A DNA stretch of 64,000 nucleotides from a virus: the IMG/VR virus record IMGVR_UViG_3300033571_013339, positions 1 to 64,000 of that record; one strand, given 5' to 3'. How positions within the stretch are numbered: position 1 is the stretch's first letter; the number at the start of each line of letters is the position of its first letter. The position numbers and the translations under genes are program-made. The notes below the pieces were generated by a model that did not search any database, was not told the origin of the DNA, and saw only the letters and a list, made by a program, of their open reading frames with translations. Shown here one piece after another: positions 1 through 64,000 of the stretch.

Positions 1-203
1 GGAGTACCAGTTGGTCCCGTAGGCCCAGGTGAACCAGGAGTCCCGTCAGTTCCCGGAGTGCCAGGTGGTCCCGCAGGGCCGGGAGTAGGGTCCGAAGAAA
101 TACTCGAAATTCTACCGTCAGAGGTTACGGTAAGGTTCGGGTTAACGTAACTCCCGGCTGTTACTCCGGTATTATTCAACAGTTGAACTTTGTCGAGTGC
201 CAT
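1..203 (-). CDS. collagen-like tail fibre protein, N-terminal part (runs off the left edge)
   Basis: Read on the minus strand from ATG at 203. About 45 residues of non-repetitive N-terminus (MALDKVQLLNNTG...) are followed by Gly-Pro-X / Gly-X-Pro collagen-like triplets that continue out of the window. The first 35 residues resemble the start of the fibre protein at 4873-5988 (MAISKVELLDDTG...), so the N-terminus is probably the shared virion-attachment segment. The start lies 16 nt after the stop of the upstream fibre gene, so the two are likely co-transcribed. The C-terminal receptor-binding part is not visible. Confidence 0.75.
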   Translation of the reverse strand, partial: MALDKVQLLNNTGVTAGSYVNPNLTVTSDGRISSISSDPTPGPAGPPGTPGTDGTPGSPGPTGPTGT

Positions 204-219
204 CGAATCTCACCAGGGG

Positions 220-1731
220 TTAGTATACGGGAAAGGGAGTGAGGGGTGGAGTGAAATTGGTTGTATAACGAGCGATGTTCTTGGTGATGCGGAAGTCATT
301 CATGTGGCCGCTAAAGTGGTTACCAGTTGATCCGAACATCTCGTCTTTGCCGAAGAAAATGGGACGGTCAAAGAGGTCTGGGTTTGGAATTATAGTAGCT
401 GAATATGCAAAAGTTGTTGCGTCTTTTATGCCATTTACAAAGCAAGAGATAACTCCAGAATTTCTTACCAATGCCACATGGGTCCAGGTGTTTGCAGTCA
501 CGCTTGTGGTTGTTCCCGTAAATCCGCCTATGTTAAACCCGGCATTTAATCTAAGAGTCCCTGCGACGTTATAGACGCCAAAGCGGTAATTTCCGGCGCT
601 CGTGCCGGGGGGTGTTGAACAGAAAATCGTGGCGTACACTGCCGGGGCGGTGTTCAGGTAGATCCACGTTTCAACTGTAAAATCTCCGGCCAAGATGAAA
701 GGACCTTGAGTTGTGGTATCCAGGTATGCGGTAGACCCGTTGAAAGAGCCGCTGCCATCACCCCACTTGCTAATTGCTGTGCTGATTTGTGCGCCGCCGT
801 AGGGAGTGATAGGAGTTGCATTTGCGCTGCTGTCAATAAACGTTGTGCTACCGTTAACACCAGTCATCTGCAGCAATAACGACACGTCGTTCCAGTAAGG
901 ATCTGACGGGGATCCGGGGGAAGGAACAATTTCAACCGTTTTGAACACTAGCTCCAGTGTTTGTGGACTGGAGGCCATATTTACTACTCTGAAGTAAGTT
1001 AAACCGGTCCCCGTGTAAACAACTGGCAGGGGCGCAAAGGTGATTGTCTCCTCTGCCGTGGTCGTTACAACTTCGGCATAGAAACCGGTTCCGCTTAAAG
1101 GAGGAATTCCACCAGGGGATGTTCTTGTGTCAGCGGCTCTTGCCACTGGATCACCGTAAACGCGAATCCACATTTGCGAATCCGACGAAATTGCCACCAG
1201 GTTGTACAAACTTCCAAGCGTAAGCTCAAAGTCTTCCACACCCCCTGCAGGCAGTACACTCGTTGTGAAACCTACGTACGCAAACCCTGAAGATCCACCT
1301 GCTCCGGGAGGTCCCACAGGTCCTTCCGGTCCAGTTGGTCCTGTAGGCCCAGGAGAACCAGGAGTCCCATCATTTCCCGGAGAACCTGTAGGCCCAGGAG
1401 AACCAGGAGTCCCATCATTTCCCGGAGAACCTGTAGGCCCCGGCGAACCTGTAGGCCCAGGTGAACCAGGAGTCCCAGGAGTTCCCGGAGTGCCAGTTGG
1501 CCCCGGCGAACCTGTAGGCCCAGGTGAACCAGGAGTCCCGGGAGTACCCGGAGTGCCAGAAGGTCCTGGTGGTCCCGGTGGTCCGACAGGCCCAACCGGT
1601 CCAGGCCCGCTTGAAAGCAACTCCCAAGTGTCAAATTGCTCGTTATACTCGTATTGATCTACACCTACGATAGGGGGGTCAGGGTAGATCTGTCCGTTGT
1701 AAGCAGGCGACGGGAAAATTAGAGTTGGCAT
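220..1731 (-). CDS. collagen-like tail fibre / adhesin with laminin-G-like C-terminal domain
   Basis: 503 aa. Residues about 45-150 are Gly-X-Y triplets rich in GPTG, GTPG and GSPG, expected to form a collagen-type triple helix. A middle linker follows. The C-terminal ~220 residues form a LamG / concanavalin-like jelly roll ([13 protein letters not shown] at its start, DFTVETWIY and WTHVALVRN in its core). Such folds bind carbohydrate, so this is a likely receptor-binding fibre. The C-terminal domain is closely related to the protein at 1919-2695. A prolyl-hydroxylase-like gene lies nearby (6068-6670). ATG at 1731 is preceded by a GGGTAAAA element. Confidence 0.8.
1300..1600. repeat. tandem collagen-coding DNA repeats
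   Basis: Imperfect tandem units built from 'cctgtaggcccaggtgaacc' and 'aggagtccc' motifs encode Gly-X-Y triplets. Near-identical units occur at 1-80 in the neighbouring fibre gene, so unequal recombination between the two genes could change fibre length. Because GGN and CCN codons mirror each other, the opposite strand also appears to encode Gly-Pro repeats. That antisense frame is not a gene. Confidence 0.8.
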
Positions 1732-1919
1732 ACAACAAACTTAAACCCTTTATAGGAGGTTTTACCCCTGCGGTCAAACCAGCGTGATGCCCCATTTGGA
1801 GGCAAGCCATGCTGCACAGAATCGCGGTCGGGGCTGACGTCGGTGCGGGTGCTGCCGTCCGCAAAGCGGATGCGGTGCGGCAGGGGTGCTGGGGTGGTGG
1901 CGTTGTGGGAGTAGAGCAT
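1719..1919 (-). CDS. small GC-rich ORF of unknown function, doubtful
   Basis: 66 codons starting at an ATG that overlaps the stop of the upstream LamG gene (TGATG), which favours coupled translation. The protein begins [19 protein letters not shown] and carries '[10 protein letters not shown]', a pattern I associate with small phage tail-tip accessory proteins. The DNA is clearly richer in G+C than its surroundings. The 3' end runs through the GGGTAAAA element and into the start of the next gene, so the frame may be a remnant with a read-through end. Confidence 0.35.
1760..1767 (-). promoter_or_regulatory. GGGTAAAA element (putative promoter)
   Basis: GGGTAAAA on the minus strand, 28 nt before the start at 1731. 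It would serve the two collagen-like fibre genes at the left edge. Confidence 0.7.
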
Positions 1920-2695
1920 CAGCCGTTCGGGAATGCTGCAGTAGCTGGCGTGAAGTTGGCGGTGTAGCGGCAGCTTTTGGTGATGCGGAGGTCGTCGATG
2001 TAGCCGTTCCAGGATGATCCTCCAGACTGGAAACCCACCAGCATTCCGGCTGAATCAGCTGACCAGGATGTTGAGTCCGTAATAGATGAGCCAACTTGTG
2101 TCCCATCAATAAATAGCCGATTAGTTGACCCACTTCTCGTAATTGCCAGATGCGCCCATGTGTTTGTTGAAAGACTATGGCCGGAAAACTGCAAAGGCCA
2201 AGTCGTTCCCGATCCGCCCATCCAAATTTGACCGCTTGTGATTGGATTGATTGCAAGCATGAGGTAACCGCTTGAATTGACTGTTGCCCCTAGCATGAAT
2301 CTATAGTTTAAGTCAGCTGGATAAATCCACATTTCAACAGTAAAGTCGCCAGATCCTAAGTCCAAAACCGAAGAGTGTGTTACTGTTACATAATCTCCGG
2401 TGCCATCAAAATAGCCAGCGGCGCCGCCAAACTTGCTCTGCGCTGTACTGATTTGCGCGTCGCCGCTGGCTGTAACTGTCAAGGCGTTACTACTGCTATC
2501 GGTGAACGTCGTGCTGCCGTTGCTGCCGTCCATGTGCAGCAGCAGTGACACGTCGTTCCAGTACGGATCACCTGTCGTTGGCCAGATGGCTGCGCGTCTG
2601 GCCACGCTCTGCTCATTCTGGAACCACAGCCCTGATGCTGCGCTGGTTGTCGGCGTGCGCCGGACGCCCATCAATCCGCCGTTGAAACCAAGCAT
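1919..2695 (-). CDS. LamG-domain virion protein (probable receptor-binding tail protein)
   Basis: 258 aa. A ~40-residue N-terminal segment (GGLMGVRRTP, typical of small phage tail-tip proteins) precedes one LamG / concanavalin-like domain. That domain shares the [11 protein letters not shown] opening, the DFTVEMWIY strand and the YIDDLRITK...RYTANFTP ending with the C-terminus of the collagen-like fibre at 220-1731. It lacks the collagen stalk. Its ATG overlaps the upstream stop by one base (TGATG). The two genes are paralogues from a domain duplication. Confidence 0.75.
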   Translation of the reverse strand: MLGFNGGLMGVRRTPTTSAASGLWFQNEQSVARRAAIWPTTGDPYWNDVSLLLHMDGSNGSTTFTDSSSNALTVTASGDAQISTAQSKFGGAAGYFDGTGDYVTVTHSSVLDLGSGDFTVEMWIYPADLNYRFMLGATVNSSGYLMLAINPITSGQIWMGGSGTTWPLQFSGHSLSTNTWAHLAITRSGSTNRLFIDGTQVGSSITDSTSWSADSAGMLVGFQSGGSSWNGYIDDLRITKSCRYTANFTPATAAFPNG

Positions 2696-3063
2696 CAGCT
2701 GATCTCCTCGTAGCTGATAACAAGTTCCAGAGCACTATCGGAGCTGGCTTGCGCGCGAAGGCTTTGTCCTTCCTCCAGGTAAATGTATGCCTCTCGCGTC
2801 ACCAACACCTGCGTGGCGTCAACTGGAACAGCAATCGTGCTGGCGACATTGAAACCGTTGGCTCCGTCGTAAAGCTCCAGGCTGATGTCGGCTGTCGCGG
2901 CTCCATCAATGTTAGCGCAGTAGACAGAGTTAACCTTCAACAATTTGCCACTACTGGCGGCATTGCTGAGTGCTGCAGCCATGGTCGTAGTGACCGCGTA
3001 ACCGGTTGATTTCCCGAAAACGGATGTTAAAGTTGTTGAACTTTTGATGTTGGGAGCTGTCAT
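2695..3063 (-). CDS. small beta-rich virion protein
   Basis: 122 aa, no cysteine-rich or catalytic motifs. Alternating hydrophobic strands (SVYCANIDGAATADISLELYD, then AYIYLEEGQSLRAQAS) predict a compact beta sandwich. Size, location and pattern match the small protein at 8868-9203, and both sit beside fibre genes, so a structural tail role is likely. The specific function is not recognised. It is translationally coupled to the downstream LamG gene. Confidence 0.6.
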   Translation of the reverse strand: MTAPNIKSSTTLTSVFGKSTGYAVTTTMAAALSNAASSGKLLKVNSVYCANIDGAATADISLELYDGANGFNVASTIAVPVDATQVLVTREAYIYLEEGQSLRAQASSDSALELVISYEEIS

Positions 3064-3089
3064 GGCTGGAAATTAGAGAGAAGTTAAAC

Positions 3090-3551
3090 TCAGGACCAGT
3101 AAAGATAATCGGTGAATTCTTGCTGAGGTGTGGTGGAGGGTGAAGCTGACGCGTACTCGTAGAAGTAATTGTTTAACGGCCAGATTTGTCCCGTGGTTGG
3201 AAGGGTCGGCCAGTTGCAAGTTGGAGAACCTGAGAAATTCATATTCAGGGTGCTGGTTGCGAGGTAAGTTCGAACCGAAACCTCGCTTGTTTGGTTGACG
3301 AGCGGCGTGAGAGAAGTGAACCCCGGCAGCAGGTTGAGTAAACCTTGAGCGGGCCAAGTGCGAACAGACACTTGGCTCGTCTGGTTAAGTATGGGCGTGA
3401 AAGACGTGAAGCCCGGAAGTAGATCAAGTAACCCTTGGGCAGACCAATACCTTGGCAACAATTCCCCTTGGCCACCATCACTCACCTCTGTAAAAGAAGT
3501 GGAGCTAACAAGTCCGTAGACAAAGTCGTCGCCAATCGGAAAAGTTGCCAT
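3090..3551 (-). CDS. small virion protein with two tandem ~29-residue repeats
   Basis: 153 aa. It starts MATFPIGDD and ends with a C-terminal block (C-x-W-P-T-L-P-x-x-G-Q-I-W-P ... TDYLY) also found in the 66-aa neighbour at 3561-3761. The extra length comes from two nearly identical internal copies (AQGLLDLLPGFTS.TP..NQTS.VSVRT). This looks like a duplicated gene whose copy gained an internal tandem repeat. Function unknown; probably structural, given its place among tail genes. Confidence 0.6.
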   Translation of the reverse strand: MATFPIGDDFVYGLVSSTSFTEVSDGGQGELLPRYWSAQGLLDLLPGFTSFTPILNQTSQVSVRTWPAQGLLNLLPGFTSLTPLVNQTSEVSVRTYLATSTLNMNFSGSPTCNWPTLPTTGQIWPLNNYFYEYASASPSTTPQQEFTDYLYWS

Positions 3552-3560
3552 CTTACGTCA

Positions 3561-3761
3561 TCAATTAGTCGACACTGGGTAAAGGTAATCAACGAAATCT
3601 GTGCTTTCGGAGGCTGCAGGAGCCTCGTTTGCGCGGTTAGCGTATGACCCGAAGAATAACCCTTGCGGCCAAACTTGACCCTGATTTGGCAGAGTTGGGC
3701 AATCCTCCGAGGGGAACAGGTCGAGATTAACTTTGTCGTTGCTGATCGGAAAAGTGGCCAT
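3561..3761 (-). CDS. small virion protein, paralogue of the 3090-3551 product
   Basis: 66 aa. N-terminus MATFPISND and C-terminal half (C-P-T-L-P-N-Q-G-Q-V-W-P ... TDFVDYLYP) match the start and end of the neighbouring 153-aa protein, which carries additional repeats between them. Nine bases separate it from that gene and two bases from the 348-aa gene upstream. Function not recognised. Confidence 0.6.
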   Translation of the reverse strand: MATFPISNDKVNLDLFPSEDCPTLPNQGQVWPQGLFFGSYANRANEAPAASESTDFVDYLYPVSTN

Positions 3762-3763
3762 CG

Positions 3764-4810
3764 TTAGACCACACGAGCCAGGAATGTTGGGCTAACGGCA
3801 GTTGTAACCGTGGCGTTATTTGTGCAGTTGAGAATTTCCCACTCTTCGACGCCGGGGTCAACGACGAACCGGTCTTCGAAGTTTAGCGTGTTGTTGGCGT
3901 AGTGCATATAGACTCCGAAATCAGTCGCCAGAGGGGTTGAGGAGAAAGAAGTCCAAGGAAGTTCGGAGCAAATTGGGTTGAACGGGGCTAGATACGCTGG
4001 GTTAACCTCGGGGGAACCCACGGGGATAATTACTTTCCCGTTCGCTCCGAAGCTGGCATTCACGTTCCAACCGCCATAAACTTTTCCCGTGCCGTAGTAA
4101 GCATACATACCACAGTATAAGCCGTGCCAGCCGTACGCACTATAGTAATAAGGGTTAGGCGCACCTACCTGTGCTTGACCGTAGGGATAGGCTCTTTGAA
4201 TGTTTTCTTGAAGGTAAAATTGAACAGTTCCTGTCGCATTAGCTGTGCCGGAGTTTACACCATAAAGACCGGGGACCATACCCGTGTCCAAATCCAACCA
4301 CGAGTACAAAGGAGTATCAGCGCGATGAATTGCGAAAGGATATGAGACAGGTAGACCTTGTCTAAACAAAAACCAACTTTGTTTTGAATCAGCCGTAGAA
4401 GTATACCTGAATATGTCAAGCGTGGTAGCGTTGCTAAAAGTCATCGGTGATGTGAGATTTGTTGCACCACCACCATAATCCAGCGATTGACCGTAGGCAT
4501 CTGACGGCTGGAGCGCGTAGTCTAAATACTGAGTGCCCGTGAATGTGTGAGCGACCGTGTCCCAGCCATTTGTTCCAACAAAACAACCAGCTCGAGAAGG
4601 ACTGACCCAGAACACGTAGTAGGTTGTCCCAAATTGCTTTGCGCCATCATAAACACACTCATAAACGGCAAATCTAGAGTTGCCTATCGTGAATTGGTCG
4701 TGCCAACCGACCATCAAACCCGCGTCGATGAAAGCTTGCCCCAGTTGATCAATGACGTCGGTCGGGCTGAAGCCAACTGTCAGCGAGTAAATTTGTTTTG
4801 TTACGGCCAT
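3764..4810 (-). CDS. virion protein of unknown function (possible tail-tip or adhesin)
   Basis: 348 aa, rich in Tyr, Gly, Ser and Asn with few charged residues, as is usual for beta-structured adhesive tail proteins. The N-terminus (MAVTKQIYSLTVGFSPTDVIDQLGQAFIDAGL) forms one predicted helix and resembles openings of phage tail-tip proteins. No signal peptide or catalytic motif. It is the first gene of a unit preceded by a GGGTAAAA element and leads the small paralogues downstream. Family not recognised. Confidence 0.6.
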   Translation of the reverse strand: MAVTKQIYSLTVGFSPTDVIDQLGQAFIDAGLMVGWHDQFTIGNSRFAVYECVYDGAKQFGTTYYVFWVSPSRAGCFVGTNGWDTVAHTFTGTQYLDYALQPSDAYGQSLDYGGGATNLTSPMTFSNATTLDIFRYTSTADSKQSWFLFRQGLPVSYPFAIHRADTPLYSWLDLDTGMVPGLYGVNSGTANATGTVQFYLQENIQRAYPYGQAQVGAPNPYYYSAYGWHGLYCGMYAYYGTGKVYGGWNVNASFGANGKVIIPVGSPEVNPAYLAPFNPICSELPWTSFSSTPLATDFGVYMHYANNTLNFEDRFVVDPGVEEWEILNCTNNATVTTAVSPTFLARVV

Positions 4811-4853
4811 AATCTGAACAGAACAAGGGTCTAAGAGTGGGTCTGATATACGG

Positions 4854-4861
4854 TTTTACCC
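4854..4861 (-). promoter_or_regulatory. GGGTAAAA element (putative promoter)
   Basis: GGGTAAAA on the minus strand, 43 nt before the start at 4810, between the stop at 4873 and the next gene. Confidence 0.7.
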
Positions 4862-4872
4862 TCTCGGGCGAA

Positions 4873-5988
4873 TCACATATCTTTGTCTGGCTCAAGAAGC
4901 GGGCGACCGTCTTCGTCGTGCCCGTAGGTGTACATAACTTCGTCTTGGCGCTCGGCAACTACCAACCAACTGACAGTTTCAACGCATGCGGGATCTTTCG
5001 CTTGAATGGTCAAGACTCCGTCAACGACCGAGCCCTTGCAAAGTTCCCAGCCATCGACGCTTGTAACCCAAACTTGTGGATTTCTGCAGAGTTCCTCCCA
5101 AGTGCCAGGAATCAAGCCGTATTCCTCGTCGAGCGTGATTGCGGCAGTTCCAGCCACCAGCTGAACCGTCCCCCTGTAAATCAGGTCGGCTCGCGGCGCC
5201 TCAACCGAAGTGTGAATAAGGTACTTATTCTCGTCCAGGGGGTGATTGATTCGGAAATTCTTTGCGCCGTTTACGTTAAGGTTGCCAGCTACAACGTCAA
5301 GGTCGCAGCCAGCGGATGGTGCGGCGGTATTAACAGCAACGTAAAACCGGCCAGAGGATGAGAGTCTACCCATACTCAAAGGGGGGAAAATATTGCCGAA
5401 ATCGTTATAGAGGTAAAAACCAATGTTTCGATCCGTTGCCGCAGACTCAAGAAACAAACCCCACGCGCCATCCAAGCCGCCGTTTACACGAACGTCCCCC
5501 CTGTCTCCCCAAATTGTGAAACCGTCACCGTTTGTGATAGTAAAAGCCCCTTGGGCGGCGCGGAAGTTCGTTAAAACATCCGTGAGAAAAGTTCCCGTGC
5601 CCGCGTCACGACCAACGAAAAGATAAGCGGAGTCAACACCTGAGTTGTTCTTCAGGTTGAAGTTGATATTTCTGTTTGCTGCTGAGGCGCTAGTGTTGTA
5701 CAATCCCACAACGCCGTCGCTGCCGCCAGCACTCAAAATGTCGCCGTCTCCGGCACCCACGCCAGAAAGATCGATCGACCCCAAGGTTGAAGCAGCTGTG
5801 AGCCTACCATCTGCGCCAACCGTAAATGACGGGTTCGTGTACGTTCCGGGAGTAACACCTGTGGCGGCTGGGGAACCGTTCGTGGCGCTGGTGATTCTAC
5901 CGTCCGAACTGATTGTGATGTCGGAGGTAGTGTAACTTCCAGCTACTACGCCGGTGTCATCTAAGAGTTCAACTTTACTAATTGCCAT
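4873..5988 (-). CDS. tail fibre protein
   Basis: 371 aa. The N-terminal ~60 residues (MAISKVELLDDTGVVAGSYTTSDITISSDGRITS) match the N-terminus of the left-edge collagen-like fibre, so this is a shared attachment module. The central part is Gly/Asn-rich beta structure. The C-terminal ~110 residues (from HPLDENKYLIHTSVEAPRADLIYRG to VSWLVVAERQD) resemble a domain I know from the C-terminus of many phage tail fibres and bacterial adhesins, sometimes linked to trimer assembly. A GGGTAAAA element lies 68 nt upstream of ATG 5988. Confidence 0.7.
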   Translation of the reverse strand: MAISKVELLDDTGVVAGSYTTSDITISSDGRITSATNGSPAATGVTPGTYTNPSFTVGADGRLTAASTLGSIDLSGVGAGDGDILSAGGSDGVVGLYNTSASAANRNINFNLKNNSGVDSAYLFVGRDAGTGTFLTDVLTNFRAAQGAFTITNGDGFTIWGDRGDVRVNGGLDGAWGLFLESAATDRNIGFYLYNDFGNIFPPLSMGRLSSSGRFYVAVNTAAPSAGCDLDVVAGNLNVNGAKNFRINHPLDENKYLIHTSVEAPRADLIYRGTVQLVAGTAAITLDEEYGLIPGTWEELCRNPQVWVTSVDGWELCKGSVVDGVLTIQAKDPACVETVSWLVVAERQDEVMYTYGHDEDGRPLLEPDKDM

Positions 5989-6056
5989 TGTGATTCTTTA
6001 GCGATAACAGCCCGTGAAGTTGAGGCGAGCCAACTTCTCCAGTTCAACTGAGGCAA

Positions 6057-6064
6057 TTTTACCC
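6057..6064 (-). promoter_or_regulatory. GGGTAAAA element (putative promoter)
   Basis: GGGTAAAA on the minus strand directly after the stop codon at 6068 and 68 nt before the start at 5988. Confidence 0.65.
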
Positions 6065-6067
6065 CAT

Positions 6068-6670
6068 TTACGAAGCCGGGTAAACGTAGTACCATGTAAC
6101 AGCGACTCTTTTGAATCCGGATGTTACAACTTGGCCTCGGTGAGGAAAACACCAACTCGACGGGAAGATCAGTGCATGGCCCGGTTTCGGTTTATAAACT
6201 TCGTCGATGAATTCGGTTCCGCCACCTTCAAAGTCAGAGGTGAGGTAAAGAACAACAGAAATCGTTCGATAAAAAGTGTTCTGCGCCCGGTCCCAATTCT
6301 GATCGTAATGGAATTTGTATTCCTGACCAGGCCCGTACTCAAGAATTTGAATGCCTTCGCGGTGAGATCGAGTTCCTGCAGCGCCAGGGGCGAGAGTATA
6401 GCTGACGAGCGAAGGGTGGATTCCCCCGAGGCGGTCTCGGTATTCAAGCAGAGCTGTATTTATAGCTTTCCCGACTAAGTCGGTGATCGCAGTTTCTTCT
6501 ACTAGGGTGAATCCTTCACTCGAGCGAAGAGAAGTGTCTACTCGAAAACTTTCACCTGAGAAAACAGTGTTCTTTAAGCGTAAATTCTCTTTACGGTCGC
6601 AAAATTGATTGACAACGCGCAACTCTTCTTTGCTCAGGGTTGGAACAACCTGAATAAGTGGGTTTTTCAT
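6068..6670 (-). CDS. 2-oxoglutarate/Fe(II)-dependent oxygenase, prolyl-4-hydroxylase-like
   Basis: 200 aa, the usual size of phage and bacterial P4H-type enzymes. The double-stranded beta-helix shows an iron triad at His121-x-Asp123 (KFHYD) and His177 (CFPHRG). Lys187/Arg188 (GFKRVAVTWYY) is placed to bind the 2-oxoglutarate carboxylate. The family hydroxylates protein side chains, typically proline. The gene lies in one unit with a collagen-like fibre gene (7149-8864) and close to two others (1-203, 220-1731), so their Gly-X-Pro repeats are the obvious candidate substrate. That link is inference. Confidence 0.85.
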   Translation of the reverse strand: MKNPLIQVVPTLSKEELRVVNQFCDRKENLRLKNTVFSGESFRVDTSLRSSEGFTLVEETAITDLVGKAINTALLEYRDRLGGIHPSLVSYTLAPGAAGTRSHREGIQILEYGPGQEYKFHYDQNWDRAQNTFYRTISVVLYLTSDFEGGGTEFIDEVYKPKPGHALIFPSSWCFPHRGQVVTSGFKRVAVTWYYVYPAS

Positions 6671-6696
6671 TAGAGGTGTTTTGATCGTATGTTAGG

Positions 6697-7140
6697 TCAG
6701 GAAAGGCCGAGGATTGCCTTGAGGTCGTCGGGAGTAAGGCCCAGTTTTTCCAGCTTCTCGTATGGGCTCAAAGTGGTTTCGACGAGAGGTTTGATCTCCG
6801 CGTCAACGAGAACCCACCCGTCATCCCAAGTTAATTCTTTTCCGGGTGGAACTTCGGGTGGAACTTTTTTTGTGTAGCCCCTCGGAGCTTCGGACGGATC
6901 AAAGTTTTCGAGACGTTGCGTTGGATCCGAGGTGCGGTAATAAACCCCCCTTTTGTCTTTCACAACTTTCCAAGAATCTTCCTGAAAAACGGGAATGCGG
7001 CCCGAAGAAAAGCTGGGCGGTTCTTCTTCAGTTGCGTGAGCGGGAATCAGCCATACGCCCGGAGGGTCCAAAGGGGAGGAATCTGCGATTCCCTCCTCCA
7101 AGAAGTGTTTGTAGACTGGGTGATAGTGATAGATTTTCAT
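6697..7140 (-). CDS. tail fibre assembly / chaperone-like protein
   Basis: 147 aa. It opens with MKIYHYHPVYKHFLEEGIADSSPLDPPGVWLIPAHAT, a pattern shared with phage tail-fibre assembly (Tfa-like) proteins, and has a later W-K-V-V-K-D-K-R-G-V-Y segment. It ends in a short helix (EKLEKLGLTPDDLKAILGL). It lies directly after the fibre gene at 7149-8864 with a 9-nt gap, the classical position of a dedicated fibre chaperone. Confidence 0.65.
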   Translation of the reverse strand: MKIYHYHPVYKHFLEEGIADSSPLDPPGVWLIPAHATEEEPPSFSSGRIPVFQEDSWKVVKDKRGVYYRTSDPTQRLENFDPSEAPRGYTKKVPPEVPPGKELTWDDGWVLVDAEIKPLVETTLSPYEKLEKLGLTPDDLKAILGLS

Positions 7141-7148
7141 GGTTATTA

Positions 7149-8864
7149 TCAGAACTTGATGCAGGGGAGAAGCGCGACGTTGCGAGGACGAGTTTCAGTG
7201 CCCCCGGTAGCATTTATTGCTTGTGAAGTGTTATACGTCTGCACCGAGTTAGCGCCGCCAGCAGCTCGTCCAGTGGATCCGAAGTCGAAACCGTAGGCAT
7301 ATGTGGTATCGTGAGTGTGACTCTCAAAGTCATCCAGCTGAGAACTACCAAAAACTCGGCCTGGGTCAACTCCACGACCGGCGTCCCAACCTCGAATGAA
7401 TTCGCCTCTCAGGTCCGGAAGATTGAATGTTGTGCTTCCGTCCCCATTACCGTAAGTGGTTCCGATAACAGCGAACAAATTACTATAGGTGGTTCGTGAG
7501 ACAGCCGCTCCGTTACACACAACGTAGCCAATAGGTGCTGTGGAGGCTGACGACCAAATAACGGTTCCGGTAACTGAACCTCCACCACCGCTGCCACTAC
7601 CGCTTATGCACATAATGTACGCAAGGGCGTAGTAAGGAGGTCTGTTTTCGTGAGCGCCGTTTCCTCCCGTAAAAGTTATGTTTCCAAATTGGTCGAAATA
7701 ATTCGTAAATCCGCCATCCGGGTCGCCGCCGAACCGCATGTCGGACACAGGGGCACCCCCAGTGTCTTCAACATTCTTTTGTTGATAGTTCATTCCGTGG
7801 GTGTGGTTAGGCATTTCGCCAATGCCCAAAGTGACCGCATTCTGACCGCCAGTGTTACCAGGGGCGTAACTGCTTCCTGCACCGACAATGAATCTGTCCC
7901 GCAAGTCCGGTGTTCCGTTTGTTCCGTCGCACAGTTGCCAACCGCCTGGAATGGCTGCAACTGAACCAGACCACATGGAAATCAGACCGGTGGGAACGCC
8001 CGCAATAGCAACGGTGTTTCCAACAAATCCGACGAAATAATCTCCCGCTAGCGGAGCAGTCGAGAAGGTTACTTGGCTCAGCGCAGAGTTCCACGAAAAT
8101 GCTGCCGTAGATTGAACAGCGCCGCCGATAAACAAAACTAAATCGTCTGCGGTTACGTTGGTGGGCAGCGTTGTTCCGCCCAGGTATGTCAGAGTGAAAG
8201 TAACTGTTGAGCCGTTGAAACCACCGCTAATGTTATCAAGACGTTCAAGACCACCCGCGCCAGTTGGCCCCGTAGGTCCGGTTGGTCCGGTAGCTACTTG
8301 ACTCGCAACCCAACCCACAAAGTAATCCCCTGCGGGTGGCGCACTCGTGAACGTAACCTGGCTTAGACCAGAGTTCCATGTGAAAGCCGTCCCTGCAAGT
8401 TGAATTGCACCGCCAATAAACAGAACTAAATCTTGCTGCAGAACTGTGACAGGAAGGTTTACTCCAGCAGATGTCAGAGTGAAAGTAGTTTGAGTTCCGT
8501 CAAACGAGATACTGTCAATATATTTTGCGTTAAGTGCGCCTGATCCCCCGCCGGACCCTGGAGGTCCAACTGGGCCAGGTGTGCCAGGAGTGCCAGGCGT
8601 TCCCGATGGACCGGAGGGACCAGGCGGCCCGGAAGCTCCTGTGCCTCCTGTTGGCCCCGGTGCTCCCGGAGGGCCTGGCGGTCCTGCCGGGGGAACAAGT
8701 TGCCAGCTTCGCACACCCGCCGCCGTACTAACTAACCCGTAGCCATCAACTGGCGGAACTCCAAGGTTGGGCTCTGTGTCGGCCAAACCAAGAATTTCGT
8801 AACGAGTAGCGTTCGCTAAAGTTGGGGGAACGGGAATTACCCTTCCATCGAAAAATCCTGCCAT
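7149..8864 (-). CDS. tail fibre with collagen-like stalk and two tail-collar domains
   Basis: 571 aa. Residues ~60-105 are Gly-X-Y collagen-like triplets. Two copies of a ~70-residue beta repeat follow (FTLTSAGVNLPVTVLQQDLVLFIGGA... and FTLTYLGGTTLPTNVTADDLVLFIGGA...). Then come two phage tail-collar domains: one at PGGWQLCDGTNGTPDLRDRF and one at PIGYVVCNGAAVSR, with the NLPDLRGEFIRGWD and SHTHD signatures. Tail-collar proteins form distal fibre or baseplate tips. The gene is followed by a Tfa-like protein and a prolyl-hydroxylase-like enzyme. Confidence 0.85.
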   Translation of the reverse strand: MAGFFDGRVIPVPPTLANATRYEILGLADTEPNLGVPPVDGYGLVSTAAGVRSWQLVPPAGPPGPPGAPGPTGGTGASGPPGPSGPSGTPGTPGTPGPVGPPGSGGGSGALNAKYIDSISFDGTQTTFTLTSAGVNLPVTVLQQDLVLFIGGAIQLAGTAFTWNSGLSQVTFTSAPPAGDYFVGWVASQVATGPTGPTGPTGAGGLERLDNISGGFNGSTVTFTLTYLGGTTLPTNVTADDLVLFIGGAVQSTAAFSWNSALSQVTFSTAPLAGDYFVGFVGNTVAIAGVPTGLISMWSGSVAAIPGGWQLCDGTNGTPDLRDRFIVGAGSSYAPGNTGGQNAVTLGIGEMPNHTHGMNYQQKNVEDTGGAPVSDMRFGGDPDGGFTNYFDQFGNITFTGGNGAHENRPPYYALAYIMCISGSGSGGGGSVTGTVIWSSASTAPIGYVVCNGAAVSRTTYSNLFAVIGTTYGNGDGSTTFNLPDLRGEFIRGWDAGRGVDPGRVFGSSQLDDFESHTHDTTYAYGFDFGSTGRAAGGANSVQTYNTSQAINATGGTETRPRNVALLPCIKF

Positions 8865-8867
8865 GGC

Positions 8868-9203
8868 TTAGATCAGCGTTTCAAGGACACTTAAAGTAAA
8901 TTTGATGTTTGTGGTTGTTCCGACGATCGAGAGAGTGTCCCCGGTCTGAAGAACAAGTTTGCCAGCGGTTCCGCCCGACGCAATCAAAACTTCCTGGGAA
9001 GGAATCGCATAGTTGAAGACTACGGGATGCACAGTTGACCCGCGAACAAGCCTCATCGAGAAGTTTTGAGCGGCGGGATCTGTGTTAACAGCTTGCGCTG
9101 TCAGAACAATCGCGTTGTAACCAGTGGGCGCGGTATAAACGTTCACGGCCGAAGTAGGAACATCGACGGGAATCGTCTTAAAGACTGTTAATGGAAGTGC
9201 CAT
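8868..9203 (-). CDS. small beta-rich virion protein
   Basis: 111 aa with regular short strands (VNVYTAPTGYNAIVLTAQAVNTD; GKLVLQTGDTLSIVG). It is similar in size and pattern to the product of 2695-3063. It is packed between a beta-helix fibre gene and a collar fibre gene with 3-4 nt spacing, so it is probably a structural tail component. Family not recognised. Confidence 0.6.
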   Translation of the reverse strand: MALPLTVFKTIPVDVPTSAVNVYTAPTGYNAIVLTAQAVNTDPAAQNFSMRLVRGSTVHPVVFNYAIPSQEVLIASGGTAGKLVLQTGDTLSIVGTTTNIKFTLSVLETLI

Positions 9204-9207
9204 GTTA

Positions 9208-11466
9208 TCAGGAGAGGGCGAGGATGTAAGGAATCACGATGGCCAGGATCGACTTTCTAAACGCTTGGCCAGAGATTGTTCCAGTGTTTTGGTTAATTAC
9301 CAGGTCTTCGCCAACGCGGAAGTCACCAAGTTGGTCTGTGCTAGTAATTGCAACGCGACCGCCGTTGACTTGAATGACTTCGTTAGCTTGGATGGCAGTT
9401 CCACCTGTGAAGGGAACAGCAGTGTTGATGTTGGTTCCGCTACCCACGTATTCCATACAGTGGGAGTTCGCAATGATCCGGCTAACACGCCAGAAGTTTA
9501 CGGTGTCGCCAACTGAAGGTGTGTACGGAAGGTTTTCTTGAATCGCGATCGAAACCGTATTCGTAATGCTGCTGTAATCTTCTGTGACTTCGGCAACGGT
9601 GTAATAAACGGGGTTCTTAATTGGCTCTGCGGAAGCACCTACTCCCCCACCACCAGTAATTGAAACCGTCCACGTAAGCGTATCCGCAGCCGAATAGCTT
9701 TGACCTGAGGATACGACTTCGATTCGATCTAATTCACCGTTTTTAATTACCGCTATACCTTGCGCCCGGATCGGTGCCTTATTCAATGGCGTGGTTGGCG
9801 CCGAAACTGTAACAGTGGGGATACTTGTGTAGCCACTTCCTCGATTCTCAATCTTGAAACCAGACACGTTATAGTAAAGTTCACCAACCGTAATCACCTG
9901 CCCCACGTAAGGAATCTGATCCGTTGTCAGGTTTGCTAGGCTGAACACGCTGTTGTTAACTGTCGCGGCACTCGCCAGCTCACCGGATTGTTCTAGAGGT
10001 CCAACGCCATCTGCGTACATTCCATAGTTACCAAAGTCAGAGTTACTGTTGGTAACGCTAACTAGACCTCCTGTTTCCGCCAACACGGACTTATCCGCGC
10101 AGATCGTGAACATACTCACGACTTGGCAGTAACCTCTGTTGTAAACTTTGACGCCTAAGCCATCAGGATTGTACTGAGTGAAGCTGTCGAGCACCATGCT
10201 TCGCAGGCCGCCCGCTTTGCTACCGTCAACGTTGAGGCCAATGCTGTTGGTAACGAAGTTTGTGCAGTTCTGAACGTAAGGGCTCTGTGTGATATACAAC
10301 GGCGAGCCAGGTGTGTTGATGTCGGGCACACCGGGCTTGAAGGACATAATCCCCCACTTTTGAATTGTAATCCCGGAGTCCGGAGGATCTTCAACCCGGC
10401 CCATTACCCCCGTGAAGGAGAAATTCTGAACATAACAACCGTTAAGAACGTGGAACAGATCGTCTTCCGAGTTCTGAAGGGCAATCGTCGTGTCGCGTAA
10501 GTCTGCCCCAACAATCGAAATGTCTGTATAAGGGAACACTAAAGGGTTTTGCTCTTCGTAAACACCTGCAGCAACCCGAATTTGAGTGCCAACTTCAGCC
10601 AGTGCCAAGGCGCTCTTGATTGTTCTCTTCGCTGTTTGTGGGCTCGTTCCGTCGTTTCCGTCGTCACCGTTCACGTCAACCCACAGGGTATTTGAGATCG
10701 GCGTGATTCCTCTCCACCGAACACCGTCAAATACTTTCAATCCGGGGGCATTCGGGTTGTAGGTGTCTAGCCACTGCTCTCCAACCGAATTTCCACCCGT
10801 GCCACTGCTTGCGATAACACCGGCAGGCGGAACCGGGAACACGGTGTAACTTCCCGGCGTAACCAGACTGACCGAGGTAACCGAAGTTCCAGACACAGTC
10901 TGAACTTGAAGAACCGCAGGAATTCCAGTGCCACCCGAGAGGGTCAGAATGTTTCCTACAAAGTAGTTCGTTCCACCAAAACTCACAGAGGCGGAGGTAA
11001 CTCCTCCAGTCAAATTGAATGTTGCTCCAGAGCCAGAGCCCCCGGAAACAATTACGGGAGAAACCGGGAATACCGAGTAATTGCCTGCGGTTTCAAGTGA
11101 GACGGAGGTGATTTCACCTGCGGAGACTGCTGTAACTTTCAACGTAGCGGCAGTACCTGATCCCCCAATGACGGTGAGAACATCGTTAACGGCGTAAGTT
11201 GTTCCTCCGTCCTCAACGGAAACTGCTGTAACAGCTCCCACCAGAAGAAATTGCGCCCCAGAGCCGGAAATACCCGAGTTCGGAGCTTCCGGGCCAACTG
11301 AAGTGGGACCTACTTTGAACAGGTTGTTCGCAGAATCCGAGAAGAACAGCCCCGGCTCAAACTCGTTGATGTTGACGGCGGGCTGACCTTCCAGCAGAAA
11401 GGCAGCGTCTGGCCTCTGTCGGAAAGCTTTTGAACGTAGTAATTGAATTGGGATCGAATTGGCCAT
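9208..11466 (-). CDS. beta-helical tail fibre / tailspike-like protein
   Basis: 752 aa. The N-terminal ~60 residues (GLFFSDSANNLFKVGPTSVGPEAP) are shared with the 1274-aa fibre at 11959-15783 and probably attach to the baseplate. Residues ~70-220 hold glycine-rich repeats (VEDGGTTYAVNDVLTV...). From about residue 255 a right-handed parallel beta-helix begins (LWVDVNGDDGNDGTSPQTAKRTIKSALALAE), a pectate-lyase-like fold seen in tailspikes. I see no clear catalytic triad, so enzymatic activity on surface glycans is possible but unproven. Confidence 0.75.
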   Translation of the reverse strand: MANSIPIQLLRSKAFRQRPDAAFLLEGQPAVNINEFEPGLFFSDSANNLFKVGPTSVGPEAPNSGISGSGAQFLLVGAVTAVSVEDGGTTYAVNDVLTVIGGSGTAATLKVTAVSAGEITSVSLETAGNYSVFPVSPVIVSGGSGSGATFNLTGGVTSASVSFGGTNYFVGNILTLSGGTGIPAVLQVQTVSGTSVTSVSLVTPGSYTVFPVPPAGVIASSGTGGNSVGEQWLDTYNPNAPGLKVFDGVRWRGITPISNTLWVDVNGDDGNDGTSPQTAKRTIKSALALAEVGTQIRVAAGVYEEQNPLVFPYTDISIVGADLRDTTIALQNSEDDLFHVLNGCYVQNFSFTGVMGRVEDPPDSGITIQKWGIMSFKPGVPDINTPGSPLYITQSPYVQNCTNFVTNSIGLNVDGSKAGGLRSMVLDSFTQYNPDGLGVKVYNRGYCQVVSMFTICADKSVLAETGGLVSVTNSNSDFGNYGMYADGVGPLEQSGELASAATVNNSVFSLANLTTDQIPYVGQVITVGELYYNVSGFKIENRGSGYTSIPTVTVSAPTTPLNKAPIRAQGIAVIKNGELDRIEVVSSGQSYSAADTLTWTVSITGGGGVGASAEPIKNPVYYTVAEVTEDYSSITNTVSIAIQENLPYTPSVGDTVNFWRVSRIIANSHCMEYVGSGTNINTAVPFTGGTAIQANEVIQVNGGRVAITSTDQLGDFRVGEDLVINQNTGTISGQAFRKSILAIVIPYILALS

Positions 11467-11517
11467 TACTTATGCTGTCTAAGTTTCGAAGGGGAAGTTG
11501 TTTAGAAATATAGTAAG

Positions 11518-11525
11518 TTTTACCC
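11518..11525 (-). promoter_or_regulatory. GGGTAAAA element (putative promoter)
   Basis: GGGTAAAA on the minus strand, 51 nt before the start at 11466 and just after the stop at 11528. Confidence 0.7.
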
Positions 11526-11527
11526 TG

Positions 11528-11914
11528 TCAGTCCTGGCTCAGAGTGCCTGTCGCGCTGTTTACATCGAAACCATTCCCAAGAATTAGAAGTCCTTGGGCT
11601 GTCTTCACATAGTAAGGAATCGTGTTGGTTCCTGTGCCAATTTGCAGATTGTTTCCTTCTACCACTCCAATGCCGTTACCGATGTCCAGATGCCCAGAGT
11701 AACTGGCAAGGTTAGACGTCTCAGCCGACGGGTACACCGTGGAAGAACCAGTTACTTGAAGTTTTCCGTCGGAAGTGACAGACAATCCGCTTGTCGTCAC
11801 AACTTTCATATCCCAGTAAGGACCCTTCACGATGTACTCTTCGGGTACGTTAGGGACTGTCGGTGAAGGGTTGGGAATAGGATCTGAGAAAGGAGGGGGA
11901 GTTGGTAAAGACAT
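11528..11914 (-). CDS. small virion protein with proline-rich N-terminus
   Basis: 128 aa. The first ~25 residues are proline-rich (SLPTPPPFSDPIPNPSPTVPNVP). The rest is Gly/Ser/Thr-rich beta repeat typical of fibre shafts (GLSVTSDGKLQVTG; GNGIGVVEGNNLQIG). It stands alone between two GGGTAAAA elements, so it is its own transcription unit between two giant fibre genes. Possibly a fibre connector. Function not recognised. Confidence 0.55.
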   Translation of the reverse strand: MSLPTPPPFSDPIPNPSPTVPNVPEEYIVKGPYWDMKVVTTSGLSVTSDGKLQVTGSSTVYPSAETSNLASYSGHLDIGNGIGVVEGNNLQIGTGTNTIPYYVKTAQGLLILGNGFDVNSATGTLSQD

Positions 11915-11941
11915 TTGGGTCTCAAAACGGCCTATGCAAGG

Positions 11942-11949
11942 TTTTACCC
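11942..11949 (-). promoter_or_regulatory. GGGTAAAA element (putative promoter)
   Basis: GGGTAAAA on the minus strand, 27 nt before the start at 11914. Confidence 0.75.
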
Positions 11950-11958
11950 TTTAATCAC

Positions 11959-14900
11959 TCACTGAGAAAGTTGTTGGTTCGCGGGATTGACCAGGGGGTT
12001 GACATCTTCGTAGAACCTTCCCGTCAAAGCCTGACGTTGCGGGCCAAACAGAACGATTTCCCCTCGGTTGCTTACCCCAGTGATCGTAACTTTACCGCCC
12101 CACAGAACAGACGACTGATAGTCGGCAGAAAGTTTTCGGGATAGATCACTACTTTGATATTTTGGTAAACCACGAGAGTAGTTCAAATACCCGGAGTAGG
12201 CCCAAGTATGAGTGTTAGCAATAATTGTTGAAGGGCTGTTGAACTCGAGTGGCCAGCGCTCGGTCACCAAAGCGTAACCTTGAAAGGGTGTTATTGGGAT
12301 GGCAGTAATTGCCAAAGCCCTTTCTCCCCAATACCTTGGACCAAGATACGGAAGAATCTCTTCGTTCGTGTAACCCATGACCTCGAAGAAACGAAGAACA
12401 GCTTGCTTCGTGTTGCCCCAGAGGGGGTCGTAGATTATCGGGTCGGGTGTTTTATTTGTTTCACAAACAGTAACAGATGCGCCTGAGGGCCAAGTCGGAT
12501 TCTCCGTAGAAGGGTTCGGGTAGTAACTGTTGGTTCGATTTAGGCGAATCGCTTTCAAGGTCGATCCGGAAATGTCAATCACCTGCATGTACTCAACATT
12601 GCCCCCTCCCTCAAACTTGATGATCGAAACTTCTTCCTCAGGGTTCGGGATAACCGAGGCATTTGCCACTGAAAACTCAACAATTGCAGGCCGATATCTT
12701 GTTTTGTCTCCAGCTTTTAAGAGCTCTGCAGGAGCTTCCTGAATAGTAAGTAACCCACTGCTGGTCTGCGTTGTAGATCCACTTTCAACATTGGTTAAGC
12801 AAATTCCTAGACTCGGGGAACCATCATCCCCATCATAGTACGATTGAATCGAATAGGACGGGTAAGGGTAAGTAGAACCACGGAAATAAGTGTCCGTGGG
12901 CGAGTACACATCTCCTTCATCGTACACATCTGGTGCATAAATTCCCTGGTAAGTTGTGGAGATTAGTTCCTGCCGATCAAGAACGCTGGTATCGACGAAA
13001 GGCGAGCAAGACTCGGTGGGAGCAATTTTGAACGGACCTGTGCTTGGTCGGAAGTTGTTCGCACTTCCGTAGTAAAGATTGTCCCAAATGTTATTTTCCG
13101 CCGCGTACCAGTTTCTCTCCTGGTAAGTGACAATCGTACCGGTAGAGTTATCAAACTCCTGCTTCCAGGGTCTGGCGTAGTCAGAAACGGTAGCCGTGAA
13201 GTAGTAGTTTACGTTCTCGTTGCTGTCCCCAATTACGTAGTTGAATTGCGGCGACTCCGCCAAAGCTGCGGTAAACACGTGGTCTACGGTGAAGATTCTT
13301 CCCCATCCACCCAACACTCCAGGGTCGAATTGAACGTTGGGGCGAAGGGTTCCGGGGTTGATCGCTTGGTTGGTTTGGTTGAGGCGAAGAACTGAACCTA
13401 CCTGGGGAGGAATAACGGTTGGATATGTGTTCGACACTTTGAAGCTATAGGCCCGGTCAAACTCCGGACGGGGATCAACGAATCGACGAATATAGGGTAC
13501 TTCCAGCTCAGTTACTGCCGCCGCCAAAGGAATGCTGCTGTCGGATGCTCTTAACCTCAGGGTTGAAGTGAGGCCGCAAGATCCGGGGGTCGAAATTACT
13601 GTTGGTCCGCCATCTGTTGCAAAGAAACCTCGATAAGTTTGCCCATTGGTCGAGTTTCTCACCCAAACAGCACTTCCGGGGTTGAGTGAGTACGGCAGAA
13701 GATAGCACGGAGAAAACTCCGAACTGAGCTCAATCAATTGAATGCCCGGATCCAGCACCGGATCAATTTTGACCGAGACTACTTTCGCCCCAAGAGAAAG
13801 AATTTGTTTGTTCTGGTCCGACACAACTTGAGACTCTGTGAGCGCAAGAGGCCGTTGAATGCCTTCGAATAGGAAACCGGTTTGGTTGGCATCTGCACCA
13901 CCGACAGTGTTGATTCCGAAGAACCCTTCGGATTTGATCGCAACTGACCCGAAGTTGCTCGTGCTGTTTGTGAGGGAGACGAAACCTCCGTTCAAAGCCC
14001 ACGTACCCACTGCGCAACCAATCGTGTAAATCGACTGAAGTTGGCCGTATGCACCATCTCGAAGTCTGAACCCGAAGTGACGGAAGTCCACCTCTGTGTC
14101 AACGATTCCAATATTTTTGTTGTTTTCCGTAACTTGGTTTTGGTAGTAGTAACGAATGTTCTTAATCTGAGTTCTGTTGAGAAGGTCGAGTTGAGCCTCC
14201 ACTGAAACCGCGTCGACTGTTGAAGGACGCTGGTTCGTCGGAAGTGAAAGGTACGTTGCCTTTGCGAGAGGCCACCACTTTTGTTCCGAAGTGTTTATCT
14301 GCGGGTCAGTTAGTGTTGTGTAAATTTCGTACGCCGCCGGATCGTTCTGCAATGAAACGCAAGTGCATTCGTTTGCGATGAGAGACCTGAATCCTTGAAT
14401 CTGGTTACCAATTACCTCGCCCCAGCACATACCGTAGTCGGAACGAACGTTTACACTGTTCGCGTAAGCCGAGGAGTTGCTGGTGCTGTTAGCAGCTCGG
14501 TTGTTAGGGTAGTCAGAATTCGTAGGTGCCACGATAACGAACTCAGCCTGACTTACCAGAAGAGCTCCGTTAGTCACCTGTCCGCCAAAGAAGTCGGGGA
14601 AAGCCCTTTGAACTTTGGTGTAGTAGTCTGCCAACTCACTCAGAGTCGTGTTCAAGCTACCGCGAAGGCGGTGGGCTGACTTGAGTGTATTTGTTACGTA
14701 GAGAATTATTGAGTCGGACGTTGAAATCGTCGGAAGGGCGGAGTATTTTACGTACAGAGCTTCCGGCGCAGTGCGCAAGTAGAAAGAGAAAGTATCAATC
14801 GGGTAGGCGTAATATTTACCGTTCTGGAAAGTTCCTGTGATTTGATTCACACTGGCTGCGAACTCAACCTCAACGAGATCGTTCACCTCTAAACCGTGTG

Positions 14901-15783
14901 GTCGAGTCGAGTAAAACACTGCTTCCCCGTTTGTTGAGGACTCAATTTTATACACATCCCGTGACTGAACTTTGTCAAGAATGGAGTAGTTGTTGAGGTA
15001 AGTGTTACCAGTCCACTTCAGGACTGATGTAATCGGTTGGTCAAAGTCGCCATCGACTCCGGCGGGGTACGCAGGGTTCTTGTAATTGGGGACGTATGTT
15101 GGGCTCAAGATGCACTTCTTGAGGTCAAGGCCAACAATCGAAATTCCCCGAGGAACGATGATACCCCCAGTAGGACTGTTGAACTGAGTTAGCTGAGTTG
15201 TTGTAACCTGGGCAAACGGATCTGACGAGAAGTTAACGTTGAACTCGGCGAGACTTGCGCCAGGGCCATTGTTCGCAGTGACGCGAGAAGGGGCGAGGTA
15301 AATCGTATATTTGCTATTCTCGCTTGCGGGAGTCGCGCCCGTCAAGATTGCATTGATTGTAATTTTGCTCAGCTCCAGGATTGCGCGTGTCAGAGTCTGA
15401 AACGGCAATGCTTGGCCATCATTCAGAATTGAATCCGTGGAGCCAAGAAATTCGGGGGCAACGAACACAACATACCCACCACCGCCGAGGTAGGGTGCTG
15501 CAATCGTTTGCCATTGAGAGGTGAAATCTTTGAAGACACCGCAATTCAGGGTGCCATCTTGCGTATTCAACCAGAGTTCACCTTTCGAGGGCGAACTTGT
15601 CGGAGCCTGCGGAAGAACCGATGTTGGACCTATTTTAACAACAGTGTCGTTGTTAACCTCAAAGAATAGACCGGGATCGTTTGAGTTCGTATTTAGGCCA
15701 ATCTCACCAACCTCAAGGTTTGAGCTCGTCGGGCGCTTTCCCGGAATGCTCGAACGCTTGAAAACGATTTTTACAGCAGACAT
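11959..15783 (-). CDS. giant beta-helical tail fibre
   Basis: 1274 aa. N-terminus MSAVKIVFKRSSIPGKRPTS...GLFFEVNNDTVVKIGPTSVLPQAP shares the attachment module of the 752-aa fibre (9208-11466). A LWLNT segment follows, then a beta-helix-like stretch (FVAPEFLGSTDSILNDGQALPFQTLTRAILELSKI). The remainder is long beta-structured shaft with many Tyr, Asn and Ser. Size and layout match the largest fibres of cyanobacterial myoviruses as I know them. No enzymatic motif is evident. One long uninterrupted frame. Confidence 0.75.
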   Translation of the reverse strand: MSAVKIVFKRSSIPGKRPTSSNLEVGEIGLNTNSNDPGLFFEVNNDTVVKIGPTSVLPQAPTSSPSKGELWLNTQDGTLNCGVFKDFTSQWQTIAAPYLGGGGYVVFVAPEFLGSTDSILNDGQALPFQTLTRAILELSKITINAILTGATPASENSKYTIYLAPSRVTANNGPGASLAEFNVNFSSDPFAQVTTTQLTQFNSPTGGIIVPRGISIVGLDLKKCILSPTYVPNYKNPAYPAGVDGDFDQPITSVLKWTGNTYLNNYSILDKVQSRDVYKIESSTNGEAVFYSTRPHGLEVNDLVEVEFAASVNQITGTFQNGKYYAYPIDTFSFYLRTAPEALYVKYSALPTISTSDSIILYVTNTLKSAHRLRGSLNTTLSELADYYTKVQRAFPDFFGGQVTNGALLVSQAEFVIVAPTNSDYPNNRAANSTSNSSAYANSVNVRSDYGMCWGEVIGNQIQGFRSLIANECTCVSLQNDPAAYEIYTTLTDPQINTSEQKWWPLAKATYLSLPTNQRPSTVDAVSVEAQLDLLNRTQIKNIRYYYQNQVTENNKNIGIVDTEVDFRHFGFRLRDGAYGQLQSIYTIGCAVGTWALNGGFVSLTNSTSNFGSVAIKSEGFFGINTVGGADANQTGFLFEGIQRPLALTESQVVSDQNKQILSLGAKVVSVKIDPVLDPGIQLIELSSEFSPCYLLPYSLNPGSAVWVRNSTNGQTYRGFFATDGGPTVISTPGSCGLTSTLRLRASDSSIPLAAAVTELEVPYIRRFVDPRPEFDRAYSFKVSNTYPTVIPPQVGSVLRLNQTNQAINPGTLRPNVQFDPGVLGGWGRIFTVDHVFTAALAESPQFNYVIGDSNENVNYYFTATVSDYARPWKQEFDNSTGTIVTYQERNWYAAENNIWDNLYYGSANNFRPSTGPFKIAPTESCSPFVDTSVLDRQELISTTYQGIYAPDVYDEGDVYSPTDTYFRGSTYPYPSYSIQSYYDGDDGSPSLGICLTNVESGSTTQTSSGLLTIQEAPAELLKAGDKTRYRPAIVEFSVANASVIPNPEEEVSIIKFEGGGNVEYMQVIDISGSTLKAIRLNRTNSYYPNPSTENPTWPSGASVTVCETNKTPDPIIYDPLWGNTKQAVLRFFEVMGYTNEEILPYLGPRYWGERALAITAIPITPFQGYALVTERWPLEFNSPSTIIANTHTWAYSGYLNYSRGLPKYQSSDLSRKLSADYQSSVLWGGKVTITGVSNRGEIVLFGPQRQALTGRFYEDVNPLVNPANQQLSQ

Positions 15784-15824
15784 TTGCTAAAGAGCGAGTT
15801 GAAACGCGTAATGACGCTTCAACC

Positions 15825-15832
15825 TTTTACCC
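15825..15832 (-). promoter_or_regulatory. GGGTAAAA element (putative promoter)
   Basis: GGGTAAAA on the minus strand. Its first G is the last base of the TAG stop of the 53-aa gene, and it lies 41 nt before the start at 15783. Confidence 0.7.
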
Positions 15833-15993
15833 TACAGGTAGGCCCCGCCGATAATCGCGTCTTCGCTCACTTCTCCCTTCTCTCGAAGCTTCATTGCCGC
15901 CTCAAGGTAGAGATCCGCTCTTTCGCCCAGCTCTTGTCTGCGCTCCTTGTAACGTGACATCAGAGCGATATACTGTTCGTCGTGCTTGCCCAT
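15832..15993 (-). CDS. small helical protein, 53 aa
   Basis: ATG at 15993 overlaps the stop of the kinase-like gene (TGATG), and TAG lies at 15832. The product starts MGKHDEQYIALMSRYKERRQ and is strongly charged and helical throughout, ending in ...EDAIIGGAYL. It is one of several ~50-aa helical proteins of this phage (see also 30638-30796 and 54455-54616). Function unknown. Coupling to the kinase-like gene suggests a shared role or only co-expression. Confidence 0.75.
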   Translation of the reverse strand: MGKHDEQYIALMSRYKERRQELGERADLYLEAAMKLREKGEVSEDAIIGGAYL

Positions 15994-17939
15994 CAAACTC
16001 CGTCGTAAAGAATCGAGATGTATTTTTGTGCCTGTTCGTTGCTTATTTTAGCCCAGACGCCCTGCTCGTAAGTCTCCATCGGCGAGCGAATCCCGTGGTC
16101 CATCACGGTGGCGATGTCATCATGGCTGAAACCGTCTTTCTTCATCGCAAACTGCACAGAAGCTTTATTTTCTTGAATACGGGTAAGGATTGGGGCTTTT
16201 TTCTCAAACTCATCTCTAGCGAGTTTAACAGCCCCAGGTGGTGCCCCCATCTTCAGTCTATGCTCATACGACTCAAGAAGTTTAGCGCCGGTTCCGTCCC
16301 ATCTGCGGACTTGCCAGTCTCCTTGCCCTGCAGCACCACGTCCTCGATCTGCAATTGCTCCCTTTGGCGGGAGAAAAACGCCCATTGCTTCAGCTAAAGC
16401 TGCCTTCGGTGAATCCTGAGCGAGGCCCATGTCAACGAAACGGGCTTTACCTTTGCGGTCAACAAGGACGTTATCAATGTGCATATCGTTGTGAGCGATA
16501 CCCATTCTGTGAAGATTTGCTCGGGCAGTCCAATACGCATCAGCGACTTTGACGCCGCCAATTTCTTTGTCGGGCGCTTTTGAGCCTATCGGACTTCCGG
16601 CAACCACGCTCATCGCCACGCGACCGATCTTCGTTCCAGGGTTATACTGAGAATCACCGTCAAGTTGTGCAGCAAGAAGTTTCGGGCCAAGGTCAACTTT
16701 ACCAAGGCGATCAATCAGATCGGCCTCAATTTTACCAACTTCGCCTCTCTTGATGGCATTACCCTTGTTTGGTTCGCGAAGAACAGTTCCATAGGCACCT
16801 CTTCCGAGAAGAGTTGAGCCGGAACCGTAAGAATCTTCCCAGCGGTAAGACTTGTTTCCTAGCTCGCGAGAAATTCCTTTGCTCAGCATGTCGCCGTCAT
16901 GGTCGCGGGCATCTTCACGAGCGTACCGAACGTTTCCGGTTGCTTTGGTGACAGGACCTTGAATCGCTTCTCGAACTTTCTTGAGACGGTCGAGTAAAGC
17001 CAATCTCTCCTGGTTACTACCTTTGAACCCTTTCTGCTGACTCATGAGTCTGCCTTCCAGATTTCTTGCCTCCTCGAGAAGACCTTCTAGATCACGGCCA
17101 ACTTCTTTCCTCGTTTGAGCACCGAGTCCCAACACGGATTGAAGTTGCGCGATTTGTGACTTAATTTTGACTCTTGCGCTATTGTCGTCAATCATCGAGA
17201 TTTTCTGTGGCGATTCACCCCTCATAATGCGAGAGATGTCATCCATCAAATCTTCGTCAGCGATCGACCTTTTTGGTGGAAGAATCGTTCTTGTTCGTGC
17301 ACCGGGTGACTTATCAAGTTGCCGCGCTGCGAGAACTACCGGAGGTTTCTCACTCGGTTTTTCCTCTCTGCGAGCTAACTCCCGGTCTACTCTATTTTTA
17401 GCTAGCTTAATGATCTCCCTATCCTCAACTTTTGGATTCGAGAGATCTTTCCGGAACCTAACTAGAAGATTCGTATCCCATGCTCCGTACAAGCTGTCGG
17501 GTTTGTTATCTTTTTGTTGCTGATCTCTAGCCGCGATTTGATTCAGTTCTTGCTTCAGAGCGGAAGGAACCGATTGTGGTTGTGCGACGGCTTTCTGGAA
17601 GATTTGCCCAGCGTTTTCTTCTGTCTTAGGCGCTGCAGCACCTCGTGCTGGAATCACGCCAGCCGCAACGAGGCGCCGCTTGAGTTCCCGTGCGTCTTCG
17701 CCTGCGCGAATGTTTCTGCCAAGTTCTTGGCGAAGTTCCTTCTTGATCTTCTCGAACTGAGCCGCGCCGCCGCGCTTTCCGCCTGCAGCAGCAGCACGGT
17801 AGAGTTCAACAACCCCGACTTGATCCGAGGCTTTGTTGAGAATGTTGTTTACAGTGGTTGGGAAGTTGAGCCGGCACGCTTTTGAATTGCTGATGCAACC
17901 TGCTCCACACGCTTTACTGCGGCTGCATCTCTTTTTCAC
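15993..17939 (-). CDS. kinase-fold protein with N-terminal four-cysteine motif (probable virion cargo)
   Basis: 648 aa. Residues 5, 11, 15 and 22 are cysteines in a C-x5-C-x3-C-I-x5-C motif shared with two other proteins of this cluster. A long basic/helical linker follows. From ~377 there is a protein-kinase-like domain: Gly loop GRGAYG (379-384), candidate ATP lysine Lys397, candidate alpha-C Glu405, catalytic loop HNDMHIDN (483-490) and a metal-binding VDMG (502-505) in place of DFG. All core residues are kept, so activity is plausible. Start is GTG, overlapping the upstream stop (GTGA). It may be injected to phosphorylate host targets; that is inference. Confidence 0.75.
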   Translation of the reverse strand: MKKRCSRSKACGAGCISNSKACRLNFPTTVNNILNKASDQVGVVELYRAAAAGGKRGGAAQFEKIKKELRQELGRNIRAGEDARELKRRLVAAGVIPARGAAAPKTEENAGQIFQKAVAQPQSVPSALKQELNQIAARDQQQKDNKPDSLYGAWDTNLLVRFRKDLSNPKVEDREIIKLAKNRVDRELARREEKPSEKPPVVLAARQLDKSPGARTRTILPPKRSIADEDLMDDISRIMRGESPQKISMIDDNSARVKIKSQIAQLQSVLGLGAQTRKEVGRDLEGLLEEARNLEGRLMSQQKGFKGSNQERLALLDRLKKVREAIQGPVTKATGNVRYAREDARDHDGDMLSKGISRELGNKSYRWEDSYGSGSTLLGRGAYGTVLREPNKGNAIKRGEVGKIEADLIDRLGKVDLGPKLLAAQLDGDSQYNPGTKIGRVAMSVVAGSPIGSKAPDKEIGGVKVADAYWTARANLHRMGIAHNDMHIDNVLVDRKGKARFVDMGLAQDSPKAALAEAMGVFLPPKGAIADRGRGAAGQGDWQVRRWDGTGAKLLESYEHRLKMGAPPGAVKLARDEFEKKAPILTRIQENKASVQFAMKKDGFSHDDIATVMDHGIRSPMETYEQGVWAKISNEQAQKYISILYDGV

Positions 17940-18448
17940 TGGCGGCTCTCCCGGTACTCTTCAAGTTTGGCTTCGAGTTCAGAAATGCGAGCTCCGACGG
18001 ACTGAATTTGCTCGGAGTAAGAATCATCCTGATTCATCGTCCGGTCGTAATCATCCATTTGCTTGCGACCAAGATCAAGCGTGGCGAGCTTTGCATCGAG
18101 CGCCTCTTTGGCTTTGATCAGGTTGTGCATTTCCTTCATCTGAGCTTGCAGGCCCTTGAAATTTCCGCGCATACGCGAGGTACGCATCTCGTTTTGTAGA
18201 GAGTCGATGCGCAAATCGAGGGATCTTTCTTGCTCGGAAAGGCTGTCATACTCTCCGCCATCCCGAATGCTTTCCGGCAGAAGCTCGCCGAAACGGGAGT
18301 TGATCACAGATGTATTCTCGGGTTCTAGAACGGTTCCGCGAGCGTAATCTGTCGGTGTGTGGGAGTAATCGAGGATCTGGTGTCCCCGCTCCGAATAAAT
18401 CAAGTAGGCTTGTTCAATAGCCTTTTCAGAAATGGAATCTTTCCGCAT
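17936..18448 (-). CDS. coiled-coil protein of unknown function
   Basis: 170 aa. The N-terminal ~55 residues are mixed. From about residue 65 to the end it is a highly charged heptad-rich coiled coil (LSEQERSLDLRIDSLQNEMRTSRMRG... ISELEAKLEEYRESRQ). First gene after a GGGTAAAA element and coupled by GTGA to the kinase-like gene, so it may be a partner or escort of that protein. Not recognised. Confidence 0.65.
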   Translation of the reverse strand: MRKDSISEKAIEQAYLIYSERGHQILDYSHTPTDYARGTVLEPENTSVINSRFGELLPESIRDGGEYDSLSEQERSLDLRIDSLQNEMRTSRMRGNFKGLQAQMKEMHNLIKAKEALDAKLATLDLGRKQMDDYDRTMNQDDSYSEQIQSVGARISELEAKLEEYRESRQ

Positions 18449-18473
18449 GTCGGGACGGAGGCTTTATGGATAC

Positions 18474-18481
18474 TTTTACCC
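18474..18481 (-). promoter_or_regulatory. GGGTAAAA element (putative promoter)
   Basis: GGGTAAAA on the minus strand, 25 nt before ATG 18448 and directly after the stop at 18484. Confidence 0.8.
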
Positions 18482-18483
18482 TA

Positions 18484-18987
18484 TCAAGTGTTTTGGAGGG
18501 TGTTGCGGCCGATTGCGTTGATAGCCTGCTGTCGAGCCGAGCTGCTAGCGTTCGGGTTCGCCAAAGCTGAAGCCGGTTGGGCAGGAGAGGACGCTTGAAC
18601 GTTTTTCGGACGGGGTGATTGACTTGGTTTTACGGGTTTCGGACCCACTTTCTTTTCACCAGCGACTGAACCCCACTCAACAAGAACAGGTTTGCCGTTT
18701 TTGACGGCCCAGCCCATCTTCTTGCCGTTCACTGTCACCGGTTTGTTGCTTTTGACGTCGGAACCTTGCTTCTTAGCTTCGGCTTCCCCTTCTTCTTCCT
18801 GCTTTGTTTTCTTGCTGGAGTCGAAGTCTTTCTCACCCGTTCCGCCACCAACTTTGCGACAGACGCCAAAAACCATCTTCTCACCATCTCCGCAACCTTG
18901 GCCGTCCGCGAAGTCCCAGTCTACGATAGTGTAGTGAACACCTTCAACCAGGTGGTCAACGGAAGGGAAATTGAAATTGCTTTGCAT
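18484..18987 (-). CDS. basic, disordered protein with paired-cysteine motif (possible virion cargo)
   Basis: 167 aa from ATG 18987. A GTG 12 nt upstream is possible but overlaps the preceding stop. The N-terminal ~45 residues include a Cys pair in the pattern CGDGEKMVFGVCRK. The rest is Lys/Ser/Pro/Gln-rich and probably disordered, with a small ordered block (KMGWAVKNGKPVLVEWG). The C-G-x-C-[RK] style hairpin recurs in neighbouring proteins. Function unknown. Confidence 0.6.
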   Translation of the reverse strand: MQSNFNFPSVDHLVEGVHYTIVDWDFADGQGCGDGEKMVFGVCRKVGGGTGEKDFDSSKKTKQEEEGEAEAKKQGSDVKSNKPVTVNGKKMGWAVKNGKPVLVEWGSVAGEKKVGPKPVKPSQSPRPKNVQASSPAQPASALANPNASSSARQQAINAIGRNTLQNT

Positions 18988-18992
18988 GGGAT

Positions 18993-19301
18993 TCACCACT
19001 TAACTTTGTTGGCCCAGTAGGCGGCGGAAGACGGTCCTTTCGCAATGTTTTTTGCGTGCCGTGCTTTGAAAGCTTCGCGTCGAGCCTTGTAAGACTCCGA
19101 CTCACCTTCTTTCTTAGGGGAACCTTTGACGCCAGCTTGACCGAACCGAATCAACTTTTCCTGACCGTCGTAACACGCTTTGACAACATGGCTGTGTCCG
19201 CCTTGTGTGTCCGCCTGCGGTTTGTTGCAGGCTAAGTTTGCTTTTTCGGCGTAGTCTTGATAAAACCGCTCAAGGACTCCCGCAAAGAAAGAACCCCACA
19301 T
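18993..19301 (-). CDS. conserved small phage protein (KACYDGQEKLIRFGQAGVKG type)
   Basis: 102 aa from ATG 19301, which overlaps the upstream stop (TGATG). The C-terminal half has the pattern KACYDGQEKLIRFGQ..G ... ARREAFKARHAKNI.KGPSSAAYWANKVKW. I associate this with small uncharacterised proteins common in tailed phages, often beside head genes. His, Arg and Trp are conserved within it. No known reaction. Likely part of the cargo or structural set of this cluster. Confidence 0.65.
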   Translation of the reverse strand: MWGSFFAGVLERFYQDYAEKANLACNKPQADTQGGHSHVVKACYDGQEKLIRFGQAGVKGSPKKEGESESYKARREAFKARHAKNIAKGPSSAAYWANKVKW

Positions 19302-19858
19302 CAGCCTTCCTCGCCGAAACGAATGTAGTCGCCAACGCTTGCTAAGGCAACACCAGCGTTTGCAATTTTGGTTGCAGCCCACGGTGGAAGATTGTCTTCT
19401 GCATCGAGCATATCGAGCATAATTTCGATCTTTTCCTGCGCAACACGAAGCTGGGTAATGATCATTCCGCCGTTGTTCTCAGTGGATTGAAGAACTTCGG
19501 AATAAGTTGAGTCGTTAACTGAGGCGTGCATGGCGAGTTGACCGTTTTTGTTAGCTGCTTTTTTGATCACTTCCATGCGGGGCATCCGAATCGGTGTTCC
19601 CTCGTTCATCTGAGGGTTCTTTTCGTCGCCTTCGCCCGGTTCTTTCGGCAGATAGTTCGGTGTCATTTCCGCAGTGGCAATGTCACCTTCACTGTGCTTA
19701 CTATCGATCTTTACGCAGTTGGGAACCATTCTCCCACCTTTCTTCTTGAGACCATACGCCTTATAGCCAGACCAGCAGGCGTCTTTGAGATCATCCTTTG
19801 TGCTTTCTTTGAAACCCAGCCCGTCAAGGCGGTTCCAGTCGTATTCTTCAAAGTTCAT
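19301..19858 (-). CDS. conserved phage protein with CWSGYKAYGLKKKGGRMVPNC motif
   Basis: 185 aa. Residues ~28-48 carry a C-x2-G-Y-x3-G-x-K-x-K-G-G-R-x-V-P-N-C motif I recognise as recurrent in phage virion-associated proteins of unknown function. The C-terminal ~90 residues are helical (VLQSTENNGGMIITQLRVAQEKIEIMLDMLD) and end FGEEG. Tightly spaced with its neighbours, hence probably one operon. It may be a packaged protein. No enzymatic motif. Confidence 0.6.
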   Translation of the reverse strand: MNFEEYDWNRLDGLGFKESTKDDLKDACWSGYKAYGLKKKGGRMVPNCVKIDSKHSEGDIATAEMTPNYLPKEPGEGDEKNPQMNEGTPIRMPRMEVIKKAANKNGQLAMHASVNDSTYSEVLQSTENNGGMIITQLRVAQEKIEIMLDMLDAEDNLPPWAATKIANAGVALASVGDYIRFGEEG

Positions 19859-19859
19859 T

Positions 19860-20126
19860 TCATGACTCCGTGGTCTTCCAGATGATGAGTTCTTTCTGGA
19901 TATCCTCGACTTTTTCCGATAAGCGCAAGTGATCTTCCCGCAGAGTGTACTTGATTGGGAGATCCGTTCTTAGGTTGTCAAGAACCAGTTCCATCTTCTC
20001 CATATGGCGGATAATAGTTCCGAATCTGTCGTCGATGCGCTTACCGTTTCGTTCCAGAACCCACCCGATTCCAGTCACGGTCGTTACGACTGACGCTACA
20101 ATACTTAGGATTGCTACGGGCTCCAT
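19860..20126 (-). CDS. membrane-anchored coiled-coil protein (holin-like)
   Basis: 88 aa. One N-terminal transmembrane helix (AILSIVASVVTTVTGIGWVL, residues ~5-24) is followed by a charged cytoplasmic-type coiled coil ending KVEDIQKELIIWKTTES. Single-TM proteins of this size are often class III holins or spanin-like factors in phages. No endolysin gene is seen next to it, so the lysis role is only a suggestion. Confidence 0.55.
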   Translation of the reverse strand: MEPVAILSIVASVVTTVTGIGWVLERNGKRIDDRFGTIIRHMEKMELVLDNLRTDLPIKYTLREDHLRLSEKVEDIQKELIIWKTTES

Positions 20127-20127
20127 A

Positions 20128-20835
20128 CTACTCCGGCAGACCTGATTGACCTGAAGCTAGACGGTCTTTTACGGACTGCGGCAAACCCGACTCCCAGCCG
20201 TGTTTCTTCGCGATGCGAATGATGTTAGCCATGATTTGGCGAGGGTTTTTTCCTCTGCCTACAGAAGACCACGCAGCGGCAACGTCCTCTGGGCTCGAGA
20301 TTGGAAAGGACATTTCAGGCCCGGCGAATTCTCCTTTGACTTCGCCTTCTTTCAGTTTTTTGCGCTTCTCCGTGCTCCACTCACGGTACTCTGCATCTTT
20401 GCGCTTTTTATCGCGGCAAACGGGGCAGGTTCCCCCGCATTTGCATTCGGCCATTGCGAAAGGTTGCGGGATTGCAAGCAGCTCGGTGTCCTGAGAATCG
20501 CCTTCGGCGAACCCATACTCGGCTTTCTTAAGCTCCTTGAAAGAGGCCATGCGAGACTTTTTGCGGTCGAAAATCTCTTTCATTGCTTTGTTGCCATCGC
20601 AATTTTCGTTGTAATCCCGGTTGACAAGATTGGCACGTTTTTCGCGGTTGGCGGCGTTCATTTTCAGAACGCTTTCGTTGTGGTGAGACATCCCGCCAGT
20701 AATGTCGGGAGCCCACTTCTTGCCGGAGGCGTTCATTTCTTTCAACCTGTCCACGCTAATCGCATTCGAGGCGTTAATGTTACCGCCCACGCCAGGAAGC
20801 GAAACGTCGGAGAAGTCGAGACGGGATCCGTACAT
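20128..20835 (-). CDS. conserved phage protein with zinc-knuckle-like motif and helical C-terminal domain
   Basis: 235 aa. A middle block has FAEG (109-112) and then CKCGGTCPVCRDKK, four cysteines in C-x-C-x3-C-x2-C spacing that could bind zinc. The last ~60 residues (FPISSPEDVAAAWSSVGRGKNPRQIMANIIRIAKKHGWESGLP) match a small helical domain common in phage head-region proteins. Its presence beside the other Cys-motif proteins supports a packaged or structural role. GGGTAAAA lies 25 nt upstream. Confidence 0.6.
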   Translation of the reverse strand: MYGSRLDFSDVSLPGVGGNINASNAISVDRLKEMNASGKKWAPDITGGMSHHNESVLKMNAANREKRANLVNRDYNENCDGNKAMKEIFDRKKSRMASFKELKKAEYGFAEGDSQDTELLAIPQPFAMAECKCGGTCPVCRDKKRKDAEYREWSTEKRKKLKEGEVKGEFAGPEMSFPISSPEDVAAAWSSVGRGKNPRQIMANIIRIAKKHGWESGLPQSVKDRLASGQSGLPE

Positions 20836-20860
20836 ACAGGGGGTAGTGGCAATACTTTCC

Positions 20861-20868
20861 TTTTACCC
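20861..20868 (-). promoter_or_regulatory. GGGTAAAA element (putative promoter)
   Basis: GGGTAAAA on the minus strand, 25 nt before ATG 20835. The TAA inside the motif is the stop codon of the gene at 20863-21549. Confidence 0.8.
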
Positions 20869-21549
20869 TTTCATTGACAAGAGGGCGGCAACTGCGATAT
20901 CTGCGAGAAGTTCCGCAACTCCGTCGAGGTTTTCCTCCGCAAATGCCATCTCTCGTGGCTTAACCAGGGCAAGAAGTTTGTTCGTGTCTTCTCTCGATCT
21001 TTCGAGTATTCCTTGCACAATCTTTCCGGGGGTGGGCAACTTACCACCTACCACAGCGGTTGATATACCCGTAACTTTCCCCGCCAATACGGGTGCTGCA
21101 AGCTGAACGTATTTAGCAGCTTCTGCTGCGTCAAGTGCGGTTTCAAGCCCTCCGTGCGCTGTCTTACCCAGGTAAGCTGCAGCAGTTTCTGTGATTAACT
21201 TCTTAACAAAAACATCCGCGTTTTGAAGATGTTTTGCTTCAAGAGCGGTTGCGGTCACCGCTTGGATAACAGTTTCTGCAATTTTTGCCGAAGCTTCGCG
21301 GGGGATTCCGTAGTGCGACTCCAGAAATCCGGAAACGGCGGGTGCAAGGATTTTCCCGGCCTTCCAGGCGACTACTCCCTTAGCACCGTGCTCAGCAATG
21401 TGAACACCGTGAGTTTTAACGTAGTCCCGCATCTTCCCGAGAGAAGAGTTGATCTTCGAGGGAAAACCATTCTTACACCGTTTATTCTTACTGATACACG
21501 TTGCAGCGCAGGATTTACCTTGGGTGCAACGTTTTCTTGCCTTTGCCAT
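20863..21549 (-). CDS. helical protein with N-terminal four-cysteine motif (probable virion cargo)
   Basis: 228 aa. Cys8, 14, 18 and 25 form the same C-x5-C-x3-C-I-x5-C motif as in the kinase-like protein and the HNH nuclease of this cluster, within a basic N-terminus. The rest is Ala-rich amphipathic helix (AETVIQAVTATALEAKHLQ; AAEAAKYVQLAAPVLAGKV). A FAEEN site lies at 203-206. Possible membrane-active or pore-type protein, but no clear TM segment. The stop TAA lies inside GGGTAAAA. Function not recognised. Confidence 0.65.
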   Translation of the reverse strand: MAKARKRCTQGKSCAATCISKNKRCKNGFPSKINSSLGKMRDYVKTHGVHIAEHGAKGVVAWKAGKILAPAVSGFLESHYGIPREASAKIAETVIQAVTATALEAKHLQNADVFVKKLITETAAAYLGKTAHGGLETALDAAEAAKYVQLAAPVLAGKVTGISTAVVGGKLPTPGKIVQGILERSREDTNKLLALVKPREMAFAEENLDGVAELLADIAVAALLSMKG

Positions 21550-21866
21550 CAGGAACCCTCAGGTTCTTCGTTACTCTTGCGACGACGGGCTACTTGCTCA
21601 ACCGCAGCTGCTGCTGCAGGCGCTGCGGGAACTAACAGAGCCAGCAAAGTTGTCAACGCTAATTTGCTAGTCTCGGAGAAACTTGAATTTGCCTGACTGC
21701 AGACGAGGTTCGTTCGTTCGGTTTCAGCCGAGCTGTTTGAGAGTTTGAAACAGTTGGCAAACTGCGCGCCAGTAGATGCAAACTGGATCAAGAAAATGAT
21801 AACGAGGCTGCGAATCAGAAAACGCCGCTCGTTGAAATTATTCGTCGTCTTCGTAATCAAGCCCAT
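21549..21866 (-). CDS. small protein with two predicted membrane helices (holin-like)
   Basis: 105 aa from ATG 21866 (MGLITKTTNN); an upstream in-frame ATG would overlap the preceding gene further. TM1 is about residues 16-34 (FLIRSLVIIFLIQFAS). TM2 is about 72-92 (LALTTLLALLVPAAPAAAAAV), followed by a basic-acidic tail. The length and two helices fit a class II holin, but no endolysin is adjacent. The start overlaps the end of 21838-22200, and the stop overlaps the next ATG (TGATG). Confidence 0.5.
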   Translation of the reverse strand: MGLITKTTNNFNERRFLIRSLVIIFLIQFASTGAQFANCFKLSNSSAETERTNLVCSQANSSFSETSKLALTTLLALLVPAAPAAAAAVEQVARRRKSNEEPEGS

Positions 21867-22200
21867 CGGTTTCCTCCGTTGAAAGTTCGTCAAGAATTTC
21901 ATCGATAAGGGTATCAATCTCTTCTTCCGTAAGCTCTTCATCCTCGTCGGTCTCTTCCTCTTCGTAGTAGGATTCCGGCTGGAAGGGTTGTTTCAGATCG
22001 TCGTCGGGGCCTTTTCCGCTTGGATATTTCCAAACTCCGACATGATCTATCCACGGTGAGGTGTTAGATATGTGGGAAGTTGGTAATCCTGTTCTTGCGT
22101 CGATATCTTGATCCTGGGGGGTAGACAATTGCTGAGCATACGCTGCCCTAAATGCTTCCAGAGCCTCGTGAGAATAATCTCCGCCTATACGATTTGTCAT
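21838..22200 (-). CDS. acidic protein with an N-terminal segment shared with a cargo protein
   Basis: 120 aa. N-terminus GGDYSHEALEAFRAAYAQQ resembles the N-terminus of the 23605-24297 product (NGHFSEEALLRFAQLAAQTQ), a possible common targeting helix. The C-terminal third is extremely acidic (long runs of Glu/Asp), as in scaffold or internal head proteins. First gene after a GGGTAAAA element. Not recognised otherwise. Confidence 0.6.
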   Translation of the reverse strand: MTNRIGGDYSHEALEAFRAAYAQQLSTPQDQDIDARTGLPTSHISNTSPWIDHVGVWKYPSGKGPDDDLKQPFQPESYYEEEETDEDEELTEEEIDTLIDEILDELSTEETDGLDYEDDE

Positions 22201-22226
22201 TTTGTCGTTTTCTTTGAACTAGGTTA

Positions 22227-22234
22227 TTTTACCC
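22227..22234 (-). promoter_or_regulatory. GGGTAAAA element (putative promoter)
   Basis: GGGTAAAA on the minus strand, 26 nt before ATG 22200. Its TAA is the stop codon of the GIY-YIG gene at 22229. Confidence 0.8.
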
Positions 22235-22807
22235 CTTCCACTTCATTCCTTTCTCCCAACCTTCACCGGGGCATGCTAACGATCGAGTTCTTTGACCCTT
22301 AGAGTTAACCCACCACGGGAATGAGCAACCTCCTTTTACATTCGTCTGCTTTGCTCTGGCGTCTCGGATTTTTTGTCTAGCTTTCTCTGTATGTTTCTTT
22401 CCGTAAAGGGGGTGCTCTTCGCCTACAGCATACCTTCGGTTCTTCTGTCTCTTTTCTATTGACTCGGCAGAAAGTTTTCTGCCCTTAAGAGATTCAGATA
22501 TTCTGCTTCTGTGTTCTTTTGTTTTGACAAGAGAGACAAATCCAGTTGAAGTTTGACGAGCAAGATTGGCAAAGTGGGGATTTACGTCAACTTCAAATAA
22601 ATCATGCAAAAGAACCTCAGCCTCAAGACACTCTTGAGGGGTTTCAAACACACCTAGTATAATTTTCTCAGTCGGATTAAATGTTTTGTCCTTGAATGAG
22701 CCCATGTAAGGATCCTCCTCCGGCAAACATTCCGAACCGGACGGTTTAGACCCGATGTAACCTCTGCCCCATTCCTCGTAGGAATAATATAAATAGTAGT
22801 ATCTCAT
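22229..22807 (-). CDS. GIY-YIG homing endonuclease
   Basis: 192 aa. The N-terminal catalytic domain shows the Y-x-L-Y ... GRGYIGSKP signature, a D-x-YMGSF strand and E-rich helix (ETPQECLEAEVLLHDLF), as in T4 Seg-type enzymes. A NUMOD3-like DNA-binding helix region follows (KTKEHRSRISESLKGRKLS...). The C-terminus WWVNSKGQRTRSLACPGEGWEKG is a module also seen in the HNH enzymes at 48463-49131 and 62635-63294. It is free-standing between cargo genes, presumably a selfish insertion. Confidence 0.8.
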   Translation of the reverse strand: MRYYYLYYSYEEWGRGYIGSKPSGSECLPEEDPYMGSFKDKTFNPTEKIILGVFETPQECLEAEVLLHDLFEVDVNPHFANLARQTSTGFVSLVKTKEHRSRISESLKGRKLSAESIEKRQKNRRYAVGEEHPLYGKKHTEKARQKIRDARAKQTNVKGGCSFPWWVNSKGQRTRSLACPGEGWEKGMKWKG

Positions 22808-22817
22808 ATTATTACTA

Positions 22818-23264
22818 TCAGTGCTTCTGTACTTTTCCGGATGTATCTTGCCCCATCTTGCTATTTCCCATCAATTCCTCCTCGTACTCTTTCACTTGCT
22901 TCTTGACATCGGCCTTCATCATACCTTCCTGCAGCAACTTTTCCTTCTTAGCTTCTAGAATTTCCGGAGAATGTGGAGAATTCTTCTCTCGCTCTTTCTT
23001 TGCCTTCTCTTTGCCCTTCTGCATTGTCTTCGCAGTTTGCTCACGTTTGGCAAGTTCTTCCTTGTGAACAAGTTTTCCTTCTTTGTCAAATTCGTGATCC
23101 TTTGGAAGTTCCGGCGGAGTATACTCCTGGTGAATTTCTTGTGCCAAACGGTCAAGGAGGCGGTCGTAAGAGTCGCGCAGCCGCCTTCTGCAGACACCCG
23201 AAGCAGCCACAGTCATCGGACCACAGGGAACCCTGTGCTGAGAAATTTCTTCGAGTGCGTTCAT
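22818..23264 (-). CDS. basic coiled-coil protein with paired-cysteine motif
   Basis: 148 aa from ATG 23264, one base after the upstream stop. An ORF extension further upstream overlaps another gene and is not used. Residues ~13-27 contain CGPMTVAASGVCRRR, another Cys-x(10)-Cys-Arg hairpin like those in neighbouring proteins. The rest is Lys/Glu-rich continuous helix. Possibly DNA- or membrane-binding cargo. Function unknown. Confidence 0.6.
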   Translation of the reverse strand: MNALEEISQHRVPCGPMTVAASGVCRRRLRDSYDRLLDRLAQEIHQEYTPPELPKDHEFDKEGKLVHKEELAKREQTAKTMQKGKEKAKKEREKNSPHSPEILEAKKEKLLQEGMMKADVKKQVKEYEEELMGNSKMGQDTSGKVQKH

Positions 23265-23265
23265 G

Positions 23266-23598
23266 TCAGGCTCCGGATCTTGGACGAATGCGACCGTCGT
23301 TGTGGTGGTCGTAGTGAACCCCTTTCTTCTTTTCTTTGCGGGGGTTTGAATCTTGGCGGTTGGTTTCTCGCATCGACTGAACCATTGTGTCGCGCATATT
23401 TCGCAGTTGCTCTCGCGGGAGAGTGCAATGATCGCTGTCACGATAGGAACGATACCATCGACAGACTTCCGACGGGTCGTCAGCTTGCAGCATCATATTC
23501 CACACCCCGAGTGCCTGCGCGTCCGCTAGAGTTCCGGGCTTGAGTTTAGCCTCAATCTCGTGCCGCTCGGGGCGATTGAATCGTGTGTCTTTGCGCAT
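23266..23598 (-). CDS. small basic protein of unknown function
   Basis: 110 aa from ATG 23598 (MRKDTRFNRPERHEIEAKL). The middle (ALGVWNMMLQADDPSEVCRWYRSYRDS) is helical. The tail is basic, with HYDHHNDGR. An 18-codon copy of its N-terminus survives at 24336-24392. The next gene starts one base after its stop. No known family. Confidence 0.55.
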   Translation of the reverse strand: MRKDTRFNRPERHEIEAKLKPGTLADAQALGVWNMMLQADDPSEVCRWYRSYRDSDHCTLPREQLRNMRDTMVQSMRETNRQDSNPRKEKKKGVHYDHHNDGRIRPRSGA

Positions 23599-23604
23599 CA
23601 CTGA

Positions 23605-24297
23605 TCAGAGTTTTCCTATTTGCCATTTAATGCCGACGTCACTAGTCCACGGGTGCACGACTGTGAATCCATCTTTGGTTTTCTTTACTTGGAAATTATC
23701 GCTTCCTTCCTTCTTATTAAGAGCGTTAGCAAGCTCTTGAGCTTTGTTTTTGGGGAAAATTAAAGAATCGGACGAACGCTCTGACGAAACTCCTTTTGTA
23801 CTCTTCCCTCCCTTTGTAAGCTGGGCCAGAGCGCTTTTAGCATATCGTGCAAAAGAACCTTTTCCGCCATCCTCCTGATAACGGTCGGACGCATCGTCAA
23901 GAGCATTAACGAGTTTTTGTTTTTGTTCAGAGGTTAACTTTAGGCCCAGTGCTTTCGCTAATTTCGGTGCGAGTGCCTCCCCGGCATACCCAGGGGTAGA
24001 ATCCGATTTCCCATCTTCAAAAGCCATGAACTCTTTGTCCCATGTCTTATACAAACCGTCTAAGATTTTGGCGCCGTCTTTCTTTGCTCCACCCGTGGCC
24101 CTCTTCGCTTTTTCTTCAATTTCTTTAGCGCCTTCCGTACCCTTTCGGCATTTACCGCCAGTGCCATACGCCGATCCGTCGGGTCTTACGCAACGGGTGA
24201 AATCGTAAGTACCTTCCTCAGCGAAGTCGGAAGATTGCGTCTGGGCTGCGAGTTGAGCGAAGCGGAGAAGAGCTTCTTCTGAGAAGTGACCGTTCAT
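23605..24297 (-). CDS. probable virion cargo protein with N-terminal targeting segment and paired-Cys motif
   Basis: 230 aa. N-terminus has FSEE (5-8), an amphipathic helix and FAEE (25-28). Then CVRPDGSAYGTGGKCRKG follows, with Cys36 and Cys50 bracketing a Gly-rich hairpin. The central part is helical (ALAPKLAKALGLKLTSEQKQKLVNALDDA) and the C-terminal ~60 residues are a compact alpha/beta block. The N-terminal organisation is reminiscent of cleavable capsid-targeting sequences of T4 internal proteins. That analogy is inference. Confidence 0.6.
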   Translation of the reverse strand: MNGHFSEEALLRFAQLAAQTQSSDFAEEGTYDFTRCVRPDGSAYGTGGKCRKGTEGAKEIEEKAKRATGGAKKDGAKILDGLYKTWDKEFMAFEDGKSDSTPGYAGEALAPKLAKALGLKLTSEQKQKLVNALDDASDRYQEDGGKGSFARYAKSALAQLTKGGKSTKGVSSERSSDSLIFPKNKAQELANALNKKEGSDNFQVKKTKDGFTVVHPWTSDVGIKWQIGKL

Positions 24298-24322
24298 CTT
24301 AGTGTCAGAACTTGATGGTGAA

Positions 24323-24330
24323 TTTTACCC
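24323..24330 (-). promoter_or_regulatory. GGGTAAAA element (putative promoter)
   Basis: GGGTAAAA on the minus strand, 25 nt before ATG 24297 and directly after the gene remnant at 24336-24392. Confidence 0.8.
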
Positions 24331-24335
24331 TTGAT

Positions 24336-24392
24336 TTACGAATTCTCAATCTCATTCCGCCTGAGGCGATTGATTCGGGTGTCTTTGCACAT
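24336..24392 (-). pseudogene. 18-codon remnant of a 23266-23598-like gene
   Basis: ATG at 24392 overlaps the stop of the HNH nuclease gene (TGATG), and a TAA follows after 18 codons. The peptide MCKDTRINRLRRNEIENS aligns with the first 19 residues of the product at 23266-23598 (MRKDTRFNRPERHEIEAKL), and the DNA is similar too. It looks like the leftover of a duplication whose copy was truncated. It may still be translated as a short peptide. Confidence 0.6.
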
Positions 24393-26059
24393 CAAAGTGC
24401 TTCCAGCTCGGAAAGTATTTCTTGTCGGACTTTATTTGAGATTGCTGGTCCTTCTGTTGCCTCGTTGTCTAGACGCTTAGGGCCGTACTTCTCGTCAAGA
24501 ATAGCATGAATTCGAGGTGAAGCCGACCTCAGGATCTCCAATGCTTTCTCTACTTTTGCAGTGTCCCCAGATTGAGAGTATTTGTCGATCACTTGCGCGG
24601 CAGTATCCATTACCTTTTCCCCGAGTGCGCTACCTCTGTAGATGTACATCCGTCGACTTGCACCCGCACGGTTGGCCCTGAAACCGTGTAAGTATGTCTC
24701 CCCATATCCGGCCATACTCTGCAACGCTTTATTCTTAAGTTTTTGTTTGACTGGTCCTTTATTAGCTGAATCGTCAATTCCCTTGAAGACCGACGCAACC
24801 GTACCAGGGGATGTGCCCCCACTTACTTTTGCTTTCTCATCGTTGTACTTTTGAGCTGCTACTTGTTCGTCCTGAAGCCTTTGCCGTGCCTTTTCGGTTA
24901 AGTTTCCGCCCTCCATTGGGTACTTTTCTAAGACTTTCTGCCGCCATTCCTCAGGGCTAATGTCGCCTTTCTCTCGGTTGTTCTTTCTTGTTGTCAAACC
25001 AAAGTTTGACCCTGTTTCCGCTCCGGCTTTTGCTACGCCAAAAGGAATTGTATGCTCAAGGTCAATGTCACCGAAGCCAACCTTTTGGCCTGTGTACATA
25101 TCCCGCATTCCTTCTTGCATCCCGATACGAACGATCAGGCGAGCGCGTTCCGCCGCCGAAGCATTCTTGGGTGTGTGACCTCCTTCAGGAACCGCCAAGG
25201 TATCCTGGTTAGCACCCCATTTGCCCCACTCGCCAGGAGAACCTTGTTTTCCAAGTGAGGCTATCAAGTCTTTAGGCATCAGTGAGATTGCCAAATCAAT
25301 TTGAGAGTCAGATATGTCGTTGACTCTTCGTTGCTGAGCTAAAGGTCGTAGAGCTGCATTAACTTCTTCAGGTGTTTTCAACTTTCCAGACTTGACGTCT
25401 TGGTAAACTTTTTCGAACCCTTCGATGGCTTTATTATTAGCTAAGTACAGGACTTGATCCTCACTCAGAGCTTGCTTCTCCCCAGTGTCCCCTTTCTTGG
25501 CCATGCCGGGAAGAACAAGGTCAAATACTTGCGCTATACGTTTTTCTCTCTCCTTCGGGTCCGGGTAGGTTTTCTCAATATCATTGAGAGCTTTGGTAAC
25601 CTTTTTGGCTTGTCCTTCGATTGTTCCCGAACTCTCAAAGCGTTCAAGAGCGTTTAACGCAATTTCTTCGTCACCGCCACGGTCAACGAACGCTTTGATA
25701 TGACTAACAAGTTTTGTCAAAGACTCAGCGAGCACAGGGTCCAAATCAACAACGCAATCGTCACCGTGGTAGATGCAAGTTGCGCTGCAACTTTTTCCCT
25801 TTTTACATTTATCTCGTTTACCGCCAACCGCATTTCGGTCAGCAGCTTCTATTTCGCCTGCAGTGTGCGCTCTGCTTTCACCCATAACTTTCGATGAAGT
25901 TTTCGACTTACTTAGGGAAGGGGAAGCCGCTGGTTTGCCAGGCAACGGTGAAGACGCTCCCGTGATTCCTTGTCTTTGCCCAAGACGCTCTACTTTTGCG
26001 TCGTCCCCTTGCAGATTGCGAGAGTCTGCAAAGTCAAACCAGCGATACTTACTTCCCAT
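24392..26059 (-). CDS. HNH nuclease with four-cysteine motif (probable virion cargo)
   Basis: 555 aa. Cys85, 91, 95 and 102 form the C-x5-C-x3-C-I-x5-C motif shared with two other cluster proteins, after an ~80-residue Ser/Lys-rich N-terminus. A helical region follows, then an HNH domain: Y322-T-G, D333-L-E-H336, N352 and N361-x2-K-G-D, matching the D-x-E-H ... N ... N-x2-KG pattern of restriction-type HNH enzymes rather than homing HNHs. The C-terminal ~180 residues are helical. It could cut host DNA after delivery; that is inference. No GGGTAAAA lies directly upstream, so it is probably in the PhoH unit. Confidence 0.75.
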   Translation of the reverse strand: MGSKYRWFDFADSRNLQGDDAKVERLGQRQGITGASSPLPGKPAASPSLSKSKTSSKVMGESRAHTAGEIEAADRNAVGGKRDKCKKGKSCSATCIYHGDDCVVDLDPVLAESLTKLVSHIKAFVDRGGDEEIALNALERFESSGTIEGQAKKVTKALNDIEKTYPDPKEREKRIAQVFDLVLPGMAKKGDTGEKQALSEDQVLYLANNKAIEGFEKVYQDVKSGKLKTPEEVNAALRPLAQQRRVNDISDSQIDLAISLMPKDLIASLGKQGSPGEWGKWGANQDTLAVPEGGHTPKNASAAERARLIVRIGMQEGMRDMYTGQKVGFGDIDLEHTIPFGVAKAGAETGSNFGLTTRKNNREKGDISPEEWRQKVLEKYPMEGGNLTEKARQRLQDEQVAAQKYNDEKAKVSGGTSPGTVASVFKGIDDSANKGPVKQKLKNKALQSMAGYGETYLHGFRANRAGASRRMYIYRGSALGEKVMDTAAQVIDKYSQSGDTAKVEKALEILRSASPRIHAILDEKYGPKRLDNEATEGPAISNKVRQEILSELEAL

Positions 26060-26095
26060 TGCAATCAGTCTTCGTAACGTTTTCGAAATTGAGTG

Positions 26096-26302
26096 TTAAT
26101 CCCCCCTTGCCTTTTGGTAAGAGGTTAAGCCAGCTGGCGTGCTGATGTGCCCCGTAACTTGACACACCCAGCGTTGAGAATTAGTAATTGAAGCACACTT
26201 TTCGCTCCTTTTTGTTTTCTCCTCTGGGGACATAAGTGAAATGTTGTCCGAATTGTCCCCTCCGCCTCGTGACCTTGGGACTATGTGATGTTTGTGAATC
26301 AA
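26096..26302 (-). CDS. reduced HNH homing-endonuclease-like protein
   Basis: 68 aa. The first 20 residues (HKHHIVPRSRGGGDNSDN) are a good HNH opening, but the final His of the HNH is missing. The C-terminus RWVCQVTGHISTPAGLTSYQKARGD resembles the terminal motif of some phage homing endonucleases. This looks like an internal deletion derivative. The only in-frame start is TTG at 26302, overlapping the PhoH stop (TTGA), so translation would depend on coupling. Nuclease activity is doubtful. Confidence 0.55.
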   Translation of the reverse strand: MIHKHHIVPRSRGGGDNSDNISLMSPEEKTKRSEKCASITNSQRWVCQVTGHISTPAGLTSYQKARGD

Positions 26303-27120
26303 TCTTCATACCTATCGAGAATGTGGGCGATGACGGAGTTACGAACGATGTCCTCTTTCGAGAACTCTACGATCCCAACTTCCGACAGGTGGCGCAGTCG
26401 GTGAATAGCGTCGACCAAACCATTTTCCCTTCGAAACACTTCCATATCGGTCTGCTTCGTGTCTCCAATCAGAAGGATCTTCGAATCTTTGCCGACGCGA
26501 GTCAGGACGGTTTTGATTTGTGAAGGGAGGAAATTCTGAGCCTCATCAACAATGATGAAAGCCTCGTTGAGCGAGCGTCCTCGAATGTCTTCCAGGAGAA
26601 CAGGCTCGATAATTTTCTTGTTCAGCAGGTACTCACTTGCACCGTGCGATCTCATGATGCAGGGCAAGTTGTCAAGAACAGGCGCAATCAGGGGTGCGAT
26701 CTTCTCGGAAAGGTCTCCAGGCAGCGCTCCGCGCCCGCGCTGGAATTCAACACCCACGTCACTTCGAACGTAGTACACTTTGTTGAAATCGCCTGAGGCG
26801 ACACCATACAATCCGTAATGCAACGCAATCAGCGTTTTCCCGGTTCCGGCACAGCCATGGGCGAGAGTAACAGTGTTTTTCTTGAGGGAATTCCACAGAT
26901 CTTCTTGCCGCCAAGTCAGAAACTTGGGAGGCATGACATCCATTCCTTTGTGGTAGGATTGTTCTAGCATCTGGGCATTTTCAGCACGGCGAGCCTTGCG
27001 CTTTGTCTTTGAATCTAACATGTTTAAGGGAGTGATACAGTCGGTGGGTAGGTCATACACTTTGCTGCTTAACAGGATTACATCCTTATCACCCCCTTCA
27101 GAACGAATGGAACGAGTCAT
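26299..27120 (-). CDS. phoH: PhoH-like P-loop ATPase
   Basis: 273 aa from ATG 27120. A longer in-frame reading from 27198 would cross the promoter-like element and is rejected. Walker A is GCAGTGKT (89-96) and Walker B is FIIVDEAQN, followed by the family strand ILLIGDTKQTD. PhoH proteins are ATPases/helicase-like, widespread in marine phages and formerly tied to phosphate stress, with RNA metabolism suspected. GGGTAAAA lies 27 nt upstream. It is the first gene left of the plus-strand island. Confidence 0.9.
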   Translation of the reverse strand: MTRSIRSEGGDKDVILLSSKVYDLPTDCITPLNMLDSKTKRKARRAENAQMLEQSYHKGMDVMPPKFLTWRQEDLWNSLKKNTVTLAHGCAGTGKTLIALHYGLYGVASGDFNKVYYVRSDVGVEFQRGRGALPGDLSEKIAPLIAPVLDNLPCIMRSHGASEYLLNKKIIEPVLLEDIRGRSLNEAFIIVDEAQNFLPSQIKTVLTRVGKDSKILLIGDTKQTDMEVFRRENGLVDAIHRLRHLSEVGIVEFSKEDIVRNSVIAHILDRYED

Positions 27121-27147
27121 GGTTGGAAGGGCAACTCGTACAGTAAA

Positions 27148-27155
27148 TTTTACCC
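27148..27155 (-). promoter_or_regulatory. GGGTAAAA element (putative promoter), leftward arm of divergent region
   Basis: GGGTAAAA on the minus strand, 27 nt before the PhoH start at 27120. A plus-strand copy lies 24 nt to the right. Confidence 0.85.
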
Positions 27156-27179
27156 TACTCTCAACGAACACAGGCTGGT

Positions 27180-27187
27180 GGGTAAAA
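27180..27187 (+). promoter_or_regulatory. GGGTAAAA element (putative promoter), rightward arm of divergent region
   Basis: The only GGGTAAAA copy I found on the plus strand, 32 nt before the GTG start of the first plus-strand gene (27220). Confidence 0.85.
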
Positions 27188-27219
27188 TCGAAATACATTG
27201 GTCATTCACCCTTTGAGAT

Positions 27220-27672
27220 GTGACTGAAGATCAAACTACCGAGTACAGCTTACTCTTCGACGACGACTTGAAATCTGCGGTTGTCCAAACCCAAGCTGTA
27301 GAGTTATGGGTGAACAACAAGGTTTACAGCCTCAATCTTGCGAAAGTACGGGTTAACAAAGTCGTAATGGCGATTTTACACAATCCCACCAATACAGTTG
27401 TCGGAACGGTTACAGGGGATGCCCGGTACTCCCCGTACCTGAAGGGCACATACTACTATTTAGGGGTCTTTATTCTACCGAACCACGGTGATAGACCTAA
27501 AATTCTAGAAAGAACCTTCAAACTTTTGCGTGATTTGAATCGACCTTGCGTGAAAGGGGTGGCTGTTCTCCGAAAGAATGGTAAAATCTCGGACAAACTT
27601 CTAAACCGGTTTCAGTTTAAGCCCTCTCTCAAACTTGGTCTTTACTTCAGGGACTTTAGTGCAGCAGGTTAA
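27220..27672 (+). CDS. protein of unknown function, upstream of desaturase
   Basis: 150 aa starting at GTG 27220; the ATG two bases earlier meets an immediate stop. Alternating strands and one helix (KVVMAILHNPTNTVVGTVTGDARY ... YYYLGVFILPNHGDRPKILERTFKLLRDL) loosely recall a small acyltransferase-like alpha/beta fold, but no diagnostic motif is visible. It is co-oriented with the lipid desaturase, one base apart, so a related lipid or membrane role is conceivable. Not recognised. Confidence 0.65.
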   Translation: MTEDQTTEYSLLFDDDLKSAVVQTQAVELWVNNKVYSLNLAKVRVNKVVMAILHNPTNTVVGTVTGDARYSPYLKGTYYYLGVFILPNHGDRPKILERTFKLLRDLNRPCVKGVAVLRKNGKISDKLLNRFQFKPSLKLGLYFRDFSAAG

Positions 27673-27673
27673 G

Positions 27674-28363
27674 ATGAAATTGCAAAGAAGCGTCAGGCTG
27701 TACGCCACTCTCTACGCGCTAAGCCATATTACCTTTGGCGTGTATTCCTACGTGTTCGGCTACACCTATATGCTGGCTGCCTTGTTCGTGGGACTGCTCA
27801 GCTTCAACATCGCCTCGTATGCGTTTATGCATAGGGCGGTGGCCCACAATCAGTTTCAATTTTCACGCCGTATCAAGAAGTTTCTGTGCGATCTTTTCTC
27901 GATGTGCGGATTCGGAAGTCTTGCAGTGAGTTGCGCCGTTCATATTGAACATCACAAGCACACCGATACGACTCTAGACCCTCACGATTTTCGCAGGATA
28001 GGGCTCGTGAGAACCGTTTTCAAGCGTTGGGACGAAACATTCTACCCGCCGGTGAAATCCTACGTTAGGTATCTGCGAGATCCGGATATTTGCCTGCAGC
28101 ATCGAAATAATGCTAATTTTTTCCTACTTTCCTCTCTGGTGTTCCCCTTCATACCAGTGGTTTCTTTCTGGATGCTGAACCTCATCTTCATTGTGAATCA
28201 CTTAGGCGAGGGTGAAGGGGGCAGTGCTTTGAATCTTCCCTTGTTGTACCCCCTGATGTGGGGAGAAGAGTTTCATTCTGACCACCACCGTCACCCCGAA
28301 CGAAAAAAGATGCACAAATTCGATCTTATTTACTGGGCAGCTTCTTCACTGGAGCGAGTTTAA
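27674..28363 (+). CDS. membrane fatty-acid desaturase
   Basis: 229 aa from ATG 27674. The di-iron histidine boxes of membrane desaturases are present: HRAVAH (53-58), HIEHH (90-94) and HSDHH (201-205), with an additional N-H pair at 175-176. Hydrophobic segments lie around residues 10-50, 75-90 and 145-175. It would introduce a double bond into a membrane acyl chain in an O2-dependent reaction. Shorter than many bacterial desaturases but with all boxes kept. A host-derived auxiliary gene in a plus-strand island. Confidence 0.85.
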   Translation: MKLQRSVRLYATLYALSHITFGVYSYVFGYTYMLAALFVGLLSFNIASYAFMHRAVAHNQFQFSRRIKKFLCDLFSMCGFGSLAVSCAVHIEHHKHTDTTLDPHDFRRIGLVRTVFKRWDETFYPPVKSYVRYLRDPDICLQHRNNANFFLLSSLVFPFIPVVSFWMLNLIFIVNHLGEGEGGSALNLPLLYPLMWGEEFHSDHHRHPERKKMHKFDLIYWAASSLERV

Positions 28364-28366
28364 ATC

Positions 28367-28564
28367 TCAGTGAAGTCGCTCTGCGAAGTCATCGAACCCG
28401 CCTTTTCCGCCACACCATCGAGAGTACCGGTCGGTCGGCACGTTGTATTGTTTGTCCCTTGCTTTTGCCAAATACTGGTCAGCTATTGGCGAAGTTGCCA
28501 ATACTACCGTGCCGTGTTCGGCACGCATAATCTCACTGTTAAAGTCAGTCGGATGAATAGCCAT
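28367..28564 (-). CDS. small protein of unknown function
   Basis: 65 aa (MAIHPTDFNSEIMRAEHGTVVLATSPIADQYLAKARDKQYN...). Soluble, mixed alpha/beta, with one Cys in WCGGKGGFDDF. Convergent to the desaturase gene with only 3 nt between stops. No clear Shine-Dalgarno and no GGGTAAAA upstream. Its composition looks genuine. Function unknown. Confidence 0.5.
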   Translation of the reverse strand: MAIHPTDFNSEIMRAEHGTVVLATSPIADQYLAKARDKQYNVPTDRYSRWCGGKGGFDDFAERLH

Positions 28565-28570
28565 GGTAAT

Positions 28571-28586
28571 CTGTTGTAAACAACAG
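28571..28586. other. short perfect hairpin in the gap after the terminase gene
   Basis: 'ctgttg' and 'caacag' flank a 4-nt loop, followed on the plus strand by 'caactttt'. It may act as a weak terminator for rightward transcription or as a leader structure for the 65-aa gene. Weak evidence. Confidence 0.3.
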
Positions 28587-28602
28587 CAACTTTTAGATTA
28601 TA

Positions 28603-28628
28603 GAGTGGTGGTTACCAGATCACCACTC
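28603..28628 (-). terminator. candidate terminator hairpin at the end of the terminase unit
   Basis: Perfect 8-bp inverted repeat GAGTGGTG / CACCACTC with a 10-nt loop, overlapping the terminase stop codon. The following minus-strand sequence is only A/T-rich (TATAATCTAAAAG), without a clean U tract, so termination strength is uncertain. Confidence 0.45.
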
Positions 28629-30360
28629 ATTCGTAGCCGAGTCGTCCTCTTCCACCCCGTCTTCCGCTCACGAAAGGTGAACGAGCATCAACACCCATCG
28701 TTGAAGCGTCGTAGTCCGGGTCGTTAATTGCGGTGTCGCCCGAGAACAACTTCTGCCGTCCTGTGCGAATTTCCCCAAAGACGGACTTATCCCCGAGCCC
28801 ATCACGAAGTAAATCTCCTTTGAATCGCTTGTTTTGAATAATCGTGTCCTGCAGGTTACGATCAACAACGTCCATTTTCATTGCATAGTAAGTGAGCGCC
28901 CAAGCAAAAGCGTCCGTACTGTCGTCGTGACGAACAAACGGGAATGAGGTTAATTCCTTGATGAATGTGTCAGTCCAGTGCCCTTGAACCAGTTTAACCC
29001 GGCTGTTCTCCAGTAAAGGGCAAACGGCCTGAAGTCTCGTAGTCTTCGACTTCAACGGCCTCATCTCTTCGATCGGAACTCTCGCTTCTTTTCGAAGAAC
29101 TTGAATGAGAGAGTGCCCCGAAGCGGCTTTTTCGATGCATAGGACTTTTGCCTGATAGTATGTGTAGTTTTGCTTCACAGCTTCAACCAAGTCGGGGAAA
29201 CCCCATCGACCTTTCACAATCTCCCGAATGTAAATCACAGTCGGATCTCGCATACTAATTCCAGCCACGCAAATCGCGGTTTCGTCCGCCATTTGTTTCT
29301 CGGAGAAAGCGCAGTCAGCCGCTAACCACACGACGTCGAGTGGCGGGCAATCTTCTTCTTCAATAACCTCAATCCAACTGTTCTTGACAATCTGGCCTTC
29401 CGCAGCAACGGGGACGCCTTGGTAAAGCGCCGCAAATTTGAAGCTTCCCATGATCTTCTTCTGCGACTCAAGCATCGGCACAGAAAAAGTCGGATTGTCA
29501 CCCCAATGCGATTCTCCAATCTGCCGCTCAAGCGGGTCAGTGCGCGGGTCTTCGCAAAGTCCTGCGATATTGATCCAACGCCAACCAAACGGGTTGTGAA
29601 CTTCGTCGTAAAGGCCGTCGCCTTCCATCAGAACGCCGTGCAAATCTTTCTCGTGGAAGCGAGTTGCGATAACCATCTGGCAGTAGTGGTTGGTTCTTCG
29701 GGTGGACGCCTGCTCTTGCCACCAAGACTCAAGGTTGTCGAGTGCTTGTTTTGAGTCCGAAGATTTGAGCGGGTCGTCAATCACCATGGCGCCAACGCCA
29801 GGGCTATCCATATCTGTTGTTCCGGCGGTGAAACCGGTTAGAACCCCGCCAACGGAAGTGGCAAGAATGTAACCGCCGCCGACCATGTCATACTTTGAGT
29901 CCGGTGAGAATCCAAGCCACTCGGGGAATACCCGCTTGAACTCCTTCGACTTCATCATGTGAACTACTTCACGGTGAAATTTGAAGGAGAGAGACGCACC
30001 GTAAGAGGCAATGACGTGTTGTGTCTTTTGGTCTCGCCCGAGAAGCCACGCTAGGAACATGGTCGCAAGCATTGACTTTCCCGATCGTGGCGGGCAGGAA
30101 ACAATCAATCGCTTGTACCTTCGCGTAGCAAGGTCTTCAAACGCCGAGCCAATCAGCTCGTGAAACGGGGCAACCTGCAGGTCGCCGTGCTTCATAATGT
30201 CGCAAAAGGCGAGAAAGCAATCGCGGGCAGCTTTGTACCGAAAATCCTGAATCACCATGCGTGGTGCTTCCATAAGCGTCAGTTCACGTATGCCTCGCTG
30301 GTATTTTCTCCACGAGCTGTGTTCTTCGAGCTGGCTGGCTTTCGTGATGATAGGTCTCAT
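28627..30360 (-). CDS. terL: terminase large subunit
   Basis: 577 aa. ATPase domain: Walker A PPRSGKS (90-96) and Walker B MVIDDP (192-197). RNase-H-like nuclease: Asp349 (LAADCAFS), Glu410 (LCIEKAASG) and DDSTD (479-483). It packages the genome through the portal, here encoded 23 kb away. It starts within TAATG with the 92-aa gene upstream. The C-terminal ~60 residues are basic and low-complexity. Confidence 0.95.
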   Translation of the reverse strand: MRPIITKASQLEEHSSWRKYQRGIRELTLMEAPRMVIQDFRYKAARDCFLAFCDIMKHGDLQVAPFHELIGSAFEDLATRRYKRLIVSCPPRSGKSMLATMFLAWLLGRDQKTQHVIASYGASLSFKFHREVVHMMKSKEFKRVFPEWLGFSPDSKYDMVGGGYILATSVGGVLTGFTAGTTDMDSPGVGAMVIDDPLKSSDSKQALDNLESWWQEQASTRRTNHYCQMVIATRFHEKDLHGVLMEGDGLYDEVHNPFGWRWINIAGLCEDPRTDPLERQIGESHWGDNPTFSVPMLESQKKIMGSFKFAALYQGVPVAAEGQIVKNSWIEVIEEEDCPPLDVVWLAADCAFSEKQMADETAICVAGISMRDPTVIYIREIVKGRWGFPDLVEAVKQNYTYYQAKVLCIEKAASGHSLIQVLRKEARVPIEEMRPLKSKTTRLQAVCPLLENSRVKLVQGHWTDTFIKELTSFPFVRHDDSTDAFAWALTYYAMKMDVVDRNLQDTIIQNKRFKGDLLRDGLGDKSVFGEIRTGRQKLFSGDTAINDPDYDASTMGVDARSPFVSGRRGGRGRLGYE

Positions 30361-30638
30361 TAGTCTGAAGTTAATTTGTTTAGTAACTCATCGACTTTGG
30401 ATGTGTACGCAACAGCAAGTTCTTGCTCGCTCTTTGAATCAACTTGGGTCAGGGCAACGATGTCCGAAGTAATTTCTCTGTGCGCTTTGATCGCACTGTT
30501 GAAGATGGAAACGAGGTCGCGAGTGGAGCACTCTTCCATCTGGTTGGCAAGCTGATCCAGAGCATCTTTCGCCACAAGAAGGGTGTCTTGAGCCAGAATC
30601 TCTTTCTGCTTGATAATGTCTTCGCGTGATTTAGCCAT
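30360..30638 (-). CDS. small helical protein, candidate terminase small subunit
   Basis: 92 aa, all helical (KQKEILAQDTLLVAKDALDQLANQMEECSTRDLVSIFNSAIKAHREITSDIV). It directly precedes the large terminase with a TAATG overlap, the usual place of terS. No clear helix-turn-helix is visible, so the assignment rests mainly on position and size. Confidence 0.6.
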   Translation of the reverse strand: MAKSREDIIKQKEILAQDTLLVAKDALDQLANQMEECSTRDLVSIFNSAIKAHREITSDIVALTQVDSKSEQELAVAYTSKVDELLNKLTSD

Positions 30639-30796
30639 CAGTAAAGCCTCTTTCTACATTTGGAGCAACCACCTCGCGGTGGCGGGGGATTCCCCTTGTA
30701 TGATACGATCTTTTGCAAGATCTTCTTTGCCTCTTCCATGTCGCCGCGCTGCACGGCGATGTGGTAACTGTTCCAAAGTTCTTGTGATGAGTCCAT
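30638..30796 (-). CDS. small protein, 52 aa, with C-terminal Cys pair
   Basis: ATG 30796 overlaps the upstream stop (TAATG) and TGA 30638 overlaps the next ATG (TGATG). The product has a helical N-terminal half (ELWNSYHIAVQRGDMEEAKKILQKIV), then a Pro-rich linker and GGCSKCRKRLY. A C-x2-C pair could bind zinc with a partner. Function unknown. The double coupling supports a real gene. Confidence 0.75.
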   Translation of the reverse strand: MDSSQELWNSYHIAVQRGDMEEAKKILQKIVSYKGNPPPPRGGCSKCRKRLY

Positions 30797-32013
30797 TAAC
30801 AAGGAGCGACGGGGCCGGGATTGCCTTCACAAGGAACGCAACCTAACTTCCACAGTGAGTTGATAGAGGCGAGCTGGAACGTATCTTCCAGAATCCACCC
30901 TTTCCCTTGAGGAGATTTAGCTACAAAGTAGAATCTTCCTTTCGGAGTCTGAATGAAAGTCTCGGGGACAATTCCGATCACGGATCCGCCCTCAAGGTAC
31001 AGTTGTTTTGCCTCCGGATTCAACGGGTCGATGTTTAAGAAGGTGTACGCTCCGGTAATGACCGCAAACTCACCTACGTTCATGCCTGTGAACCACTCAG
31101 CATATTTTGAAGCCCGATCGGAAATCGGATCGGCTTTTCCTGCGACGTCATTCCACAGCTCGATCGCGTACCGCGCCAGAAACTTTCCGGTCGGCGAGTA
31201 GAAAACTTCCTCAATCGGTTCGGAGGTTTCGGCGTCCCAAACGGTCACAACTAGCCTGCCATCTTCAGTATAGCTGTTGTTGCTCAAAAGATAAATCGGT
31301 TGGTTGAGGGGATCTGGAAGGAATACCGTGTCCGGGTCGCAAACAAACACCCAGTTTCCGGACGAAGTCGCAGGATTGCTCCAACGAACACCGTACGGGG
31401 CGGAATAGTCTTCCAGAGGCAACTTGATTCCCGTGTACCACGGAACGTAAATCTCTCCGCTTGCGGTGTCAACAACTCCGGCCAAGGGAAGGCGAGTCTC
31501 AACGTTCGGTCCCGGAAAGATTTGTCGGCAATCGCCACGTTGAACGCACGGGTCAAGGGCAACATACGGCAGCGTTTCCTCAATCGTGAGAACGTAAGTT
31601 TGAGTGTAAGTGTACTGAGATTCGGGACTGATACCAGTGAACAGTTCGTTTTGACACGTGAAAGGTTCGATCGTCTGCACTGACGCACCGGACGGAACAC
31701 TGCCGTTTATCGTGTTGAAAGCGCCTGCAAGAAGTTGAGTGGCGAAATCGTGACCAGAGGAGGTGAGATAGTTCTGGCAGGAGAAGTTCAGCTCGAAGCT
31801 CATACTCCGCTCGAAAACCATCGGAATGCGATTCTTGACTGTGTTTGAAGAACCCGTGTAACGCACGACGATGTTGTTAGTTTGCTGCACCACTCCCTCG
31901 TTTTCGATCGCGTCTGCGAGGCGAAGAACATTCACACTGATTGGAATCAAGGGGGAGGCAACAAGAGCATCAACAATGAACTGCTCGATACGGGATATTG
32001 TGTTAAGTTCCAT
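30796..32013 (-). CDS. probable tail terminator / neck protein (Gp37-like N-terminus)
   Basis: 405 aa. The first ~150 residues (ISRIEQFIVDALVASPLIPISVNVLRLADAI ... TYTQTYVLTIEETLPYV) follow the pattern of Mu gp37-like tail terminator proteins (DUF1834-type). The C-terminal ~250 residues are a beta-rich extension (YVPWYTGIKLPLED; GRLVVTVWDAETSEPIEEVFYSP) not normal for that family. It ends CVPCEGNPGPVAPC. Next to the gp36-like neck gene, which supports the call. Confidence 0.6.
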   Translation of the reverse strand: MELNTISRIEQFIVDALVASPLIPISVNVLRLADAIENEGVVQQTNNIVVRYTGSSNTVKNRIPMVFERSMSFELNFSCQNYLTSSGHDFATQLLAGAFNTINGSVPSGASVQTIEPFTCQNELFTGISPESQYTYTQTYVLTIEETLPYVALDPCVQRGDCRQIFPGPNVETRLPLAGVVDTASGEIYVPWYTGIKLPLEDYSAPYGVRWSNPATSSGNWVFVCDPDTVFLPDPLNQPIYLLSNNSYTEDGRLVVTVWDAETSEPIEEVFYSPTGKFLARYAIELWNDVAGKADPISDRASKYAEWFTGMNVGEFAVITGAYTFLNIDPLNPEAKQLYLEGGSVIGIVPETFIQTPKGRFYFVAKSPQGKGWILEDTFQLASINSLWKLGCVPCEGNPGPVAPC

Positions 32014-32016
32014 GGT

Positions 32017-33096
32017 TTACGGGAAATTCGTGTTTGAGCCGTCGATATACCAGCCGCCAGCATCGTTCGGTTGAGAAATCTGCAGCGTTCCGCCCAACTC
32101 CAGGAAATTGTTGGACGTGATCCAGTTCGGGAAGTCGTTATTCTGCCCGATTGCTCCCCAACCGATGCGGTAATCCGGGGCCTGGTCTCCAGCTGTATCG
32201 GTTGTCCAGCCTGAAAGACCTTTGCCAGAAACCGAGTTGTAGCGTTGAGGAATGCGCCAGGACCGCATAATTCCCTGAGGCGTATCAATGGCCGAGTCCC
32301 CATTCCCTGCGCGAATCGCAGTCATTCCCATCTCGGCCTGCATCTGCTTCAGAGCGGCGTCGTAATCCTTGTAGACGTCTTCTCTGCGGCGAACCGTGTC
32401 GAGATAGTAACGGGCGATTGTGAGTGCGGTGCGGCGGCGATTGCTTGTAATTAGCACCATGCCAGCCTTGCCTGACTGCTCAATGTACGAGTCAATCAGA
32501 GAGTTGGCGTCTTGAATCGCCATGTGCAGCTTCGCCACATTCACTGTCGTGGCTGCTGCGTCGTCAATGTTTGTTAGCTGAATGGCTTCTTTGAGGCCGA
32601 ACGCGATAATGAAGTCGTCGGGTGAAGCACTCCTCGGGTCGGTCTTGTTGTTTGTGAGTACGCCGGAACGGTTCTGGTAAGGGAAGCCGTATCCGCCGAT
32701 GGTTTGACCCAGGTTAGACTGAACTCGGGAACCATCGGTTGTTTCATCCGGTGCAAGAGTGTTTCTCGCTGCAACGCGATAAAAAGCTCGAGAGGCATTG
32801 CGTTTCTTGACAACGTCGTTCGCCGTAGGGGGAATCGGCCCGCGCAGGCAAAGGTTGAGGTCAAGAGGCGGCTCGTAGGAAACGAATGCTTGGTCCCAGG
32901 GAGTTAGAGTGCTGTCCAACTCAAGAGACACCATCGTGTCCGAAGAATAGATCAGGGTTTCCACCCCGTACTGCCCGTAGTTGACGGTAAAGGAAGTAAG
33001 CGGAACCGGAACATTTGTGTCCAGTGGCGCGTCAAAGTACAGAACAACCGTCGTGGGTGTCGAAACTAGAATTTCCTTGATCTTAGGCGCAGCCAT
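32017..33096 (-). CDS. head-tail connector (Mu gp36-like) fused to an N-terminal beta-sandwich
   Basis: 359 aa. Residues ~170-260 (IDDAAATTVNVAKLHMAIQDANSLIDSYIEQ ... LTIARYYLDTVRRREDVYKDYDAALKQM) match the gp36-like neck protein family (DUF1320), which is normally ~140 aa and all helical. The first ~80 residues (IKEILVSTPTTVVLYFDAPLD ... FVSYEPP) look like a SwmB-type beta-sandwich repeat. A ~100-residue C-terminal extension is Gly/Asn-rich. The extensions may decorate the neck. Confidence 0.65.
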   Translation of the reverse strand: MAAPKIKEILVSTPTTVVLYFDAPLDTNVPVPLTSFTVNYGQYGVETLIYSSDTMVSLELDSTLTPWDQAFVSYEPPLDLNLCLRGPIPPTANDVVKKRNASRAFYRVAARNTLAPDETTDGSRVQSNLGQTIGGYGFPYQNRSGVLTNNKTDPRSASPDDFIIAFGLKEAIQLTNIDDAAATTVNVAKLHMAIQDANSLIDSYIEQSGKAGMVLITSNRRRTALTIARYYLDTVRRREDVYKDYDAALKQMQAEMGMTAIRAGNGDSAIDTPQGIMRSWRIPQRYNSVSGKGLSGWTTDTAGDQAPDYRIGWGAIGQNNDFPNWITSNNFLELGGTLQISQPNDAGGWYIDGSNTNFP

Positions 33097-33104
33097 CAGC
33101 TTCC

Positions 33105-33527
33105 TCAGCTATAAAGATTGGTACGAGGGTCGTTGGAGAACGGGTGGAAGTACTCACTCACCCAGAACGAATAAGCGTCTTGTGGAACTTGAATGACGTA
33201 ACCGTCCCACTCCCGGTATTTGCAATTTTGAAGGTAATTCGCAGCCAACCGGAGCGGCCACTCGTCTCTCCAGTTCACTTCCCAGGAGTCGATTGTAACA
33301 AGAAAACCTTCGATCGTGTAGTCGATTCGAGCAACGATTGAACCGCCGCGCTGCTCATCATCAGCGTAAGGCGGATTGCTATAGTCGAAAGTTTCTGAGA
33401 CTCGATCGAAAATCTTACCGTCCCACTTCACCAATAGGTATCGTAACTCACTCGGAGGATCTTCGTAGTAAAGAAAATCCTGAAAGAGCCAAGTGGGCGA
33501 TTGAATTCCGGGACGACGAATTGCCAT
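33105..33527 (-). CDS. neck or tail-completion protein of unknown family
   Basis: 140 aa, rich in aromatic residues (LFQDFLYYEDPPSELRYLLVKWDG; FSNDPRTNLYS at the end). No catalytic motif or membrane segment. Located between the spike-like gene and the gp36-like connector with 3-8 nt spacing, so it is probably structural. Family not recognised. Confidence 0.55.
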   Translation of the reverse strand: MAIRRPGIQSPTWLFQDFLYYEDPPSELRYLLVKWDGKIFDRVSETFDYSNPPYADDEQRGGSIVARIDYTIEGFLVTIDSWEVNWRDEWPLRLAANYLQNCKYREWDGYVIQVPQDAYSFWVSEYFHPFSNDPRTNLYS

Positions 33528-33530
33528 AGT

Positions 33531-34334
33531 TCAAGAGGGAGGTTTGTACCAGGTGGCTTTTCCGCCGTAGGGGTTTGGGCGAGGAGAAGTTCCGTAAGCA
33601 GAGTTTTTGCTCATTTCCTTTGCCGAAGTGGGGAAAACAAAGTCCCAAATGGATTGCTCCTTGACAGGCTGTTCTGCGTCGCCACGGCTGTCGTTTGGCT
33701 GAGTTCCATCGTTTTCGCCTGCGTGACCATGCGCTAAGTCAACGTGGCGGACCCAGATATAGCTGCCGTTTCGTTTCAGACAGACACACAACCAGTCGGA
33801 GCTCATTGGCCCCCCTTCTTCAATCACGGTGCAACCGTGGTTTTCTTTGGATGCGGGCGGAAGGCTTCCTGCGGGGTATACCGGCAGCCGAATCATCGTG
33901 CTGTTATCCGGCATCTTGAGGTTTTTCTCTGCCTTTGAAGTCAAAAGTTGGGGGTCGTACAGGACATCTTGGAGGATGGCGTACTGGTACTCTCCGCTTG
34001 ACGGTACGATGTTTACACGCTTTCCGACCAATCCTTTCGGTTGTTTTCCTTTGAACGCAGGGGAAGTGTCAATCCAGTGTGATGGTTTGGCTTGTTGGCC
34101 TTCGCGCTCGGCGGAAAACTCCCCGGTGGCGCCAGAGATTTGGGGAATTTCGATATTGTGGTCGTCAAAGATGACCTTCACTCTTCCCCGATCCAGCGGA
34201 TCGTTGATATCCACAATCGTTCCGCGCAGAGTTCCCCGAGGCAGTCCAGCAAACTTCATGTTCGCCTCAGTTGCATTGAGCATTGCAACAAACTGGCTTA
34301 CAAATTCAGAAGCTCTGAGTTTGGGTTGGTGCAT
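33531..34334 (-). CDS. baseplate spike / hub protein with Gp5-type OB domain
   Basis: 267 aa. Residues ~30-60 (GLPRGTLRGTIVDINDPLDRGRVKVIFDDHN) match the OB-fold opening of Gp5/gpV-type baseplate spikes. A small beta domain follows, including a Cys-containing WLCVCLKRNGSYIWVRHVDL segment. The C-terminus is disordered. No lysozyme insert and no repeat needle, so it is a shortened form. Would sit at the tail tip and puncture the envelope. Confidence 0.65.
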   Translation of the reverse strand: MHQPKLRASEFVSQFVAMLNATEANMKFAGLPRGTLRGTIVDINDPLDRGRVKVIFDDHNIEIPQISGATGEFSAEREGQQAKPSHWIDTSPAFKGKQPKGLVGKRVNIVPSSGEYQYAILQDVLYDPQLLTSKAEKNLKMPDNSTMIRLPVYPAGSLPPASKENHGCTVIEEGGPMSSDWLCVCLKRNGSYIWVRHVDLAHGHAGENDGTQPNDSRGDAEQPVKEQSIWDFVFPTSAKEMSKNSAYGTSPRPNPYGGKATWYKPPS

Positions 34335-34336
34335 GC

Positions 34337-34591
34337 TCAGATGTCCTTACGAAACTGTGAGAATTTCGGTAAGTTTCGGGGATGGCGTTTGGGCGGAACG
34401 GGTGCAACCGGCGGAGAAATCGTTCGACCTGTCGGTTTCGGCTTCAAAGGTTCCTTTACCGTTTCAACTACTTCAACTGTTTCCGAAGGAGTTTCAACCG
34501 TTTCTTCCAAGCTAAATGTTGATTCGTCTTCCATAGTTTCAATTGTACTCGGTTCGATCTGCGAAGGTGTTTTGCGTCGTCTAGGGGCCAT
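34337..34591 (-). CDS. disordered Pro/Glu/Thr-rich small protein
   Basis: 84 aa. A basic start (MAPRRRKTPSQ), an acidic Thr/Glu/Val middle and a Pro-rich basic end (PPVAPVPPKRHPRNLPKFSQFRKD). No folded domain expected. First gene of the neck/terminase unit after GGGTAAAA. Possibly a linker or assembly factor; not recognised. Confidence 0.5.
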   Translation of the reverse strand: MAPRRRKTPSQIEPSTIETMEDESTFSLEETVETPSETVEVVETVKEPLKPKPTGRTISPPVAPVPPKRHPRNLPKFSQFRKDI

Positions 34592-34613
34592 CTGTGGGTT
34601 GAAGACTAGGAAC

Positions 34614-34621
34614 TTTTACCC
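34614..34621 (-). promoter_or_regulatory. GGGTAAAA element (putative promoter)
   Basis: GGGTAAAA on the minus strand, 22 nt before ATG 34591. Its TAA is the stop codon of the 483-aa gene. It would drive the neck and terminase unit. Confidence 0.8.
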
Positions 34622-36067
34622 TGAAGTCACCAAGTCGAAAGTTTGAGCTGAGTTTTGGAAGCTAAGGGTAGGGGCAATTGTTGGAACATTCGATTCTGGA
34701 ACTATGCTCATGGACACACTTGTCGCGGTAATCGTGGGAGGGCCAATTACTGGCAGGGTGGTTGGGTTGATTTCACTGCGTGCGTAAAGACCGAAGCCCG
34801 GCGGGTTGTTAGCAAAGATTGGAGTTCCACCCGCAGTCAAGGGCTGAAGGAAGTCCAGAGAGGAAACGTATTTGTAAGCAGAGCCACCACCTCCCCCGCC
34901 GTATAGGCCAATTCCGCTTGGCGTAATAATCACACGCTGGTTTACCGTATCGAGACTCGCTGCGGTAGAGTAGGGACTTATTCCGCTCACCTGTGTGAAG
35001 AAACTCACTTCATTCAGGTTCCAGTCGTAGTCGATCAAATTCACAAGGCTTGGCCAGCCAGGCATTCCAAGGTCCGAGTAAAAGTTGACGTAACTGTTCC
35101 AAATATAGTAACCAGTGGGCGAGGGTCGCATAGATGTTGCCCAACCCGCGAAAGTTCTTGTTTCAGTTGGTTGGAAAAACTCGTCTAGGAGGTGAATTCT
35201 TCCGTTGCTACCTTCTAGAAGGATATAGCCCCCCGACTCAGGATGAAAAAGAATAGTGTATATAGAAATTGCACCAAGATCGACCGCTTGAACAACGTTT
35301 GTAAACGTTTCGTCTACCTCTACCAAAAAACGGTCGTAAGGAAGTCCATTTAGAATTCCAGCCAAAACCCAGTTTCCGTTCGGTTTTTGATCAGCGGCAA
35401 TAATCCTCCAAACGGGCAAACTGCCTACCGGTCGCGTGAAAGAGAACCGCTTCAGAAACGAGCCATTCGTAACGTCAATTAAATTGCAGAAGTGAGGTTG
35501 ATACTGCTGCAACTCCGAGACAAGCATCTGAGTTCTGGCATTATTCAGTGCACGAAGATCCCAATTTTGGTCGTAACTGCCGTCGAAGGCTTGACTGTAA
35601 ACCGTTTGACCGGAGGAGTTGAGGCAAATGAAGTGGTGGTTGCCGTTACTATCGTCTACGACAGTTAAAACTTTGTTGTCCGGGAGTGAGTAAACCGTTT
35701 GAGAAACCGCAACCGGACCCCATTCAAACTGAGCGTTGGGTGGCGTAATGGTCTTTGACCATTGCAGATTACCATAGATCGAGAATTTACTCAACTCTGA
35801 TCCTGTGCTGTTAGCAATGAAAGAGTAGATCTCTCCCCCAGGCCCAATCGCAGAGTTATGGCTGTTGACGTAACCCTCATCAACTGTGCTATAAGCCAGC
35901 CAACGATTTGTCGTCGGGGGAGGCGGGGGTGAAGGTGGTGCCGGAACCGTAAAGACTCGTTGAGGCCCCGGGACACCGAAGTCAGGTTTCTTCGCCGAAG
36001 GTCTTACCCAAATACCCTCGTTAATGTAAACTCCGGGCGCCTTGTCGGTATTCTCTTGTCTAGCCAT
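34616..36067 (-). CDS. beta-propeller-like virion protein with sheath-like N-terminal peptide
   Basis: 483 aa. N-terminus DKAPGVYINEGIWVRP closely matches the start of the tail sheath product (GAPGVYINERAG). A Pro-rich linker follows (APPSPPPPPTTN). Residues ~55-390 hold repeated four-stranded blades (GEIYSFIANSTGSELSKFS; NHHFICLNSSGQTVYSQAF; GGYILLEGSNGRIHLLDEF), suggesting a beta-propeller. The tail is Ser/Pro/Thr-rich. It may dock on the sheath or tube through the shared peptide and present the propeller outward. Confidence 0.6.
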   Translation of the reverse strand: MARQENTDKAPGVYINEGIWVRPSAKKPDFGVPGPQRVFTVPAPPSPPPPPTTNRWLAYSTVDEGYVNSHNSAIGPGGEIYSFIANSTGSELSKFSIYGNLQWSKTITPPNAQFEWGPVAVSQTVYSLPDNKVLTVVDDSNGNHHFICLNSSGQTVYSQAFDGSYDQNWDLRALNNARTQMLVSELQQYQPHFCNLIDVTNGSFLKRFSFTRPVGSLPVWRIIAADQKPNGNWVLAGILNGLPYDRFLVEVDETFTNVVQAVDLGAISIYTILFHPESGGYILLEGSNGRIHLLDEFFQPTETRTFAGWATSMRPSPTGYYIWNSYVNFYSDLGMPGWPSLVNLIDYDWNLNEVSFFTQVSGISPYSTAASLDTVNQRVIITPSGIGLYGGGGGGSAYKYVSSLDFLQPLTAGGTPIFANNPPGFGLYARSEINPTTLPVIGPPTITATSVSMSIVPESNVPTIAPTLSFQNSAQTFDLVTSG

Positions 36068-36090
36068 CTTACCATGGGAGTTATAAAGTT

Positions 36091-36098
36091 TTTTACCC
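36091..36098 (-). promoter_or_regulatory. GGGTAAAA element (putative promoter)
   Basis: GGGTAAAA on the minus strand, 23 nt before ATG 36067. Confidence 0.75.
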
Positions 36099-36114
36099 GC
36101 TCACAGTCTAGGGC

Positions 36115-38751
36115 TCAGTCAAAGAAACCACTAGGGGGAGGACCACCTATAAGCCAATTTCCAGGCTGATCGGTATAACCTGTGATGTATGGGGGAGGAT
36201 CTGTTACTGGTCCGGTCCATGGGTAGTTTAAGCCGAAGAATGTGTAGTTCGGGTCGGCTAAGGTGGATATAAGGGGGATGTTTAGATGCCACATTTTCTT
36301 TCCTTGATTAGGGGGAACGGGCGGAATGGGGTCAAAAGTGAAAGCAGCAGCGACCCTTGTGTAACTAGCCTGTATAGAAACGTTTACAACACCCTCGCTA
36401 GTGTTTCCGGCGAGGTCTGTAACACGGAAGTGGAATGGTTCACTCACACCGGTGTAGTAAGGAGGGGTGTAAGGGCTGAGGTTAAGGACTATCGGGTTGG
36501 TTAAATCAACAGTGTACTCAAAATCACCGTTTGAGTCCAGGGTAAAGATACCGTAAGATCCAACAGAATCACTGATAAGCTCAAAAATTTGGTTACTTGG
36601 TCCCCCCGTACCTACAACGGGTGGCATGGAAACTACCGGAAGGGTTGGATCGGGCCCAGGGGTGTTAACCTCCCCTGTCAGCAGGTTTCCACCGATGGTT
36701 TCAAGAATGCTTCGAATATAGATATTCTGCTGTATTGCAACAGGTAGTATATCCTCGTAAATGGTTCCAACCACCGGGTTGGTCGTTACCGGCGTGTACC
36801 CGGAACCCGAAACCAAGGTAATTTCAACAGTTTCGCTGGATACGATCGAGGCGGCTGGGTCCGGGTCAATCGTAATTTGACCAGTGGTTTGCCCTGCAGG
36901 AATGAGAATGCTTCCGCTGGTTGGCGAGAAAGAAGCGGCGCCAGACTGAGTGTAGTCCGTTCCAAGAATCGCCGTCCCCCCAACGTTGAAATTAACAGCC
37001 AGCGGGTCAACAGTTGACCCGGTCCGCGTGAAGCTGAAAACAATGTTAGTTGCCCCGGTATTAACGACTGCGGTAGGCGAGGCAGTTAATGTGATTAGTG
37101 CTTCTGCCGGAGGAGGCGTTGGAGTGGTGGACCAGACGACGGTGCCGCCGGTGCATCCCCCCCACTTAACATTTATAAGCTCCACCCCTGTAACTGTTGC
37201 TTGTATCACCGGGCCGTAGGGGAACCCTGTATCTATGACATACCAACCATTATTCTCGAAGGGAGGGACAAGGTATGGTTGCACAGTGATTGGGTTGGCG
37301 TAGGGCTCTGCAGGAACAGCTGCGGGAAAGTCAATGTAAGGAGCGTTATTGTACGTGTTTGGAACCTCCAGGTACAGTCTGGTTGTGTAACAAGGACCGC
37401 CGGGAGGAGCATAAACTAAGCCCCATTTCTGGAGCGCAGCCTGACTTGGAGGCAGACACGCAGGTTCAGCATAAGGCGGGGAGCTCGGACTGACTTGTTG
37501 TGGTTCCATTCTATCTCCGTCAACGGTGTAACCCGACGTTACAACTGTGGTTCCAATAACCGCAGGTCGAAGCTCGAAGGGAGGATAGCCCGGAGAGAGA
37601 GTCTGGCCAATGGCATAGGAAGCATCCAGTTCTTGCTGAGTTGTTTGTGAGATGGAAATTTCCCAGCTTGCGCCCGTTGAAACACCCTCCGAACAAACGG
37701 GGGGAGTGTGAACATACATTTTACCTAAGGTCGATCCAGCAGGAATCGTGTTTAAAGAAATGTTCTGAGCCGCACACACAAACACGTAGTCCGGGCCATT
37801 CCCAATTCTTATGGGGCTCCAAATCACAGCACCTTGTGGTCCCCACGGCGGGCTAATCCAAGCTCCGGGGTTAGCTCCAGTATAACTAAGGTCTAGGAAA
37901 ACGTACCCAGGGTTCATCGGAAGGAAATAATCGAGACCCAAAGTTCCATTTAGGGGAGTCAGTGTGAGTGTGAAAAGGTTGTATTGACCTGCGATTAAGG
38001 GATCGCTACCCTCCGGCATAACAATGTCTACGATAGTGTAATCCGTCAAAGGTAGAGCGTATGGGGATGGACCTTCTGGTCTAAGTTCGACAGTAATCGG
38101 CGAGACGGGAGGGGGTGGGCAATCGTTGTATTGAATGGTCCAAGATTTGTCAAATAGATTATCGTAAGCGGCAGTGGCAAGAGCAGTCCACTCCCCGAAG
38201 CAGGCGTTGGTCCCTCCAGCAACACTACACGTACCGTTCACTACCCCGCTGGTGTCAAGGGAAACAAGAATATTCTCAATGCTTTGAGGTGAAAGTGCAC
38301 ACCCAAACCAGGCTCCAGCATAGTTTGATGCAGAGCAAGCGTTAAACATGTTGGGCGGAAATGTCTCAAGGCTGGTGCAGCCTTCCCAGGTGTTAGTAAA
38401 AGTTGTACCCGAATTAACAAAAATGAACGGAAAACTTGTTAAACTGCTGCAGTCTTTCCAGGTTCGGTCAAAAACAGTGGCCGAGCTTAGATCCAAAGCC
38501 CCAAAACTCGTGAGACTCGAACAACCCTCCCACGTCTGCACGAACTCGGTTGCGTCTCGCAACTGGTTGTATAGGTATAGCGTAGATATAGTTGCCATTG
38601 AAGAGCAATTAGCCCAAGTATAATTGAAATTAAGCCCTGAGCTGAAGTCCTTGGGCGGGAAGCTCTCTATAGAGGTGCAGCTCGCCCAACCGTAGGATAA
38701 ATCTACCAATCCGGCAGTGTCTGCATTAGGGTCACAGTTGAAGTTTGGCAT
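36115..38751 (-). CDS. BspA-type leucine-rich repeat protein with Calx-beta and cadherin-like domains
   Basis: 878 aa. Residues ~1-150 are ~24-residue repeats of the form F-x-x-T-W-x-x-C-S-S-L-T-S-F-P, the BspA/DUF285 LRR signature known from bacterial surface adhesins. A cohesin-like beta region, a Calx-beta domain (FSFTRTGSTVDPLAVNFNVGGTA ... ETVEITLVSG) and a cadherin/VCBS-like domain near the C-terminus (VSEPFHFRVTDLAGNTSEGVVNVS) follow. Very likely receptor-binding. One LRR unit occurs at the end of the adjacent upstream gene, 3 nt away. Confidence 0.7.
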   Translation of the reverse strand: MPNFNCDPNADTAGLVDLSYGWASCTSIESFPPKDFSSGLNFNYTWANCSSMATISTLYLYNQLRDATEFVQTWEGCSSLTSFGALDLSSATVFDRTWKDCSSLTSFPFIFVNSGTTFTNTWEGCTSLETFPPNMFNACSASNYAGAWFGCALSPQSIENILVSLDTSGVVNGTCSVAGGTNACFGEWTALATAAYDNLFDKSWTIQYNDCPPPPVSPITVELRPEGPSPYALPLTDYTIVDIVMPEGSDPLIAGQYNLFTLTLTPLNGTLGLDYFLPMNPGYVFLDLSYTGANPGAWISPPWGPQGAVIWSPIRIGNGPDYVFVCAAQNISLNTIPAGSTLGKMYVHTPPVCSEGVSTGASWEISISQTTQQELDASYAIGQTLSPGYPPFELRPAVIGTTVVTSGYTVDGDRMEPQQVSPSSPPYAEPACLPPSQAALQKWGLVYAPPGGPCYTTRLYLEVPNTYNNAPYIDFPAAVPAEPYANPITVQPYLVPPFENNGWYVIDTGFPYGPVIQATVTGVELINVKWGGCTGGTVVWSTTPTPPPAEALITLTASPTAVVNTGATNIVFSFTRTGSTVDPLAVNFNVGGTAILGTDYTQSGAASFSPTSGSILIPAGQTTGQITIDPDPAASIVSSETVEITLVSGSGYTPVTTNPVVGTIYEDILPVAIQQNIYIRSILETIGGNLLTGEVNTPGPDPTLPVVSMPPVVGTGGPSNQIFELISDSVGSYGIFTLDSNGDFEYTVDLTNPIVLNLSPYTPPYYTGVSEPFHFRVTDLAGNTSEGVVNVSIQASYTRVAAAFTFDPIPPVPPNQGKKMWHLNIPLISTLADPNYTFFGLNYPWTGPVTDPPPYITGYTDQPGNWLIGGPPPSGFFD

Positions 38752-38753
38752 GA

Positions 38754-41700
38754 CTACTCCGGGTTAGCTACGGGAAAGGAAGTTAGACTGCTGCAGTTTA
38801 ACCAAGTGGCTTCAAAGGTGGGCGAGTCTATAGGAGGCGGTGTCGGCAAGATTGTTACGGTGATTGGCTCTCCGGGTCCAGAAGGCTCGGCAGGGCAATC
38901 CGGTGTGATGTAAAGAGTTTGAGGTTGTGTTTCAGCAAATCTCCACGCTGCTTCCTGCTGAACGTCGAAGAAACCGTCCTCCGCAGCGGACGCATCGGCC
39001 ACAAAGTATGCGTAACCGATCTTGTAGTTGTTTGCATCTACATCGTAAGTTTTTGACGGATTGTCGCAGGTTGGGGGGAACTTGTAAATGCTTGCGTCCC
39101 AAACTGGCGCTTCAATTAACTCTACTGCCCCATCCAAAAGGTCATTCACATAGTACCCTGAAAGGAAACTGCATGCGTTGATGTTCAAGTAAACACCTTG
39201 CCAGTTACCGAAACCTTCTTTGGAGAAATCTACGAGTCGGTTGTGAAGAGGGTCGTACTCCACAAACTGCGCTTCCGTGAAATCGTCGTAGTCAATATCC
39301 ACGATCGGGCGAACCGAAGCATTTGTGTAGGACGCATCCACAAACGAGAAATCGTCGTACAGAACGGTAGAGTAGAAGTAAGGCTCAGAATACACATAGG
39401 TGTAGTCCGTTCTATCACCCCGGAGGGAAACTTCTTCGTAAATTTCCGGAAGGCTCGCAGGTGGCGGACAATCCATTCTCTCCGGCTCGATGTTGCTACC
39501 GAAGTAAGCGAAATCTTCGCAAACCAGGGCAGTCTTCTGCCACAGTGCTCCATTGCGACCGTAATCGAGAGGGAGACGAACGAAGAAACGTTGCCAGTTA
39601 TCAAGAGCTGGCCCGTTGTTGAGGTCCGCTACCAGCGGGTTCGGGTAAGTTCCCCGCGCAATCAAACTCTCTGAGTCTGAGCTTTGAAGATGCTGGGTCT
39701 TCCACAACCTTAGCGGGGTTTCAGCGTCGTAAACGTTGGGGGACATCTTGTAAATCACGCCGCTGAAAACCAACGACGAGATGTCCAGACGATACGAAGA
39801 GGTTAGTGAGTCGGAGATTTCAATCCGGGGGAATTGTGTTTTTCCTTGAAGGTTGAAAGCTCGGTATGTGAAACTGTAAGAACCCACTACTGTTGCGGTT
39901 TCGTAGGAAATGTTGTAGTCTGTTGTTACGAGGCTTTGCCCGTTCTCGAGCAAGTTCCCATCGCAATAGAAACGTATTGTACTAGGGTCGTAAGTGCTTG
40001 GCGGAGATGAAAGTGCCACGTTGTCATTCAAGGGGGTCCACCCGCTTTCAAGCAAAATCTGAGCATTACGTGCTCCTACGTTCGCGTCAGCGTAATCCCA
40101 CCACAGTTCGCCTTCCAGCGGACCATCATAAAGAGAACTGTCCGCAATAAACTTCAAGATTGAGTCTGGAAACAAGGTCCAGTCAAAGTTATTTTCTTCC
40201 TTGCACAGGATTGTTTGGTATTGCCCTGAGACCACAAACTCTAAATTGTTGACCGAGTAGTTTGAAGTGGACGGCGAAAGCCCATCTGAGTTGTAAACGT
40301 AGGTCGGCACATTTAACGGTATACCTTGGCTCGCCGCAGAGAAGTCGAACTCGTTCTGAAATAGAAAACGAATCGGAACCCAGTACTGCGTTCCGGGCTG
40401 AGGGTACAGGTACAAACTACCAGGACCAGGGAATCCCCCTTCAATGCCTAGAATGTTCGCCGAGTCGGTCAAACCTTGTATGTCAACAATGACGATGCAA
40501 GTCGTATTTTCTGGTACCTGGCCGAAGCCTGACAAAAAGGAATCGACATCCGGAAACACAAAGTCAGGGATCAACTCTTGTTCAGGTGCTTCTCGGTAGG
40601 TGACTTCCACCCAAAATGGGCAATCACCTTCTTGCTTTACTTGGACCGCGAGTTTTCCTGTGGAGCTGTTCCACCAAAGTTTTCCTGGCGGCAGATTACC
40701 TGGAATGCCCGCATCAACTTCAGCCCGCTGTGCATAAACCCGGTCTACCAGATCGTTGAACTCCAGACTTCTTTCAAGAGTGGGGAAATATAGGGACTTT
40801 TCTTCGTCGTACCCGTGAATGGAAAGACTGTCGAAAGCCAAGTTGAACGGCAGCGCACCGCCTTTGTTTCCCCACGCTCCACGGAAATTCTCAAGGCTGC
40901 AAGACCCTCCCCAATCAGACGGGTCAACCCAACTTTGAATCTTAACTTCCAGGCTATAGCCATCTGTCGACAGAAATGCGGTAACTCCTACAGAAGTCGG
41001 GGTCAGATTGGCCGGCAGTCTAAGCACCCAGCGCTCAATCGTTTCGTCGTACTCAGGGGCGATATCTACACTCAAAGAACTGCTGTACGACAGGAACACA
41101 GGTTTGTCGAACGCATACACAGATCCCGCGAACAAGATTGGGAAGAGGTAAGGGAAAAGTTCGCCGGTGTCGTAACTCGGGAACAAAATAAGTTTCCCAA
41201 TAGTTGGAGGCGGAACATCGAACAAAGTCGGACCATCAAACAAAGTCGCTGTGGGACTAAAGGATAGTTCTTCTTTGCAGTGGAAAGAGTTGTCTCCGGC
41301 GACTCCAATGCTCGGGCGAAGAAACGGTGCTGGTCTTGCACTAGGAACGTCAATTCTCAGCTGAACGTTGCTGTTGATCTTGGTGAAGAATGTGTCGTCT
41401 ACTTCCCCAAAGTTCAGAAGCATTCTGCCGGAAGTTTCCGAGAGCGACTGAATGGTGTAACTATCGGTGTCAAGGTATGCCGTCTGCCCTGCGGAAATTC
41501 GGTCGTCTCTTTCAATCTCAACGACTGCAACATTCGGTGAGGAAAAATCTTCAATATTGTCCCAAGTTCTGACAGAGAAGACACGAGGAAGAACGAAATT
41601 GTTGTATACTCCGAACGTTCCCCCCAGAAGTTGCCTTTTCTGAGAAACGGTTTCAGGGAGATTTGTCCAGTAGTTGCTTCCGCTCCAACCCAGCATTTGC

Positions 41701-41837
41701 GCCAGGAAGTCCAGTTGCCCGTTTACTCGTGACTTGGCAAGGTCAACCTGAGTGGTTTGCTCGGGTGACAGATACTTGTTAGTGAAATTCCGAAGCTCAA
41801 ATTCGCTTGGACTAAAACTAGGATTTGCTTCTGTCAT
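38754..41837 (-). CDS. large baseplate-region protein ending in one BspA-type LRR unit
   Basis: 1027 aa. The N-terminal part (FELRNFTNKYLSPEQTTQVDLAKSRVNGQLDFLAQMLGW) looks like a baseplate attachment region. The middle is beta-rich with several GKLWWNSSTGKLAV-type carbohydrate-binding-like stretches. The last ~20 residues (FEATWLNCSSLTSFPVANPE) are a single LRR unit matching the array that opens the next gene. Probably a baseplate wedge or fibre-network protein. Family not recognised. Confidence 0.6.
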   Translation of the reverse strand: MTEANPSFSPSEFELRNFTNKYLSPEQTTQVDLAKSRVNGQLDFLAQMLGWSGSNYWTNLPETVSQKRQLLGGTFGVYNNFVLPRVFSVRTWDNIEDFSSPNVAVVEIERDDRISAGQTAYLDTDSYTIQSLSETSGRMLLNFGEVDDTFFTKINSNVQLRIDVPSARPAPFLRPSIGVAGDNSFHCKEELSFSPTATLFDGPTLFDVPPPTIGKLILFPSYDTGELFPYLFPILFAGSVYAFDKPVFLSYSSSLSVDIAPEYDETIERWVLRLPANLTPTSVGVTAFLSTDGYSLEVKIQSWVDPSDWGGSCSLENFRGAWGNKGGALPFNLAFDSLSIHGYDEEKSLYFPTLERSLEFNDLVDRVYAQRAEVDAGIPGNLPPGKLWWNSSTGKLAVQVKQEGDCPFWVEVTYREAPEQELIPDFVFPDVDSFLSGFGQVPENTTCIVIVDIQGLTDSANILGIEGGFPGPGSLYLYPQPGTQYWVPIRFLFQNEFDFSAASQGIPLNVPTYVYNSDGLSPSTSNYSVNNLEFVVSGQYQTILCKEENNFDWTLFPDSILKFIADSSLYDGPLEGELWWDYADANVGARNAQILLESGWTPLNDNVALSSPPSTYDPSTIRFYCDGNLLENGQSLVTTDYNISYETATVVGSYSFTYRAFNLQGKTQFPRIEISDSLTSSYRLDISSLVFSGVIYKMSPNVYDAETPLRLWKTQHLQSSDSESLIARGTYPNPLVADLNNGPALDNWQRFFVRLPLDYGRNGALWQKTALVCEDFAYFGSNIEPERMDCPPPASLPEIYEEVSLRGDRTDYTYVYSEPYFYSTVLYDDFSFVDASYTNASVRPIVDIDYDDFTEAQFVEYDPLHNRLVDFSKEGFGNWQGVYLNINACSFLSGYYVNDLLDGAVELIEAPVWDASIYKFPPTCDNPSKTYDVDANNYKIGYAYFVADASAAEDGFFDVQQEAAWRFAETQPQTLYITPDCPAEPSGPGEPITVTILPTPPPIDSPTFEATWLNCSSLTSFPVANPE

Positions 41838-43121
41838 TTAAGTTAGTTCCACACCGTAAAGTTCAAGAGACAGATATTCTTGGCTCATGCAGACGACCGG
41901 GTTCATCCACAAAACAGAATACCCTGAGAATTGTTCATAGAAGTCGATGAGTTCTTCATCGAAAGGCTTCGTCAACCAGTCCGCAACGGGCTTGTATTCG
42001 CGGTGAATGATTGGTCGAATATCCTGTATGTCTTGCAACAGATAGTCTGAGCCAACATCTATGAATGCAAGGTTGCAGTAGGTTACGGGAATTTCTTCCC
42101 CGTCAGTGTTTGTAACTGTGTTTGGAACAGCATTCTCAGGGTAGATTGAAAGCGCACAACGCGAAGAAGCTCCAGCTTTCTTCGTCATCTTGGTAACTAT
42201 CCCTGACACAGTGATCGTCTGAATTTTCATGTTCAGATCGGTGAAACCCACTCTCCACCCGGTTTGAAAACTAGGCGAAGGGATAAGAAACTCGAAGTAT
42301 TGACTAGTGTCGTCCAGACTCACAGAAGCTGTGACAACTTCTTGTGGACCGCTGCTCAGAACATAGCTCAACGTTGCGCTTCCAGAAAAGCTCGAACCTG
42401 ATGGGCACCGCAAAACAACCTTTGAAAACGCCGAAGGTAGGTCATCGCCACTAACCCACTCCAGGAAAGTGGAAGTGGGCTGAGTGGAAGACGGGAAGTA
42501 GCTGTCCTGGTTCGACCAAAAAGTGTCTGAGCTCAGGAAAGCGTTCAGAGCAGGGTATCTCCAACCGATAACCGAATCGGTGCTCGATGTGATCAGCAAC
42601 TTGGTTCCAGTTAACAAATAGTCGTTAACTTGGTAAAGATGTTCAACTGGGCTGTCGTCGTAGCTAAGCTGATACGCCACAAGATAGCGACCGCTGTCGA
42701 AGTCCAACTCCTGCAGATTGAGAATGGTTGGGGGGACTGCGATCGTCCCATACTTCCACACAACCTGACCCGACTTGACAATCAAGTTTTCAAAAGTTGC
42801 AGAAGCAACCACCTCAAGGGAAGTAGGTCCGAAGATACCTTCTCCCCACGGGATGAAAACATACCCTACATCTTGAACTGTGTCAAGTTGAATAGCAGTG
42901 TTTGACGCAGGGATTATGTCAAAGAAGTTGACTTGGTAGGTCTCACTTACAGCGGGCAAGCGTCTGTAAATCGGCCTTCCCCCTGGAATCCACTCGGTTT
43001 CCCTGGTTCTCAGGTTCTTAACCTCGATTGACTGATCAGACAAGGTGCTAATAGTCCTACCTTGCGTGCTCGTCTGAATGGTTTGAACCCCACCGTTAAT
43101 GGGAATAAGCTGTTGACTCAT
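41838..43121 (-). CDS. baseplate-associated structural protein
   Basis: 427 aa, beta-rich. Starts MSQQLIPINGGVQTIQTS and ends in a helical/aromatic stretch (WLTKPFDEELIDFYEQFSGYSVLWMNP). It lies between baseplate J (4-nt overlap) and the large LRR-tailed protein, so it probably bridges wedge and fibres. No known domain recognised. Confidence 0.55.
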   Translation of the reverse strand: MSQQLIPINGGVQTIQTSTQGRTISTLSDQSIEVKNLRTRETEWIPGGRPIYRRLPAVSETYQVNFFDIIPASNTAIQLDTVQDVGYVFIPWGEGIFGPTSLEVVASATFENLIVKSGQVVWKYGTIAVPPTILNLQELDFDSGRYLVAYQLSYDDSPVEHLYQVNDYLLTGTKLLITSSTDSVIGWRYPALNAFLSSDTFWSNQDSYFPSSTQPTSTFLEWVSGDDLPSAFSKVVLRCPSGSSFSGSATLSYVLSSGPQEVVTASVSLDDTSQYFEFLIPSPSFQTGWRVGFTDLNMKIQTITVSGIVTKMTKKAGASSRCALSIYPENAVPNTVTNTDGEEIPVTYCNLAFIDVGSDYLLQDIQDIRPIIHREYKPVADWLTKPFDEELIDFYEQFSGYSVLWMNPVVCMSQEYLSLELYGVELT

Positions 43122-46100
43122 AGCCCCATAGTCCCGTTTCTATAGTTCGGCGGCGAATAGGGGTAGGTTGTTCCAGTGAACCAGGAAAGCTGCGGAACTT
43201 CCGTCGAAGTGGAAGCATTCTCCCAAACATACAAGTAGGGAGCCGAAGCGTTACTGAACCTGCCACCATTTTTAGGGATTAACGTAATGCTTGCGATACC
43301 AAGTTTGATCGCCGAGATGTCCCGACCAAACTGAGATTTGATCTGCTCGTCGCAAGTGTAAGCATTCACGTACCGAAGAAGGTTACCTTCGTACTCTTCG
43401 ATTCTGGTTGTGTTGACGACAGTAGTGTTCGTCCAATCGGTAACGGTTGGCACTGGCGAGAAAGCTCGCATGACTCGATACAAGTTTCGACCATCTTCCG
43501 AAACAATCGTATCCTCGGAGTAGAGCGAGTAGTCCGGGTTGAAATAGGGAATGTACGGTAGAGTTAGGAGGGCGCTGTCAGCGACATCAGCCGAGGGCAC
43601 AAACACTTGGTTCTCAAAGTAGACTGAAAAGTCAAACAGCGGTGTTACGTTCGTTGTCGCAGTGTAGGAAAAAATCTCACTACCTTGTCTGAAGAATGTG
43701 GTGTCGCCCTTAAAGAACCGGAACATTCTCTGCGGAGTTTTAACCGTGCCGTTGTTAATAGACTCAGCAAGTGAAACTACCTGAGAAGGCGTGTAAGCCA
43801 GCGGTAAAACAAGGTTCTCATCCAGCAAATCGTTGATCAGAGTGCTGTCCGGCGTGAAGTACTGAGTTGCCACAAAATACTGCGGTGCTGACACACTCGA
43901 TTCTTTGTACTCCAGGTAGGTTCCCACCGGGAAACGGGGTTTGTACTTGTACACTGGCAAACCGAGGTCTGCATTTTGAACCACGATTTCTTGAATGATT
44001 CCGAGCTCAACAAGTGTGTCGAAGTATTCTTTGACCGCTAAGTCGTTTGGCTCGTACACAAATCCTTGCAAAACGTAGGCAAATTTGTTCACGCCACCCT
44101 TCAAAGGGTCCACGTAGTTGTAGTAAGGGTCTGCCACCGCATTCGGTCCGGATCCGATTTGAGGGGTGGTAACCCACGTTCCAGACAAATACGAGTTTCC
44201 GGGAACCAGCGAGTTGGGGACCACCGAACTTCCTAAAAGACCTGCGGAAAGTGCGCTTGTTGTGCTATTTGAGGGAGCCTGAAGGGTGAAGTTTTGATCA
44301 ACAACCCAAACCAAACTTCCGATTCTTGGGACGGTAACTGCTGTAACAGGGATGCTGAAACCAGCGCCAACTCCACTGTTGCCAAGGTTTGAGTCATCTG
44401 CTGTTAAAATCGACCCTGGCGTATAACCTTCACCTGGGAAGATAAGCGCCACGTCTGTCACAACGCCGCCGGAAACTGTGATGTTTGCTGTTGCTCCTAC
44501 GCCGAATCCGGTGGTGTTAACAAAAGGAACATTCGTATAATTTCCATCTGTGTACCCCAAACCAGGAGTAATTGTCCCTAGAGCGGAAATGGGACCGATC
44601 AAGAGTTCTTGGGGCGTTTCGGGAACGAATTGACCGTCGCCTGGAACATAGTCGTACTCTACTATCTCAGGGTCGTAAAAACTACCAAAACCGCTTACGT
44701 AGCTGTTTCCAATCACCCACGGTGAGTAGGTTTTCTCTCCGGATATCTTGCCTCCAGCCGCAATGAGAAGGGGAATTTCTGCTAAGGAGCCGATGTTGAT
44801 GTTGTCAAGGATCACACGGAGTTTTCCGTCGCCACCGCTCGCTGGACTCCAGTAAACAACGTCACCTTGGTTGTAACTTCCCGCTTGCAGAAGTTCAATT
44901 TGCCTCATGACCAGATTTCCGTAAATCGTCTGATCTTTCTTTTCGGCAGAGTACGGAGTGAAAGAGGTAAGGACGGGATAATAAGACGTTGTCGGAATCG
45001 TCTCCAGAACCAAGTCGTTTTGGTTCAGAAGTTGCTCAGATGGGTCAAAAGAGTAGACCTGCGTATAAAGCGCAGCGGAAGGTCCGAGTTGTGGCGGAGT
45101 GTTGTATGCCTTCGCGGTCACAATTCGCGGGTTAACGTACCGGGTGTCCGCGTCAAACGTTGCGTAGAAAGCGGAATCAACGTCGCTTACGCTCGGATCG
45201 GTAGAGGAAGGAAAAACGTTTCCAGGCTGAAGTAACTGGAAAAGCCTGTCCCGGAAGTTCAACGAGGAGTTCCGTAGATTCACTCCGAAAGAACTGTTGG
45301 CATCCACTTCCAGGGTAATGTCGTATTGAACCTGGCTAAGTGTTAGAGGATACAGGTGCCCCGTTGTTCCGATCGGAACAGAGAAGTTCACCACATTCTG
45401 ACCTCTGCTGAGTTGTTCCTCAGTCAGTTCAACACCGCCAGGACCAAGAACGAAGAATGATACTTGACCGCTTGGCAGAATGTAGTCGGTTAAATAATTG
45501 TACGAGAATTCAGACCCTCTGTTGGGTTGCACCGATGTTTGAGTCCCTACCCCGTAAAAGTCGATGAAGAAGTCCTGCCAATCTTGCGCGCTTACAGGGT
45601 TCTTTCGACGAATTAACGTGAAGAAACGTTCCTGAACTTCCTGGTAAGTTTCAACGTCCGATCCGCCGGTTGCGGGCTCGGGATTTATTGCGCTCAAACC
45701 CGCGACGTTTATCGCTGAAGAGCCGACGATCGAGTTCGCAGGCACGTTGTAAAGCGACCCGACAAACTCTGAGAACACCGGCACGTAAATAACCGTCTCT
45801 CCTGGCGAGAAAGTGTAATTCTCAGCAGTCAAGAAAGAATAAACTTGGCCGCCGGTGATGTTCGGGTCAGTTGTGAACGAAGAGCCGGAGGGAATTGTGA
45901 CGGGGCTGTTTGAAGGCGGTATTGTAAGTACAAGACGAGCGAGAGACGCAGTCCCAAGGCGTCTCATCGCACCCAGGAAAGGACCAATCCACTCAAGCAG
46001 AATCTTTTCTGGCAGCTGGTTCGCCCAAAAGAGAAACTCACCCTGCGCGAAAACCTGCCCTTCCAGCAAAGCAGCCAGAGGGTTTCCAGAGCTGAAGTCG

Positions 46101-46210
46101 TTTAACGTTTGGTTAGAGGCTTGATATACTCTTTGTGAAGCAGCTTGAACAAGCTCTGCTTCATTTCGAGGGTCAATCGAAACTGACGGTAATGGTGCGT
46201 ATCTAGGCAT
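43118..46210 (-). CDS. baseplate J-like protein (T4 gp6 / Mu gp47 / P2 J family)
   Basis: 1030 aa. The N-terminal ~300 residues follow the baseplate J pattern: a helical start, LVLTIPPSNSPVTIPSGSSFTT, the VPANSIVGSSAINVAGLSAINPEPATGGSDVETYQEVQERFF core and FIDFYGV. That part forms the baseplate inner ring. The remaining ~700 residues are a long extension with glycine-rich repeats (GVGATANITVSGGVVTDVALIFPGEGYTPG), also seen in the 752-aa fibre, so this J protein is about two to three times the usual size. Confidence 0.8.
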   Translation of the reverse strand: MPRYAPLPSVSIDPRNEAELVQAASQRVYQASNQTLNDFSSGNPLAALLEGQVFAQGEFLFWANQLPEKILLEWIGPFLGAMRRLGTASLARLVLTIPPSNSPVTIPSGSSFTTDPNITGGQVYSFLTAENYTFSPGETVIYVPVFSEFVGSLYNVPANSIVGSSAINVAGLSAINPEPATGGSDVETYQEVQERFFTLIRRKNPVSAQDWQDFFIDFYGVGTQTSVQPNRGSEFSYNYLTDYILPSGQVSFFVLGPGGVELTEEQLSRGQNVVNFSVPIGTTGHLYPLTLSQVQYDITLEVDANSSFGVNLRNSSLNFRDRLFQLLQPGNVFPSSTDPSVSDVDSAFYATFDADTRYVNPRIVTAKAYNTPPQLGPSAALYTQVYSFDPSEQLLNQNDLVLETIPTTSYYPVLTSFTPYSAEKKDQTIYGNLVMRQIELLQAGSYNQGDVVYWSPASGGDGKLRVILDNINIGSLAEIPLLIAAGGKISGEKTYSPWVIGNSYVSGFGSFYDPEIVEYDYVPGDGQFVPETPQELLIGPISALGTITPGLGYTDGNYTNVPFVNTTGFGVGATANITVSGGVVTDVALIFPGEGYTPGSILTADDSNLGNSGVGAGFSIPVTAVTVPRIGSLVWVVDQNFTLQAPSNSTTSALSAGLLGSSVVPNSLVPGNSYLSGTWVTTPQIGSGPNAVADPYYNYVDPLKGGVNKFAYVLQGFVYEPNDLAVKEYFDTLVELGIIQEIVVQNADLGLPVYKYKPRFPVGTYLEYKESSVSAPQYFVATQYFTPDSTLINDLLDENLVLPLAYTPSQVVSLAESINNGTVKTPQRMFRFFKGDTTFFRQGSEIFSYTATTNVTPLFDFSVYFENQVFVPSADVADSALLTLPYIPYFNPDYSLYSEDTIVSEDGRNLYRVMRAFSPVPTVTDWTNTTVVNTTRIEEYEGNLLRYVNAYTCDEQIKSQFGRDISAIKLGIASITLIPKNGGRFSNASAPYLYVWENASTSTEVPQLSWFTGTTYPYSPPNYRNGTMGL

Positions 46211-46219
46211 TTATCAGCC

Positions 46220-46789
46220 TCAGCAGGGTTCGCAAATCGTTGTGCTGGCGTTAGGTGCCGGTGCAGAGTAGTTATTGCAGGGGCAAGGATCTCCCGCCGA
46301 GTTCTCAAGGTAGTAGAAACCGTTATCAATCACCAAAGTGTCCAACAAGTACTCAATCTGCTCTTTGAGGACGAGTTTTGTGATCAAGTCTTCAAGTTGA
46401 AGAGCGTCGAACCTTTGTGGGATCGTGGAGGGGTTGATTCCAGCTGCGAAGTTATATTTGTCGTTGGTGGTATAGCTTTTCGGTGCGTTTTCAATTACGT
46501 TCTCTGGGTTGGTCTTTCCGTCCGCATAACCAAAATTCCAAACACCCGTGACAACCTTGGTGCCAGAAATTGCTAGCCCGCTAACGAATTGGTCCCCTTC
46601 CAGGTTTGGTTGAGGGGTGCTCAAAGTGACGTATCTTGAGTCAAGCCCGTTCGGGCCAGCCGTGATGAACGAGTTTAGACCAAGTGGGGGGTAGTGCCAA
46701 TCGAGATCTTGACCATCGAACGTAATTTGCTTAGCACCGTTAAGCCACTGGCTTGTAACGATTACACCACTAGAAAAAGTTGTCTTCAT
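46220..46789 (-). CDS. virion protein of unknown function, baseplate region
   Basis: 189 aa. Starts MKTTFSSGVIVTSQWLNGAKQITFDGQDLDWHYPPLG, the opening style of phage tail-fibre/baseplate connector proteins. A helical segment (ALQLEDLITKLVLKEQIEYLLDTLVID) precedes a Cys-containing tail (GDPCPCNNY ... TTICEPC). It is the first gene after the terminator and GGGTAAAA, so it opens the baseplate operon. Family not recognised. Confidence 0.55.
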   Translation of the reverse strand: MKTTFSSGVIVTSQWLNGAKQITFDGQDLDWHYPPLGLNSFITAGPNGLDSRYVTLSTPQPNLEGDQFVSGLAISGTKVVTGVWNFGYADGKTNPENVIENAPKSYTTNDKYNFAAGINPSTIPQRFDALQLEDLITKLVLKEQIEYLLDTLVIDNGFYYLENSAGDPCPCNNYSAPAPNASTTICEPC

Positions 46790-46819
46790 GAATCCCTACG
46801 GATTGCCTTCTTGAATTGG

Positions 46820-46827
46820 TTTTACCC
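46820..46827 (-). promoter_or_regulatory. GGGTAAAA element (putative promoter) directly after a terminator
   Basis: GGGTAAAA on the minus strand, 30 nt before ATG 46789, beginning 4 nt after the U tract of the terminator at 46831-46857. Transcription of the baseplate unit should therefore restart here. Confidence 0.85.
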
Positions 46828-46830
46828 TAC

Positions 46831-46857
46831 AAAAAATCCCCAGCCGAAGCCGGGGAT
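46831..46857 (-). terminator. Rho-independent terminator after the capsid/tube unit
   Basis: Minus strand: ATCCCCGGC, TTCG loop region, then GCTGGGGAT followed by TTTTTT. A GC-rich stem with one mismatch and a clean U6 tract, 22 nt after the tail tube stop codon. Highest-quality terminator in the window. Confidence 0.9.
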
Positions 46858-46878
46858 AAGTAACTCTGAACCCGAGGA

Positions 46879-47322
46879 TCAGGTGCGCTCCCAGTAGTTA
46901 ACTGTGAACGAGCACTCGATCGTCTGAACGTTTCCGCTCTCACGGTCAACGTCAGCGGTTGTGACTGACTTGTATTGGCAACCGTAAAGCACGTATTGGC
47001 CGCCTGCAGGAGCAGAACCAGCGCCGACGCAATCTTTAGGGGTTACGGTAACCGTGATTTCCTCACAGTTGTACGAAAGCCAGAATTGCTCGAGTTGTTT
47101 GAAGATGGTAGGGTCGTACGGGGCCTCTAACGTTACGTCGTCTGCGGTTCTCGGTCCAATGACGTGGTACAGTCTGTTTCCAGAACCGTTAGCGTACTTG
47201 CTGTCTTCGGCTGAATCCTTGACACCGCTGAACTTAGTGAACACCGCTGTGAAAGTGGGCCCACCAAGAGCTGTGAATGAAACTTCGTACTGAGACTTGG
47301 TAATCGGTCTTAAAATAGCCAT
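46879..47322 (-). CDS. tail tube protein
   Basis: 147 aa, the normal size for a myovirus tube. Beta-rich with the tube-like middle (VTLEAPYDPTIFKQLEQFWLSYNCEEITVTVTP), a GCQYKSV strand and the C-terminal ECSFTVNYWE strand. It follows the major capsid gene by 28 nt with a very strong Shine-Dalgarno (AAGGAGGTG) and precedes a strong terminator, both fitting an abundant structural protein. Confidence 0.7.
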   Translation of the reverse strand: MAILRPITKSQYEVSFTALGGPTFTAVFTKFSGVKDSAEDSKYANGSGNRLYHVIGPRTADDVTLEAPYDPTIFKQLEQFWLSYNCEEITVTVTPKDCVGAGSAPAGGQYVLYGCQYKSVTTADVDRESGNVQTIECSFTVNYWERT

Positions 47323-47350
47323 GATGACACCTCCTTATGTATTTCTTGGA

Positions 47351-48394
47351 TCAACCAAGAATGTTGGAGATCATCGCGCCAGAACCGATAAGACCAGTGG
47401 CACCAAGACCCACCAGGTTAACAACACGCTCAACAGTGATTTCAGCACGAACCACGCGACGCTCACGAATGTAGTACTCGGGGCGAACAGCAGGGGTGCC
47501 AGTCAGTTGATAGGTGTAAGCGAAAGCAGGGGTAGCAGCATTAGCACCACCAGCAGGCATTACGCTATCTGAAGGACCATTGGGGCTGTAGAACAGCAGG
47601 ATTCCGTTTGAAGGGAACACAGGCTGCAGGGTGCCATCGGTGGCAAGATAACGGCCCTCAGCAACGCGCAGACCACGCTCAAGACCGAAGTAACGAGCAA
47701 GAAGGTCTGTGTCGATTGAATCGGCAGTGGTGTACTTGATGCGCTCAAGGATAGCCTGGTTGGTCAGCAGTTGATCAAACACGGCAGTTCCCAGAACCAT
47801 CGAGTTCGGACGGATACCGATTTGGTTGGCAACCGAACGCTTCAGGGTCAGGATGTCCTCGATCGGGTTGGAAGTCAGTGAAGACCAAGCCGAAGGACCA
47901 GCGGCAGAACCGTAGGCGGTCTGGAAGTTAGCCCAGGTGGTGAAACCAAGACCGGTCTGAGTACCAGCACCAGCGGTAGGCTCGTAAGGGTTGTAACCAG
48001 CGGTTACGGTTACGGCCTGGCTTACAGTGTACTCGTAAGCATTCATCAGGCGAGACATGGCGTTGCGAGTTTCGATCGCACGCAGGTCAACCTGAGCAGG
48101 ACCTTCACCAGCGTTCTCGATGACTTCTTCGGGCAGTTCCCAAGCCACGACTTCTTGCTCAAGCGCATAAGGCTCAGCATCGTAACGGCTTTGAACGAAC
48201 GGAATGTTGGTTCCGTATGCACGACGGAAGTCGTTGATGGCGAATTGCTCTTTGCCGAAGCGCAGAATGCGGCCAGCACGAGTCGGGGTGTCAACAACGG
48301 GGGCAATAAAGTTGGCGATATTAGTCGCCGGAAGCATGAAACCTTGTGCGAGCGTAGTCAGAATTGGATCTACGCCAGCATAGGTTTGCTGGAG
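47351..48394 (-). CDS. major capsid protein, exon 2 (main coding part)
   Basis: About 347 aa from LQQTYAGVDPILTTLAQGFMLPATNIANFIAPVVDTP to the stop at 47351. The pattern (N-terminal arm, then RFGKEQFAINDFRRAYGTNIP, and an A-domain-like YTVSQAVTVTAGYNP) is that of a HK97-fold phage capsid protein. Place and order (protease, MuF-like, decoration, capsid, tube) agree. The reading frame is open upstream into a group I intron, so the true start is in a short exon 1 near 49293. An unspliced product could only start at a GTG codon at 48395-48397 without a good ribosome site. Confidence 0.85.
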   Translation of the reverse strand, partial: LQQTYAGVDPILTTLAQGFMLPATNIANFIAPVVDTPTRAGRILRFGKEQFAINDFRRAYGTNIPFVQSRYDAEPYALEQEVVAWELPEEVIENAGEGPAQVDLRAIETRNAMSRLMNAYEYTVSQAVTVTAGYNPYEPTAGAGTQTGLGFTTWANFQTAYGSAAGPSAWSSLTSNPIEDILTLKRSVANQIGIRPNSMVLGTAVFDQLLTNQAILERIKYTTADSIDTDLLARYFGLERGLRVAEGRYLATDGTLQPVFPSNGILLFYSPNGPSDSVMPAGGANAATPAFAYTYQLTGTPAVRPEYYIRERRVVRAEITVERVVNLVGLGATGLIGSGAMISNILG

Positions 48395-49278
48395 CACTTT
48401 GTTATCGTGACGACTCTTTATTCGTCACTTCTCACGGTTTCCCGTGAGGTCAGACTATATCATCATCTCGGATTTTTTCCTCGGTTCCACCCCTCCCCTG
48501 GGTGATTTTCGGACCGAGTTCTAATCACTACTTCATCTTCTAGTTTCCAGTACCACTTTTGGTTGGAAATTTTTTCGCTTGTTTTTCGTTTAGAATCTTC
48601 TGAGTGTTTGGAGCCTTTTCGGGAACAGCGATCCAACATAGTTGGGTCGTTTTCCCAGACCTTTCTCATTGATTCCCCAATTCTTCTCTTGTGCTCTTCG
48701 GATTTCTCTCGACCCTTCAATGACTGAGAAGTTTTGTCACCCCATGTGACTCGTCTTCTTTTGTTTGAGTCGGATATGAGTCGAGACTTTTCCTCGCAAC
48801 TTTGGGCGTAAGCCAGCGATTTATAGATTCTTGAGCCTTTAGAGCCGCACATGATGGCAGCGCATTGTGCCAATTTGTGATTCTCTGGGAATGATTTATG
48901 AAGTAGCAGATGGAGGAGAGCGTGCTCTCTTCGATTCGCTAAGACAACATTCCCCTCACTGTAATCTCCTCCGAGTGAGCCTGGGAAGATTCTATGCTTC
49001 TCAAGAAAATCGCCTTTTTGTTTTTCCCGTTTGAGCTCTAATAGAGAACAACAGAGACGAAGATAACGATTGAAATAGTGATTAATCCGAGCGTCGGGCA
49101 CTCGTGGAAAGTTTATTCTTGGGTAAGTCACTTTCTAGTCGTTGAACCTTTTTACTCCAAACCTATTATACCCTAGGTTACCCGGAGCAAACTTGGCTGC
49201 TGATTTCCCTCGACTAAACGTTAGGGGGTCCCAGCAATTCACCCGATTTTCCATCCAGAATCACTTCTGGCGGGAACC
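48395..49278 (-). ncRNA. group I intron in the major capsid gene
   Basis: Core elements read on the minus strand: P2 hairpin CCAGAA-GTGA-TTCTGG (49255-49270); P3 GGGTGA (49239-49244) pairing with TTACCC (49121-49126); P element GAATTGCTGGGA (49229-49240); Q element AATCAGCAGCCAAG (49192-49205); R element GGTTCAACGACTAGA (49134-49148); S element GATGATATAGTC (about 48453-48464). Two 3' hairpins follow, at 48431-48448 (P9) and 48407-48428. These P/Q/R/S boxes identify a group IA-type intron. Exact splice points are tentative: 5' after a U paired with G, 3' after a G. Confidence 0.85.
48463..49131 (-). CDS. intron-encoded HNH homing endonuclease
   Basis: 222 aa, lying between the R and S elements (P8 loop). 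HNH: EKHRIFPGSLGG, then N-V-V-L-A-N-R-R-E-H-x3-H. NUMOD3-like DNA-binding repeats follow (SEEHKRRIGESMRKVWEND; HSEDSKRKTSEKISN). The C-terminus RTRSENHPGEGWNRGK is the module shared with other endonucleases of this phage. The start is GTG inside P3', and the stop overlaps the S element. It would spread the intron to intronless capsid alleles. Confidence 0.85.
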   Translation of the reverse strand: MTYPRINFPRVPDARINHYFNRYLRLCCSLLELKREKQKGDFLEKHRIFPGSLGGDYSEGNVVLANRREHALLHLLLHKSFPENHKLAQCAAIMCGSKGSRIYKSLAYAQSCEEKSRLISDSNKRRRVTWGDKTSQSLKGREKSEEHKRRIGESMRKVWENDPTMLDRCSRKGSKHSEDSKRKTSEKISNQKWYWKLEDEVVIRTRSENHPGEGWNRGKNPR

Positions 49279-49293
49279 AACTCGATTCATCAT
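49279..49293 (-). other. candidate exon 1 of the major capsid gene
   Basis: ATGATGAATCGAGTT after an AGGAG ribosome site (49303-49307, 9 nt spacing). If spliced after GTT to CTC at 48394, the capsid would start MMNRVLQQTYAG. The final GAGTT can pair with GATTC downstream with a terminal U-G pair, as group I 5' splice sites require. The exact junction is inference. Confidence 0.5.
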
Positions 49294-49343
49294 GGGAGTA
49301 TTCTCCTAAAGGAGGTAATTTGACTTCAAATGGTTGAAAACCA

Positions 49344-49377
49344 CAGTTGGGACTTACACCCGAAGGATGCCCAACTG
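49344..49377 (-). other. stable hairpin between decoration and capsid genes
   Basis: 8-bp outer stem CAGTTGGG / CCCAACTG with an inner CATCC-TTC-GGGTG hairpin, 11 nt after the decoration gene stop. Followed by GTGGTTTTC, which is a poor U tract. It could be a partial terminator, a processing site or a stabiliser of the capsid mRNA. Confidence 0.5.
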
Positions 49378-49387
49378 AAGTTAATTA

Positions 49388-49867
49388 TCAGGCGAAGCTG
49401 ACAAGGGCGAACTTACGACCGCCGATTCCGATTTGCTCGCGAATCAGAGGAGTGGTACCGTCCAGGGTGACGGGGGTGCCGTCGCCAACGCCAACGGCTT
49501 GGCCGAGGGAGTTGATTTCGAGCTGAGTGTTCAGAGTCAGATCGGTCAGAGTTGCAGCGGGGGCAACTTCAACCAGCAGAAGACCGGAAGTAGCAACGGT
49601 CAGCTGACGAGCGGTGTAAGGCTGAGCCAGAGCGGTAGGCATGTAAGCCTGGTTGATACCAACGATGGTGTCTACGCTACCGGGGGTAGTGAAAGCATCG
49701 GGGGCAGCAGCGAAGTTAGGGCCAGCCCAGGTAGCATAAGAAACGGCGCGGAATTCGCCGATTTCAACTACGCCGGGATCGCCATCTTGATTGTCAGCAG
49801 GAGCTTCGAAAGTTTCTGCGTAACGGATGTACTGACGGCCGTATACGGGACCTGCGTTTGTAGCCAT
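49388..49867 (-). CDS. capsid decoration / head-associated protein
   Basis: 159 aa from ATG 49867, chosen for its GGAG six bases upstream rather than the ATG 12 nt earlier. Ala/Thr/Gly-rich, all-beta (ATNAGPVYGRQYIRYAETFEAPADNQDG; TARQLTVATSGLLLVEVAPAATLTDLTL), like small decoration proteins that precede major capsid genes. GGGTAAAA lies 74 nt upstream, so this gene opens the decoration/capsid/tube unit. Confidence 0.6.
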   Translation of the reverse strand: MATNAGPVYGRQYIRYAETFEAPADNQDGDPGVVEIGEFRAVSYATWAGPNFAAAPDAFTTPGSVDTIVGINQAYMPTALAQPYTARQLTVATSGLLLVEVAPAATLTDLTLNTQLEINSLGQAVGVGDGTPVTLDGTTPLIREQIGIGGRKFALVSFA

Positions 49868-49941
49868 GGAATTCTCCAAAGTATGAGGACTTCAATTTGT
49901 TTACTCTGGGACTTGTTTTTACACCCAGTTAAACTGAATGG

Positions 49942-49949
49942 TTTTACCC
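49942..49949 (-). promoter_or_regulatory. GGGTAAAA element (putative promoter) of the capsid unit
   Basis: GGGTAAAA on the minus strand directly after the MuF-like stop (TAA at 49950), 74 nt before ATG 49867. The unit ends at the terminator at 46831. Confidence 0.8.
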
Positions 49950-50603
49950 TTAGCGGTATTCAATGCTACACCGGCAGCGGTCGTAGCACTGACATTCTTT
50001 ACCTGGCATGGGGAGGGTGCCCAGAGGTTGCCAACCAAGTCGACCAAACATTATACAATCGGGACAAGTTCTAGAGTCGAGTTTCGGAACTCTCTGCATT
50101 TCCCTGTATCCCTGATCTTGTCGAACGTAATACTGGCCAAGGTTGAAGAAAGAGTAGGAAGGGTTTGCCAAGTAGCGAATAACGCGAACTAACAACCCAG
50201 GCCAACTCTTAACTTCACTAAAATCTTGTGTTTTGTCGCCCAACAGAATACCTCCGTTGTCGAGTGCGTCTTTTGTTTCAACCAAAAATTCATGCAAGGG
50301 CGGTAACATTTCGCCAACGATGGTTGGCCACGCCCGCTCCATCTTACCGCGAGGGTTGATATCTTCGGCGCCGAGGTTGACAGCGGCAAGCGCAGAGATG
50401 AGAGTTTTATCGAGAAGAGACCTTTCGTACTCCTCCCATCTCATTTGCTTATCTCGAAGACCTTTCACCAAAACTTTCGACTCCTCCGTCATGCGCTCTT
50501 CAAGCTCAACTTGAGAGTTCACTTTCTTTCGTAGAGCCTCGGCCTGGGTGAAATAATCTCCCCTCCGTTTCGTGGCCATGCCAATCAGAGAGAGGAGATC
50601 CAT
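49950..50603 (-). CDS. MuF-like head morphogenesis protein
   Basis: 217 aa. Helical N-terminal half, then the C-terminal signature LDSRTCPDCIMFGRLGWQPLGTLPMPGKECQCYDRCRCSIEY. This corresponds to the D-x-R-T-C-x2-C ... P-G ... C-R-C-x-I block of SPP1 gp7 / Mu F minor head proteins and may bind zinc. These proteins sit inside the head near the portal. Encoded between the protease/scaffold and decoration genes, as in Mu-like order. Confidence 0.75.
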   Translation of the reverse strand: MDLLSLIGMATKRRGDYFTQAEALRKKVNSQVELEERMTEESKVLVKGLRDKQMRWEEYERSLLDKTLISALAAVNLGAEDINPRGKMERAWPTIVGEMLPPLHEFLVETKDALDNGGILLGDKTQDFSEVKSWPGLLVRVIRYLANPSYSFFNLGQYYVRQDQGYREMQRVPKLDSRTCPDCIMFGRLGWQPLGTLPMPGKECQCYDRCRCSIEYR

Positions 50604-50611
50604 TTCAAACC

Positions 50612-52993
50612 TCAGTTGTACATTGTGCGCTTGATAGCTTCAACGTAGTCGATTCCTTCGGATTCAACCAGTTTCAGAGCTTTTGCGTGAGGGTCAAGAT
50701 CTTCCTCAGCGAACTGGAAAGTTCCACCGGCGACCTCATCGTAGTAAACCATCGGAGGAAGCTTGCTCAGCAGGCCAAGCAGTTTTGTGGCGGCAGTTTC
50801 ACCTTCGGAGAACTCAAGAGTTCCGAAGTCAAGCCCTTCACAGTAACTTTGCAGCTCGGACTGAGGCATGATGCCGTCGGTCAGGCGACCATCTTCGTAG
50901 AGTGACTCAACGAAAGAGGCGATCTTGGCCTTGCGGGCATTCATCTTCTCTTCAGCGAAGCGACGCTGCAGTTCGGAGTGCTCTTTCTTCAGGCGGTTGA
51001 GCTCCTCGAACATGGCGGCGGGGAAACCGTCCGGCTTGGCCTGGGCCATTGAACCCATACCGTAGTCCATTCCACAATGATCAGCGGAAAGTTCGTTGTA
51101 GTCCTCTTCGTCGGCGTCGTCATCGCCGTCTTCCTCGTAAGTGGAACCGAATCCAGTCTTGGTGTAAGGACTCTTCTTCTCACCGTGCTCTTCAGCGAAA
51201 ACGCCTCCGGAACGCTTGGCGGTTTGATTAGGGCCACCTTCAAAATCACCGCTCAGATTGTCCTCAGCGAAAGCGCCTTCGGGACCAACAACTTGAGCAG
51301 CTTCGTCAATCTCATCCATTGCACCAGGAGTGAGTTGCTTCTTGGAAGATTTCTTCTCTCCTTTGTAACCCTCTGCGAACACACCGTCAGGACCGGTGAT
51401 TTCGGCAACACCACCTTCAAAGTGACCAGGCTCCATTTGACCTTTCTTGAGTTTGGCTTTGCCTTGGGTCAGATCGTCAACTTCGCCCATCGCAGTTACG
51501 CCCAGCTCGGAAGTTACCTCGTCTGCTTCAGGCTCGGCGTGGTCAATCTTGCCGCCCTTGGTGGCTTGACGACCATCGCTGCTCTTTTGACGCATTACGC
51601 GCATGCTTCCATCAGACATAACGTTGATGGTGCTGACTGCGAACACTTCGTTGTCAGGCGATTCTTCGGTTTCGGTAGGAATCTTGGTGTCAGCGTCTTC
51701 GCGCCCAGCAGGGTTAGAACCGGAAGCAGTTTTAGGCTGATTCGGTTCAGGGTAGCTGTCAGCGTCGGTATCGTACTGATTGCCGTTCATGGTGCGATCT
51801 TCAGCATCGGCTTGACCGGCCCAACGGGATTCACCAGTTGCGTTATCTGAGCCGTCTTTGGCAGTCTTTTTGCGATCGGAATCCTGCTCAGAGTTCTTGG
51901 CAACGCTAACGCGATCGGCTTCCTGCTCACCGCTCTTAGAAGTTTTCATGCGGTCGTCGCCAACACCGCCTTTGCCTTCCTTGCCTGTGCTCATCCGGTC
52001 GGCGTAACCATTGTCAGATGAACGGGCTGTTTCATAACGACCGGACTCATCATAGTCCATTTCGTCGCCTTCTTCCATTTCAACCTTTTCGCCAGGGTTA
52101 GCCTTGGCTTTGGCCTTCATTTCTTCGGCTTTCTTTTTAAGAGCAGGGGGCAGCTCTTTGTGTTGCTCGTCGTAGACGTTTTCTACAACCTGCATTACTT
52201 GGCCGTGGGCACCTTTGGCGTGCTTACGGCTGATTTTTCCGTCTTCCATAAATTGTTCCTCTGGGAATTGGTCTTCAAGTTCAGCCGTCTGCTGAGTGAT
52301 TTCGTTGGTTTTGGCGCCCTCCGTAAATTGTTGGTTTTCCTCGGGGCTGGTTATTTCGGCCGGAGCTTGTGCACCAGCCGCTTCATCCACGCTAGTTTCC
52401 TTCTGAGTTTCGTCAGATTCTTGAAGATCTTTGACAGCGGATGAAACATCTTGTCGAACTTCCTCAAGTTTTTCGCGAAGAACCTCAAGGGGGCTCTTTT
52501 CAACGATCAAGGTAGGACCGAGTTCGTCATCAAAGATTTGGTCCGGGGACAAAGTCACTGCGAAGTCAAAGCACCCCTCTGCCTCATTGAATGAGAAAGG
52601 TTCGAGTCCTTTAACAGCCGGGGGAGATGCCCCCAGCAAGGCCAGGTGCCTTGCGCTCCACTTTCCCCCGTGCGGGTTGATTTGGCTATCAGGGGAGTAG
52701 AAGGAAATTGATACTTTTCGGTAGTGACCGTTCTTGACCAAATCTTTAGCGGTGTCCGTAAAAGAGACATCTGCGTAAAGATTTTGTCCCTCCCTTGAAA
52801 ATCCTTGGATCCATCCAAAAGAAGGCAAACTGTCGTTATCACCCTGGTGGCCAAGAACTATAGGAGCTTCATGGACCGAAGGGTCATATGTGTCGACAAC
52901 TTGCTGAAGATCTTCTGGAGAGAATGTCCGCTTGATTCCTTGGGCAGAGGTCTGATCACCCGCACGAAATACGTGAATTCTTTTAGTGAACAC
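50612..52993 (-). CDS. head maturation protease / scaffold fusion (Mu gpI-like)
   Basis: 793 aa. The first ~170 residues (VHEAPIVLGHQGDNDSLPSFGWIQGF ... HYRKVSISFYSP ... HLALLGASPPAVKGL) match the Mu gpI-like protease/scaffold N-domain. Residues ~170-640 are acidic, disordered and repetitive (D-R-x-K-T-x-K-x-G style). The C-terminal ~130 are a scaffold-like coiled coil (MFEELNRLKKEHSELQRRFAEEK). FAE-type motifs occur at 539, 575, 599, 679, 728 (FSEG) and 761, perhaps self-cleavage sites. GGGTAAAA lies 25 nt upstream. Confidence 0.7.
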   Translation of the reverse strand: MFTKRIHVFRAGDQTSAQGIKRTFSPEDLQQVVDTYDPSVHEAPIVLGHQGDNDSLPSFGWIQGFSREGQNLYADVSFTDTAKDLVKNGHYRKVSISFYSPDSQINPHGGKWSARHLALLGASPPAVKGLEPFSFNEAEGCFDFAVTLSPDQIFDDELGPTLIVEKSPLEVLREKLEEVRQDVSSAVKDLQESDETQKETSVDEAAGAQAPAEITSPEENQQFTEGAKTNEITQQTAELEDQFPEEQFMEDGKISRKHAKGAHGQVMQVVENVYDEQHKELPPALKKKAEEMKAKAKANPGEKVEMEEGDEMDYDESGRYETARSSDNGYADRMSTGKEGKGGVGDDRMKTSKSGEQEADRVSVAKNSEQDSDRKKTAKDGSDNATGESRWAGQADAEDRTMNGNQYDTDADSYPEPNQPKTASGSNPAGREDADTKIPTETEESPDNEVFAVSTINVMSDGSMRVMRQKSSDGRQATKGGKIDHAEPEADEVTSELGVTAMGEVDDLTQGKAKLKKGQMEPGHFEGGVAEITGPDGVFAEGYKGEKKSSKKQLTPGAMDEIDEAAQVVGPEGAFAEDNLSGDFEGGPNQTAKRSGGVFAEEHGEKKSPYTKTGFGSTYEEDGDDDADEEDYNELSADHCGMDYGMGSMAQAKPDGFPAAMFEELNRLKKEHSELQRRFAEEKMNARKAKIASFVESLYEDGRLTDGIMPQSELQSYCEGLDFGTLEFSEGETAATKLLGLLSKLPPMVYYDEVAGGTFQFAEEDLDPHAKALKLVESEGIDYVEAIKRTMYN

Positions 52994-53018
52994 AGTCTAT
53001 AAGGGATCTGATAACATT

Positions 53019-53026
53019 TTTTACCC
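53019..53026 (-). promoter_or_regulatory. GGGTAAAA element (putative promoter)
   Basis: GGGTAAAA on the minus strand, 25 nt before the start at 52993. Its TAA is the portal stop codon. Confidence 0.8.
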
Positions 53027-54418
53027 TTCTTGCTCAGCAATCAAGGTTTCCTGCTGGTCTGCTGGCTCCTCCTCGGGTAGGGGAGTTTCTTCGGCCGCAG
53101 TTTCACTCTGATCCCCGAAAATTGAACCGAACAGGTCCTGATCTTCTTCAGGGTTGTAAGTCGTTGCCGAAGCGGTGTCAGCAGGGCCACCACTTTCTTT
53201 CTTCTCTTCCAACTCAACACGGAAGTGTCTCTCCAGCCATTCTTTCTTCGGCGTGAAACCAGATTGAATAAGCAGAGAAACGTCCGGCATCGTAAGAGTT
53301 GATTCCTCGATTCGGAACTCCCGAGTAAGAACGGGAGCAGCGACATCAGTTCCGAAGTTCAGGTCAACTATCCACCGAATGAGAGTTTGCGTAAGATTCT
53401 GTGAAATGATCTCAGAAAGTTCTGACGCCTTCACGACTCGGACAACATTCGCAACCTGGGAGGAAGCACGGGAACCAGCCTCAGCTTGCCCCGCTTCGTT
53501 CTCTCCGCAAATCAACACGCTGATTTCTTTGTCGATGTAGTCAATCAGGTTCTTGAACACATCGGGGCTTCCAGACGGCGTTACGAAATCTAACTCGTAA
53601 CCCTCCGGGAGGATCATTGCCGTCTCCTGGCTCAAGTTGGAAAGATGGTCGTACAACGTGTCGATTTCTTTCGTACTTGCGCTCAAAGGGGCTTTCGCAA
53701 CGGCTGTCGGCGTGGCGTAGCGGTCGCCGTAAAGCACGTAGGACTCAATCGCCCTGCGACGGAACTTGACGAGCGGGTACAAGATTCGGCCCAAGGATGA
53801 ACCGTAAGGGTCGCCATTGTGAGAAACCCAGTACCGATTGACAATGAATTTGCGCGTCGGAAGCTCAACACCTTCGAACATTCGGTTGAATGTCAGGCAG
53901 CGCATTGTAAAACCCGTTTGGGCATCTTCCTTTTCCTGGAAAACGAAACGACGTTGGTCACGCATCCGCACATCAAACGGAATAACGCCTCTTTTCGTTT
54001 TCTTCCACATCACTTCTCCGACGGAGAACCCTGTGATGATTGCTTCCGCAAGTCCCTTGTAAATGTCGTCAAGAGGAATTTCTTCAAGCACTTCGCTTAC
54101 GAAATCTCTTACAGCTACGTCGCCGGGTTTGTCACTATATTGCTCAACGTACCACGGACGGGAGGTAATTTCTTGAACAAGTTTGGCAAAACAGCCCTGA
54201 ACTTGCTCGTCGTAAAGAAGGCGCTGGTATACAACTAGCGCACGGTTCCCGCCTTTTTGAATGAGGAGATCATCGTTAGGCCTGACAATCGTATTACCTT
54301 GACCAGTGAACGGGCTGCTAGACCCGAACATGTAGATCGAAGATAGATTATAGGGGTCAGAAGTATAACGAGCTACCTCTCCCGATGGCACTGGGGCTGT
54401 CTTAAATCTCTGAGCCAT
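53021..54418 (-). CDS. portal protein (DUF935 / Mu gp29-like)
   Basis: 465 aa. Family hallmarks are present: DEQVQGCFAKLVQEITSRPW, VRDFVSEVLEEI, AIITGFSVGEVMWKKTKRGVIP, YGSSLGRILYPLVKFRRRAIESYVLYGDRYATP and the clip/wing region LPEGYELDFVTPSGSPDVFKNLIDYIDKEISVLICGEN. It forms the dodecameric DNA gate at one capsid vertex. The C-terminal ~60 residues are acidic and disordered. In its own unit between two GGGTAAAA elements. Confidence 0.9.
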   Translation of the reverse strand: MAQRFKTAPVPSGEVARYTSDPYNLSSIYMFGSSSPFTGQGNTIVRPNDDLLIQKGGNRALVVYQRLLYDEQVQGCFAKLVQEITSRPWYVEQYSDKPGDVAVRDFVSEVLEEIPLDDIYKGLAEAIITGFSVGEVMWKKTKRGVIPFDVRMRDQRRFVFQEKEDAQTGFTMRCLTFNRMFEGVELPTRKFIVNRYWVSHNGDPYGSSLGRILYPLVKFRRRAIESYVLYGDRYATPTAVAKAPLSASTKEIDTLYDHLSNLSQETAMILPEGYELDFVTPSGSPDVFKNLIDYIDKEISVLICGENEAGQAEAGSRASSQVANVVRVVKASELSEIISQNLTQTLIRWIVDLNFGTDVAAPVLTREFRIEESTLTMPDVSLLIQSGFTPKKEWLERHFRVELEEKKESGGPADTASATTYNPEEDQDLFGSIFGDQSETAAEETPLPEEEPADQQETLIAEQEG

Positions 54419-54452
54419 CCAATCCTCTGGTAGTTCTAGTCCTTATGTCAAG

Positions 54453-54460
54453 TTTTACCC
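54453..54460 (-). promoter_or_regulatory. GGGTAAAA element (putative promoter) of the portal gene
   Basis: GGGTAAAA on the minus strand, 34 nt before ATG 54418. Its TAA is the stop codon of the 53-aa gene. Confidence 0.8.
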
Positions 54461-54616
54461 TCGAGGCAGCTCGGGGAAGTTTTGCGAGATATAGTTTTCA
54501 AGTTTAGCCAGGATTCTCGAGTATTCGTCGTAGATCTTCTCGCTTGATGTTTGGCTCATGTAGTACCGACAAGCTGAGATTAGTCGGTAGATGTCTTTTT
54601 CTTGTAGAGAGTACAT
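54455..54616 (-). CDS. small helical protein, 53 aa
   Basis: ATG 54616 overlaps the upstream stop (TGATG), and TAA lies inside the GGGTAAAA element. The product begins MYSLQEKDIYRLISACRYYM, is helical (SEKIYDEYSRILAKLENYISQ) and ends NFPELPRG. It lies between the Gp25-like baseplate gene and the portal. Function unknown. Confidence 0.75.
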   Translation of the reverse strand: MYSLQEKDIYRLISACRYYMSQTSSEKIYDEYSRILAKLENYISQNFPELPRG

Positions 54617-54993
54617 CAGTTTGCCAGAGTAAACTGCATCGGTGGCTGGGGAACTCCGTTTACGGCGTACTGGATGAAAACGTGGTACACCCCGTCATCG
54701 CCCTGTGATTTCCAGTCCCCTGTTACGCTCAGGTCAGACAACCCTGAAACGTTTGCAGAAATTGATGCCTGCAGTTCAGAGTTGATTTGACCCGGATCCA
54801 GGACGTTCAGAACCTGATCTGCTATCCCGTAGTTTGCTCTCATAACCCGCTCGTAGTAACGGGTTTCAACTACGCTCCGAATTTGCTGCGTTATCAAAGC
54901 GTAGTCTACACTTGTCGCTAAATTCCCGTTGACGATAGTCAAAGGGTAAGCCAATCCTCGAATACTCGCTGCTAAAGGCTCGGTTACGCTCAT
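54616..54993 (-). CDS. Gp25-like baseplate wedge protein
   Basis: 125 aa, normal length for T4 gp25 / P2 W family. Core IRGLAYPLTIVNGNLATSVDYALITQQIRSVVETRYYERVMRANYGI contains the family pattern of an R-Y/L-P start, a helix and the conserved glutamate and arginine-rich helix that anchors the sheath initiator. It nucleates sheath assembly on the baseplate, consistent with its place in the sheath unit. Confidence 0.85.
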   Translation of the reverse strand: MSVTEPLAASIRGLAYPLTIVNGNLATSVDYALITQQIRSVVETRYYERVMRANYGIADQVLNVLDPGQINSELQASISANVSGLSDLSVTGDWKSQGDDGVYHVFIQYAVNGVPQPPMQFTLAN

Positions 54994-55268
54994 CGGTATC
55001 TACGGGAAATTTCAAATTCCAGGTTGTTCAACCTTCTGCGAATTTCTTCGGACGGAAGGGAGCTCTCAATGACTTTGTTCACCTCTTGCCGCATTCCGGT
55101 GTGGCTCAAGGATCGATAATAGGAAGGATCAACCAGATCCTCTTCTTGTTTTACGCCGGAAAGAAGGGAGAGGCAAAGGGTTTCAACTGAAACCCCTTGC
55201 TCTCTGGCCCTTAGTTCAAGCTGTAGTAGAAGAGAGTCAGGAATCGGTAACGTTAATTCCTTGTTCAT
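54990..55268 (-). CDS. small protein with ribbon-helix-helix-like N-terminus
   Basis: 92 aa from ATG 55268; an ATG 12 nt upstream is possible. Residues ~3-33 (KELTLPIPDSLLLQLELRAREQGVSVETLCLSLLSG) fit an RHH DNA-binding fold: one strand, then two helices with Gly in the turn. The C-terminal half is helical. Within a structural operon it could be a transcription regulator or a structural adaptor. ATGA overlap with the Gp25-like gene. Confidence 0.55.
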   Translation of the reverse strand: MNKELTLPIPDSLLLQLELRAREQGVSVETLCLSLLSGVKQEEDLVDPSYYRSLSHTGMRQEVNKVIESSLPSEEIRRRLNNLEFEISRRYR

Positions 55269-55285
55269 TATGACTCTCATTTAGT

Positions 55286-58200
55286 TTAGAAACCGGTGTT
55301 GTTAGTTCCCAGTCCTTGAGCGTTCAGCTCGTTCTGCATTTGACCAACGGCAACGCGGATCAGATCGATCTGAATTCTTTCCAGAGTCGGGACAGGAGTC
55401 ACAAACACCTTGGCGTTAATGATTCCGTTCTCGAGTGAGGCAGGAGGGTTAATTCGAGCATCACAGATAACTTGGAAAGCGTCGCTTGGGCGAGCGCCGA
55501 ACAGAGCACCACGAGAGTACAGCTGGTTCAGAACGCTATTGCCAACCGAAATGATCTGGTTGAACGCCACACCGAATCCATCGATAACGTTGAAGATCTG
55601 GCTATCGAAGGCATTTCTCAGCGAACCGTAAACAACGTTCAGAATGACGCGAGTGTTTACGAACTGGTACAGACGCTGTTGAGCGTCAGCAGTGTTAACG
55701 CGAGTTCTTCCGCCCCAGACAAACACCGCGCTGGTTGGGTAACCGGGCAGGGTACGGATTGCGTTGCAACCGTCAGGGTTGAGAAGGTTTTGCTGAGCCG
55801 AGTTGATCGGAATCTGAGCTGCCACTGCGTCGGCAAGTTGATACTTGACACCAGCAGGCGGGAACTGATATCCCTCAGCGCGGTAACGACGCAGAGCAAT
55901 TCCGGTCACGTAAGGTGAAGGGGGAATCCACTGACCCGAAGCGTTCTCGATGTAAGGACCGTAGTAAGCAATGAAACCGAAAGGTTGGAAGTACCTTTGG
56001 CTATCGTTGTACAAACGGTTGACATTGTCAACGCCAGCCTCAATGAACTCAGCCTGGGGAACACCGTTGAACCCAACGCCACGGATCGCATCGCTGATGA
56101 TTTCGGTGGAGGTGATTGGGTCAAAGCGCCAGAGAGCACTCGGAGGAGTTGCCTCAGGGGTGAAGTTCAGACCAACTTGTGAGCCGTAGCAAGGTTGACC
56201 AGCAACACTCAAGTCGCCACCAGCAGGGATAACCACCCAGTCGTAAGCGGTTCCGTTGTAAGTCACGGCGATCCGATCACCAACTGCAACCTCAGTTACT
56301 CCGTCAGGGCCAACGGCGCCAGCAGGAGCCACAGTAACGTTGAAGTAAACCCCGACGAGTTTAGCAACAGCAGCTTGAATGTCAACCCCAGTATCTGACA
56401 CGGCGAGGCCGGTCGAAGTAACGTAGAGAGTCGCAGTGTCCAGGACACCTAACGTGGCAGAGGTAGCGGCCTCGTAGTCACCGCCTGCAATCGGATCGAT
56501 TGAAGGAACCAGGAATGCTTGTGAAGCAAAGTTCTGGTCAACGGTTGGGGTGCAGTACCAGTTCTCAAGAGTTGTGGAAGGAGAGCCGGGGGCCGAAAGA
56601 GTAAGCTCAGGCAGCCAACCTGCAGTAGAATTCTCACCGAAAGGTGAAATCAAACCAACACCAAGAGCGGTCAAGCTATTGTTGAAGAAGATCGAGACGT
56701 CCGGGTTGCTCGCGGCAGGAGCAGGAGCTGCAGTTGCAACAGCTGCTTCTGAAGCGATCAGGCCGCTATTCAGACCGTACTTCCGAGCACGAACAAACGG
56801 GATAACCGACAGTTCAGCCAGAGTAGCCGAAGTTGCCTCACCGCCAAGAACCTTCGTGTAGAAGATTGTGGGGCTAGAGACAAAAGAGGTTGTACCGCTC
56901 GGAATCGTTACGAAAGAAGAAGCCGTGTAAGAGGTTAAGCTCTCAGCCAGGCAGAAGGTGTCTGCGTCGATCACCTGAACGTAGTAAAGCGCCTCAGAAA
57001 CTTTAGTCGTTGCGCGGAAAAGGTTTACTCCGGCGTTGGTCTTCACCGATTGAGTGAAGTACAGTTTCTGACCGCTCGTCAAGCCGTGAGCGACACAAGT
57101 AACCCGAGCCGTGCCAGTGTAAGCTCCTGTGGAACCAGCCACGGAAGTGTCGGGGTCCAGGATTGTACGGGATACGAAGTTCAGACGGTAGTTAGCGGTA
57201 GCATCCTGAAGGCTAGCAGGAAGGTGCAGTGTGTTGACATACTGAGCGGCCCCAGTAATGTTCTGCAGAAGGTTTGAAGTCTGACCGTTAATTGTCTGAG
57301 GCAGGCTGTAGAAAGGAACAACGTATGTGAAGTCGCAGGTTCCAGTGGCTCCGCCAAAGTTGATCGCATTGGCAGGGGTTGTCAGGTTGATTGAACCACC
57401 AGCAGCAATGACTTCATCCAGAACGGACACAGCGTTAGGCGCGTCGTAGGCGAAGAACACGTTGTTAAACGAGTAATCACCGGTTGCCTCCAGATCATAC
57501 GGAGGAGCAATAACGAAGATCGTTCCGTCTTCCCCGATCGTGCTCAGAATGTCACCAGTGGCGTTACTGAAGGTAACTTCCTGAATCTGGTAAGACACAG
57601 GCCAGTAATTTGCCACGTTGAGGACGAGCATTGTGTCGTCGACGGTTGAATCAACCTCGAATGTGGCTGAATCCAGCAGGCCAACTTTCTCACCAGCGGC
57701 GACAGGAGTTGCACTCCGAGACTGAGAGATAGCGGTTTCTGCCGTGGGAGAAGCAATCAGAGCTTGGTAGGTGAGCTTGTCGTAAGTGACATCGGTGCCA
57801 ACCCACTCGTACATGGCATTGTCTACCAGGTACTTGTTTCCGGTGACCAGGTCAGCAGCAGGCTCGTGAGGTGTGAATGCGCTGTACTTGTTGATGTCGG
57901 TCACAAGGAAAGGACCGGGATCGGCAAGAGCCATCCACTTGTAGTTGTTGTTGGCGCAATGATCGGCAGCAGCGGCTCCTACAGCAGCACGGCCATCAGC
58001 ATCAAACTGAGCGTACGCAGTTGGAGTGATCAGGTAGCCTTGATCTTGCTGGCCATCGAAAGCGGTCGCGATGCACTGAATGTAATCCTGGGGAACTCGC
58101 TCCAGGTTCTGCTGTTGGCCAACGATGTTCTGAATGTCATAAACATTCTGCATCATGACGTACTGAGCACCGACTGGCAGAACCAGCGGAACAACGCTCA

Positions 58201-58918
58201 CGTTAGCGTCAAACGTAGCGGCAGCAATGCTTACGAAGGCATTCTCAGAGTTTGAGAGGGGGTCGATCGAAGTTACCAGACCGAAATCACGAACGTAGAC
58301 GGAGCTACGAACACTCGGGTTGCTCTCAATCGCCTCTGCGATCGCAATTGCGATAGCCGAAGAAATTCTGCGGTTGTTAACTTCGTCGCCAGGGATGTAG
58401 TCTACGGGAATTGTAACCGGAACACCCAGCCATTCGCCATCGGCGGTGTAACCTGTGGATCCATCACCTGCTACGAGGCGGTTTCCGTTGATTACAAGTT
58501 GTGCGTAAACAACGTCTCCAGCCTCGAAGTTCGAGGGAAGACCTGCGTTGCTCTGCTTGGTTCCGTTAGGAAGAATCTCAATCTCTACGATCTGATCAGG
58601 AGTGCCAACGCGAACAACGCGCAGATCACCAATCTGAGCATTCTGGAAAAACTCGTTAACGCAGTTGTAGCTCAGCAAGGGAATCCGGGCCTCAGGAACG
58701 TTTCCACCAACGAGGGCGAAATAGTCGTTCAGCGAAGTGATCGGAGTAGGTGTGTTGTAAGGAAAAACTGTAACCGGCACTGTTTCTTCGGTTTCCACCA
58801 GCATGTAAACAGTGCTAAAATTAGCAACGTCAGCGTTTGCGACAACACCGGCACGCTCATTGATGTATACACCAGGAGCTCCGGGGGTTGTTCCACCGCC
58901 AAGAGAAAATGTGGCCAT
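55286..58918 (-). CDS. tail sheath protein, unusually large
   Basis: 1210 aa from ATG 58918 (MATFSLGGGTTPGAPGVYINERAG). A TTG at 58963 has the better ribosome site (TAGGAG) and would add 15 residues. N-terminal arm, MLVETEETVPVTVFPYNTP handshake region, and C-terminal core (GGRTRVNTADAQQRLYQFVNTRVILNVVYGSLR; FNQIISVGN; NGIINAKVFVTPVPTLERIQIDLIRV) are typical of contractile sheaths. Length is nearly twice T4 gp18 because of a large central insertion (~350-950) likely exposed on the tail surface. Confidence 0.85.
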   Translation of the reverse strand: MATFSLGGGTTPGAPGVYINERAGVVANADVANFSTVYMLVETEETVPVTVFPYNTPTPITSLNDYFALVGGNVPEARIPLLSYNCVNEFFQNAQIGDLRVVRVGTPDQIVEIEILPNGTKQSNAGLPSNFEAGDVVYAQLVINGNRLVAGDGSTGYTADGEWLGVPVTIPVDYIPGDEVNNRRISSAIAIAIAEAIESNPSVRSSVYVRDFGLVTSIDPLSNSENAFVSIAAATFDANVSVVPLVLPVGAQYVMMQNVYDIQNIVGQQQNLERVPQDYIQCIATAFDGQQDQGYLITPTAYAQFDADGRAAVGAAAADHCANNNYKWMALADPGPFLVTDINKYSAFTPHEPAADLVTGNKYLVDNAMYEWVGTDVTYDKLTYQALIASPTAETAISQSRSATPVAAGEKVGLLDSATFEVDSTVDDTMLVLNVANYWPVSYQIQEVTFSNATGDILSTIGEDGTIFVIAPPYDLEATGDYSFNNVFFAYDAPNAVSVLDEVIAAGGSINLTTPANAINFGGATGTCDFTYVVPFYSLPQTINGQTSNLLQNITGAAQYVNTLHLPASLQDATANYRLNFVSRTILDPDTSVAGSTGAYTGTARVTCVAHGLTSGQKLYFTQSVKTNAGVNLFRATTKVSEALYYVQVIDADTFCLAESLTSYTASSFVTIPSGTTSFVSSPTIFYTKVLGGEATSATLAELSVIPFVRARKYGLNSGLIASEAAVATAAPAPAASNPDVSIFFNNSLTALGVGLISPFGENSTAGWLPELTLSAPGSPSTTLENWYCTPTVDQNFASQAFLVPSIDPIAGGDYEAATSATLGVLDTATLYVTSTGLAVSDTGVDIQAAVAKLVGVYFNVTVAPAGAVGPDGVTEVAVGDRIAVTYNGTAYDWVVIPAGGDLSVAGQPCYGSQVGLNFTPEATPPSALWRFDPITSTEIISDAIRGVGFNGVPQAEFIEAGVDNVNRLYNDSQRYFQPFGFIAYYGPYIENASGQWIPPSPYVTGIALRRYRAEGYQFPPAGVKYQLADAVAAQIPINSAQQNLLNPDGCNAIRTLPGYPTSAVFVWGGRTRVNTADAQQRLYQFVNTRVILNVVYGSLRNAFDSQIFNVIDGFGVAFNQIISVGNSVLNQLYSRGALFGARPSDAFQVICDARINPPASLENGIINAKVFVTPVPTLERIQIDLIRVAVGQMQNELNAQGLGTNNTGF

Positions 58919-59020
58919 GTTTTTAAGAGGGTGTTCCTTCTTTCCCTTCAGCAGTGCAGGCAAGGATGACTCCTACGTGGTCTCCGTAGAGCTACTGTTG
59001 GGACACAAATGTGTACTAAC

Positions 59021-59028
59021 TTTTACCC
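59021..59028 (-). promoter_or_regulatory. GGGTAAAA element (putative promoter) of the sheath unit
   Basis: GGGTAAAA on the minus strand overlapping the TAG stop at 59028; 57 nt to the TTG at 58963 or 102 nt to ATG 58918. Confidence 0.75.
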
Positions 59029-59390
59029 TACTGAACACCTGTAATTGCAGGCAGGCTATCAAACGAATATCCGTTGAGAGACTCCCGCAAGACAACGCCT
59101 TGCAGGGTATATTTGTTCAATGACGAAACATACTCAGACTCTGAGTCAAACGGAAAGATCTCGTCTGCCTGTGCCCCTTCAACGGTTCCAGACACAAAAG
59201 AAGCTTGTTGCAAACTTCCGGAAGGACTCTCAGGATTGGGTAGAAGGAGTTGAGCACCAATCGGGGGGAGTTCAGTAACGTCCCACTGAGGATTCAACTC
59301 AAGCACCGCCCGGTACTCAAGAGAATTGGTGTAGTACTGGTACCCGAGTTTCCTCCAGGTGAACTGGGGTTGGAAGGGCAGAGTAATCAT
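59028..59390 (-). CDS. LysM-like baseplate / tail protein
   Basis: 120 aa. Residues 10-50 (TWRKLGYQYYTNSLEYRAVLELNPQWDVTELPPIGAQLLLP) have the LysM-like layout found in gpX and baseplate hub-associated proteins of myoviruses (Y-x-x-I/V-L-x-L-N-P ... P-x-G-x-x-L). Likely a small baseplate hub or wedge component, possibly touching peptidoglycan. C-terminal ~60 residues are an extension of unknown fold. Confidence 0.65.
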   Translation of the reverse strand: MITLPFQPQFTWRKLGYQYYTNSLEYRAVLELNPQWDVTELPPIGAQLLLPNPESPSGSLQQASFVSGTVEGAQADEIFPFDSESEYVSSLNKYTLQGVVLRESLNGYSFDSLPAITGVQ

Positions 59391-59392
59391 TT

Positions 59393-59767
59393 TCAGACCA
59401 TCTTACGGGAACGAGCCAAAAGACGAGCGCCAATCGATGTTCCACGATTCAGTTCAAAGCCTTCTTCTTCGGCCACTTTCTTAGCAGCAGCTTCAAGAAC
59501 GGCGGGGCTGGTTGGAATGAAAATATCCTCTTCTTGAGTGCGACTCTGCAGTTTCGTGCGAACGTCGGTCTCAATCTGCTCTTTTTCTACAGCAGGCGCG
59601 GCTGGAACTGGCTCTTCAGTCAACATTTGAACTTCAATCTTCGCGGGTTCCGGTTGTGCCTCTGCTTTCACCTCTTCAGCTTGCTCGTAAGCCTCGTTGG
59701 CTTGCGGGGTCGAAGTGTCGTCGGCGGTGAAAGTTCCGTCTTCGTTGTGAGCTCTTTTTCTGGCCAT
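59393..59767 (-). CDS. small acidic protein of the tail operon
   Basis: 124 aa from ATG 59767. The upstream in-frame ATG overlaps the previous gene and is not used. A basic start (ARKRAHNEDG), an acidic Glu/Ala/Gln/Pro-rich middle, and an ordered C-terminus (EEEGFELNRGTSIGARLLARSRKMV) that resembles endings of small phage tail proteins. Function unknown. Confidence 0.6.
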   Translation of the reverse strand: MARKRAHNEDGTFTADDTSTPQANEAYEQAEEVKAEAQPEPAKIEVQMLTEEPVPAAPAVEKEQIETDVRTKLQSRTQEEDIFIPTSPAVLEAAAKKVAEEEGFELNRGTSIGARLLARSRKMV

Positions 59768-59769
59768 GA

Positions 59770-60183
59770 TTAACGTTTTTGTGTGAGAATGTTTTTCCAA
59801 GCGATCGGAACAATCTGCTTGAGAGACTTATCCGGAACACCCATCCACGGCCTCGCAGCCATTTTTGAAGTTCCGAACTGGTGATATACGCCATACGGGG
59901 CGGCCTTCACCTCGAAGCCTTCTCCTTTCGGTAAAATCTGGGCTTCGTTTTGCATGAACCCTGTTGCCCGTAGAATCGGTTGACCAGGGTATTTGCGAAG
60001 TTTCGCAATCGCGTATTTTGGTGTAAGGGAAGCCCAAGGTCTTCCCGTAGTGGGATCGGATTCCTGGCGCCAAGGAACGGCATGATCTTTCAAGAGAATG
60101 GGCGCCCACTCTTTCTGAGTAGGCTTCCACCAGTCTAGGTTAAACTGAAGGAAACCGCCCTTCTTAACTTGAAAACTGATCAT
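59770..60183 (-). CDS. tail completion protein (Mu gpG / P2 S-like, virion morphogenesis family)
   Basis: 137 aa. The pattern W-A-S-L-T-P-K-Y ... PILRATGFMQNEAQIL ... YGVYHQFGTSKMAARPWMGV is that of the phage virion morphogenesis / tail completion family, which finishes the head-proximal tail end. ATG overlaps the upstream stop (TGATG). Confidence 0.75.
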   Translation of the reverse strand: MISFQVKKGGFLQFNLDWWKPTQKEWAPILLKDHAVPWRQESDPTTGRPWASLTPKYAIAKLRKYPGQPILRATGFMQNEAQILPKGEGFEVKAAPYGVYHQFGTSKMAARPWMGVPDKSLKQIVPIAWKNILTQKR

Positions 60184-60601
60184 CTTTGCCTTGAGCTCTT
60201 TTTGATCGCTTGCTCTTGCTTTTCCGCAAAATCTTCAACAATGTTGATCATTGCAAGAATTTTGCTCATCGGTTGTTTCTCTAACCAGTCTACAGTGCTA
60301 TCCCAACGTTGTTTGCACAAGTGGAAAGAAACCTCAAGCCAGTTTTCGACCGTTAAGACTTTTTCGTTGATGATCTCTTCCCCAATCCACTTGAAGACTT
60401 TTTCCGTTTGAGGAAGGGTGAAATACGCTAAGTCGTCGTGATTCTGAATGAGCCGGGAGATCAAAGGGACCATCCCGGTTTCTTTGTTTCGCAAGAGTTG
60501 CGCAAAATAAAAGTCTTTCGGGCAAAGCTCTCGAACGTGAAGGGAAACACCCTTACCGAAACTTAGCAGATACGTGAAATCTTCAAGGTCTTCAACGATT
60601 A
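60180..60601 (-). CDS. tail assembly chaperone, frameshift extension (T part)
   Basis: About 140 aa in the -1 frame relative to the upstream chaperone, open from the slippery site through LIVEDLEDFTYLLSFGKGVSLHVRELCPKDFYFAQLL to KSSRQR. No convincing start codon near the beginning; the first ATG is 24 codons after RNKETG-type sequence has begun, inside the domain. It is therefore most likely made only as a G-T fusion. All helical, as in other T parts. Confidence 0.65.
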
Positions 60602-60928
60602 GTTTGGGTCGGCGTCTTCCTCATCGGACCCGCTTGCCTTGGCAACGAGGTCGCTGAGTTTCTTGAAGTCTCTCACGCCGAGGTCAAGAATTTCGTCGTA
60701 AGTGATCTTGTCGGAGCCTACAATCAGGCGCTCGATGATCTTCATACCTCGCTCAACGTCACCGGCTTTGCCAAGTTCTTTCTCCATATACAGGAGATCG
60801 CGGCCAGTCATTTCGCGGATTTGAATCTCTCGACCGTCTGAAATCTTGGTGGAGAATGTTTCGAGCTGCTTTTGTTTTTTGTCCGCTACCGGAGTTGGTT
60901 GTCCAGCATCTGTTGAAATGGTTCGCAT
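60599..60928 (-). CDS. tail assembly chaperone (G part)
   Basis: 109 aa. The pattern QIREMTGRDLLYMEKELG ... ERGMKIIERLIVGSDKITYDEILDLGVRDFKKLSDLVAKASGS fits phage tail assembly chaperones (Mu gp41-like). These coat the tape measure during tail building. The gene ends GAC-CCA-AAC-TAA; the heptamer just before the stop can shift ribosomes into the next frame. No tape measure gene follows directly. GGGTAAAA lies 26 nt upstream. Confidence 0.7.
   Translation of the reverse strand: MRTISTDAGQPTPVADKKQKQLETFSTKISDGREIQIREMTGRDLLYMEKELGKAGDVERGMKIIERLIVGSDKITYDEILDLGVRDFKKLSDLVAKASGSDEEDADPN
60602..60608 (-). other. slippery heptamer CCCAAAC (programmed -1 frameshift site)
   Basis: X-XXY-YYZ heptamer C-CCA-AAC in the chaperone frame, immediately before its TAA. 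A -1 slip gives CCC-AAA and continues into the open downstream frame for ~140 codons. Confidence 0.7.
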
Positions 60929-60936
60929 AGTAATTG

Positions 60937-61160
60937 CTAAGTGAATCTGTCAAGTTTTACCCTCGCGTCAACAAGCTGCTTTTCAATCGACTCGGAACCC
61001 TCGCCAGGCGGCAGAGACAAGTAAATTTCCTGAGCAGTTTTCCAACTCTGTTTTGCGCCTTCAAGATCTTCCAGCTTCAGTCGATCCTCGATATCGCATA
61101 TCCACATGAAGACTATCTCTTTTCGAAAGTAAGGGTCAATTGGAAGGGGGAACGGCGTCA
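60937..61160 (-). CDS. small protein of unknown function
   Basis: 74 aa from ATG 61160, overlapping the upstream stop (ATGA). Helical (YFRKEIVFMWICDIEDRLKLEDLEGAKQSWKTAQEIYLSLPPGEGS). A longer upstream reading overlaps the previous gene and is not used. Located between polymerase and tail genes. Function not recognised. Confidence 0.6.
60955..60962 (-). promoter_or_regulatory. GGGTAAAA element (putative promoter)
   Basis: GGGTAAAA on the minus strand, 26 nt before ATG 60928. It separates the replication unit from the tail unit. Confidence 0.8.
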
Positions 61161-61346
61161 TAGGGCGCGAGAGATCGTGAATGCTTGTTGAGGAGAAAAG
61201 TACTCGGAGTTGTAAGCGCAATGGACCGAGGAGGGAATTTCTCGTCCCTTTTTATCATAGGGTGTGACCAGATAGTAAACTCCGGCAATACCAACCATGG
61301 TTTCCAGTGAAGCTGATGCGACACGTGACTTGCGTGACTTTTTCAT
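61158..61346 (-). CDS. small protein, KTR/GNAT-free, unknown
   Basis: 62 aa, starting in the polymerase stop (ATGA) and ending in the next start (ATGA). Basic N-terminus (MKKSRKSRVASASLETMVGIAGVYYL), then a compact segment with KKGREIPSSVHCAYNSEYF. Overlaps at both ends support real translation. No family recognised. Confidence 0.55.
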   Translation of the reverse strand: MKKSRKSRVASASLETMVGIAGVYYLVTPYDKKGREIPSSVHCAYNSEYFSPQQAFTISRAL

Positions 61347-62635
61347 TTGATGAGACCTTTCTTGATTGCGTTGAAACGAGTTGTCAGTTTATCGATGGCC
61401 CCAATCTCACTCAGCTCTTTCATCGAGTACTCCAAACCAGATGGCTCTTTGTCGCCGCCAGGGTTGGAAGGAGTGACAGTCTTTTCCTTGGGCGACTTAC
61501 GAATCCGGTTGTCGATTGCAACACTGGAGAAGTAAGCTCGTGACAGCGGCAGTTCAGGGATGCCAACCGCAGAATGAAACAGAGACCAGGTGTACATGTG
61601 AGCGATTTGAAACAGAACAGCAAACTGCTCTGCATAACGGTCTGGTGTCATAAACCAGATCTCGTCATGAATACTGAGGATAAACCGTGCCGGAATCTTG
61701 TATTCTTCGGTGAGCCAGTGGATGGCGGTAAGGAAGATCGACAGAATTTCCGCGCCGGAGGATTGAATTGTCCAGTTCACTCGCCCGGTTTTGAAGTCGT
61801 CGCCCACGGCAGCCGGACGCATCGCAGTCGAGATCTTGGTACCCAGGCAAGGGAGCTGGGGCACACGAGTTCGCATTGCGATCTCTTCCATATAGTTGAA
61901 GCAACCGGAGTCGGATCCGCCTTCATAGAGCCCAGAGCGGTGTTTACCCTTCTTGCCCTCCAGAATACGGTAGGCAAAGTTCTTCACTTCTGTGGGCGAC
62001 TTTTCAGGGTACTTGCGGCGAATGTAAGTCTGCACAGCACGAACACCAGCTCCGTACAGGACAGCGAAACCGGCGATCTTGGCCGTGTCTCGATCCACTC
62101 CGGCCAGCTTGGCGAGGGCGCTGTGGGGGTCCGTGCCTGCCTCTTTCGAGCCACTCAGGACGTTGTAGCCAAAGGGTGAACAACCGACGTGGCCGCCTTC
62201 CCACTTGTCGCTGTAGATCGAGGCGATCTGCATTTCTTGACCGTCAAAGTCTGCACCAACAATCTTCCAACCGTCTGGAGCTTTGACTCGCGTTTTGAGT
62301 TCAGTGCCGATGCGCCAGTTTTTGGTGGAGCACATCGTAACCATCAGCGATTCCACGGTTCTGCGAGTAACTGTGCCGTGACAAAGAATCTCGGGCAAAG
62401 TAACGAGAGAATCTTCCCCATACGGATTGTGAGCACGTAGAAAGATGCGGTCCATCACACGTTTGCGCACAGAAGTCCAGTATGAAGTCGCGTTTGCCAC
62501 TTCCAGTGCCCTCTTTGCTTGCGGCAGTTTACTGGATAGTCTTCCTACCTCCATGTCTTGCACAAAGTCTTTGGATAGTAAACCACCAACGTTTTCCCCG
62601 GTGCCCTTGGGGTGCGGTACTTTTTTCCAACCCAT
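61343..62635 (-). CDS. DNA polymerase, family A (polymerase-gamma-like), C-terminal catalytic part
   Basis: 430 aa from ATG 62635, which overlaps the HNH stop (TAATG). Opening MGWKKVPHPKGTGENVGGLLSKDF matches the HKDG-x-x-NVGSPFAKDF region of mitochondrial polymerase gamma. Motif A is VGADFDGQEMQIASI, motif B RDTAKIAGFAVLYGAG and motif C FILSIHDEIWF, with the TDPHSALAKLAG stretch also gamma-like. All catalytic acidic residues are present. The N-terminal part is a separate reading frame at 63345. Confidence 0.9.
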   Translation of the reverse strand: MGWKKVPHPKGTGENVGGLLSKDFVQDMEVGRLSSKLPQAKRALEVANATSYWTSVRKRVMDRIFLRAHNPYGEDSLVTLPEILCHGTVTRRTVESLMVTMCSTKNWRIGTELKTRVKAPDGWKIVGADFDGQEMQIASIYSDKWEGGHVGCSPFGYNVLSGSKEAGTDPHSALAKLAGVDRDTAKIAGFAVLYGAGVRAVQTYIRRKYPEKSPTEVKNFAYRILEGKKGKHRSGLYEGGSDSGCFNYMEEIAMRTRVPQLPCLGTKISTAMRPAAVGDDFKTGRVNWTIQSSGAEILSIFLTAIHWLTEEYKIPARFILSIHDEIWFMTPDRYAEQFAVLFQIAHMYTWSLFHSAVGIPELPLSRAYFSSVAIDNRIRKSPKEKTVTPSNPGGDKEPSGLEYSMKELSEIGAIDKLTTRFNAIKKGLIK

Positions 62636-63294
62636 TACAGTGTTCTCCCTGATTTGTAGTTTTCCGGAGTTTCTTCCCCCGGTTTTAGATAAAGGTTTGT
62701 TTCGCCGTTTGTGACCCACCTGCGACCCGCACAGGGGTTTAGGTCTCCAACTCTCATTTGTTTCATTTTTTTCTTCCACTCGTCCGACTTGGGTACGCCA
62801 GGTCGCCCCTTCTTTTCGTTAGTGCTGGGAAGTTGTCCCTCCACCCATCCGGGTCCCGGAGTTTCATCTACCCTTACGGCAACCTTCCCGTTGTTCCACC
62901 ACCTTTTCCCCCTGGTCGTAGACCCGTCGTGGGGCAAGTGCTGCCCCGCCTCGAAACTTCGCCCCAAAGTCCAACCTTCGCCAGGACACTCTTCGGACCT
63001 CACTTCCTTGTCCCCGTTTGTCCAAACTCTTTTCCCCAATGCAGTTGGCGGACCCTCCCCAAAGTTCCCCCCGTTTCCCCTCTTTCTACGCCCTTTCTCC
63101 GCTCGAAGTTTTTTGCGAAGGTCCTCGTCAAAGTACTTGTAACCTTCGTGCCGAAAGTCAAACTCCGGTCCCCCCTTAAGAAAGTCTTTTGCGTGAAGTT
63201 CTGCGTGAGTTATGAAGTTAAGTTCCACAAGGTTGGAGGGGTCGTCCGTACCTCCTTGTGATTTATAAACAATGTGGTGTTTGTGTGTGGTCAT
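62635..63294 (-). CDS. HNH homing endonuclease inserted in the DNA polymerase gene
   Basis: 219 aa from ATG 63294 (MTTHKHHIVYKSQGG), 23 nt after a GGGTAAAA element; an ATG at 63318 overlaps the element itself. HNH: HKHHIVYKSQGGTDDPSNLVEL...HAELHAKDFL. Three copies of a W-x-N-G-x3-V/N-x-R ... PGxGW-x-x-G module follow, with a NUMOD3-like helix before the last. G-rich coding strand, unlike its neighbours. It sits exactly between the two polymerase parts, without intron core sequences. Confidence 0.85.
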   Translation of the reverse strand: MTTHKHHIVYKSQGGTDDPSNLVELNFITHAELHAKDFLKGGPEFDFRHEGYKYFDEDLRKKLRAEKGRRKRGNGGNFGEGPPTALGKRVWTNGDKEVRSEECPGEGWTLGRSFEAGQHLPHDGSTTRGKRWWNNGKVAVRVDETPGPGWVEGQLPSTNEKKGRPGVPKSDEWKKKMKQMRVGDLNPCAGRRWVTNGETNLYLKPGEETPENYKSGRTL

Positions 63295-63317
63295 CGGTCC
63301 AGTAGCATTCAGTTTCA

Positions 63318-63325
63318 TTTTACCC
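63318..63325 (-). promoter_or_regulatory. GGGTAAAA element (putative promoter) inside the split polymerase locus
   Basis: GGGTAAAA on the minus strand, 23 nt before ATG 63294. It would drive the HNH gene and the C-terminal polymerase part. Confidence 0.75.
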
Positions 63326-63344
63326 TGGTCCACTAGCAGTAAAC

Positions 63345-64000
63345 TCAACTTTCTTCGCTCCAGTAACACCATCCTTCTCCTTCTATCCAAGTCAAGGGTT
63401 TCCCTTCCCACTCCAACTTTAGTAGCAAATGGGCGAGGCGAGACTTTACTCCGATGACAGTGTTCGGGTCTTTAATGAATGGACGAACCCACGTAGGAAT
63501 GTGTGCGTACTTTCCTTTCGTCGCTTTCACTTCCCAGTCAAGCTGAGAAACCCAGGGATCTTTGTTAACCCACTCTTGAGCTTTTTTCGGGTCGTTAAGG
63601 TAGAGAACGCGCCAGTCTTCGTAAGTTTTCCACACCAGATCTTTACAGATCTGCGTCATTTCGTCGTTGTATTCTTTGTAAACACGCTCAACATCCTCAA
63701 TCCACTCGGACCAGTTGTCGACGAGCGGAATGATCGAACCGTTTAGATGATAGTGACCGCAGAGAGCAACCATCGAAGGAGTGCTATCCAGGTACTTTGG
63801 CCACAGCGCCTGAAAGAGTTCAGCAGTGTAGTAAGCATCCTTTAGGGCGTAATCAAGAGCTTCGGTCAGAACTTGACGAATCTGCGAGAGATGAGTCGCA
63901 TCTACGAAGATATCACGAACTTTTTTGTCCACTGCGCCCAGTTCTTTTACGTCCTCACCAAAATACTTTCGGACGGCTGCCACGTGAAAGTTGTAGCACT
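63345..64000 (-). CDS. DNA polymerase, family A (polymerase-gamma-like), N-terminal part (runs off the right edge)
   Basis: At least 217 aa in the window. The frame is open beyond position 63983, so the start lies outside. The stretch PSMVALCGHYHLNGSIIPLVDNWSEWIEDVERVY corresponds to the post-exonuclease linker of polymerase gamma (x-MLEMGVSYLPVNQNWERY). The end GVKSRLAHLLLKLEWEGKPLTWIEGEGWCYW matches its T-P-L-L-L-R-L-x-W-x-G-x-P-L segment. The frame stops at WSEES, just where the HNH gene is inserted. Confidence 0.85.
   Translation of the reverse strand, partial: CYNFHVAAVRKYFGEDVKELGAVDKKVRDIFVDATHLSQIRQVLTEALDYALKDAYYTAELFQALWPKYLDSTPSMVALCGHYHLNGSIIPLVDNWSEWIEDVERVYKEYNDEMTQICKDLVWKTYEDWRVLYLNDPKKAQEWVNKDPWVSQLDWEVKATKGKYAHIPTWVRPFIKDPNTVIGVKSRLAHLLLKLEWEGKPLTWIEGEGWCYWSEES

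Follow-up and report, generated by a model that had tools for sequence, protein, structure and literature searches.

The window, by which we mean the whole analysed stretch of 64,000 nucleotides, comes from a virus record of 70,585 bp. Its minus strand encodes a tail sheath protein (P0002) that starts with MATFSLGGGTTPGAPGVYINERAG... and an unrelated-looking protein (P0001) whose translation reads MARQENTDKAPGVYINEGIWVRPSAKKPDFG...PAPPSPPPPP... and which consists of an N-terminal tag, a Pro-rich linker, a 'propeller-like' part and a C-terminal tail. The features of the locus are collected in Table 1. Translation bears out the initial annotation in that the open reading frame and a matching peptide of the sheath both exist, and in that the shared octapeptide, APGVYINE, is N-terminal in both proteins. 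Searches of Pfam, PHROGs and NCBIfam relate P0001 to no sheath family, and it has none of the sheath core or C-terminal domains (PF04984/PF17482, PHROG 23/17610); what it has in common with sheaths is a (G)APGxYxNE near the N-terminus, seen in the octapeptide and in profile matches. Family searches of P0001 also return no gp25-type wedge match; the candidate gp25-like sheath initiator of this genome is presumably the ORF at 54616..54993.

P0001 belongs to the tail and baseplate gene region, where it lies downstream of baseplate J in a variable zone between P0004 and an 84-aa gene. These two immediate neighbours have no family match, and a tail role of P0004 is suggested by its position. The accessory ORF P0003 begins with a repeat region, followed from residue 549 (position 37107) by a part whose homolog in a related contig (L004) is tagged; it has a VCBS match (TIGR01965) at residues 726-759. 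At 38749-38756, the end of P0004 and the start of P0003 fall inside a Trp/Cys/Leu repeat of the same type and meet in a stop-NN-ATG geometry. The same geometry joins a 170-aa tagged ORF to a 1012-aa repeat ORF in the related contig (L004:4352-4359; region 74% identical in DNA), and such a junction suggests that the tagged and the untagged partner are translated in a coupled manner. Elsewhere in the window, 220-1731 and 7149-8864 encode proteins with collagen-like GPP/GPT repeats, possibly fibres, and the products of 6068-6670, 26299-27198 and 27635-28363 resemble what we take to be a 2OG-Fe(II) oxygenase, PhoH and a fatty-acid desaturase, respectively.

Table 1. Positions of the tagged gene, the sheath gene and associated features in the window.
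Feature	Coordinates	Strand	Remarks
P0007	33531..34334	-	weakly similar to baseplate OB-fold / hub families; downstream flank, conserved
84-aa gene	34337..34591	-	closes the variable zone
GGGTAAAA element	34614..34621	-	right border of insertion; upstream of 84-aa gene
P0001, tagged ORF, 483 aa	34616..36067	-	start ATG 36067
P0001 residues 54-430	34778..35908	-	possible beta-propeller (impression only)
Pro-rich linker of P0001, residues 42-53	35909..35944	-	PAPPSPPPPPTT
N-terminal tag, residues 1-44 of P0001	35936..36067	-	
APGVYINE in tag, residues 10-17 of P0001	36017..36040	-	
GGGTAAAA element	36091..36098	-	upstream of tagged ORF; left border of insertion relative to L151
P0003, upstream accessory ORF, 878 aa	36115..38751	-	
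P0004	38754..41837	-	no family match; last conserved gene in relatives before the variable zone
P0006, baseplate J / wedge protein	43118..46210	-	family matches
ORF	54616..54993	-	weak matches to baseplate wedge families
P0002, tail sheath protein, 1210 aa	55286..58918	-	from likely ATG; PHROG and PDB matches
APGVYINE of sheath N-tail, residues 14-21	58856..58879	-	

The part of P0001 behind the tag had been described as a Pro-rich linker and a propeller. The linker is evident and marks where homology to differing downstream modules starts or stops; for the propeller, family, solved-sequence and repeat tests neither support nor exclude the claim, and the fold is a guess from the impression that residues 54-430 give. 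Seven possible blade anchors, chosen by eye, lie 44-55 aa apart. In a leave-one-out test with repeat HMMs, the score of one of the seven repeats was reached or exceeded by fewer than 10 of the 500 shuffles (one repeat was unscored), and overall the HMMs did not beat shuffles. Alignment of one half of the body to the other with hhalign has a probability of 0.4%, nothing credible was found in Pfam/PHROG family, solved-structure, NCBIfam or plasmid searches, and the AlphaFold model of P0001, built on a two-sequence alignment, has a pLDDT of 28.7.

The sister contigs L003 and L004 from IMG/VR, identical to each other over 10,239 nt, correspond to the window with flanks 97.7 and 98.6% identical. 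Two further tagged ORFs are present in this haplotype, both starting with the 44-aa tag (89% and 84% protein identity to that of the window). The first encodes 381 aa, and its body, which looks Calx-beta-like by impression, corresponds to the C-terminal portion of P0003 in the window; the second encodes 170 aa with a body of Ig-like impression. Conversely, residues 54-430 of P0001 have a homolog, 91% identical in DNA, in the C-terminal part of L004's 1012-aa ORF: the homolog of window residues 54-479 is untagged in L003/L004 and forms the end of this repeat protein. The comparison of the two arrangements therefore reveals one N-terminus with three bodies, two of which stand behind a different N-terminus in the other haplotype, and tag and module meet at Pro-rich linkers or next to them. 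Unrelated C-terminal modules behind a single conserved N-terminus are the pattern of modular adhesins, and that the tag is a portable N-terminal module is well supported.

The tag is found in only two haplotypes. In a third relative (G049), whose P0005 and P0007 are 99-100% identical to those of the window, a tag profile search of the record did not find it. In all, nine records apart from G001/G002 contain both genes at the ends of the zone, P0005 and P0007, and the tag is absent from every one of them; we therefore regard it as accessory. In six of the nine (L153, L154 and L156-L159) the repeat ORF is missing too, and P0004 is directly followed by a gene like the 84-aa gene. Since the presence of the tag and of the repeat ORF varies across relatives, this part of the tail gene region is a site of variable insertion. 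Wider searches with the tag profile yielded 220 pattern stretches in viral contigs, of which the two confirmed are the known contigs, and 44 stretches in species genomes, none confirmed. Among named phages, the tag search gave three matches with E-values of 7-9 only, and full-length P0001 found none. In all of these searches, the records nearest the window's genome are possibly absent.

The tagged ORF of the window lies between two copies of GGGTAAAA, where L151 / G049 have a single copy. The window contains 21 copies of this element against 2.0 expected, 20 on the minus strand and one on the plus strand (another example is at 46820-46827); of the minus-strand copies, 15 out of 20 are located 30-60 nt upstream of a start codon in a list of 55 starts. 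The element is probably a phage promoter or processing element. The tag copies differ by dS of 0.23-0.47 with dN/dS of 0.19-0.25, the first 160 module codons have dS 0.60 and dN/dS 0.09, and the sheath genes of the window and G001 have dS 0.11 and dN/dS 0.115. The tag copies are under purifying selection. In the window, the spacer upstream of the tag is B-like and the second half of the tag mainly A-like, and a run of 23 nt at the octapeptide is the same in all three copies. The pattern resembles recombination within the tag, by a mechanism that we can only propose; informative sites are few in the 5' part of the tag, and exceptions occur on both sides of the mosaic. The residues K9-W20 and P35-P44 are all invariant in the tag, i.e. 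the octapeptide is no better conserved than other stretches.

The sheath of the window matches the tail sheaths of PHROG 17610 (E 1.5e-46) and is homologous to gp9 of phage A-1(L) (PDB 8kee_A, E 7.6e-41; 3.4e-49 with the family profile). Its PGVY aligns with PGAY, residues 13-16 of gp9, without gaps through PGxY, and the N-terminal stretch of this alignment has a weak score of 0.8 and 9.8 bits. The closest named phage is Synechococcus phage S-CBWM1 (Aokuangvirus), with 46.9% over 99% of P0002 for the sheath and 47.5% over 90% for baseplate J, which makes a cyanobacterial host likely. The S-CBWM1 sheath N-terminus contains GAPGTYVNER; neither the tag profile nor the sheath N-terminus profile found a tag in its 139,069-bp record. 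In the AlphaFold model of a relative's sheath (L047:664-4254), the N-tail is poor (pLDDT about 31-33), as is the C-terminal core. A long central region of this model, about residues 350-950 with pLDDT around 90, lies between the parts that can be aligned to A-1(L). With the model as query, the only Foldseek matches at E <0.001 were A-1(L) sheath chains.

How typical the octapeptide is of such sheaths was assessed in two ways. In 2.9 million IMG/VR contigs, the DNA pattern of APGVY[IV]NE occurs in 109 stretches, which by inspection fall into 101 sheath N-termini of one clade, two tag-bearing stretches and six unrelated ones; the clade sheaths read MATFSLG...GAPGVYINE or MATISFGGAPGVYINE. Because this sample is biased by the motif, sheaths were also gathered by a C-terminal profile, and the best 80 of 174 confirmed stretches were considered, 20 of which are without the N-terminus. 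In this set, 54 of the 60 readable N-termini contain APGVYINE exactly, and the remaining six have APGVFINE (three), APGVFLNE, APGVYIEE and APGVYVNE; the octapeptide is thus strongly conserved in the sampled sheath clade. A relaxed motif had 88 matches, and the reversed motif one, in 234 loci (1.98 Mb, six frames, duplicates removed). The 88 matches comprise 78 sheath N-termini (77 flagged by script and that of S-CBWM1), three tag ORFs and seven others; the forward count is a biased sample, because most of the loci were retrieved via the motif or the sheath, and six of the seven others likewise lie in loci retrieved via the motif. Non-sheath occurrences include Asn/Gly/Tyr-rich repeat proteins in L054, L093 and L107, which have CAPGVYVNEQE[VI]SYYFENQ near the C-terminus, and a 373-aa protein (L062:3287-4408) whose N-terminus consists of two tandem copies of RSYIVAPGVY[LV]NET. 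The latter was considered as a relative of the tag and, on inspection of its sequence, judged unrelated.

Profile comparisons link the tag and the sheath in both directions. With hhalign, the tag profile aligns to the sheath profile N-terminus to N-terminus (E 3.7e-5, probability 71%), residues 4-31 lying without gaps on sheath columns 9-36; past the octapeptide, the similarity is marginal against shuffles (p about 0.04). Searched against 50 records behind the compared loci, the tag profile has strong matches (E about 1e-35) only to the tags of G001/G002 and picks up the sheath N-terminus of 43 records (E 2.5e-5 to 0.013). Two records gave unrelated matches only and five none; among these five, G019 and S-CBWM1 do have such sheaths, which the profile missed. 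The profile of the sheath N-terminus, searched against 44 records (those 50 and the window's own, minus G005, G015, G018, G026, G027, G029 and G043), recovers 44/44 sheaths and otherwise only five tag copies (E 4.6e-4 to 2.6e-3).

At the DNA level, six of the eight octapeptide codons differ between the tag and the sheath of the window, all synonymously; the two therefore share the peptide, not the DNA, and this divergence rules out a recent copy from the sheath gene of this genome. The initial annotation had spoken of a sheath peptide grafted onto P0001: the peptide match stands, and an origin of its DNA in the genome's own sheath is doubtful. Compared with 152 sheath copies, the octapeptide codons of the tag agree at 16 to 23 of 24 nt, mostly at 18 to 20. 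Since a single copy agrees at 23 of 24 nt, an old transfer from another phage's sheath into the tag may have taken place.

We propose, tentatively for the explanation as a whole, that the first 44 residues are a portable virion-anchoring tag which imitates the sheath N-terminal tail and is swapped between adhesin-like modules. A tagged protein would then consist of the tag, a Pro-rich linker and an interchangeable module, and recombination would exchange the modules, its sites being the tag itself, the Pro-rich linkers and the flanking GGGTAAAA elements. That the tag serves as a virion anchor is likely; that its partner is the N-tail pocket of the sheath is a conjecture by analogy to which we give somewhat less than even weight. 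According to PMC10966104, the N-tail of A-1(L) gp9 (PDB 8KEE) spans M1-I27, contains PGAY near the N-terminus and is held by domain II of a neighboring sheath subunit and by the sheath initiator, which has a domain-II-like fold and takes up the N-tails of the first ring. Similarly, the N-terminal arm of E217 gp31 contributes one strand to an intermolecular four-stranded sheet of its neighbor (PMC10329688). The claim that sheath N-terminal arms link subunits thus agrees with these solved relatives. Given the homology to gp9 and the aligned PGxY in its N-tail, we infer that a tag offering this strand could occupy the corresponding pocket: PGVYINE would most likely add as a beta-strand to the pocket that normally takes a neighbor's N-tail, either in domain II or in the domain-II-like initiator. 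Docking would most plausibly be at one end of the sheath, because the pockets inside the lattice are already filled; alternatively, the tagged protein might compete for these occupied pockets instead of using the sheath end.

The earlier suggestion that the propeller plugs into the sheath via the peptide is hence upheld in part: the peptide is shared, N-terminal, near-invariant in the sampled sheaths and present on three modules, and the docking itself would follow by analogy. Presence in the virion, sheath binding, the position on the tail, a role in adsorption and the mode of recombination are all parts that we infer. A further-reaching version would make the detachable copy of the sheath arm a universal plug, by which any module could be hung on end-exposed N-tail pockets or could cap the sheath, and would add tail decorations that are swappable independently of the baseplate fibres; we consider this version, with its addition, rather doubtful.

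The strongest alternative accepts the portable anchor, but assigns it to another tail component, e.g. P0004 or a fibre adaptor, and explains the likeness to the sheath by convergence or common descent. The tagged genes indeed come directly after P0004 in the tail region, and GIW.RPS and PQRVFTVPAP of the tag are equally conserved while having no clear sheath counterpart. On the other hand, the tag shares its octapeptide exactly with the segment of the sheath N-tail that is under the strongest constraint, in a comparable N-terminal place, and the reciprocal profile matches between tag and sheath N-terminus are less easily reconciled with another partner; we see this alternative as possible, though on the doubtful side. 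Unlikely is a tag that acts mainly as a DNA recombination handle, its conserved 5' ends allowing module swaps and its sheath resemblance having no structural role. The mosaic copies, the 23-nt identical run at the octapeptide and the GGGTAAAA borders would fit a handle, whereas the dN/dS of the tag and the six codons in which its octapeptide differs from the sheath of this genome would not. It is more improbable still that the tag is a relic, an inert leader left after an adhesin gene had captured the sheath gene 5' end of a divergent phage in front of it: the N-terminal position, a Phe that follows the Tyr by 16 residues as it does in most sheaths and the one sheath copy with nearly all of the octapeptide nucleotides point in this direction, but three copies of low dN/dS on different modules speak against it, and searches of viral contigs, species genomes and named phages turned up no sheath that continues with the tag's downstream sequence.

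That a short PG-turn/beta-strand peptide is similar merely by chance is very improbable: the six unrelated IMG/VR stretches (L025, L054, L062, L093, L105 and L107) show that the peptide can arise elsewhere, but they stand against the far more numerous sheaths and the two tag-bearing stretches, five searched records of the six lack such a sheath (the records may be fragments), and the octapeptide is unique in the window. There, 62 non-overlapping ORFs of at least 80 aa (20,373 aa) have 13 8-mers common to different ORFs: collagen-like repeats account for seven, a single pair of paralogous domains for four and the repeats spanning P0003/P0004 for one, which leaves APGVYINE as the sole shared 8-mer with neither a repeat nor a paralogous domain as explanation.

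The proposed anchor that imitates the sheath N-tail can be compared with several known systems. It differs from A-1(L) gp9 and E217 gp31 in that the peptide heads a protein without a detectable sheath core domain. Modular receptor-binding proteins, such as those of Klebsiella phages (PMC8262889), likewise combine one N-terminus with various C-terminal modules; here, in contrast, the anchor is a short peptide resembling a sheath arm plus a Pro-rich linker, and it occurs twice in one genome. The A-1(L) initiator gp30 and terminator gp8 engage the sheath ends through the inter-ring interface, which a hairpin of the terminator disrupts (PMC10966104); these proteins are acceptor or capping folds, whereas the tag would be a donor strand. 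Among the papers listed from open-licence PMC, none describes a peptide of the sheath-arm type on a protein other than a sheath, and the available part of PMC9230969 contains nothing on the APGVYINE peptide. We class the system with the modular phage adhesins that share an anchor, as a variant whose new part would be the anchor imitating the sheath arm.

Even without a sheath partner, several proteins of one phage genome share an N-terminal module, with joints at Pro-rich linkers. If the sheath is indeed the partner, contractile tails would have a second docking standard at the level of a peptide, the sheath arm, besides the joints between fibres and baseplate. This could explain how sheaths acquire their decoration with accessory domains, and it would provide a natural short tag for protein display on contractile tails.
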